A stretch of DNA of 27,696 nt from a virus: IMG/VR virus record IMGVR_UViG_3300010885_029470, positions 1 to 27,696 of that record. The stretch is one strand, 5' to 3'. Under the pieces are notes generated by a model that was not told where the DNA came from, made no database searches, and saw only the letters and a list, made by a program, of their open reading frames with translations. A program made the translations under genes and the position numbers. Shown piece after piece: positions 1 through 27,696 of the stretch. Position 1 is the stretch's first letter. Each line of letters opens with the position of its first letter.

Positions 1-1971
1 CTGCGTGAGTTCAAAGAAACTGGCCAATTGGCAGAACAGGACCTGTTTGAAATCAACATGAGTCCCACGAATCTCAAAAAGCTAGCAGCACAAACAGGCG
101 CCTTGGCCGGCATGGAGTTTGAAATGATTGTGCCCGGTGTTGAAGGTGGCGACAGCGAAGATTTGGAACCCGACTACGACGCCGACGAAAATGTCATGAG
201 TATTGAAGATGCAGTGCAATTCTTTGATGACAGCGACTACAACGGTCGAAGAGAACTTCAACGCCTGCGTGAGAGCATGAGCGATAATTACCAGAATTGG
301 CTGGGAGAGGCCTGGCAGTATCATTGGGAATCCTACAAAGACACCATTGTATTTAGATACGGCAAAGAAAATTGGTCTGCTGCAGACATTGCTGAAATAA
401 TGGGCCTGGATGAGGCCGAAACTGAAGCACTGGAAAATCGTGGCGTGACCCCCGAAGAGTACATGGAGGCCAGCGATAAAGTCATTGCCGATGAATTAGA
501 GCCCTGGCTGAATGATGCGCAAGAAGATGCGCAAGAAGAATTTTACGAAGATGATCACGAAGAGGATTGGTTGAGAACTGAAGGCATTCGATCAATGAGC
601 GATATCCCAGCACAGTACGACATGATTTCCTGGCCCTATTGGACCAGCAGCGGCTCCCAAGGTGACAGCATCGAATCCGTTGCTGATGAATTCCGTGAGG
701 CCATTGGTCGCAAAGTAAACTGGTCCGCCAACTACCATGGCGGCAAGCGTGAATCCGATGCTTATGTTGTCGAACCCGACGGCAGCCTGGAACCTGACAG
801 CTCCGGCGATTCTGGACTGGAGTTTGTATCGCCGCCATTGCCCATCGACGACATGATCAGTGATCTAAGCAAGGTCAAAGCCTGGGCCAAACAAAAAGGC
901 TGCTACACCAATGATTCAACTGGCCTGCACATCAATGTGAGTGTGCCGGGCTTTGACAATGACAAACTGGACTATGTCAAACTGGCTCTGCTGCTGGGCG
1001 ACCAGTATGTGCTGGATCAATTTGGACGCACCGGCAACACCTATGCCAAAAGCGCCATGGGCATAATCAAAGAAAGAATTGCTCAGCGCCCCGAAGATGC
1101 TGCCGCCATGCTGCAAAAAATGAAAGCAGGCCTGGGCGAACTGGCCACCAAAGTCATACACAGCGGTTCAACCAGCAAGTATACCAGTATCAATACCAAG
1201 ACTGGATACATTGAATTTCGCAGTCCCGGTGGTGATTGGTTAGACTCAAACTTTGACCTGATTGAAACTACTCTGATGAGATTTGTGGTAGCCCTGGATG
1301 CTGCCATGGATCCTGCAAAGTACCGCGACGAATATTTGAAGAAACTGTACACTGTGCTCAAACCCAAAGATCAAAATGATACCTTGAGTTATTTTGCTAA
1401 ATTTGCAGCTGGTGAATTACCCAAAGATGCATTAAAGAGTTTTATCAAGCAAGCACAGCTGGAACGCGGCAAGGTCAAAGATACCTATGATGAACTCAAG
1501 ACTGGACAAAGTAACTACAAGATCTATCAAATTTCTGATGGTAGAATCGTGGGCACATTCTATGCTGCTGATCAGGCAAAGGCTGATGCTGAATTCACTG
1601 ACTGGTTGATGAGTCCCGCAGCTGGTGGCCGGGATGACTTTAGATACGCACCAATTGACACCCCAATTCAAGGTCCTGCGGCCAGCACCCCACGACCACG
1701 ACCTGACATCATTGACATTGAACCAGATGTAGAGCAGAACTTTGTTCCTGGCAGCACTCAAGATATACAGCAGCGCAGAGCAACAGGCGAATTCACAGGT
1801 GGGTGGCAAGTAATGGTCGATGGTGAAGAAGTATATCGATTCAGCGGCGTTGGCAACAACCAAGGTGATGCAAATCGAATTGGTCGCGACTGGGTACTGG
1901 GTCAAATTCGTCAAGGCACACTGGCACCAGTAGCAGGCGCAGAGATTGAAGTTCTACCAATAATGAGCTGA
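1..1971 (+). CDS. Amidoligase-like protein (COOH-NH2 ligase fold), 5' end outside the window
   Basis: The reading frame is open from base 1, so the gene is probably cut by the window edge; a TTG at 28 is the first start-type codon but is not convincing. Numbering from that TTG, the protein has GMEFEM at 28-33, LEFVSPPLP at 264-272, STGLHINVS at 297-305 and YIEFRSPGGDW at 394-404. This order of strand motifs, with acidic residues, a G-x-H-x-x-x-S motif and FRSPGG, matches the phage and bacterial amidoligase family related to glutamine synthetase, which forms amide bonds using ATP. A long acidic insert lies at about 40-190. The C-terminal part holds two similar small domains, at about 497-527 and 592-630. 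The first codons in the window read L-R-E-F, which resembles the leader peptide of the downstream genes, so the true start may be only a few codons upstream. The substrate is unknown. Confidence 0.6.
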   Translation: MREFKETGQLAEQDLFEINMSPTNLKKLAAQTGALAGMEFEMIVPGVEGGDSEDLEPDYDADENVMSIEDAVQFFDDSDYNGRRELQRLRESMSDNYQNWLGEAWQYHWESYKDTIVFRYGKENWSAADIAEIMGLDEAETEALENRGVTPEEYMEASDKVIADELEPWLNDAQEDAQEEFYEDDHEEDWLRTEGIRSMSDIPAQYDMISWPYWTSSGSQGDSIESVADEFREAIGRKVNWSANYHGGKRESDAYVVEPDGSLEPDSSGDSGLEFVSPPLPIDDMISDLSKVKAWAKQKGCYTNDSTGLHINVSVPGFDNDKLDYVKLALLLGDQYVLDQFGRTGNTYAKSAMGIIKERIAQRPEDAAAMLQKMKAGLGELATKVIHSGSTSKYTSINTKTGYIEFRSPGGDWLDSNFDLIETTLMRFVVALDAAMDPAKYRDEYLKKLYTVLKPKDQNDTLSYFAKFAAGELPKDALKSFIKQAQLERGKVKDTYDELKTGQSNYKIYQISDGRIVGTFYAADQAKADAEFTDWLMSPAAGGRDDFRYAPIDTPIQGPAASTPRPRPDIIDIEPDVEQNFVPGSTQDIQQRRATGEFTGGWQVMVDGEEVYRFSGVGNNQGDANRIGRDWVLGQIRQGTLAPVAGAEIEVLPIMS

Positions 1972-1972
1972 C

Positions 1973-2431
1973 ATGAGAGCACAAGAATTCTTAAACGAAG
2001 TAGTTGATCTTGACACCGCATTTCCACTGAAGTGGGATCAGCAGTTTGCAGCCCAAGGTGAAATACATGCGGGAGCCACAGATGCTGACGGCAGAGAAAT
2101 TGGCATATCGTTTACTCCAGCAGGCAACGGCGAAGTGACCGATGTGGCATTTACTCGTGGTGGCACACATGAAATGACCGGGCGTGGTGATGCCGGCCGG
2201 GTAATGGCCACTGTGATCAACGCCATCAACACCTATACAAAAAAATATAAACCGCCGTATCTAGCGTTCAGTGCCAAGTCCGGTGGCGGCCGAGCTGGTG
2301 CATACACTGCAATGATTCGACGCTATGCACAAGGATATGAACTAGTGCCCACCGATCGATACCCAGCAGCCTTGAACAACTACCTCGAGTTCATTGGCAC
2401 GGATCAACCATTTGTATTGGCAAGAACATGA
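1973..2431 (+). CDS. Conserved phage protein with capsid-targeting-like N-terminus
   Basis: This 152-residue protein starts one base after the preceding stop codon. It opens with MRAQEFLNE, which fits the M-(R/K)-x-x-E-F-x-x-E leader shared across this block and would allow prohead-protease cleavage after Glu9. The mature part has alternating strands and ends in a stretch with AFSAKSGGGRAGAYTAMIRR (99-118) followed by GYELVP (121-126). The SAKS...GR...Y...IRR pattern is one I associate with recurrent phage proteins of unknown function; a GNAT-like or ADP-ribosyltransferase-like fold is possible but not supported by a diagnostic motif. No clear Shine-Dalgarno sequence is present, so translation is probably coupled to the upstream gene. 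Its stop overlaps the next start by four bases (ATGA). Confidence 0.7.
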   Translation: MRAQEFLNEVVDLDTAFPLKWDQQFAAQGEIHAGATDADGREIGISFTPAGNGEVTDVAFTRGGTHEMTGRGDAGRVMATVINAINTYTKKYKPPYLAFSAKSGGGRAGAYTAMIRRYAQGYELVPTDRYPAALNNYLEFIGTDQPFVLART

Positions 2432-3099
2432 AAGCCAATGAATTTGTTATAGAAGCCGAAACTGATACACAAAACTCCAGACAGTTGGCAAAAGAATTTC
2501 GCCAGCTGGGATATTCACAGATTGGCAGTGGTGCGGATGCCACTGTATGGGCCCGGGACAGCAACTATGTTATCAAGATATTGATGCCAGAAGATGCGGG
2601 CAGTCGAGCAGAACAAATATTTCGTAAGTTTTATGAATTTTCCATGGCACATCAAGATTTGGCCTGTGTGCCAAAATTTAATGAAGTAAACACCGTTGAT
2701 ATCAACGGCAAAGGTTACACTCAAATTGAAATGGAAAGATTGGCACCTATTGAAGAGGGAACTTTTGTGCAAGGAATTGTTTGGTTGTTGAGTGATTATG
2801 TTACGGAACAAACTGCCTGGGAAACAATAGAGCGTGAACTTGCAATGCCGGACACATGGGAGATTTACAGCCCAAATTATGCCAACGCACTTGCTAAAAC
2901 ATGGCAAAGTTTGCTTGAAAATCCTGCTGGTAAAAAAACATATGCCATGTACAGGCAATTGTATAATGTAATGAAATTGTTGTTTACCACTGGAGCAATA
3001 AATAAATTTGGATGGGATTTGCACACAGCAAATGTCATGCAACGAAACAACGGCCAACCAGTGATTATTGATCCATGGTTCAGTTCGGGAACATCATAA
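2428..3099 (+). CDS. Protein-kinase-fold protein with capsid-targeting-like N-terminus
   Basis: This 223-residue protein starts MKANEFVIE, again the shared leader with Glu at position 9. It then shows a minimal kinase fold: a glycine-rich loop G33-S-G-A-D-A, a strand lysine at K50 (YVIKI), an alpha-C candidate E62, a hinge-like stretch (IEMERLAPIEEG), a catalytic loop D197-L-H-T-A-N202 and a metal-binding D215 (VIIDPW). The D-L-H-x-x-N...IDP form is closer to RIO, aminoglycoside and other atypical kinases than to eukaryotic-type kinases. The protein ends right after the DPW motif, so a normal activation segment and C-lobe are missing. The gene overlaps the previous stop by ATGA. Its place among leader-bearing proteins suggests it is packaged in the head. 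The substrate is unknown; a pseudokinase or adenylyltransferase is an alternative. Confidence 0.7.
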   Translation: MKANEFVIEAETDTQNSRQLAKEFRQLGYSQIGSGADATVWARDSNYVIKILMPEDAGSRAEQIFRKFYEFSMAHQDLACVPKFNEVNTVDINGKGYTQIEMERLAPIEEGTFVQGIVWLLSDYVTEQTAWETIERELAMPDTWEIYSPNYANALAKTWQSLLENPAGKKTYAMYRQLYNVMKLLFTTGAINKFGWDLHTANVMQRNNGQPVIIDPWFSSGTS

Positions 3100-3100
3100 T

Positions 3101-3880
3101 ATGAGAACTAATGAATTTGCCACAGAAGGTTGGAGCCAAAAATACAAAAAGAGCATCAATTGCAGCCACCCCAAGGGCTTTAGTCAACGGGCACATTGTG
3201 CTGGCAAGAAAAAGCAAAACGAAAGCGTGGAAATGGTCTGTGAAACATGTGGCATGTGTGAAACACACGGCGATCATTCACAACCCAACTTGGATGAAGC
3301 CTGTTGGGACACCCACAAACAAGTTGGTATGAAGAAAAAAGGCAACAAAATGGTTCCCAACTGTGTGCCTAAAAACGAACAACAGGAGATCACAATGACA
3401 GAAAATCAAGATGAACTGGCAAGAATACTGGAACTCAGCACAGGACTAAGTGCAACAGATCGTGTAGAACTAAACGAAGAGTTTGATCTGATAGAGTCTA
3501 TAATCGACAGTCTTGCAGATCGCAATGGCGTAGATGTAGAAGCAATATGGGAAGACCTAGACTCACTGACGGATGATGAATTGTATGTGTTTGCTGTGAC
3601 AACGCCTGTGATGGAAGATTGGCAAAAAGCCAACAAAAAGGATCGTACTGCCGGCATGAGTCAGAAAGCTGTCAATGCTTACCGCAGAGAAAATCCCGGA
3701 TCTAAACTAAAGACTGCTGTGACTACCAAGCCCAGTAAGTTGAAAAAAGGCAGCAAGGCTTCAAAACGCAGAAAGAGCTATTGCAGTCGCAGTCGTGGTC
3801 AAATGAAAATGCACAGCATCAGCTGTGCTAAAACTCCAGACAAGGCCATATGTAAGGCACGCCGTAGATGGAACTGCTGA
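3101..3880 (+). CDS. Basic Cys-rich phage protein with capsid-targeting-like N-terminus
   Basis: I chose the ATG at 3101 rather than the in-frame one at 3068 because 3068 lies inside the previous gene and 3101 gives the shared leader MRTNEFATE. The product has 259 residues. An N-terminal part has a KKSINCSHPKGFSQRAHC motif (16-33), a CETCGMC cluster with C47, C50, C53 plus H56 and H59, and a CW...KQVGMKKKGNKMVPNC element (68-88). The middle (about 100-170) is acidic and helical. The C-terminus (about 205-259) is strongly basic and has C228, C242, C251 and C259, ending in KARRRWNC. These pieces recur in marine phages and in some large viruses as domains of unknown function; DNA binding or condensation is an inference from the charge. 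A strong internal ribosome site at 3384-3397 could make a shorter form. Confidence 0.7.
   Translation: MRTNEFATEGWSQKYKKSINCSHPKGFSQRAHCAGKKKQNESVEMVCETCGMCETHGDHSQPNLDEACWDTHKQVGMKKKGNKMVPNCVPKNEQQEITMTENQDELARILELSTGLSATDRVELNEEFDLIESIIDSLADRNGVDVEAIWEDLDSLTDDELYVFAVTTPVMEDWQKANKKDRTAGMSQKAVNAYRRENPGSKLKTAVTTKPSKLKKGSKASKRRKSYCSRSRGQMKMHSISCAKTPDKAICKARRRWNC
3384..3397 (+). promoter_or_regulatory. Internal ribosome binding site and in-frame start
   Basis: AGGAG at 3384-3388 is followed six bases later by ATG at 3395-3397, in the same frame as the surrounding gene (codon 99). It is a better Shine-Dalgarno site than those of most neighbouring genes, several of which have none. Initiation here would give a 161-residue protein without the leader peptide and without the N-terminal Cys cluster. 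It may produce a second form, or may be the trace of two genes fused in frame. Confidence 0.5.
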
Positions 3881-3892
3881 AAACAATTTAAT

Positions 3893-4660
3893 ATGAGATC
3901 AAAAGAATTCATTATCGAATACAGAGATAGACTATTGCAATATGTCAAGAGTCTGCTGCCAACTTGGCCTGACTATGTTCTCAAAGATTGGTTGGTGCCT
4001 AACAAAGGTGATTTTAGTAATTTACCAGACACCGAACTTAAAAATGGTATAATGGAAAAATTAAAAGGACAAGGTCTTTCTCCGAGTACTAAATGGCAAC
4101 TTGTACCTGATATGAAGTTTACAATGAACATGTTTGAGCCAATGACTAAGGAACGCCTGATAGGTCGTGCTGGCGGACATAGTGATATGGGATTAGATGT
4201 TCCACGGGATAAAGAACGTCACGCTACTCAAGCGTCATTGGCACAACAACAAGGCGGTGTTAGAAAAGAGCCGGTACTACTAATAAAAACCGCAAAAGGT
4301 TATGAACTATTAGAAGGTTGGCATAGAACAATACAACACTTTGCCAAGTATCCAGATGGCTATACAGGGCCTGCTTATGTGGCAGTTGCTCAAGGCCAAC
4401 AAGGTGTGGACGTCAATGAGAATCTTCGCGACTGGTTCAAAGACAAATGGGTACGCTTTGGCCCTGACGGCAAGATACGCGGTGACTGTGCTAGAGGATC
4501 AGAATCTGAAGGCAAGCCTAAGTGTTTGCCACAATCAAAAGCACATGCTCTTGGCAAAAAAGGTCGAGCAAGTGCAGCAGCTAGAAAACGCAGACAAGAT
4601 CCCGATGCCAATCGTTCAGGCGCAGCAATAAATGTCAGCACAAAAGGAAAGAAAAAATGA
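3893..4660 (+). CDS. ParB-like-fold phage protein with basic tail and capsid-targeting-like N-terminus
   Basis: The 255-residue product begins MRSKEFIIE, matching the shared leader with Glu9. After a helical region with WPDYVLKDWLVPNKGDF (25-41), the centre reads EPVLLIKTAKGYELLEGWHR (126-145). A strand, a turn and a G-x-H-R motif of this kind are typical of ParB/sulfiredoxin-like folds, which act as nucleases, CTPases or nucleotide-binding modules. The C-terminal part (about 177-255) has DWFKDKWVRFGPDGKIRGDC, a second Cys in KPKCLPQSKA and a very basic tail, a domain I recognise as recurrent in phages but cannot name with certainty. No clear Shine-Dalgarno sequence precedes the ATG. The end overlaps the next gene by ATGA. 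Catalytic activity is not shown; DNA binding is plausible from the charge. Confidence 0.65.
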   Translation: MRSKEFIIEYRDRLLQYVKSLLPTWPDYVLKDWLVPNKGDFSNLPDTELKNGIMEKLKGQGLSPSTKWQLVPDMKFTMNMFEPMTKERLIGRAGGHSDMGLDVPRDKERHATQASLAQQQGGVRKEPVLLIKTAKGYELLEGWHRTIQHFAKYPDGYTGPAYVAVAQGQQGVDVNENLRDWFKDKWVRFGPDGKIRGDCARGSESEGKPKCLPQSKAHALGKKGRASAAARKRRQDPDANRSGAAINVSTKGKKK

Positions 4661-5706
4661 ACATAAATGATATCATTACAGAATCACAACACAAATGTCC
4701 GCATTGTGGCGGTCCTGTGATAGAGTATTCAGAACTGGGCGAGGGTAAAAAAGATGCCTGCTACTACAAGGTCAAGGCTAGTGCAAAAGTATGGCCCAGT
4801 GCCTATGCATCCGGTCGATTAGTTCAGTGTCGCAAAAAAGGCGCTGGCAACTATGGCAACAAGTCGGAAGGTGTGGCGGAAGGCAAAGAAAAAAATCATT
4901 GGTACGATGCTGGTGTCAAAGATGCTACTCGCGGTGCTAGACCCAATCCACGCACATATTTGCCAACACTTAAAGACAAGCAGGCTAAACATCCAGAAGA
5001 AGTAGATTTTTATATGAACGGATATAAAAGTGTTAAACCGGGTGTGGCGGAAAACTTTGCAGATGGTCGTAATCCGCAAGACAAAGGCGATGCCAAGCGT
5101 CACGGTATCAATACCAAGGCCAGTGTAAGCACACTACGCAAGGTTGCCAAGCAAGGTGGACGCAAGGGGCAACTGGCACACTGGCTGGCCAACATGAAGG
5201 CAGGTCGTGCCAAAAACGAAGACATAGCAGACGGTGCCGACGGCGCTGACCCAGGTATATTGTTCTACGCCAAACTGCCAGATGGACCAAAAGTCTATGC
5301 ACGACCAAAAGATGCTGAACAGTTGGCCGATTTACAACAAAAGTATCGCGGCGCTGAAATCAAGACTTTTGATTACAATCGTCCTGATGTAATCAAATGG
5401 TTACAAGCTCGCGGTGTCAAACTGCGTAGTTTTTGGCTAGGCACAGTACTAATCATGAGTGGTGTGATGGAGGCAGCGCACACCGCTAATTTTAACGATG
5501 ACGACTGGTATGAAATTGATCCTGACACCAAGTCTATTGTGAGTCAACGCGGGCCGCAGGCATATCACATGCCGTTTGGTCAGCGACAAATTGACCTGCC
5601 CAATGGCAACATGGTTGTTAGAGGAATGCGAGCCAGGGGCATGGGTTTGGACACTGGACTTGACAAACCGCAACAGAAAGAAGACGGTACCTGGGGCGCA
5701 TTGTAA
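4657..5706 (+). CDS. Multi-module phage protein with CPHC finger and VAE-type linker sites
   Basis: This 349-residue protein starts MNINDIITE, a looser form of the shared leader with Glu at 9. Modules follow in order: CPHCGGP (14-20, half a zinc finger), a KVKASAKVWPSAYASG...CRKKGAGN module (38-65) widely seen in viral proteins, a first GVAE site (72-75), a module with NHWYDAGVKDATRGARPNPRT (80-100), a second GVAE site (129-132), and a basic module with KRHGINTKASVSTLRKVAKQ (147-166) and GRKGQLAHWLANMKAGR (168-184). The C-terminal half looks like a globular domain of its own, with a short hydrophobic stretch at about 257-270. The two GVAE sites are encoded by identical 12-base sequences. I infer a head-packaged protein cut into pieces; the function of each module is unknown. 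GGAAAG upstream can serve as ribosome site. Confidence 0.65.
   Translation: MNINDIITESQHKCPHCGGPVIEYSELGEGKKDACYYKVKASAKVWPSAYASGRLVQCRKKGAGNYGNKSEGVAEGKEKNHWYDAGVKDATRGARPNPRTYLPTLKDKQAKHPEEVDFYMNGYKSVKPGVAENFADGRNPQDKGDAKRHGINTKASVSTLRKVAKQGGRKGQLAHWLANMKAGRAKNEDIADGADGADPGILFYAKLPDGPKVYARPKDAEQLADLQQKYRGAEIKTFDYNRPDVIKWLQARGVKLRSFWLGTVLIMSGVMEAAHTANFNDDDWYEIDPDTKSIVSQRGPQAYHMPFGQRQIDLPNGNMVVRGMRARGMGLDTGLDKPQQKEDGTWGAL
4870..4881 (+). repeat. Exact 12-base repeat encoding GVAE, copy 1
   Basis: GGTGTGGCGGAA lies in frame and encodes Gly-Val-Ala-Glu between two modules of the host gene. The same twelve bases occur at 5041 and 7732. Identical codon choice, including the GCG alanine codon, suggests recent copying of module boundaries or recombination between them. 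Confidence 0.75.
5041..5052 (+). repeat. Exact 12-base repeat encoding GVAE, copy 2
   Basis: This is the second in-frame copy of GGTGTGGCGGAA, 171 bases after the first and within the same gene. It ends the NHWYDAG module and starts the basic KRHG module. Confidence 0.75.
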
Positions 5707-5742
5707 CACCCACAGCCGCAGCAGATTCTCATAAGTAACAGT

Positions 5743-5931
5743 ATGAAAGCCAAAGAAATCATCAGCGGAGCAAAACAATGGACTGCAAAGATCCGTATTG
5801 AAAACCCACGCTATGTTTCTTTGGTTGATGTAATGACCTGGGCTCCCAACGCAGCAACAGCCCGAAATATCTTTAAATCCCAATATAATATTCAAGATTG
5901 GCACATCGGATCAATCAAACAAGTTCAGTAA
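5743..5931 (+). CDS. Small phage protein with leader-like N-terminus
   Basis: The 62-residue product starts MKAKEIISGAK. This resembles the shared leader in its first six residues but lacks the Glu at position 9. The rest reads as two strands, a helix around NAATARNIFKSQYN (37-50) and a final strand, a small alpha/beta fold of a kind I have seen in phage proteins that take part in virion assembly or have no known role. No Shine-Dalgarno sequence is evident. It sits between the multi-module protein and a beta-rich protein in the same direction, so it is likely part of the same late transcript. The function is unknown. Confidence 0.6.
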   Translation: MKAKEIISGAKQWTAKIRIENPRYVSLVDVMTWAPNAATARNIFKSQYNIQDWHIGSIKQVQ

Positions 5932-5949
5932 ACTGCTACTAAATACAGC

Positions 5950-6231
5950 ATGAAACAATTTGTTCGTGTATTGTGTGATGTCAGTTGTGAATGGACTGAG
6001 CCCCCACCTGTGTACCGTGTGTATGTGGACGACGAATTGTTTGCTGAACGCACCTGGATATGGCGTGGTCAATATCTAGAAGAAATGTTGCAAATTGAAG
6101 CTGAGCCCGGTGAATACACCATCACGTATCAACTGGTCAACACAGACACAGCAGTCATCCATGTTGACAATATGCGTGTGGATTATGGCCATGGCAAAAT
6201 TAAAAACAATGTATTGAGGATTGGCCGATGA
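5950..6231 (+). CDS. Small beta-rich conserved phage protein
   Basis: This 93-residue protein lacks the shared leader. It is predicted to be almost all beta strand, with CEWTEPPPVYRVYVDDELFA (13-32), ERTWIWRGQYLEEMLQIEA (33-51) and a PGEYTITYQL strand (53-62). The pattern of alternating hydrophobic residues and a WTxPPPxYRVYV opening suggests a small beta sandwich like carbohydrate-binding or virion decoration domains. I recall similar T4-like cyanophage proteins with no assigned role. The end overlaps the next gene by ATGA, so the two are probably co-translated. CTAAATAC ends only four bases before the ATG, too close to act as a promoter for this gene with a normal leader. Confidence 0.65.
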   Translation: MKQFVRVLCDVSCEWTEPPPVYRVYVDDELFAERTWIWRGQYLEEMLQIEAEPGEYTITYQLVNTDTAVIHVDNMRVDYGHGKIKNNVLRIGR

Positions 6232-6425
6232 GAGCAGCTGAATTCGTCAAAGAAGACGCCTCTGGAGGCAGCACCAGTGCTGGCTCTATTGCCCCGGTGG
6301 CCACACCGCTAGGTGGGACGATCGCGAGAACTGGTGGCAGTTTCTTTTCTGGTAAATACACAACGGATCCAACACCCAATACTCCGAGCTATATGAAAAA
6401 AGGAAAGAAACGTCGTGTTAACTGA
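6228..6425 (+). CDS. Short Gly/Ser-rich protein with capsid-targeting-like N-terminus
   Basis: The 65-residue product starts MRAAEFVKE, a strict match to the shared leader. The remainder is low in predicted structure: a Gly/Ser/Ala/Thr-rich centre (12-46) and a basic tail MKKGKKRRVN. Removal of the leader would leave a peptide of about 56 residues able to bind DNA by charge. GAGG ten bases or so before the ATG can serve as ribosome site. The end overlaps the dps start (GTG at 6415) in another frame. This looks like a classic small phage internal protein; a specific function cannot be read from it. Confidence 0.65.
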   Translation: MRAAEFVKEDASGGSTSAGSIAPVATPLGGTIARTGGSFFSGKYTTDPTPNTPSYMKKGKKRRVN

Positions 6426-6855
6426 ACAACTAAAAACCTTGCTTGCAAGCCAATTTGCTTATTATTTAAAAGCTCACTACTTTCACTGGAATGTGGAAGG
6501 ATCAGACTTTGCACAACTACACGATTTCTTTGCCAACATCTACGAAGATGCCTACAGCGCCGTAGATCCCATAGCCGAATACATTCGCAGTCTAGATGAA
6601 TACGCCCCGGGCAGTCTTGCTCGTTATGCTGAATTATCAATCATACAAGATCAAACAAAAGTGCCGCGAGCCAAGCTGATGATACAAGAACTGTTGGCCG
6701 ATAGTGAACCAATGATTGCCTTGTTGAACAGTTGCTTTACTGATGCCGAAGCCGAAAACAAACAAGACATTGCCAACTTCATAGCTGAACGACTGAGTCA
6801 GCAGAACAAATATGCCTGGCAATTACGCAGTTTTTTAAAAGACGCCCGGGAGTAA
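6415..6855 (+). CDS. dps: Dps-like ferritin (DNA-binding protein from starved cells)
   Basis: This 146-residue protein uses a GTG start that lies inside the end of the previous gene, with GGAAAG upstream as ribosome site. The ferroxidase ligands of the Dps family are present with correct spacing: H24 (HWNVEG), H36 twelve residues on, D51 fifteen further, and E55 in DPIAE. Dps proteins form twelve-subunit shells that oxidise iron with peroxide, store it, and often bind DNA. The N-terminus is short and not basic, so DNA binding through a lysine-rich tail is not expected. The protein has no capsid leader, unlike its neighbours. Possible roles are protecting phage DNA against oxidative damage during infection or compacting DNA. 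The family call is firm; the role is inferred. Confidence 0.92.
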   Translation: MLTEQLKTLLASQFAYYLKAHYFHWNVEGSDFAQLHDFFANIYEDAYSAVDPIAEYIRSLDEYAPGSLARYAELSIIQDQTKVPRAKLMIQELLADSEPMIALLNSCFTDAEAENKQDIANFIAERLSQQNKYAWQLRSFLKDARE

Positions 6856-6856
6856 C

Positions 6857-7552
6857 ATGGACGAAATCTACACTATAATGCAGCGTCTAGCCTTGATTGA
6901 AGGCAGCATTACTCCGGCCAATGTCAAAACTGGACTGAATGCTCAGCAAAAGGCCGTGCCGCAAATGCCAGCCCTGTATAAAATGCCCAGCCAAGGCCCT
7001 GTGTTGGGCGGCAACCCCAATGAAAAAGCTCCAGGCAGCAGCTACATGGTTGGATCAGGTGAAAGTATGGAACAGCCAGAAGACGTGTTAGAAGAAGTCA
7101 CTATTGAAGACAGATTAGACAAAGTTAAAAAATCTTTTGCTGAATATCTTGAAAGTGTTGCTGAAGAAAAACACGACACGGACCTGAAAGAAAAAGTCAA
7201 GAATGACAGTGACATCAAAGAAAAAAATACAAAAGACTCCAGCATCATAGCCAAACAGATTGTTGCTGTTGCAGAAAATCCAACAGAAGAAGATCCTGTT
7301 GTTCAGATGCCAACTGCTCCGGTTCAAGAGCCCATCTACGCAGAATCAGCACCAGTCAAGACACTGGCCTTGGAAGACGGTCGTGTGTGCGAAATACACG
7401 GTGACGAGCGGCGCGGTTTTGAAATACGGCACAACGGTCGATCAATGAAGAGCCGCTTTAAAAATTTAGACCAAGCACACATGGCATTGGAAATGTATCT
7501 GGGGCGTGACAAAGCAACAGACCAGTCAGCAGACTATATAGAGGAAGCATAA
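6857..7552 (+). CDS. Phage protein with internal VAE sites, possibly cleaved in the head
   Basis: The 231-residue product starts one base after the dps stop. Its N-terminus, MDEIYTIMQRLALIEG, differs from the strict leader but offers an L-I-E site at 13-15. It continues with GLNAQQKAVPQMPALYKMP (26-44), a conserved-looking stretch also known to me from T4-like marine phages, then an acidic and lysine-rich, probably helical region (72-130). VAE sites occur at 101-103 and 138-140. A C-terminal domain (about 168-215) with LALEDGRVCEIHGDERRGFE (170-189) looks like a small separate alpha/beta unit. The design of leader, charged linker, cleavage-like sites and small domain matches the adjacent 991-residue protein, whose start overlaps this stop. 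The function is unknown. Confidence 0.6.
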   Translation: MDEIYTIMQRLALIEGSITPANVKTGLNAQQKAVPQMPALYKMPSQGPVLGGNPNEKAPGSSYMVGSGESMEQPEDVLEEVTIEDRLDKVKKSFAEYLESVAEEKHDTDLKEKVKNDSDIKEKNTKDSSIIAKQIVAVAENPTEEDPVVQMPTAPVQEPIYAESAPVKTLALEDGRVCEIHGDERRGFEIRHNGRSMKSRFKNLDQAHMALEMYLGRDKATDQSADYIEEA

Positions 7553-10527
7553 TGATTTTAAATGAACTGTATAAATTAAACGAATTGAGTCCAGACACCT
7601 TGGCCAGTTACAAAAAAGCCGCTGGCGCCGATGCCACTGCTGCTGATGCTGCCGGTGATTATGCTCGCGGCAACAAGAGATTCAAGGGTATTGTCAAAGC
7701 AACTAAGAAACAGTTTGCCAACGATACCAAAGGTGTGGCGGAAGACGATGATGCTATGGCAGCATTCTTGTCAAGAGGTGGAGAAATACAACAACTCAAA
7801 CCACAACGCGGTCCCAAAAGATCCGGAGTGAGTTTTGCCAGCAAACACATCGGTTCAGCAAGTGGTCGTGGTAATACCAAAGGCAAAGTGTCTGGGCTTG
7901 GTGCTAACACAGGAAAATCTGGCAAGCCAGTTGTGACTGCGGAGCAAGCTGTAGCAGAAGGCTCCGATCCAGCAAGCGCAAAGTTTGGCAAATATATCAA
8001 GAAATACTTTGATCAAATATACGAGTATGGCGATGACGGTCTAAACTATCTTGACAACAATGCTCCATTCTGGGCCAGTTTATTTGACAAACACGACGGT
8101 GACATTGATTATATCATTGCCATGGAACCAGCTGATGTGTTAAAACAAGCGGCAGTAGAACTTAAAGATGTAGCTGGTGATTTAAAATATGAACTAGACG
8201 AGCAAGGCATAACAGAAGGCCATAATAATTCTAGAACAATAATTGCCGAAGCACTGATCACCGAACGGTTATGGAACACTGCTGGCCGCAAGTTGATGGA
8301 AGCACAACTGACTGCTGACCAAATCACCCAGATTTTCCAACAGATACAACAGGATGCAACTGCTGCAGGTGGCAACCGCACCTTGATCGGCAAAGGCAAA
8401 GATGCTGCTGATGCTGTCAGCTCAGCATGGACCAACCTAAAAGACAAAATTTACAACAGCAAGCCCATGTCAAACTTTGCATCTGCATATGACACTGCTG
8501 CTGAAAAATTAAAACAAGCAACCGGTGGTGATGCTGGTGCAATGAAGTATGTGCAAAAATACAGAGATTTTGCTACCAAACATCCCATGCTGCAATCTGC
8601 TATCTATGCAGCATTGATTGCAGCATCTGGTATCAGCGGAGTTGGCCTTGCTGGCGCAGCCGCACTGGGTCTGTTCAAACTGGTTGATCAAGCACTGCAA
8701 GGTAAAGATATTCGTTCTGCAATGTGGAGCGGAGTCAAGACCGGTGCGCAGGCTTTTGCTGCTGGTCAAATTGGCCAAGCATTGAAGGGACAACCAGCCG
8801 GCGGAGGAGGAGGAGAGATTACTGGGGAATATCCAGACGGAACTCCTAAGTTTGCAGGCGACGATTATTACACGGCAAGCAAACACGGCGATTTCTCTAA
8901 CGTTCCAGATACACCCATTGATGGCAGCACAAGAATCATAAGCGATGTTGGCCCACTAAAGAGCATGGCCAGCGACCCTAATCTAAGTCCAGTGGCACAA
9001 AAATTAGCAGCCGATTTGGCAGCAGGAAAAAATGTTTCAGGAGCAGGTGAATACTTGAGAAAAGCCATGGCTGCTGCTGCTCAAAGATCGTCAATAATGG
9101 GCGACATGCCTGACGGCAGCGCCAATGCCGGCATGAGAACATTCATGAGTTTGCAAAATTTACAGAGAGCCATCGACGATGCTGGTCTAATGTCAACACT
9201 GAAAGAATCAGTCACTCTCTCAGAGTCACAAATCTTTTTCGTAATCGGCAAGATTGTTGAACGCCATCGTAAACTTGACGAAGGTCTCATGGACACCATC
9301 AAGGGCGCGGCCGGTAAAGCAGTAGGTTCAGTAGTGAACTATGCTAAAACCAAAGGCACCAACTTGACAACCAAGATCACTGCGGATAAACTACTGCAAG
9401 CATGGAAGAAAGCTGGTAGTCCAATGGATAGTGCAACTGTTGCCAAAGTTATACAAGATGCCGGTGTGCCAGCAGCTTCTGTTCAACAGGCCTACAGCAC
9501 AATGAAGATACCGTTTGATGCTGCTCCGGCTGCTCCAGCACCAGCATCAGGACCGGGTGACCCAACTCCACTGTTATCGCCAGCTCAACTAGCCGCAAAG
9601 CGTGATCCAGCAGCAGCACCCGCAGCAACTCCAGCAGCACCCGCAGCACCCGCAGCAGCAGCCGGCAAATTCCCAGGTGAAGATCCTCAAGGTGCTGGAT
9701 ATGTGGGTCGTAGAGAAGTTGCTCGTCGTCAAGCTGCACGAGCTGCCGCCCCTGCACCAGCCAAGACTCCTGATTACAGTAGACAGTCTACTGGATATTC
9801 TGGTGGGACTTACACAATTAAACAACCAGCAGCACCAGCAGCACCAGCAGCAAAGCCAGGCATTCCAAGCACTGGTACATCCAATTCAGTGTTTGGACGC
9901 ACTAGTACTTCAAGCACAGGCGGCATTTCCCAACCAACTGCAACCGGTATTCGGCATACTGCAAAGGCAAATAATCCCAATCAACCAGCTGTGGCTGAGG
10001 CCAAGCGTATGGGCGAATACGGAAGAGTGCTAACAGCTCTTGGACTGTATTACCCTGATAAATTCAGCATGGAAGAACTCAATACTCCAGGCTGGCACAA
10101 AGTTATTGCTAACAAAGCAGAAGTGCCAGTTGAATATGCAGGTCAAGTAATTAATGATTTTACTCGGTCCAATCAGGATGACGATGAAGATGACGAGCAA
10201 GGCCTAAACGAATTTGCAATGGGCGGCGGCGGTGACGATGACGGCAACAATGGTTTCAGTGATGACACACTCCGGCAACTGGCAGCACAGTGGTACAACG
10301 GTGACGAAGATCCCAAAGTGGAACGAACTCTAATGGCAGCTGGCTGGGAAATTGGCCAAGATGAAGGTTATGATGATGAGCCAGGTGTATTTGTGGTTCA
10401 AGCCGGGGACGTCAATGGCCGCAGCTACATGAGTTGGCCAGCAACAGAACTAGAAGTATTATCAGAATCAATCGGCGACGAGTTGCAATCCATACTAAAG
10501 TCTGCTGGCCTTGTTTGCAACAGATAA
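7552..10527 (+). CDS. Large multi-module virion-type protein with many prohead-protease-like sites
   Basis: This 991-residue protein starts MILNELYKLNELS, a loose form of the shared leader; GAGG upstream is its ribosome site. Candidate cleavage sites are GVAE 61-64, AVAE 133-136, ITE 220-222, IAE 231-233, ITE 237-239, LME 248-250 and VAE 814-816. Modules between them include SPDTLASYKKAAGADATA (13-30), AAFLSRGGEIQQLKPQ (70-85), a globular part with KYIKKYFDQIYEYGDDGLNY (147-166), a region with a glycine-rich hydrophobic span (about 346-378) able to cross or disturb a membrane, SQIFFVIGKIVERHRKLDEG (559-578), an Ala/Pro-rich linker (656-769) and a C-terminal acidic domain with RQLAAQWYNGDEDPKVERTL (908-927) and AAGWEIGQDE (929-938). 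I infer a polyprotein-like internal virion protein; no enzymatic motif was recognised. Confidence 0.65.
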   Translation: MILNELYKLNELSPDTLASYKKAAGADATAADAAGDYARGNKRFKGIVKATKKQFANDTKGVAEDDDAMAAFLSRGGEIQQLKPQRGPKRSGVSFASKHIGSASGRGNTKGKVSGLGANTGKSGKPVVTAEQAVAEGSDPASAKFGKYIKKYFDQIYEYGDDGLNYLDNNAPFWASLFDKHDGDIDYIIAMEPADVLKQAAVELKDVAGDLKYELDEQGITEGHNNSRTIIAEALITERLWNTAGRKLMEAQLTADQITQIFQQIQQDATAAGGNRTLIGKGKDAADAVSSAWTNLKDKIYNSKPMSNFASAYDTAAEKLKQATGGDAGAMKYVQKYRDFATKHPMLQSAIYAALIAASGISGVGLAGAAALGLFKLVDQALQGKDIRSAMWSGVKTGAQAFAAGQIGQALKGQPAGGGGGEITGEYPDGTPKFAGDDYYTASKHGDFSNVPDTPIDGSTRIISDVGPLKSMASDPNLSPVAQKLAADLAAGKNVSGAGEYLRKAMAAAAQRSSIMGDMPDGSANAGMRTFMSLQNLQRAIDDAGLMSTLKESVTLSESQIFFVIGKIVERHRKLDEGLMDTIKGAAGKAVGSVVNYAKTKGTNLTTKITADKLLQAWKKAGSPMDSATVAKVIQDAGVPAASVQQAYSTMKIPFDAAPAAPAPASGPGDPTPLLSPAQLAAKRDPAAAPAATPAAPAAPAAAAGKFPGEDPQGAGYVGRREVARRQAARAAAPAPAKTPDYSRQSTGYSGGTYTIKQPAAPAAPAAKPGIPSTGTSNSVFGRTSTSSTGGISQPTATGIRHTAKANNPNQPAVAEAKRMGEYGRVLTALGLYYPDKFSMEELNTPGWHKVIANKAEVPVEYAGQVINDFTRSNQDDDEDDEQGLNEFAMGGGGDDDGNNGFSDDTLRQLAAQWYNGDEDPKVERTLMAAGWEIGQDEGYDDEPGVFVVQAGDVNGRSYMSWPATELEVLSESIGDELQSILKSAGLVCNR
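7732..7743 (+). repeat. Exact 12-base repeat encoding GVAE, copy 3
   Basis: This third in-frame copy of GGTGTGGCGGAA lies in a different gene from copies 1 and 2, at residues 61-64 of the 991-residue protein. It again marks a boundary between two modules. Confidence 0.75.
9517..9666 (+). repeat. Ala/Pro codon repeat tract
   Basis: This stretch encodes residues 656-705 of the 991-residue protein and consists largely of GCA, GCT, CCA and CCC codons in short tandem runs. A second tract of CCAGCAGCA units lies at 9826-9858. Such tracts make flexible linkers and are prone to length change by slippage. The other forward frame is also open through it, which produces a Gln-rich ghost reading frame that is not a gene. 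Confidence 0.7.
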
Positions 10528-10533
10528 CACAAC

Positions 10534-10893
10534 ATGAGAGCCAGTGAGTTTGCAATCGTAAAAGAAGGTGCAGTGGAAGATCTTGAAAAAGATCTCAACG
10601 ATCCTAAGGGCTACAGTGCAATTGACCACATGATGCAGACCATTGCCAGAGACCACGGCATTACAGGCAAACAGTTGCACGATGCATTTGTGGCCAAGCA
10701 TGGAGTAATACCTGACCGGTGGACACGGGATCAACTGCGCGAGCTGGCCTTTCTTGGATCGGAATGCACCCGAGACTGTTCAGGACACCGAGCCGGATAT
10801 GACTGGTCAAAACGCAAAGGACTAAAGCTGGGCAATAGTCCATGGAGTCCCAGTTTCAACAAAGGCGCTGCACTGGCAGTGGCAGGAAAATAA
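10534..10893 (+). CDS. Conserved phage protein with capsid-targeting-like N-terminus
   Basis: The 119-residue protein starts MRASEFAIVKE, the shared leader with two extra residues before the Glu. It continues with a helical domain, DLNDPKGYSAIDHMMQTIAR (20-39) and GITGKQLHDAFVAKHGVIPD (42-61), and ends in a second motif with C78, C82 and H85 (SECTRDCSGHRAGYDWSKRK) and SPSFNKGAALA (105-115). The C-x3-C-x2-H arrangement could bind a metal. I recognise the second motif as recurrent among marine phage proteins but know of no assigned function. No Shine-Dalgarno sequence is visible. This is the last leader-bearing gene before the replication genes, and the only longer intergenic gap of the region follows it. 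Confidence 0.65.
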   Translation: MRASEFAIVKEGAVEDLEKDLNDPKGYSAIDHMMQTIARDHGITGKQLHDAFVAKHGVIPDRWTRDQLRELAFLGSECTRDCSGHRAGYDWSKRKGLKLGNSPWSPSFNKGAALAVAGK

Positions 10894-11067
10894 CAGAATT
10901 CACCTTAGGACCAGTACTTGTTACTGTAATGTGAAGGGCGGCTGCTGCCTCGGGTAATCCAATTCGCTACTGGAACCTCGTAAGTGAGCATTATTATTTT
11001 ATACAATATCCGTATCAACTCACACAACAATTTGTAAATTAATGCATCTCATGGTATTAAATAACTT
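10894..11067 (+). other. Intergenic region with small hairpins, possible RNA element or transcript end
   Basis: This 174-base gap is the longest in the window. It holds CAGTA-CTTGT-TACTG at 10912-10926, a perfect five-pair stem with a five-base loop, followed by a GC-rich stretch at about 10935-10985 that contrasts with the AT-rich bases after it. No T-run follows the hairpin, so it is not a standard intrinsic terminator. No tRNA could be folded. The last part is AT-rich and contains promoter-like hexamers. Confidence 0.4.
11032..11060 (+). promoter_or_regulatory. Weak promoter-like sequence
   Basis: TTGTAA (11032-11037) and TATTAA (11055-11060) are 17 bases apart, each matching four of six consensus bases of sigma70. 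Transcription would begin at about the ATG at 11068, giving a leaderless message. That would agree with the lack of a Shine-Dalgarno sequence there, but chance occurrence in AT-rich DNA is quite possible. Confidence 0.25.
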
Positions 11068-11940
11068 ATGCAATTAAAGATCAGACTCGAACTCAATGGC
11101 AGCATTGAAATTCTCAAAGTTGAACTGTTAAATAACCCCGGTGTGCAAAAATGGGCAGAACATGTCAAAAAACTTACGGCGAATAGAACAGTAACTACAC
11201 AACCAATCACATCTGAACTTGTAAGGTCTTTATCACACAAATCTGATCTTTGGACTCAACAACAATTGGTTCAACAACAACTAAGTGTTACCAACCTACC
11301 GATTCCCATGCCGGTAGACTCTCCGGAACAGATTACTCGACAACATCTTAATATTTGGCATAGATGGTTTACTCAACATACCCGTGAATATCCTCCAACT
11401 TCGACTGTTGAATACCACTGGTTGCATGAATTAAATCAAATTGTGCATGAACTTGAACAGTGTTTTCGCGGCTGGCCCCATCCACAACTCGGAGTTCGTG
11501 GATATGAAATGGACTTTGCAACCAGTGTAGATGAACATGGAGTTGGTACTGAATTTGTAGATTTAACTCCGTACAGACAATATCACAGCTGGGAATCGGC
11601 AGATTTAATTTTAGACTCAGCAGTACATGGTAAAACTACTATGCAGAGTTTTTTAGACAACGACGATCCAAAAAATTGGGACACTACAGGACATTATATG
11701 TCCTGGGGTGGATGCAAATTGGTAAACAGTTGTCATCGTCAAGAAATTTATCAAGATGAGTTATTTCATCAATGGATGGATCAAAATAATGTAACACACG
11801 ACAATCTGTTTGGTGACTTTCCACTGGGCAATATTGTAAATCGGGACCAGTCTGTAATTGACAGAATATTTGAATCTGTTAACAAATCAAATGCTAAATC
11901 GGTACAAGCAATTGCCAATTTAACAATTTTAGATCGATAG
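11068..11940 (+). CDS. Conserved-type phage protein of unknown function
   Basis: The 290-residue product has no signal peptide, membrane segment or motif I can name. It is rich in Gln, His and Trp, with a central LNIWHRWFTQHTREYPP stretch and a TVEYHWLHELNQIVHELEQ helix, followed by a beta-rich half with GVRGYEMDFATSVDEHGVGT and HYMSWGGCKLVNSCHRQEIY. Similar length proteins with an early N-terminal K-I-R-L-E-L strand and paired helices occur in T4-like marine phages without assigned role. It stands alone between an intergenic gap and the promoter of the DsbA-like gene, so it is probably its own transcription unit. I cannot suggest a function. Confidence 0.7.
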   Translation: MQLKIRLELNGSIEILKVELLNNPGVQKWAEHVKKLTANRTVTTQPITSELVRSLSHKSDLWTQQQLVQQQLSVTNLPIPMPVDSPEQITRQHLNIWHRWFTQHTREYPPTSTVEYHWLHELNQIVHELEQCFRGWPHPQLGVRGYEMDFATSVDEHGVGTEFVDLTPYRQYHSWESADLILDSAVHGKTTMQSFLDNDDPKNWDTTGHYMSWGGCKLVNSCHRQEIYQDELFHQWMDQNNVTHDNLFGDFPLGNIVNRDQSVIDRIFESVNKSNAKSVQAIANLTILDR

Positions 11941-11957
11941 TTGCTTACCAGACGCCA

Positions 11958-11986
11958 TTGTATTTGTTAATTTTTTCCTGTATAAT
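11958..11986 (+). promoter_or_regulatory. Sigma70-like promoter for the DsbA-like gene
   Basis: TTGTAT (11958-11963) and a perfect TATAAT (11981-11986) are separated by 17 bases. The expected transcription start is near 11993, just before AAGGAG (11995-12000) and the ATG at 12007. This is among the best promoter matches in the window. Confidence 0.7.
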
Positions 11987-12006
11987 ACACTTTTAAGGAG
12001 TATTTT

Positions 12007-12270
12007 ATGACACAACCAAAGACATTCAACGGCGACCAAAAGATCAAACTAACAGCAATCATCAATGAGGGCATGCAGGTGACTCAGGAGATTGAAACAC
12101 TCACCGGCGGCCTTAACGACACCATCAAGGCCATTGCAGAAGAACTGGAAATCAAACCCAGTGTGTTGAAAAAAGCCATCAAGTTGGCACACAAAGCCGA
12201 ATTTGGCAAAGCCAAACAGGATCACGAATTGCTAGAAACCATTTTGGAAACTGTGGGCAAAACTTTATAA
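12007..12270 (+). CDS. dsbA: DsbA-like double-stranded DNA-binding / late transcription protein
   Basis: The 87-residue product is small, charged and helical, with LTAIINEGMQVTQEIETLTG, an AIAEELEIKPSVLKKAIKLA helix-turn-helix-like centre, and an acidic end (LLETILETVG). Length, helix layout and the A-x-E-E-L-x-[IV]-[KD]-x-x-x-[FL] centre agree with T4 DsbA, an 89-residue DNA-binding protein that assists late transcription. The match is by pattern, not by alignment. It has the best Shine-Dalgarno site in the area (AAGGAG) and its own promoter, so it is likely made in quantity. The stop codon shares its last A with the next start (TAATG). Confidence 0.65.
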   Translation: MTQPKTFNGDQKIKLTAIINEGMQVTQEIETLTGGLNDTIKAIAEELEIKPSVLKKAIKLAHKAEFGKAKQDHELLETILETVGKTL

Positions 12271-12965
12271 TGATTTTAAATTATCCTGGTGGCGCAGGCG
12301 GAAATTGGTTGAAAAAAGTTCTTCTGAATCAGCCACTGAGACAGAATACAAAAAATTTTCATTACGATAGACATTCCAACAACAAGATCATTGGCTGCAA
12401 GGATCATAGTTTAAATCCATTGGATTTTGATTATCTTTATTCAGGATCTTATTTTTTTAATTTTTATGTGAATGTGATTTATAAACATTTTTATCTTGAA
12501 GTGGATAAATTCAACAACAAGAATTACAAAGAAACATATTTGGAATGCATCAACACCTCTAGACATATTTGTAAATATGCCACTATTAAAGATTTAATTT
12601 TTTTTAATTTTGATAACTTGTTGTTTGAACCTGAAACTTTCTTGATACAGGTAAACTGTGTACAGGAAAAAATAAAACTTCAAGAAACAAGTATAACTAA
12701 TTTTTTACAGCAGAGAAAATTATTTTTTGATACTTGTGTGAGTACCGATAAATTGTATGAAAATTTTGATAATAGTGTTTGGGTTGCATTTGTTCTAGGT
12801 CAACTGATGAACTTAGATATAGTGCCAACTGATTTTGTTATTTCTGATTACGATAACCAAAATCTTTGTATGCAATTTGCAAAAGCAAACTATGACAAAT
12901 GCACGTTGAACGAAGTACATCATTTTAACACAAATGTGCAACTGCCGCATTTCCTCGATAAGTAA
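12270..12965 (+). CDS. AT-rich unknown protein with glycine-rich N-terminal loop
   Basis: The 231-residue protein starts within the stop codon of the DsbA-like gene. It opens with MILNYPGGAGGNWLKKVLLN; a strand followed by PGGAGGNWL is a nucleotide-binding type loop similar to the PAPS-binding loop of sulfotransferase-like P-loop proteins. The remainder is rich in Phe, Tyr, Asn and Lys and shows no further motif I recognise. Base composition is clearly more AT-rich than in the polymerase gene that follows, which suggests separate origin. A sulfotransferase or kinase-like role is only a guess. Confidence 0.6.
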   Translation: MILNYPGGAGGNWLKKVLLNQPLRQNTKNFHYDRHSNNKIIGCKDHSLNPLDFDYLYSGSYFFNFYVNVIYKHFYLEVDKFNNKNYKETYLECINTSRHICKYATIKDLIFFNFDNLLFEPETFLIQVNCVQEKIKLQETSITNFLQQRKLFFDTCVSTDKLYENFDNSVWVAFVLGQLMNLDIVPTDFVISDYDNQNLCMQFAKANYDKCTLNEVHHFNTNVQLPHFLDK

Positions 12966-12974
12966 TAAAGAGTC

Positions 12975-13010
12975 GCTCACGATACGAGCATGAAACACGG
13001 CCCACCGGCC
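12975..13010 (+). promoter_or_regulatory. Two small hairpins in the DNA polymerase leader
   Basis: GCTC-ACGATAC-GAGC (12975-12989) and GGCC-CACC-GGCC (12999-13010) are four-pair stems lying just before the ribosome site GGAG (13017-13020) and the TTG start at 13027. T4-group gp43 represses its own translation by binding a hairpin near its ribosome site, so one of these could be an operator. The stems are short and no known operator loop sequence is present. Confidence 0.3.
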
Positions 13011-13026
13011 ATAAACGGAGAAATAA

Positions 13027-15684
13027 TTGAGTTATGTAGACGCACTGTTTGATCGTGAGCACGATCGCATCCATGTAGTAGAACGCCAAAGTGGCCGAAG
13101 AGTATATAAAGAATATCCAGCCAACTATATCTTTTATTATGATGATGCCCGTGGCAAGTTCCGCAGCATCTACGACACACCTGTGTCACGGTTCAGTACA
13201 CGCAACAACAAAGAATTTCGCAAAGAAGTTCGCATGCATGGCGGCAAGCAGTTGTATGAAAGCGATATCAATCCCATCTTCAGATGCTTTGAAGAAAACT
13301 ACAAAGATGCTGTTGCCCCAGAACTACAAACAGCCTTTTTTGACATTGAAGTAGACTTTGATAAAGAGCGTGGGTTCTCTCCTACTCACGATCCATTCAA
13401 TGCCATCACTGCCATTTCTGTTTATTTAAACTGGCTGGATCAGTTGGTCACGCTGGCTGTGCCGCCCAAAAGTATCAGCATGGCCACTGCACAAGAATTA
13501 GTTGCTGAATTTGACAACACATTCTTGTTTGACAATGAAGCAGACATGCTGAAAATGTTTCTGGATTTGATTGATGATGCTGATGTACTAAGCGGTTGGA
13601 ATTCAGAGGGCTACGATATTCCCTACACAGTGAATCGTATTACTCGCATACTCAGCAAGGATGACACACGCAAGTTCTGTCTGTGGGGGCAGTTTCCCAA
13701 GCCAAGAAAATTTGAACGCTTTGGTGCTGAACAACAAACATACGACTTGATTGGTCGAGTGCATATGGACTATATGCAGTTGTATCGCAAGTACACCTAT
13801 GAAGAACGACACAGCTATAGCCTGGATGCCATTGCTGAACATGAGCTGGGCGAACGCAAGACACAGTTTGAAGGCACACTGGATCAACTGTACAATCAAC
13901 ACTTTCGAACATTCATTGCCTACAACAGACAAGATACTGCACTGCTAGACAAGCTGGACAAGAAACTACAGTTTTTAGATCTGGCCAACACACTGGCACA
14001 TGCCAACACTGTGTTGCTACAGACCACAATGGGTGCTGTGGCTGTGACTGATCAGGCCATCATTAATGAAGCACACGAGCGTGGCATGGTTGTGCCCAAT
14101 CGCAAGCAACAGCTGACCGACGACAACACTCAGGCAGCAGGTGCATATGTGGCATATCCCAAGAAGGGCATGAGTGAATGGATTGGGTCGGTTGACATCA
14201 ACAGCCTGTATCCATCCGCAATTCGTGCCATGAACATGGGTCCAGAGACTGTGATAGGCCAGCTGAGACCCATCATGACTGATCGTTACATCAAAGACAA
14301 AATGAACAGTGGTGCAAGTTTTGCAGCAGCGTGGGAGGGCTTGTTTGGCAGTTTGGAATACACTGCTGTGATGGAACAACAACGCGGCACTGAACTCACA
14401 GTGGATTGGCAAGATGGCGAGACCAATGTGTATTCAGCTGCTGAAATGTGGTCCATTGTGTTTGATTCAAATCGTCCATGGATCTTGACTGCCAATGGAA
14501 CCATTATCACTTACGAAAAGAAAGGTATCATTCCTGGACTGCTAGAACGATGGTATAGTGAACGCAAAGAAATGCAGGCCAAGAAAAAAGATGCCAAAGA
14601 TAAAAAAGAAGAAGCATTCTGGGACAAGCGACAACTGGTTAAAAAGATCAACTTGAACAGCTTGTATGGAGCACTGCTGAATCCTGGTTGTAGATTCTTT
14701 GACCATCGCATTGGACAGTCAACTACGCTGACAGGTCGTGCCATTGCTCGACATATGGATGCCTACATCAATGAATGTATCACTGGCCAGTATGATCATA
14801 CAGGCGACGCTGTGATCTACGGCGACACTGATAGTTGTTACTTCAGTGCTTGGCCGGTGATCAAGACCGAAGTAGAGCAAGGTCGAATGGAGTGGAGCAA
14901 GGAAACTTGTATTGCTTTGTACGATAGTATTGCAGATCAAGTGAACGATTCATTCCCGGGCTTCATGGAGCAGGCATTTCATTGTCCGCGAGACATGGGC
15001 GGGTTAATCAAAGCCGGGCGTGAGTTGGTAGCAGATCGCGGATTGTTCATCACCAAGAAACGCTATGCTGTAAACATTATTGATCTTGAAGGCAAGCGAT
15101 TAGACGTCAATGGTGCATTGGGCAAGACAAAAGTCATGGGACTTGACCTAAAGCGCAGTGATACACCCAAAGTTATTCAAGACTTCTTGTTGGAGATTTT
15201 GAACCGTGCGCTGAGTGGAGCACAAAAAGAAAGTATCATTGAGCGCATTCGTGAATTCAAATATGAGTTTATGGATCGCCCAGGCTGGGAAAAAGGTTCG
15301 CCCAAGCGTGTCAACAACTTGACCAAGTACGCAGCCGAAGAAACACGCCAAGGCAAAGCCAACATGCCCGGTCATGTCAGAGCTGCAATGAACTGGAACA
15401 ACTTGAGACGAATGAACAGTGACAACTATTCAATGCAGATTGTAGACGGCATGAAAACAATTGTGTGCAAACTCAAGAGCAATGCTCTGGGCTGGACCAG
15501 CATCGGTTATCCCACCGACGAACAACGCCTGCCAGAATGGTTCAAGGAACTGCCGTTTGATGACGGGTTGATGGAGGCCACTGTTGTGGATCAGAAGATT
15601 GACAACCTGTTGGGCGTGATGGAGTGGGATCTGCCCAGTGCAACCAACACAGAAAACACATTCCAAAATTTATTTGAATGGTAA
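13027..15684 (+). CDS. 43: DNA polymerase, family B, T4 gp43-like
   Basis: This 885-residue protein is close to the 898 residues of T4 gp43. The start is TTG at 13027 with GGAG six bases upstream. The 3'-5' exonuclease is intact: D106 and E108 (FFDIEVD), D197 (GWNSEGYDIPY) and Y299/D303 (YNRQDTALL). The polymerase core is intact: D390 in DINSLYPSAIR, K540 and N544 in KINLNSLYG, and D600/D602 in YGDTDS. The C-terminus ends in QNLFEW, a hydrophobic/aromatic tail like the clamp-binding peptide at the end of gp43. It would replicate the phage genome with proofreading, held on DNA by the clamp encoded at 16706. Confidence 0.97.
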   Translation: MSYVDALFDREHDRIHVVERQSGRRVYKEYPANYIFYYDDARGKFRSIYDTPVSRFSTRNNKEFRKEVRMHGGKQLYESDINPIFRCFEENYKDAVAPELQTAFFDIEVDFDKERGFSPTHDPFNAITAISVYLNWLDQLVTLAVPPKSISMATAQELVAEFDNTFLFDNEADMLKMFLDLIDDADVLSGWNSEGYDIPYTVNRITRILSKDDTRKFCLWGQFPKPRKFERFGAEQQTYDLIGRVHMDYMQLYRKYTYEERHSYSLDAIAEHELGERKTQFEGTLDQLYNQHFRTFIAYNRQDTALLDKLDKKLQFLDLANTLAHANTVLLQTTMGAVAVTDQAIINEAHERGMVVPNRKQQLTDDNTQAAGAYVAYPKKGMSEWIGSVDINSLYPSAIRAMNMGPETVIGQLRPIMTDRYIKDKMNSGASFAAAWEGLFGSLEYTAVMEQQRGTELTVDWQDGETNVYSAAEMWSIVFDSNRPWILTANGTIITYEKKGIIPGLLERWYSERKEMQAKKKDAKDKKEEAFWDKRQLVKKINLNSLYGALLNPGCRFFDHRIGQSTTLTGRAIARHMDAYINECITGQYDHTGDAVIYGDTDSCYFSAWPVIKTEVEQGRMEWSKETCIALYDSIADQVNDSFPGFMEQAFHCPRDMGGLIKAGRELVADRGLFITKKRYAVNIIDLEGKRLDVNGALGKTKVMGLDLKRSDTPKVIQDFLLEILNRALSGAQKESIIERIREFKYEFMDRPGWEKGSPKRVNNLTKYAAEETRQGKANMPGHVRAAMNWNNLRRMNSDNYSMQIVDGMKTIVCKLKSNALGWTSIGYPTDEQRLPEWFKELPFDDGLMEATVVDQKIDNLLGVMEWDLPSATNTENTFQNLFEW

Positions 15685-15688
15685 AGAT

Positions 15689-16672
15689 ATGAAACTAAGC
15701 GAACTCATTGCCTACCGCAACCAACTGCTGGAATATGATGTGGCAGATATACAGTATCATGCTCGACATAAATTGTCCGATGTTGTGCATACTGTAAAAA
15801 ACAGTGTGATACAGCCGCGATCTTTCACGCAGTCAATAGAAGAAGATTTAGATAATCTAGTTGATATCTTCAATCAATTTGGGGCAACACTGGATGGGTT
15901 AATAAAAGAACTGGATTCCATGATTGAATCTGTTGAAAAAACCTATTATAAAGATAATACAGCACGGTACAACGAAGAGTCTGCCAGATACGGTCAGATG
16001 TCCGACAGTACAAATGCCCAGGTCGATCAACAGATCATTGATCGCAGGCTGGAGATGAATGAAGAAACTCAACAGATGCTGTCTAACAGAATAAAATCCT
16101 ACATTGACTGGAAGTATGCTGGATTGATCATTAGACCAGGAAAAGAAACTTTCATTGACGACTTGGTGGAGTTGGATCCATTGTATCTTGTTGATTATAG
16201 CCATGCATTGTTGGCGCCGGCTCGGAGTAAATTCAACGACGAGTATCAAAATAGATTAAGAATGTACGAAGAATCTCCTGTCATAACTGATGTGCTGGCC
16301 GCAATACCAGACAATCAACTGGGACTATGCCTGGCATTTAATTTCTTTGAATTTACTCCAATCGAAGTGGTAGAAAACTATCTGGAAATTATATTTAAGA
16401 AACTAAGACCCGGTGGTACACTGGCCATGACATTTAATGATTGCGATCGAGCTCATTGTGTGGCGTTGGTTGAGAAACATTTTGGTTTTTACACACCAGG
16501 CCGACGTGTCAAGGCCGCAGCCAAGAGACTCAAGTATCAACAGCAGTTTATGTGGACCGACAAGCTGAATCTCACCTGGTTAGAATTGCGCAAGCCTGGA
16601 ACTCTCAGCAGTCTAAAAGGTGGGCAAACACTGGCAAAAATATTACCCAAACCACTTGCTAAATCTAAATAA
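15689..16672 (+). CDS. Methyltransferase-like phage protein with coiled N-terminal half
   Basis: I chose the ATG at 15689; the frame is open further upstream but only within the end of the polymerase gene. The 327-residue product has a helical, probably coiled first half (about 1-140) and a second half resembling a class I SAM-dependent methyltransferase: a strand with YLVDYSHALLAPA, CLAFNFFEFTPIEVVENYL, then the typical late motif LRPGGTLAMTFNDCDRAH and a C-terminal LTWLELRKPG strand. A canonical glycine-rich SAM loop is not visible, so cofactor binding may be altered or lost. It lies between polymerase and clamp. The target could be DNA, tRNA or protein. Confidence 0.6.
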   Translation: MKLSELIAYRNQLLEYDVADIQYHARHKLSDVVHTVKNSVIQPRSFTQSIEEDLDNLVDIFNQFGATLDGLIKELDSMIESVEKTYYKDNTARYNEESARYGQMSDSTNAQVDQQIIDRRLEMNEETQQMLSNRIKSYIDWKYAGLIIRPGKETFIDDLVELDPLYLVDYSHALLAPARSKFNDEYQNRLRMYEESPVITDVLAAIPDNQLGLCLAFNFFEFTPIEVVENYLEIIFKKLRPGGTLAMTFNDCDRAHCVALVEKHFGFYTPGRRVKAAAKRLKYQQQFMWTDKLNLTWLELRKPGTLSSLKGGQTLAKILPKPLAKSK

Positions 16673-16684
16673 ACCATATACAAT
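16656..16684 (+). promoter_or_regulatory. Sigma70-like promoter for the clamp gene
   Basis: TTGCTA (16656-16661) and TACAAT (16679-16684) are 17 bases apart, inside the end of the preceding gene and the short gap after it. CTAAATA (16665-16671), similar to the late promoter element of T4-like phages, lies in the spacer. AGGAGA and the ATG at 16706 follow. Confidence 0.55.
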
Positions 16685-16705
16685 ACACTATAGGAGAAAT
16701 AAAAC

Positions 16706-17428
16706 ATGAAAGATCATTTACTAGACTTGGTTCAACACACACTCGATTTGGGTGTAATTGACTTGGTTAAAATCACAGGCGACGACAAAGAAACAGTTAT
16801 TGCTGCGGTGGCAGAAGACCGTTCGGTGGTAGTGGAAGGCAAGTTTGCTGGCCCGGTGGCAGATTTTGTTGGTACCTTTGGTATGCCAAATTTAAGCAAG
16901 TTAAAAATCTTGTTGAATCTTCAGGAATATCGTGAGAACGCCAAACTCAGTATCACACGCAAGTCCACAGGCGAGCCGGACGGCATTGCATTTGAAAACG
17001 CTGTTGGCGACTTTAAAAACAGCTATCGCTTTATGGCAAGTGGTATGGTGAACGACCAGCTCAAGAACTATAAATTTAAAACACCCACTTGGCATATTGA
17101 GTTTGAACCAACTGTGGCCAGTATCCTGCGGTTGAAAATGCAGGCACAGGCCAATGCTGAAGAAACCAACTTCCAAGCAAAAACTGATGGTACCAATCTG
17201 ATGTTTTTCTTTGGCGATCACAGCACACACGCTGGAAACTTTGTGTTTCAACCAAACATCACAGGACAACTCAAACGAGCATGGTCGTGGCCCATTGTGA
17301 CATTCATCAGCATTATGAGTCTTGCTGGCGACAAGGTTGTTAGGATCAGTGATGACGGTGCAGCCATGATCACAGTAGATTCAGGACTTGCAGTTTACAA
17401 CTACATTCTCCCAGCACAGAGCAAGTAA
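16706..17428 (+). CDS. 45: Sliding clamp, T4 gp45-like
   Basis: The 240-residue product is near the 228 residues of T4 gp45. A first strand-helix unit (LLDLVQHTLDLGVIDLVKIT) is followed by a segment matching the clamp's D-L-x-x-F-L-G-x-L-S element (VADFVGTFGMPNLSKLKILL), a YRFMASG stretch, and a second domain that ends in strands (GDKVVRISDDGAAMITVDSG, LAVYNYILP). Two repeated clamp domains per subunit fit a trimeric ring that tethers the polymerase and, in T4, also activates late transcription. The identity rests on fold-like pattern, length and position close to gene 43. It has its own promoter and a strong TAGGAGA ribosome site. Its stop shares an A with the next start. Confidence 0.75.
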   Translation: MKDHLLDLVQHTLDLGVIDLVKITGDDKETVIAAVAEDRSVVVEGKFAGPVADFVGTFGMPNLSKLKILLNLQEYRENAKLSITRKSTGEPDGIAFENAVGDFKNSYRFMASGMVNDQLKNYKFKTPTWHIEFEPTVASILRLKMQAQANAEETNFQAKTDGTNLMFFFGDHSTHAGNFVFQPNITGQLKRAWSWPIVTFISIMSLAGDKVVRISDDGAAMITVDSGLAVYNYILPAQSK

Positions 17429-18447
17429 TGGAACACGGTAATCACCGAGTTATACAAATAGCAAACTGGCCGCCACCAAATGTTCAAAGAACAGGACTTG
17501 CACCAATATTAAATTCGTGCGAACGACCTTTGCGTAGTTTAAGCATTGATCACAGAGGTGACTGCTATATTTGTATTTGTGAGCGCTGGTTACCAATTTC
17601 AGTTGGCAATATCAATGATTTCAATACACTCGACGAAGTCTGGTCAAACCCAATTGCCAAAACTATTCAAGCCAGTATTGCAAATCGCGACTATCAATAT
17701 TGTGATGTTGAACGATGTGGAATAATGGATTACTCTATTGCTCAGCCCAACTATCATATATCTGTAAATATGGATGACAGTTGTAATTTAGCATGCCCGA
17801 GTTGCCGTCCTGGTATGATTAATTACACCGAAGGCAAAATCTTTAATGATCGTCTAAAATTAGTTAATCACTTTTTAAAACTTTTAGAAAATTTTAATGA
17901 ATCAGCAAAAGTTATTTTAATTGGCGGCGGCGATCCGTTATCTAGTTTAATTATGCGACCAATTGTGCTAAATTGGGTTCCAAAAAATAATCAGACAATT
18001 ACATTATTTACTAATGGATTATTAATGAAAAAGTTGTTGCCGGACAGCACAGTTTTTGATCATATTTCCGAATTTCAAATCAGTGTAGATGCTGGTAGTA
18101 AAGAAGTGTACGAAGTTGTGCGGCGTCCAGGGAAATTTAAAATCTTGAAGGAAAATTTAGATTGGCTAATAGACAACAATCCACGCCATTCCAAAGTTAC
18201 TTTAAATTATACAGTGTCTGCCAACAATGCCACGGATATAGAAAACTTTGTTACCATGTGCGAACACTACGGATTTTGTGGAATGATTACTCGGCTTGAA
18301 GACTGGAACACGTTTGATGACTTTGCAAGTCAGGCAGTGCTGAACTATCCCACACATCCCTTGCATCAAACCGCATTGTCACAGTTACGCAACGCAGATA
18401 AATCATCACAAATTATGCTTGCCCCAAATATAAAAACACTTTTATGA
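17428..18447 (+). CDS. Radical SAM protein with N-terminal SPASM-like Cys cluster
   Basis: The 339-residue protein carries the radical SAM cluster motif C119-x3-C123-x2-C126 (SCNLACPSC), a following IGGGDP motif in place of the usual GGEP, and strands continuing the barrel (TLFTNGLLMKK, FQISVDAGS). Before the barrel lie C31, C46, C49, C51, C92 and C97 in a layout like a SPASM or auxiliary-cluster domain (SIDHRGDCYICICERW and GNINDFNTLDEVWSNP), here placed at the N-terminus. Radical SAM enzymes with such domains modify peptides or carry out sugar and cofactor chemistry. The spacing of the three cysteines is not the CX14CX2C of QueE. It starts in the clamp's stop codon and overlaps the next gene by ATGA. 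Confidence 0.85.
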   Translation: MEHGNHRVIQIANWPPPNVQRTGLAPILNSCERPLRSLSIDHRGDCYICICERWLPISVGNINDFNTLDEVWSNPIAKTIQASIANRDYQYCDVERCGIMDYSIAQPNYHISVNMDDSCNLACPSCRPGMINYTEGKIFNDRLKLVNHFLKLLENFNESAKVILIGGGDPLSSLIMRPIVLNWVPKNNQTITLFTNGLLMKKLLPDSTVFDHISEFQISVDAGSKEVYEVVRRPGKFKILKENLDWLIDNNPRHSKVTLNYTVSANNATDIENFVTMCEHYGFCGMITRLEDWNTFDDFASQAVLNYPTHPLHQTALSQLRNADKSSQIMLAPNIKTLL

Positions 18448-20021
18448 CCCAAGATAACTTAACAGCTAAACAACTCGGACCAGATGGACAAAGCCAATAT
18501 GCCGTTTTTCTGCCGGCTATTAGTGGATTCTACGCCACTTTTGTGGGCAAGCAGCGTGATCCAGTAAATGGTCCCTATGTGGAGCCGGGTCGTATGCCAA
18601 CAGGTATTCCTGACATGGAACAGCTGAACTGGCTCAACAGCCAGAAAGCTCTGTTTCCATACCGGTGGAGTTTGTATTCAGGTGGTCACGCCAACTTGGA
18701 TCTTGCCAAACCGGACTGGTCAGAGGACATGGTTCGTAATCGTGAGCCCGGCACACTCGTATTGGGAGACTCAGGTGGATTCCAGATTGCCAAAGGCCTG
18801 TGGGAAGGTGACTGGAAAGCCAACTCAGGGTGTGTCAAGGCACAGAAGAAGCGCGAATCTATTCTCAAATGGCTAGACGGTGTTGCCACATACGGCATGA
18901 CCCTGGACATTCCCACCTGGGTCATACATGACAAGAATGCCAGCGACAAGTGCGGTATCAAAACATTGCAAGAAGCAGTGGACGCTACCAAGTACAACAA
19001 CGAATACTTCATGAAACATCGCAAAGGTGTCAAGAACGGTGGCATGAAAGTGTTGAATGTTCTGCAGGGTGCTAGTCACTCCGACGCGGATCGCTGGTAC
19101 GACCTAATGAAAGACTACTGCGATCCTGTGAAATATCCAGATACGCATTTTAACGGATGGAGTATGGGTGGACAGAACATGTGCGATGTGCATCTGGTAC
19201 TCAAGCGTTTGGTAGCCTTGAGACATGACAATTTGTTACAACCAGGTGTTCACGATTGGATGCACTTTTTGGGTACCAGCAAGTTGGAATGGGCTGTGCT
19301 GCTGACTGTGATTCAGCGAGCAGTTAGAAAATATGTGAATCCAGAATTTACCATCAGTTTCGATTGTGCCAGCCCATTCCTGGCCACAGCCAATGGACAG
19401 GTGTATCACGAGATTGTGCTGCCACACAATGGCAAGTGGAGTTACAGAATGAATCCCATTGCGGATGACAAAAAGTACAGCACAGACACACGCCCGTATG
19501 GACAAGCAGTGGTGGCAGATGGCCTGGTTGATAAATTCGACGAAAGTCCGATCAGCCAGCATCTGCAGATGAAAGATATTTGTTATTACAAACCCGGTGA
19601 CCTAAATAAGATCGGTAAAGAAGGCAAAACAAGCTGGGACAGTTTCAGCTATGCTTTGCTAATGGGTCATAATGTTTGGTTGCATTTGGAATCAGTGCAA
19701 CGGGCCAATAGAGAATTTGACGCCGGATCAAGACCCAGAATGATGTGGGACGCCAATGGCGATTACACCAAGTTTGAAGACATTGTGGAAGCAATCTTTG
19801 CCACTCCAGATCGAGCAGAAGCAGAAGCCATCATCGAACAGTATGATCGTTATTGGATGGACATAGTTGGCACTCGCGGATTCAAAGGCAAGAAGGCCAA
19901 AAACGCCCGTTCACAATTCAACGCATTGTTCGAAACAGTTGACGACGAGGTTGATGATAATGTACAATCACAACAAGCAATGGAAGATCGTGTTGCAATT
20001 CAAGAAGATTTAGGTTTATGA
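18444..20021 (+). CDS. dpdA: DpdA/TGT-like transglycosylase for 7-deazaguanine DNA modification
   Basis: The 525-residue protein has the tRNA-guanine transglycosylase signature: D109-S-G-G-F-Q (general base), D155 in TLDIP, Q208 in NVLQG, a glycine pair in SMGGQN (240-245), and D307 in SFDCASP where TGT carries its nucleophile. The C-terminal C-x-C-x2-C zinc site of bacterial TGT is absent after residue 310, which separates it from housekeeping TGT. Phage DpdA proteins are TGT relatives that put 7-deazaguanine bases into DNA and thereby block host restriction enzymes. The neighbouring QueD-like gene and folE support that role. A tRNA target is a less likely alternative. Confidence 0.8.
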   Translation: MTQDNLTAKQLGPDGQSQYAVFLPAISGFYATFVGKQRDPVNGPYVEPGRMPTGIPDMEQLNWLNSQKALFPYRWSLYSGGHANLDLAKPDWSEDMVRNREPGTLVLGDSGGFQIAKGLWEGDWKANSGCVKAQKKRESILKWLDGVATYGMTLDIPTWVIHDKNASDKCGIKTLQEAVDATKYNNEYFMKHRKGVKNGGMKVLNVLQGASHSDADRWYDLMKDYCDPVKYPDTHFNGWSMGGQNMCDVHLVLKRLVALRHDNLLQPGVHDWMHFLGTSKLEWAVLLTVIQRAVRKYVNPEFTISFDCASPFLATANGQVYHEIVLPHNGKWSYRMNPIADDKKYSTDTRPYGQAVVADGLVDKFDESPISQHLQMKDICYYKPGDLNKIGKEGKTSWDSFSYALLMGHNVWLHLESVQRANREFDAGSRPRMMWDANGDYTKFEDIVEAIFATPDRAEAEAIIEQYDRYWMDIVGTRGFKGKKAKNARSQFNALFETVDDEVDDNVQSQQAMEDRVAIQEDLGL

Positions 20022-20521
20022 TTAGAAAAGATCACGACGATTCGGTAAAGTTTTTTACCGGAACAGAAGTAGAACACACTCCTGCATTGGGAAAGAAAAC
20101 ATTGTTTGTGGTGGGTGTGCAGTCAGTGGATCATATTGCAGCCAAAATGGCAGGCTGTGAGCACATCTTCTTTGGGGCCAATCACAGTTTTGATCCGCGG
20201 GACAATCTGGACTGGGCACGATGGGAAGGCATGATTGAATATTTTCTTGAAAAGGGTTATTTGTGCAGCCTGGACATTCCAATCACTGCGGTAGAACAAT
20301 TCAACGACTCCGGCCTGTGTGAATATAGAAACTTTATTCCACAAATTCGAGTAAGCATACCCTATACAAAGTTGTGGAATTATAATACAATGTTAAAAAT
20401 AGATGATGTGGATTTTGATGCCACCAACCCCGGGGTATGGTGTCACAGCCTGCACAGCTTGATGAGTAGAGAAACATTCACTGACTGGGATCAGTACAAC
20501 AAAGACGAGGTAGTAAAATGA
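20018..20521 (+). CDS. Conserved partner gene of the DpdA-like protein, unknown function
   Basis: The 167-residue product begins with EVEHTPALGKKTLFVVGVQS (17-36) and continues through alternating strands and helices (HIFFGANHSFDP, LCSLDIPITAVEQF, FIPQIRVSIPY, NTMLKIDDVDFDATNPGVWC) to CHSLHSLM. The regular beta/alpha order looks like part of a TIM-barrel. I recall closely similar proteins next to this kind of transglycosylase in cyanophages. It has no Cys triad for an iron-sulphur cluster. It overlaps dpdA by ATGA and the next gene by ATGA, so it is probably made in step with the modification enzymes. A remote relation to QueE-like barrels is speculative. Confidence 0.7.
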   Translation: MIRKDHDDSVKFFTGTEVEHTPALGKKTLFVVGVQSVDHIAAKMAGCEHIFFGANHSFDPRDNLDWARWEGMIEYFLEKGYLCSLDIPITAVEQFNDSGLCEYRNFIPQIRVSIPYTKLWNYNTMLKIDDVDFDATNPGVWCHSLHSLMSRETFTDWDQYNKDEVVK

Positions 20522-20808
20522 TTAGATGGGTATGGGCAAGAATGATGAAATGGGGTTGGGATTTCAATCACGATCTACGAGAAGACAATGAAGTCTATGC
20601 CCTAGGAAGCAGACATGATGGCAGTATTGAATTGTCAGACCCAGTGACTTTTAAAATACAGACAGTGTTGGGTGGCACATTGATAGAAACCAGTTATTAC
20701 AATAATAAAAAAGAGGAGCGTCGCTCTAAATTATATGTTATTACACCAGAGGAAAACTTGGCTGACAGTGTGGGCAAAATTGTAACCATGGAACTACTAC
20801 AAAAATGA
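20518..20808 (+). CDS. Small unknown protein in the modification operon
   Basis: The 96-residue product starts MIRWVWARMMKWGWDF, an aromatic and basic N-terminus, and then reads as a beta-rich domain (EVYALGSRHDGSIELSD, TFKIQTVLGGTLIETSYY). It ends in an acidic helix. No family was recognised. ATGA overlaps at both ends make it a likely part of the same coupled run as the DpdA-like and QueD-like genes. Confidence 0.6.
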   Translation: MIRWVWARMMKWGWDFNHDLREDNEVYALGSRHDGSIELSDPVTFKIQTVLGGTLIETSYYNNKKEERRSKLYVITPEENLADSVGKIVTMELLQK

Positions 20809-21278
20809 TACAAGCACAACGAGAAGCAATAGATCGCATTGTGGAAAAGGCCGAACGCAAAGTTTGGGTCACCTTCCAAAAAGAAGGCATACATAAATAC
20901 CCTGCGGCGCTGACAGATCCAGCGTTGGCCACAGGAGATGAATATGATGTATCGTTTTTGGGCCATCCTCATCGCCACATCTTTCATTTCAGGGTGTGGA
21001 TCGATGTGTTCCATAATGACCGGGACATCGAATTCATCCAGTTCAAACGCTGGCTCGAAAACCTGTTCCGGCTTAAACATACCGGCAATAACAATACTAA
21101 CAATTCCGTTCTAAGCCTAGACTACAAAAGTTGCGAGATGATCGCAGATGACATATATATACAGATTGCACAGCGATATCCGGACAGAGCTGTGTGGATC
21201 GAAGTATCCGAAGACAATGAAAACGGATGCTTGATCAAGTATGAACTTTCTCGTCCTAACCTCTCTTTAAAAATTTAA
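20805..21278 (+). CDS. queD: QueD-like T-fold enzyme (6-carboxytetrahydropterin synthase family)
   Basis: The 157-residue protein shows the T-fold pattern: HPHRHIFHFRVWIDV (54-68) with an H-x-H pair followed by a long strand, then RDIEFIQFKRWLENL (73-87) in place of the usual DF-x-x-L-K, then LDYKSCEMIADDIYIQI (105-121) in place of LDH...PT-x-E-N-x-A, and a final strand WIEVSEDNENGCLIKY (131-146) with the family's acidic residue. QueD makes 6-carboxy-5,6,7,8-tetrahydropterin from the product of FolE on the way to preQ0. FolE is encoded 4.1 kb downstream. Related T-fold enzymes such as QueF cannot be fully excluded. Confidence 0.65.
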   Translation: MIQAQREAIDRIVEKAERKVWVTFQKEGIHKYPAALTDPALATGDEYDVSFLGHPHRHIFHFRVWIDVFHNDRDIEFIQFKRWLENLFRLKHTGNNNTNNSVLSLDYKSCEMIADDIYIQIAQRYPDRAVWIEVSEDNENGCLIKYELSRPNLSLKI

Positions 21279-21290
21279 AAATTTTTAAAT
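21273..21290. repeat. Perfect 18-base AT palindrome
   Basis: ATTT-AAAAA-TTTTT-AAAT is identical to its reverse complement and overlaps the stop codon (21276-21278) of the QueD-like gene. It contains only A and T. It may act as a bent or easily melted site or a weak RNA hairpin; no function can be assigned. Confidence 0.6.
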
Positions 21291-21316
21291 CTCATTAACC
21301 TTTAAAAAGAAACATC

Positions 21317-21538
21317 ATGGCCAAACAACTCGTACAAGCCAACCCCAAGTCTACAGCAGCATTGGAAGAACTAGGAACCTTCCTGCAATTCTGCTGCGAT
21401 TTTGGATATCGTTACAATGAAGCAGACTTGTATAACTTCAAAAGTTATGCCTGGCAGCAATACAACAAGTTCACGCAGGGTAAAAACGCTCGTGACATGT
21501 GGGCTGAAGACGCTCGCAGATTGAACCGCAATATCTAA
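21317..21538 (+). CDS. Small conserved phage protein, unknown function
   Basis: The 73-residue product is helical and has ALEELGTFLQFCCDFGYRYN (15-34) and NFKSYAWQQYNKFTQGKNAR (40-59). The second half, rich in aromatic and basic residues, is a motif I associate with T4-like cyanophage hypothetical proteins. It lacks a leader or membrane segment. AAAAAG upstream is a weak ribosome site. It lies between the modification genes and the glycosyltransferase, with the next gene starting two bases after its stop. Confidence 0.65.
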   Translation: MAKQLVQANPKSTAALEELGTFLQFCCDFGYRYNEADLYNFKSYAWQQYNKFTQGKNARDMWAEDARRLNRNI

Positions 21539-21540
21539 TC

Positions 21541-22743
21541 ATGCGTAAACTATATTACATGGGGCTCGAAAGTTACGAAGCCCGATACACCCTACAACTG
21601 ACTGAATGGAATCGTAGAGTATTTGACCGTAGAGGGTTAGATGTAGTCTATGTTCCGGGCAGCACCATTGACAACACACAAAGTATCAGCGTAGGCCAGG
21701 TGCTGGACGCACACGGCCGCAGCTACTTTGGCATGAGTCAGATGATGAATCTTGTGCAAATGATGCGCCGGGGAGAAGTAACCAGTGAAGACGTGATCTA
21801 TTTTGAAGACATGTTTCAGCCTGGTATCGAGAGCTTGCCTTATATTCTTGATCAAGTGGACGCTGACCAGCGTCCTAGGATCTATGTTCGCTGTCTTGCG
21901 CAGGCCATTGATCCCGATGATTTTGTTCATGTATGGGGCATGGCTGGATGGATGTCAACATACGAAAAGATGGTCAATCACTTTGTGACCGGTGTACTTG
22001 CTACCAACGAAGAAATGGTTGCTCACATGCGTATTGCAGGGTGGACTGCTCCCATCTACAATATCTCAGGACTGGCATTTGGCAAGGCGGAAGTACTGGA
22101 ACGCATTGGCGGTATTGAAAAAGTACGACCATTTGAAGAACGCAAACGGCGTGTGGGCTTTGCGGCCAGGTTTGATCAAGAGAAGCAGCCGGGATTCTTT
22201 ATGGATCTAATCGAGATGTATGGCGAACTCACCAATGAGTCTTGTGAGTTTGCTATCTATTCCGGCGGTGCATTGCGCAGCAATAATCCTGAATTTGTAA
22301 CCCGTGCTAGACGAATGGAAGCAGCCGGCAAGTTAAAAATCTACGACAACATCACAAAAAATGATTACTACGCTCACCTTAATGATACTCGTGTGCTGTT
22401 TAATTGCGCCCTGCAAGATTGGGTTTCAAACACAGTCAGTGAAGCAGATACTCTTGGGTGTAATGTTCTATACCCTGCTTATAGGTCTTTCCCTGAAACT
22501 TTTTCTAATGACCCTAACAGACTTTACGTTCCTTGGAGCATAGATGATGCTTATCACAAGATGCAAAATTTACTGCGTGAACAGCATCACAATATGGGTT
22601 TGATCAGCGACTGGAACAACGGCACTGTGGATCGTGTGGTTGATATCATTGAAGGCCGGGGCGAGCAATGGAATCGTGCAGGCAATCGCTATCGTGATCA
22701 TGTTGCACAAGACAAATATCATGTGAGAAAGATTGAGTCATGA
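21541..22743 (+). CDS. GT-B type glycosyltransferase (GT4-like)
   Basis: The 400-residue protein has an N-terminal Rossmann-like domain and a second domain that begins RRVGFAARFDQEKQPGFFMD, the strand-loop-helix typical of the donor domain of GT4-like transferases (V-G-x-x-x-R-x-x-x-E-K). CEFAIYSGG and LKIYDNITKNDYYAHL follow, and then the late FNCALQDWVSNTVSEADTLG segment, where E-A-x-x-x-G contacts the donor phosphate in the family. Phage enzymes of this kind glucosylate DNA bases or decorate glycans. The coupled GalE-like epimerase suggests a UDP-sugar donor. Transfer to hydroxymethyl bases is not supported because no hydroxymethylase is seen here. Confidence 0.8.
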   Translation: MRKLYYMGLESYEARYTLQLTEWNRRVFDRRGLDVVYVPGSTIDNTQSISVGQVLDAHGRSYFGMSQMMNLVQMMRRGEVTSEDVIYFEDMFQPGIESLPYILDQVDADQRPRIYVRCLAQAIDPDDFVHVWGMAGWMSTYEKMVNHFVTGVLATNEEMVAHMRIAGWTAPIYNISGLAFGKAEVLERIGGIEKVRPFEERKRRVGFAARFDQEKQPGFFMDLIEMYGELTNESCEFAIYSGGALRSNNPEFVTRARRMEAAGKLKIYDNITKNDYYAHLNDTRVLFNCALQDWVSNTVSEADTLGCNVLYPAYRSFPETFSNDPNRLYVPWSIDDAYHKMQNLLREQHHNMGLISDWNNGTVDRVVDIIEGRGEQWNRAGNRYRDHVAQDKYHVRKIES

Positions 22744-23690
22744 GCACTGTTGTAGTCACTGGCGCCGCTGGTTATATAGGCGGTGAAATTGCTCTGCTGT
22801 TGAAAGATGCTGGACACACTGTGGTTGGTATTGACCGTAGACCCCTGCCGCGCTATCTTGAAGATGTGATGGACTTTGTGCAAGCAGACTTTGACAGCGA
22901 CGACTCTTATCGGCGGTTGATTTCTGTACGGCCTGCAGCCATTGTACACTGTGCAGGCACCAGCTTGGTCGGTCCTAGCATTCTACGCCCCAGCGATTAC
23001 TACCACAACAATGTGACCAAGACTCTTAATCTACTGAACATCGTTATGGCTGCAATCCCGCAAACCAGATTTATTTTTAGCAGCAGTGCAGCAGTATATG
23101 GTGAACCTGTTATGACTCCGTGTGACGAGGTTGATCCCAGAGAACCCATCAGTCCCTACGGTCAAAGCAAGTTGATGGTGGAACAGATCTTGGAAAGTTA
23201 TCACCGTGCATATGGCCTGGACTATGTGGCATTTCGCTACTTCAATGCCTGTGGTGCCGACAGTCAAGGTCGACACGGACAAGAGCCCGGAGCCACTCAC
23301 ATCATTGCTCGAGTGCTAGAAAGCATTGTGCAGAGCAAGGATTTCACACTCAATGGCATCAACTATGCCACACCAGATGGCACCTGTGTCCGAGACTATG
23401 TGCATGTGGAAGACATTGCACGAGCACACAGACTGGCCCTGGACCCTCAAGTGCTATCGGGTGTGTACAATCTAGGCACCAGCACAGGTGTTAGCAATCA
23501 AGAAATTATCACACAGGCACAACAAGTCACTGGACGCACTGTAATCATGAACATTGGGCCAGCTCGTCCGGGTGATCCTCCTGTACTGACTGCTAGTGCA
23601 GCCAAGTTTGATGAGATCTCAGGTGGTGCCTGGCGGCGGCATGATCTACGTGACATGATATCTCATGCATGGGCATGGTATAATCGATGA
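22740..23690 (+). CDS. galE: UDP-glucose 4-epimerase-like SDR enzyme
   Basis: The 316-residue protein has the NAD-binding loop G8-A-A-G11-Y-I-G14, an FSSSAAVYGEP strand (113-123) with the catalytic serine, and the Y140-G-Q-S-K144 pair of the extended short-chain dehydrogenase family. RYFNACGAD and a GQEPGATHIIARVLE segment are typical of GalE, which interconverts UDP-glucose and UDP-galactose. It is slightly shorter than the roughly 338 residues of bacterial GalE. It overlaps the glycosyltransferase and the next gene by ATGA each. It probably supplies sugar donor to the neighbouring transferase; a different NDP-sugar substrate is possible. Confidence 0.85.
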   Translation: MSTVVVTGAAGYIGGEIALLLKDAGHTVVGIDRRPLPRYLEDVMDFVQADFDSDDSYRRLISVRPAAIVHCAGTSLVGPSILRPSDYYHNNVTKTLNLLNIVMAAIPQTRFIFSSSAAVYGEPVMTPCDEVDPREPISPYGQSKLMVEQILESYHRAYGLDYVAFRYFNACGADSQGRHGQEPGATHIIARVLESIVQSKDFTLNGINYATPDGTCVRDYVHVEDIARAHRLALDPQVLSGVYNLGTSTGVSNQEIITQAQQVTGRTVIMNIGPARPGDPPVLTASAAKFDEISGGAWRRHDLRDMISHAWAWYNR

Positions 23691-24727
23691 CCTATTCAGT
23701 ATACCAGCATTGGGATCCGTTACGAGTTTGTGTTGTGGGTCGTAGTTATCCGCCAGAGTTTTATTCTTGGATCACTGTACCTCATGTTCGAAAATTGTTT
23801 GAACGCATTGCAATCGAAACAGAAGAAGATTACCAAAACATTATAAAAAAATTAGAAAGTTTTGGAGTAGAAGTCTTGAGGCCGATTGTATTTTCAGATC
23901 GAATTCACTACTTGATGCCCGACGATTCAAGGTATATTGCGCCACCAATGACTCCTAGAGATTTTTCAATCATGATTGGCAATGTATTTTTTGAAACTTT
24001 AACTAGTCCGGGATGGAAAACTGGTTATGAACACATAATCGAACATGTAAAAAAACAAGGAAATCTAATTCGCAGTTATAATTACAACACAGATGTTATT
24101 AACGGCGCAATGATAGCTAGACTTGGAAAAGATTTGTATTTTGGTACAAAAAGTTATAATCAGGATCAATCTGTACTCAAATACGAAATTGATAAAGAAT
24201 TCCCCAGCACAAGAAATCACATGGTGAACACCGGTGGTCACAGCGACGGCACCTATTGCCCAGTTGCTCCAGGATTAATTATTAGTTTGTATGATGTTCC
24301 AACATACGCAGACACCTTTCCTGACTGGGAAGTAGTATATTTGCCTGGTCAGAGTTGGGAAGCAGTACAGCCGTTCAGAGATCTTAAAGAAAAAAACAAA
24401 GGCAAGTGGTGGATACCTGGATTCGAACATGATCAGGATGTTATCAATACCGTTGAACAATGGCTAGGACACTGGACCGGTTATGTGGAAGAAACGGTGT
24501 TTGATGTCAACATGCTGATCATTGATCCAAAAAATGTCATTGTATTCAACTATAACAAACTGGTGTTTGATGCACTCGAACGGTATGGCATTACTCCACA
24601 TGTGGTTCCATTCCGTCATAGATACTTCTGGGACGGTGGCATACACTGTGTCACAAGCGATCTACATAGAGAAGGTGTCATGCAGGATTACTTTTCCAAA
24701 AGAAACAATGTTCAACAAGATACTTGA
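23687..24727 (+). CDS. Amidinotransferase (glycine amidinotransferase family, pentein fold)
   Basis: The 346-residue product opens with WDPLRVCVVGRSY, the family's first strand, and then has TPRDFSIMIGNVFFET, ARLGKDLYFGTKSYNQ, a histidine in GGHSDGTYCPVAPG, and the catalytic cysteine C321 in DGGIHCVTSDLHREG. These are the positions of the Cys-His-acid catalytic set of arginine:glycine amidinotransferase-like enzymes, which move the amidino group of arginine to an acceptor amine through a Cys-linked intermediate. The acceptor here is unknown; it might be an amino sugar or a virion component, considering the neighbours. The gene overlaps galE by ATGA and the aminotransferase by 20 bases. Confidence 0.85.
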   Translation: MTYSVYQHWDPLRVCVVGRSYPPEFYSWITVPHVRKLFERIAIETEEDYQNIIKKLESFGVEVLRPIVFSDRIHYLMPDDSRYIAPPMTPRDFSIMIGNVFFETLTSPGWKTGYEHIIEHVKKQGNLIRSYNYNTDVINGAMIARLGKDLYFGTKSYNQDQSVLKYEIDKEFPSTRNHMVNTGGHSDGTYCPVAPGLIISLYDVPTYADTFPDWEVVYLPGQSWEAVQPFRDLKEKNKGKWWIPGFEHDQDVINTVEQWLGHWTGYVEETVFDVNMLIIDPKNVIVFNYNKLVFDALERYGITPHVVPFRHRYFWDGGIHCVTSDLHREGVMQDYFSKRNNVQQDT

Positions 24728-25295
24728 GTTTGAAACAGCACTGGCTGAATACACTGGTGCTCCTTATGTGATCATGACTGATTGCTGCACACATGCCATT
24801 GAACTTTGTCTACGCTATGATCGAATACGAAGCTGTAGCTTTACTGCATTCACCTATCTAAGCATTGCCATGACCATGCACAAACTGGGCATCAAGTACG
24901 GCCTGGAAAACGAAGTCTGGACCGGTGAGTATCACATCCATGACACTCGAATCTGGGACAGTGCCCGCCGACTAGAAAAGAACATGTATCGACCTGGCAC
25001 CATGCAGTGTTTGAGTTTTGGACACGGCAAACCCCTGCACATTGGGCGCGGTGGTGCTATCTTGTTGGATGATCCAGCAGCGTACGACACAATGATTCGT
25101 CAACGATATGATGGTCGCGACCTAAATACAACACCCTGGGAAACACAACACACATTCCAAATTGGTTATCACTACAAGCCCACGCCTGAGGAAGCGATTC
25201 AAGGTCTAGCCATGCTAGAAGGTATCAAAGAACAAGGCTGTGTGCCGGTGCATGTCGCCTACCCAGATTTAAGAAACATTACCATAGTAGATTGA
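24708..25295 (+). CDS. Short DegT/DnrJ/EryC1/StrS-type aminotransferase
   Basis: The frame is open from 24522, but I chose the ATG at 24708 because the family's conserved part starts there (FETALAEYTGAPYVIMTDCC) and upstream codons lie deep within the previous gene. The 195-residue product keeps the PLP-binding lysine K108 in SFGHGKPLHIGRGGAI and a WDSARR acid (D84) like that of DegT-family sugar aminotransferases. Members are normally about 370 residues, so the C-terminal small domain and part of the core are missing. It may be a compact phage version acting as dimer, or a decayed enzyme. It continues the coupled run of glycosyltransferase, epimerase and amidinotransferase. Confidence 0.75.
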   Translation: MFNKILEFETALAEYTGAPYVIMTDCCTHAIELCLRYDRIRSCSFTAFTYLSIAMTMHKLGIKYGLENEVWTGEYHIHDTRIWDSARRLEKNMYRPGTMQCLSFGHGKPLHIGRGGAILLDDPAAYDTMIRQRYDGRDLNTTPWETQHTFQIGYHYKPTPEEAIQGLAMLEGIKEQGCVPVHVAYPDLRNITIVD

Positions 25296-25320
25296 CTTCA
25301 CGGTCTAAATACTATACAAT
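25292..25320 (+). promoter_or_regulatory. Sigma70-like promoter for folE
   Basis: TTGACT (25292-25297) and TACAAT (25315-25320) each match five of six consensus bases and are 17 bases apart. The -35 box overlaps the stop of the aminotransferase gene. CTAAATA (25305-25311) lies within the spacer. The start point is expected near 25327, followed by GGAG (25350-25353) and the TTG start. Confidence 0.65.
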
Positions 25321-25360
25321 TAACAAAAGCAATCCACTGCTTTAACATCGGAGAATAATA

Positions 25361-26206
25361 TTGAAAAAAGAATTTGTACCTGACAACATGCTGCATAACG
25401 CAACCGAATTTGCACCAGATAAACTACTACATCCTATAGCCGAATTTGCACTAGGTAAAATAGAAACCCTGCGCACAACTGCAATAGATGTGATAGCCGA
25501 AGATGGTGACTACCAAGAAGAAAAATACCTAGGCAGCGCTATTCGTGACAGAATGAAACGTGACAACAAGCGTTTCTGGGCTGGCGACAACATCAGTGAA
25601 TACATTGACGAATCTGCTCGAGAACATTTGATCAACGAAGCTGCCGAAGCATTTGAAACAGTGCTAGATAGCTTGCTGATTGATCATAAAACTGATCCCA
25701 ACAGCCGAGGCACAGCAAGACGCTTGGCCAAAATGTACTTTAATGAAATAATGGCAGGTAGATATGACCCAGCACCAGACGCAACAGCATTTCCCAATGA
25801 CTCTATTGACCGCTACGAAGGTATGCTTGTGGTTAGAAGCGAGCTTCGTAGTATGTGTAGTCATCATCATCAGCCTGTCTCCGGTGTGGCTTATATCGGA
25901 ATCATTGCTGCTCAAAAACTTATTGGGCTTTCTAAGTACACTCGCATTGCTCAGTGGTGTGCCCGTCGCGGTACATTACAGGAAGAACTCTGCAACGACA
26001 TTGCAAGAGAAATTGCAAAAGTCACCGACAGCGACAATGTAGCAGTGTACCTTGAAGCAGAACATGGCTGCTGTACCAATAGAGGAATAATGGCACACAG
26101 TAGTCTAACACAGACCACAGTGCTCAAAGGTGCATTCAAGGACGACAAAGGAACAAAGAAGGAATTCTTTGACAACATCTTGCTTCAGTCAAGAAACGGT
26201 AATTAA
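25361..26206 (+). CDS. folE: GTP cyclohydrolase I
   Basis: The 281-residue protein uses a TTG start with GGAG seven bases upstream. The catalytic zinc ligands are C166 and H169 (MCSHHHQPV) and C237 (EAEHGCCTNRG); LIGLSKYTRIAQWCARRGTL matches the family core. FolE turns GTP into dihydroneopterin triphosphate, the first step to folate, biopterin and 7-deazaguanines. The protein is longer than the roughly 222-residue E. coli enzyme because of an N-terminal addition with three 12-residue repeats (residues 4-39, each starting E-F) and an insert before the core. With the QueD-like and DpdA-like genes upstream, a role in making deazaguanine for DNA is the likeliest. Confidence 0.93.
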   Translation: MKKEFVPDNMLHNATEFAPDKLLHPIAEFALGKIETLRTTAIDVIAEDGDYQEEKYLGSAIRDRMKRDNKRFWAGDNISEYIDESAREHLINEAAEAFETVLDSLLIDHKTDPNSRGTARRLAKMYFNEIMAGRYDPAPDATAFPNDSIDRYEGMLVVRSELRSMCSHHHQPVSGVAYIGIIAAQKLIGLSKYTRIAQWCARRGTLQEELCNDIAREIAKVTDSDNVAVYLEAEHGCCTNRGIMAHSSLTQTTVLKGAFKDDKGTKKEFFDNILLQSRNGN

Positions 26207-26222
26207 ATTAAAGGAAAATAAT

Positions 26223-26750
26223 ATGACACAAACTGTACCCAATGTAACATTTGCATTTCGCGAAGGCGACGAAGCTCCCGAAGGCGGCGGATGCCCCATT
26301 GGCGGAGAATTTGTTTTTAAAACAAGCAACGAGTTGTTTGTCAACAAACAAGTGATCATCTTTAGTCTGCCCGGAGCATTTACTCCCACTTGCAGCACAT
26401 ACCAACTGCCGGGGTTTGAACAAAAGTTTGAAGAGTTTCGTGCCAAAGGCATTGATGAGATTTATTGCATCAGTGTCAACGATGCCTTTGTAATGAACGA
26501 ATGGGCTCGATCGTTGGGCATTAAAAATATCAAAGTTATTCCAGACGGCGCCGGTACTTTTACCGACGGAATGGGCATGACAGTTGACATGAGTGGGATT
26601 GGATTTGGTCTGCGCAGTCGTCGTTATGCCGCAGTGATCAACAACTGCAAAGTAGAAAAAATGTTTGTGGAACCCGACTCCAGTGCAACAGATCCAGATC
26701 CTTACGGTGTGTCTAGCCCTGATAGTGTAATGAAATACATCAACCAATGA
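26223..26750 (+). CDS. Peroxiredoxin of the Prx5 type
   Basis: I chose the ATG at 26223, which has AAAGGA a few bases upstream; the open frame before it lies inside folE. The 175-residue product has the peroxidatic cysteine C57 in [17 protein letters not shown] with T54, and a [10 protein letters not shown] arginine late in the chain, as expected for Prx5/AhpC-TSA proteins that reduce hydrogen peroxide and organic peroxides. A further cysteine, C24, might serve as resolving residue; this is not certain. The gene overlaps the ferredoxin by ATGA. It would protect the infected cell or the virion assembly from peroxide, in line with the phage Dps. Confidence 0.92.
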
Positions 26751-27073
26751 CCTATGTTGTAACTGAAGACTGTATTCTTTGCAAGCACACTGACTGTGTT
26801 GATGTGTGCCCAGTAGATTGTTTTGTAGAAGGTCCAAACTTTCTAGCAATTGATCCGGATGGGTGCATTGACTGTGCAGTGTGTGTTCCTGAATGCCCGG
26901 TCAATGCAATCTACGCCGAGGACGATGTTCCGGCGCATTTGAAAGCATTTGTGGATATCAATGCAGAATTGGCAAAAAAATGGTCGCCTATCACCAAGCG
27001 AAAAGATCCACTGCCAGACCATGAAAAATGGACAAATGTTCCCAATAAATTGGAACATTTAGACCGCGGTTGA
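26747..27073 (+). CDS. fdxA: Seven-iron ferredoxin (3Fe-4S + 4Fe-4S)
   Basis: The 108-residue product follows the FdxA pattern closely, with C9, C17 and C50 expected for the 3Fe-4S cluster and C21, C40, C43 and C46 for the 4Fe-4S cluster; C12 and C25 are the extra cysteines also seen in Azotobacter ferredoxin I. The [19 protein letters not shown] stretch and the C-terminal NAELAKKW part agree with proteobacterial versions. It carries electrons at low potential, perhaps for the radical SAM enzyme encoded upstream or for host reductases. It is coupled to the peroxiredoxin gene by ATGA. High likeness to bacterial proteins suggests capture from a host. Confidence 0.95.
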
Positions 27074-27098
27074 CTGTAAAATACTCTTTTGTTATAAT
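27070..27098 (+). promoter_or_regulatory. Strong sigma70-like promoter for the protease gene
   Basis: TTGACT (27070-27075) and a perfect TATAAT (27093-27098) are separated by 17 bases. The -35 box overlaps the end of fdxA. TAGGAGG then precedes the ATG at 27131. It is the closest to consensus in the window. Confidence 0.75.
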
Positions 27099-27130
27099 AT
27101 ACACTTAACCAACCATATAGGAGGTCCGTA

Positions 27131-27696
27131 ATGACCAGGACTTTTAAATTTTTTGCAATTGCCGTGATGGCAATGTCCATGGGACTGGCAGCAGCAGCTG
27201 ATGTAGTCCGCTATGCGTATATCACTGCGCTGGTAAAACAAACTGACGGCACGGTGATCGACCAGCAATGGAAATACACCTACATCAACAACAAGCTACG
27301 GGCCAAAGACCTAGTCAGTAGCACAGTGGTCGGCGGCTCGCCTATTGTTGTTCTGCCTATGCCAACTGTGACCAAGCCAGTGTTTGATGCTAACTTCAAC
27401 GCGGCCACCTACTACAACAACCCCAACATGGGCACGCCTACAGCAGTGCCCAGTTTTGACCCCAACTGGTACTTGACCAGTGAGGCTGGCAAAACAATCT
27501 CTGCCACGGGTGCCAACTATGCCTATGCTCGTGGCTGGACTGGCAAGGGTTCGACCATTATGGTGATGGACACTGGCATTGCTGCCACTGGCAGTGAGTT
27601 TGCTGGAAAAATCAAATACAGCGTTGACTACACGCAGACCAGCATACTGGACACAGTGGGTCACGGCAGCCAAGTGGCAGCCATTGCGGCTGCTGC
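27131..27696 (+). CDS. Secreted subtilisin-like (S8) serine protease, 3' end outside the window
   Basis: The gene starts at ATG 27131 after a strong AGGAGG site and runs off the window after 188 codons. Residues 1-23 form a signal peptide: TRTFK, a hydrophobic core (FFAIAVMAMSMGL) and an AAA|D type cleavage site. A region of about 110 residues follows that may be a propeptide. The catalytic Asp is D147 (IMVMDTGIA) and the catalytic His H178 (VGHGSQVAAIAA); the Ser would lie beyond the window. Subtilases are exported proteases. In a phage this could act in lysis, on host surface proteins, or be a captured host gene. A host-derived block is possible, since its promoter and signal peptide look bacterial. 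Confidence 0.88.
   Translation, partial: MTRTFKFFAIAVMAMSMGLAAAADVVRYAYITALVKQTDGTVIDQQWKYTYINNKLRAKDLVSSTVVGGSPIVVLPMPTVTKPVFDANFNAATYYNNPNMGTPTAVPSFDPNWYLTSEAGKTISATGANYAYARGWTGKGSTIMVMDTGIAATGSEFAGKIKYSVDYTQTSILDTVGHGSQVAAIAAA

Follow-up and report, generated by a model that had tools for sequence, protein, structure and literature searches.

The window analyzed here, a 27,696-nt viral contig from IMG/VR taken as a whole, contains a block of plus-strand genes, five of which begin with the same kind of nine-residue leader (strict pattern ^M[RK]..EF..E). Leader protein 1 (1973–2431, 152 aa) starts with MRAQEFLNE followed by V; its relatives start with MRASELLNE and MRTQEFITE and have bodies 94% and 50% identical. 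Leader protein 2 (2428–3099; MKANEFVIE, then A) is kinase-like, with VIK, WDLHTAN and IDP motifs and a match to the PHROG T7-type protein kinase (E=8e-8); its AlphaFold model (pLDDT 52) is too poor to use, so the kinase assignment rests on the PHROG matches and the motifs. Leader protein 3 (3101–3880; MRTNEFATE, then G) combines basic Cys-rich modules with DUF6321, and its C-terminal 96 aa are 71% identical to ORF137 of the cyanophage S-CREM2. Leader protein 4 (3893–4660; MRSKEFIIE, then Y) consists of an N-terminal domain and a basic NLRDWFKDKW module. Leader protein 5 (6228–6425, 65 aa) continues from MRAAEFVKE into DASGGSTSAGSIA, an imitation of the capsid protein discussed below. Several of the block proteins are made of basic Cys-rich modules and have net charges of +8 to +16. 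The modules encoded at 3101–3880, 3893–4660 and 4657–5706 (DUF6321 and others) are separable building blocks that also occur in cyanophage and other phage proteins.

The earlier note had proposed looser forms of the leader at further genes of the block. The one at 4657–5706 (MNINDIITE, then S), with I-x-E ending at Glu9, is real; the protein carries the Cys-rich module DACYYKVKASAKVWPSAYASG, and its residues 23–71 are 73% identical to S-CREM2 ORF160. At 5743–5931 the proposal holds for relatives, which carry the full leader (MRSKEFITE and similar) or lysine-containing forms, but the MKAKEIISG of the window is degenerate and has lost Glu9. The gene at 10534–10893 begins with MRASEFAIVKE, then G, where two extra residues move the Glu to position 11, although its strict relative (L248:959) has a regular MRATEFIVE. 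The start of the 991-aa modular protein encoded at 7552–10527, MILNELYKLNE, resembles the MILNELYQ that opens a small core-type gene next to the portal gene in relatives. This protein is partly of low complexity, and its best alignment with the counterpart in the near-identical phage G008 covers residues 1–67 only. The left flank of the block (1–1971) is the 3' part of a gene for an amidoligase-domain protein (Pfam PF12224, E=2e-7), whose 5' end lies beyond the window edge and in which no leader is visible here. The LREF at the truncated start, formerly read as a leader, is rejected as such: it is internal, near residue 790 of the 1,447-aa G008 counterpart. A stand-alone relative of the amidoligase-type protein has the strict leader MRAIEFIIE (L222:9273). 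The conserved right flank of the main cluster is a Dps/ferritin-like gene without a leader (6415–6855; Pfam Ferritin, E=8e-21), present in 6/6 relatives compared.

The leader-bearing virus is a large T4-like water phage. Its T4-type DNA polymerase (13027–15684) is closest, among named phages, to those of the jumbo phages Phosso (49%) and Atu_ph07 (46%). G008, a 340-kb genome from IMG/VR, is near-identical to the window, with a 99% identical polymerase and the gene order of the block kept; the IMG/VR genomes G001 and G002, of 347 and 364 kb, are more distant relatives. Genes in all large genomes were called by a simple custom script, and gene counts are therefore approximate. Downstream of the block (17428–27073) lie metabolic genes: radical SAM/SPASM, epimerase, GTP cyclohydrolase I, peroxiredoxin-like and ferredoxin-like. 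A T4 late promoter, TATAAATA, was considered upstream of the block and rejected, as the octamer is not enriched in relatives: it is rarer than base composition predicts, with 5 occurrences against ~23 expected in G008 and 8 against ~28 in G001.

The strict leader stands on 5/32 called genes of the window (those at 1973, 2428, 3101, 3893 and 6228, as first noticed), whereas 0.0008 genes were expected by chance (P(≥5)=1.7e-18), as computed from the residue frequencies at each N-terminal position in relatives. At internal methionines the motif is absent throughout: 0/220 in the window, 0/7,352 in the first 84 loci of relatives and 0/9,317 in 151 further loci. The latter were fetched with block proteins as queries and are thus enriched for leader genes; counts from them describe the group and not a random sample. 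The relatives encode 115 distinct strict-leader proteins, which fall into at least 23 families without blastp similarity beyond residue 10 (single linkage on the part beyond that residue, E≤1e-3), bearing out the claim that the leader precedes unrelated proteins. One family takes in 51/115 of the proteins through shared modules, so that the figure of 23 is conservative in that respect. A single 12.3-kb locus (L249) holds nine strict leader genes, and the suggestion of greater diversity than in T4 holds for the group as a whole. A second conserved pair of strict-leader genes lies far from the main block, at 234156–234913 in G008, 247028–247782 in G001 and 218097–218854 in G002; tblastn of one gene of the pair against named phages gave no match. 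Its neighbor at 231338 in G008 starts with MKHFREYLLE, which has the spacing of the T4 leader.

The strict search fixed only positions 1, 2, 5, 6 and 9. Position 7, left free, is I, L or V in 22/23 families (I or L in 16, V in 6; the T4 gp21 rule asks for L/I), and position 3, also free, is A or S in 20/23. Position 4 is variable and lacks the aromatic residue of T4. In gene order, the strict leaders of the window have L, V, A, I and V at position 7: V at P3 is an extension of the T4 rule, and the window leaders, with two V and one A, are laxer. When Glu9 was left free, M[RK]xxEF starts carried it in 115/156 proteins and 21/28 families (p=2e-21), with position 7 being I, L or V in 22/28 families (p=8e-11). 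The other 41 of these 156 distinct proteins lack Glu9, several having lysines there, so that cleavage of this kind is impossible for some of them. Such proteins may be targeted but uncut, because targeting in T4 survives an Asp at the cut position (PMC9026906).

In T4, gp21 cuts after the Glu of L/I-x-E; for packaging, ten residues from the propeptide of IPIII are enough, with residues 4 and 7 mattering for targeting and 8 and 10 for processing (PMC9026906). Phe6 of the leader corresponds to Phe7 of IPIII. The likeness to gp21-cut T4 leaders asserted in the earlier note is partly borne out at position 7, for which the search did not select: I and L there fit the cleavage rule, and V goes beyond it. 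The likeness does not extend to position 4, where the missing aromatic leads us to file the leader as a variant working like the T4 capsid-targeting sequence (CTS), and not as a T4 CTS. The earlier note had named the absence of a prohead protease as refuting its reading of the block; this check, run on relatives, did not refute it. No such gene lies within the 27.7-kb window, but G008 has an S77/gp21-type protease (197443–197898, E=9e-25), and so do G001, G002, G004, G010, G012 and G013; the motifs GE[VL].HP, GVSSRG and APNA/APDA are common to the relatives and T4 gp21. In G008, a gp67-like gene, the protease gene, a gp22-like gene and the capsid gene follow in this order, the gp67 and gp22 labels being given by gene order and PHROG matches. 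The gp22 scaffold of G008 has 15 [LI]xE sites (99.6th percentile of the proteome). The G008 capsid protein has four, all in its propeptide and within the first 42 residues; the last is RKYLKE before NAS, and the predicted cut there falls at the same place as the T4 gp23 site, FLTE before AEI. By sequence, the leader fits the gp21 rule apart from V at P3, and gp22 and the capsid protein of G008 carry predicted sites of the same kind.

The stretch between the amidoligase-type and Dps-like genes differs even among near-identical phages. In G008 the kinase-like gene is missing and another gene with a leader, MRALEFLHE, is present. The C-terminal module of the 3893 protein sits behind a different leader-like start (MRLYEFAFG) in G008 and directly behind strict leaders in L271 and L338, while the kinase-like part forms the C-terminal part of a 365-aa protein starting with MRATEFITE in L285. 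The same body can follow more than one leader, and a new domain can stand between the same leader and the kinase-like part. The bodies of the group include LysM, phage tail lysozyme, amidoligase (Amidoligase_2) and GP88 domains. Two bodies from L249 and the tandem genes of Atu_ph07 described below resemble ADP-ribosyltransferases by eye; a Pfam search of those tested matched no family, and the resemblance is therefore no more than a lead. A further leader protein of Atu_ph07 has an ART-PolyVal match that falls below the cut-off. We searched the bodies of leader proteins for depletion of internal [LI]xE and found no clear signal.

Leaders of other forms are found in other phages. As a control, a looser regular expression, M.{1,5}E[FL][ILVAF].E, was run over 266 gene starts of T4 and matched five—IPII, IPIII, gp24, Alt and gp61.1—the first four of which are known gp21 substrates (PMC9026906). 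The strict window motif has no match in Atu_ph07 or T4 and one in Phosso (a small gene near the capsid gene), which makes the leader code lineage-specific. No leader was found in the jumbo phage CBB. In the Agrobacterium phage Atu_ph07 (MF403008), gene starts were searched for paired residues without supervision, and W3, Q5, L6 and E8 gave the strongest signal. The resulting leader, M[RK]Wx[QD]LxE, opens 13 genes, and a tandem run at 39.5–49.5 kb accounts for ten of these. These ten paralogues (39484–49507) are a lineage-specific counterpart of the window leader; by a count in the annotation table they are about gp53–gp62, inside the CDS 31–76 cluster, which as a whole accounts for 29 virion proteins identified by mass spectrometry (MS; PMC6102473).

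In S-CREM2, a leader of the form MKxFxxFLTE stands on ORF6, ORF13, ORF14, ORF136 and ORF154, all detected in virions by MS (PMC10665884). Five of the six proteins that match the regular expression figure in the virion proteome published for this phage (Fisher p=0.004; PMC10665884, Table 3), a p-value that is optimistic because the expression was written after seeing those proteins. ORF137 and ORF160 belong to the same proteome, ORF137 on four peptides only (PMC10665884), and the ORF137 gene is situated between the two genes for terminase. S-CREM2 thereby offers indirect support for the presence of leader proteins in virions.

The 6228 protein continues after its leader with the sequence given above, and the G008 capsid protein continues after LKE with NASAGSTASGNIA. 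Profile comparison with hhalign, using 15 relatives of the 6228 protein and six capsid proteins, aligned the two over 21 columns (E=2.4e-6) in register at the predicted cut, and PHROG 17311 matches the 6228 protein and the major capsid protein alike. Plain shuffle tests of 6228 against the capsid protein were only modest (53/5,000; 383/5,000 against the whole protein), and what carries the claim of imitation is the profile alignment together with its register at the cut. A tblastn search with the 6228 protein against named phages found no match. T4 gp61.1 stands in the same relation to gp23: its family profile matches gp23 residues 59–101 at 3e-9, and in a shuffle test 0/5,000 reach the score. 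ORF160 of S-CREM2 aligns with the capsid protein of its own phage at 75% over 24 residues (0/2,000 shuffles); it is a virion protein (PMC10665884) and has no clear leader. It also has Cys-rich modules related to those of window genes. The T4 and window imitators are both small and have the presumed head-targeting leader. The genes of the three imitators lie at 6228–6425 in the window, 18966–19130 in T4 and 128342–129235 in S-CREM2. We tentatively suggest that at least three T4-like lineages encode an imitator of their own capsid protein just past the cut. This imitator might enter the prohead and serve capsid maturation as decoy substrate, timer or anchor of the shell, and it might also link cargo to the shell's inner side. 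We found no description of capsid imitation by gp61.1 in the open-access literature; if true, the imitation would add a new component to the maturation of T4-type heads, testable in T4 itself.

It is highly likely that the nine-residue leader is a capsid-targeting propeptide working like that of T4. Judging from its sequence, the tag very probably loads proteins into the head, after which the phage's own protease would clip it off. Precursors would dock by their leader on the core of the prohead (gp22, gp67-like and related proteins), and a gp21-type protease would cut after Glu9, with I, L or V at P3, at prohead maturation. Once freed, the body would stay beside the DNA inside the head, and some of the bodies, at the least, would be delivered into the next host. 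Placed before bodies that are unrelated and change fast (kinase-like, amidoligase, lysozyme/LysM, basic Cys-rich and others), this portable cassette would supply every phage with a cargo set of its own. The sequences show that the N-terminal peptide is shared and confined to gene starts, that it fits the cleavage rule apart from V at P3, that near-identical relatives have the protease and core genes, and that bodies are reshuffled. We regard the system as an enlarged, lineage-specific variant of T4 capsid targeting, for which we infer docking, packaging, cleavage and injection in this lineage.

The targeted proteins might instead be mainly structural or core components, serving DNA condensation, core size or shell contacts and not injected as effectors. 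The basic, Cys-rich character of several block proteins agrees with such a role, as do the capsid arm imitated by the 6228 protein, the Dps-like gene within the block, and the position between terminase genes of ORF137, an S-CREM2 virion protein that has a domain in common with the 3101 protein. Some of the block probably does encode parts of the head or core and not effectors. As an account of the leader proteins in general, however, this explanation is rather unlikely: the bodies include catalytic-looking ones (kinase-like, lysozyme, amidoligase) and vary between near-identical phages, as in the missing kinase-like gene and different leader gene of G008, and host-specific cargo therefore suits them better than structure.

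A role at the DNA level, as a recombination handle or translation-start signal in which the peptide itself does nothing, is very improbable. AGA encodes Arg2 in 20/20 family representatives that have Arg there, and the genes are shuffled and stand close together, but AGA is also the favored second-codon Arg of other genes (35/63). Position 7 keeps I, L or V through nine different codons, which indicates that conservation acts on the peptide; Glu9 persists eight codons past the start, and the agreement with the gp21 rule would be left unexplained. Just as improbable is that the leader proteins are diverged paralogues retaining only an ancestral N-terminus, since, although some bodies share modules and 51 of the 115 proteins join one family, at least 23 families show no similarity beyond the leader and the matched domains differ (Amidoligase_2, LysM/lysozyme, GP88, kinase-like).

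Capsid targeting by the leader, the reading we prefer, has its closest parallel in the T4 CTS of IPI, IPII and IPIII with gp21: an N-terminal propeptide of about ten residues on unrelated proteins with hypervariable bodies, an E-F-(I/L/V)-x-E end, and a gp21-type protease, gp22 and gp67-like core, here found in relatives of the window. The window leader differs in being one residue shorter, with an M-R-A/S start and no aromatic at position 4; V is common at P3 in its group, some tags lack the cut residue, and the families and tags per locus (at least 23, and up to nine strict ones) compare with a handful in T4. The virion-associated set of S-CREM2 (SAM hydrolase, APH-like kinase, cytidylyltransferase, ORF13 and ORF136; PMC10665884) likewise has a short common leader ending in (L/F)xE on unrelated proteins, with LLTE as the site of its own capsid protein, and other virion proteins of that phage share domains with the window proteins at 3101 and 4657. 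Its leader differs in form, and its proteins have been seen in virions by MS; the accessible part of the report makes no mention of the leader. Atu_ph07 resembles the window in its lineage-specific leader ending in LxE on many genes, within a cluster rich in virion proteins, but there the form is M[RK]Wx[QD]LxE and the genes are mostly paralogues. In SPN3US/phiKZ, another phage group compared here from the literature, many head proteins, among them ejection proteins with propeptides, are cut after Glu by a gp21-related protease and ejected (PMC9026906; abstract of PMC10052503). The polyvalent proteins of Iyer and colleagues, also compared from the literature, carry ART and other conflict domains and are proposed to be injected with the DNA; by contrast, they are large and multidomain, with no shared propeptide described in the accessible parts of PMC5512222 and PMC7824862.

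If this interpretation is true, the tag offers a sequence-only handle to list proteins that uncultured jumbo T4-like phages package in the head and probably inject, and whose functions are mostly not known. Tag loading followed by clipping would allow a virus to carry swappable protein cargo to its next host. Capsid targeting would then be an exchangeable cargo platform with a lineage-specific code—MRAxEFIxE in the window group, MKTYQEFIAE in T4, MRWxQLTE in Atu_ph07 and MKxFxxFLTE in S-CREM2.
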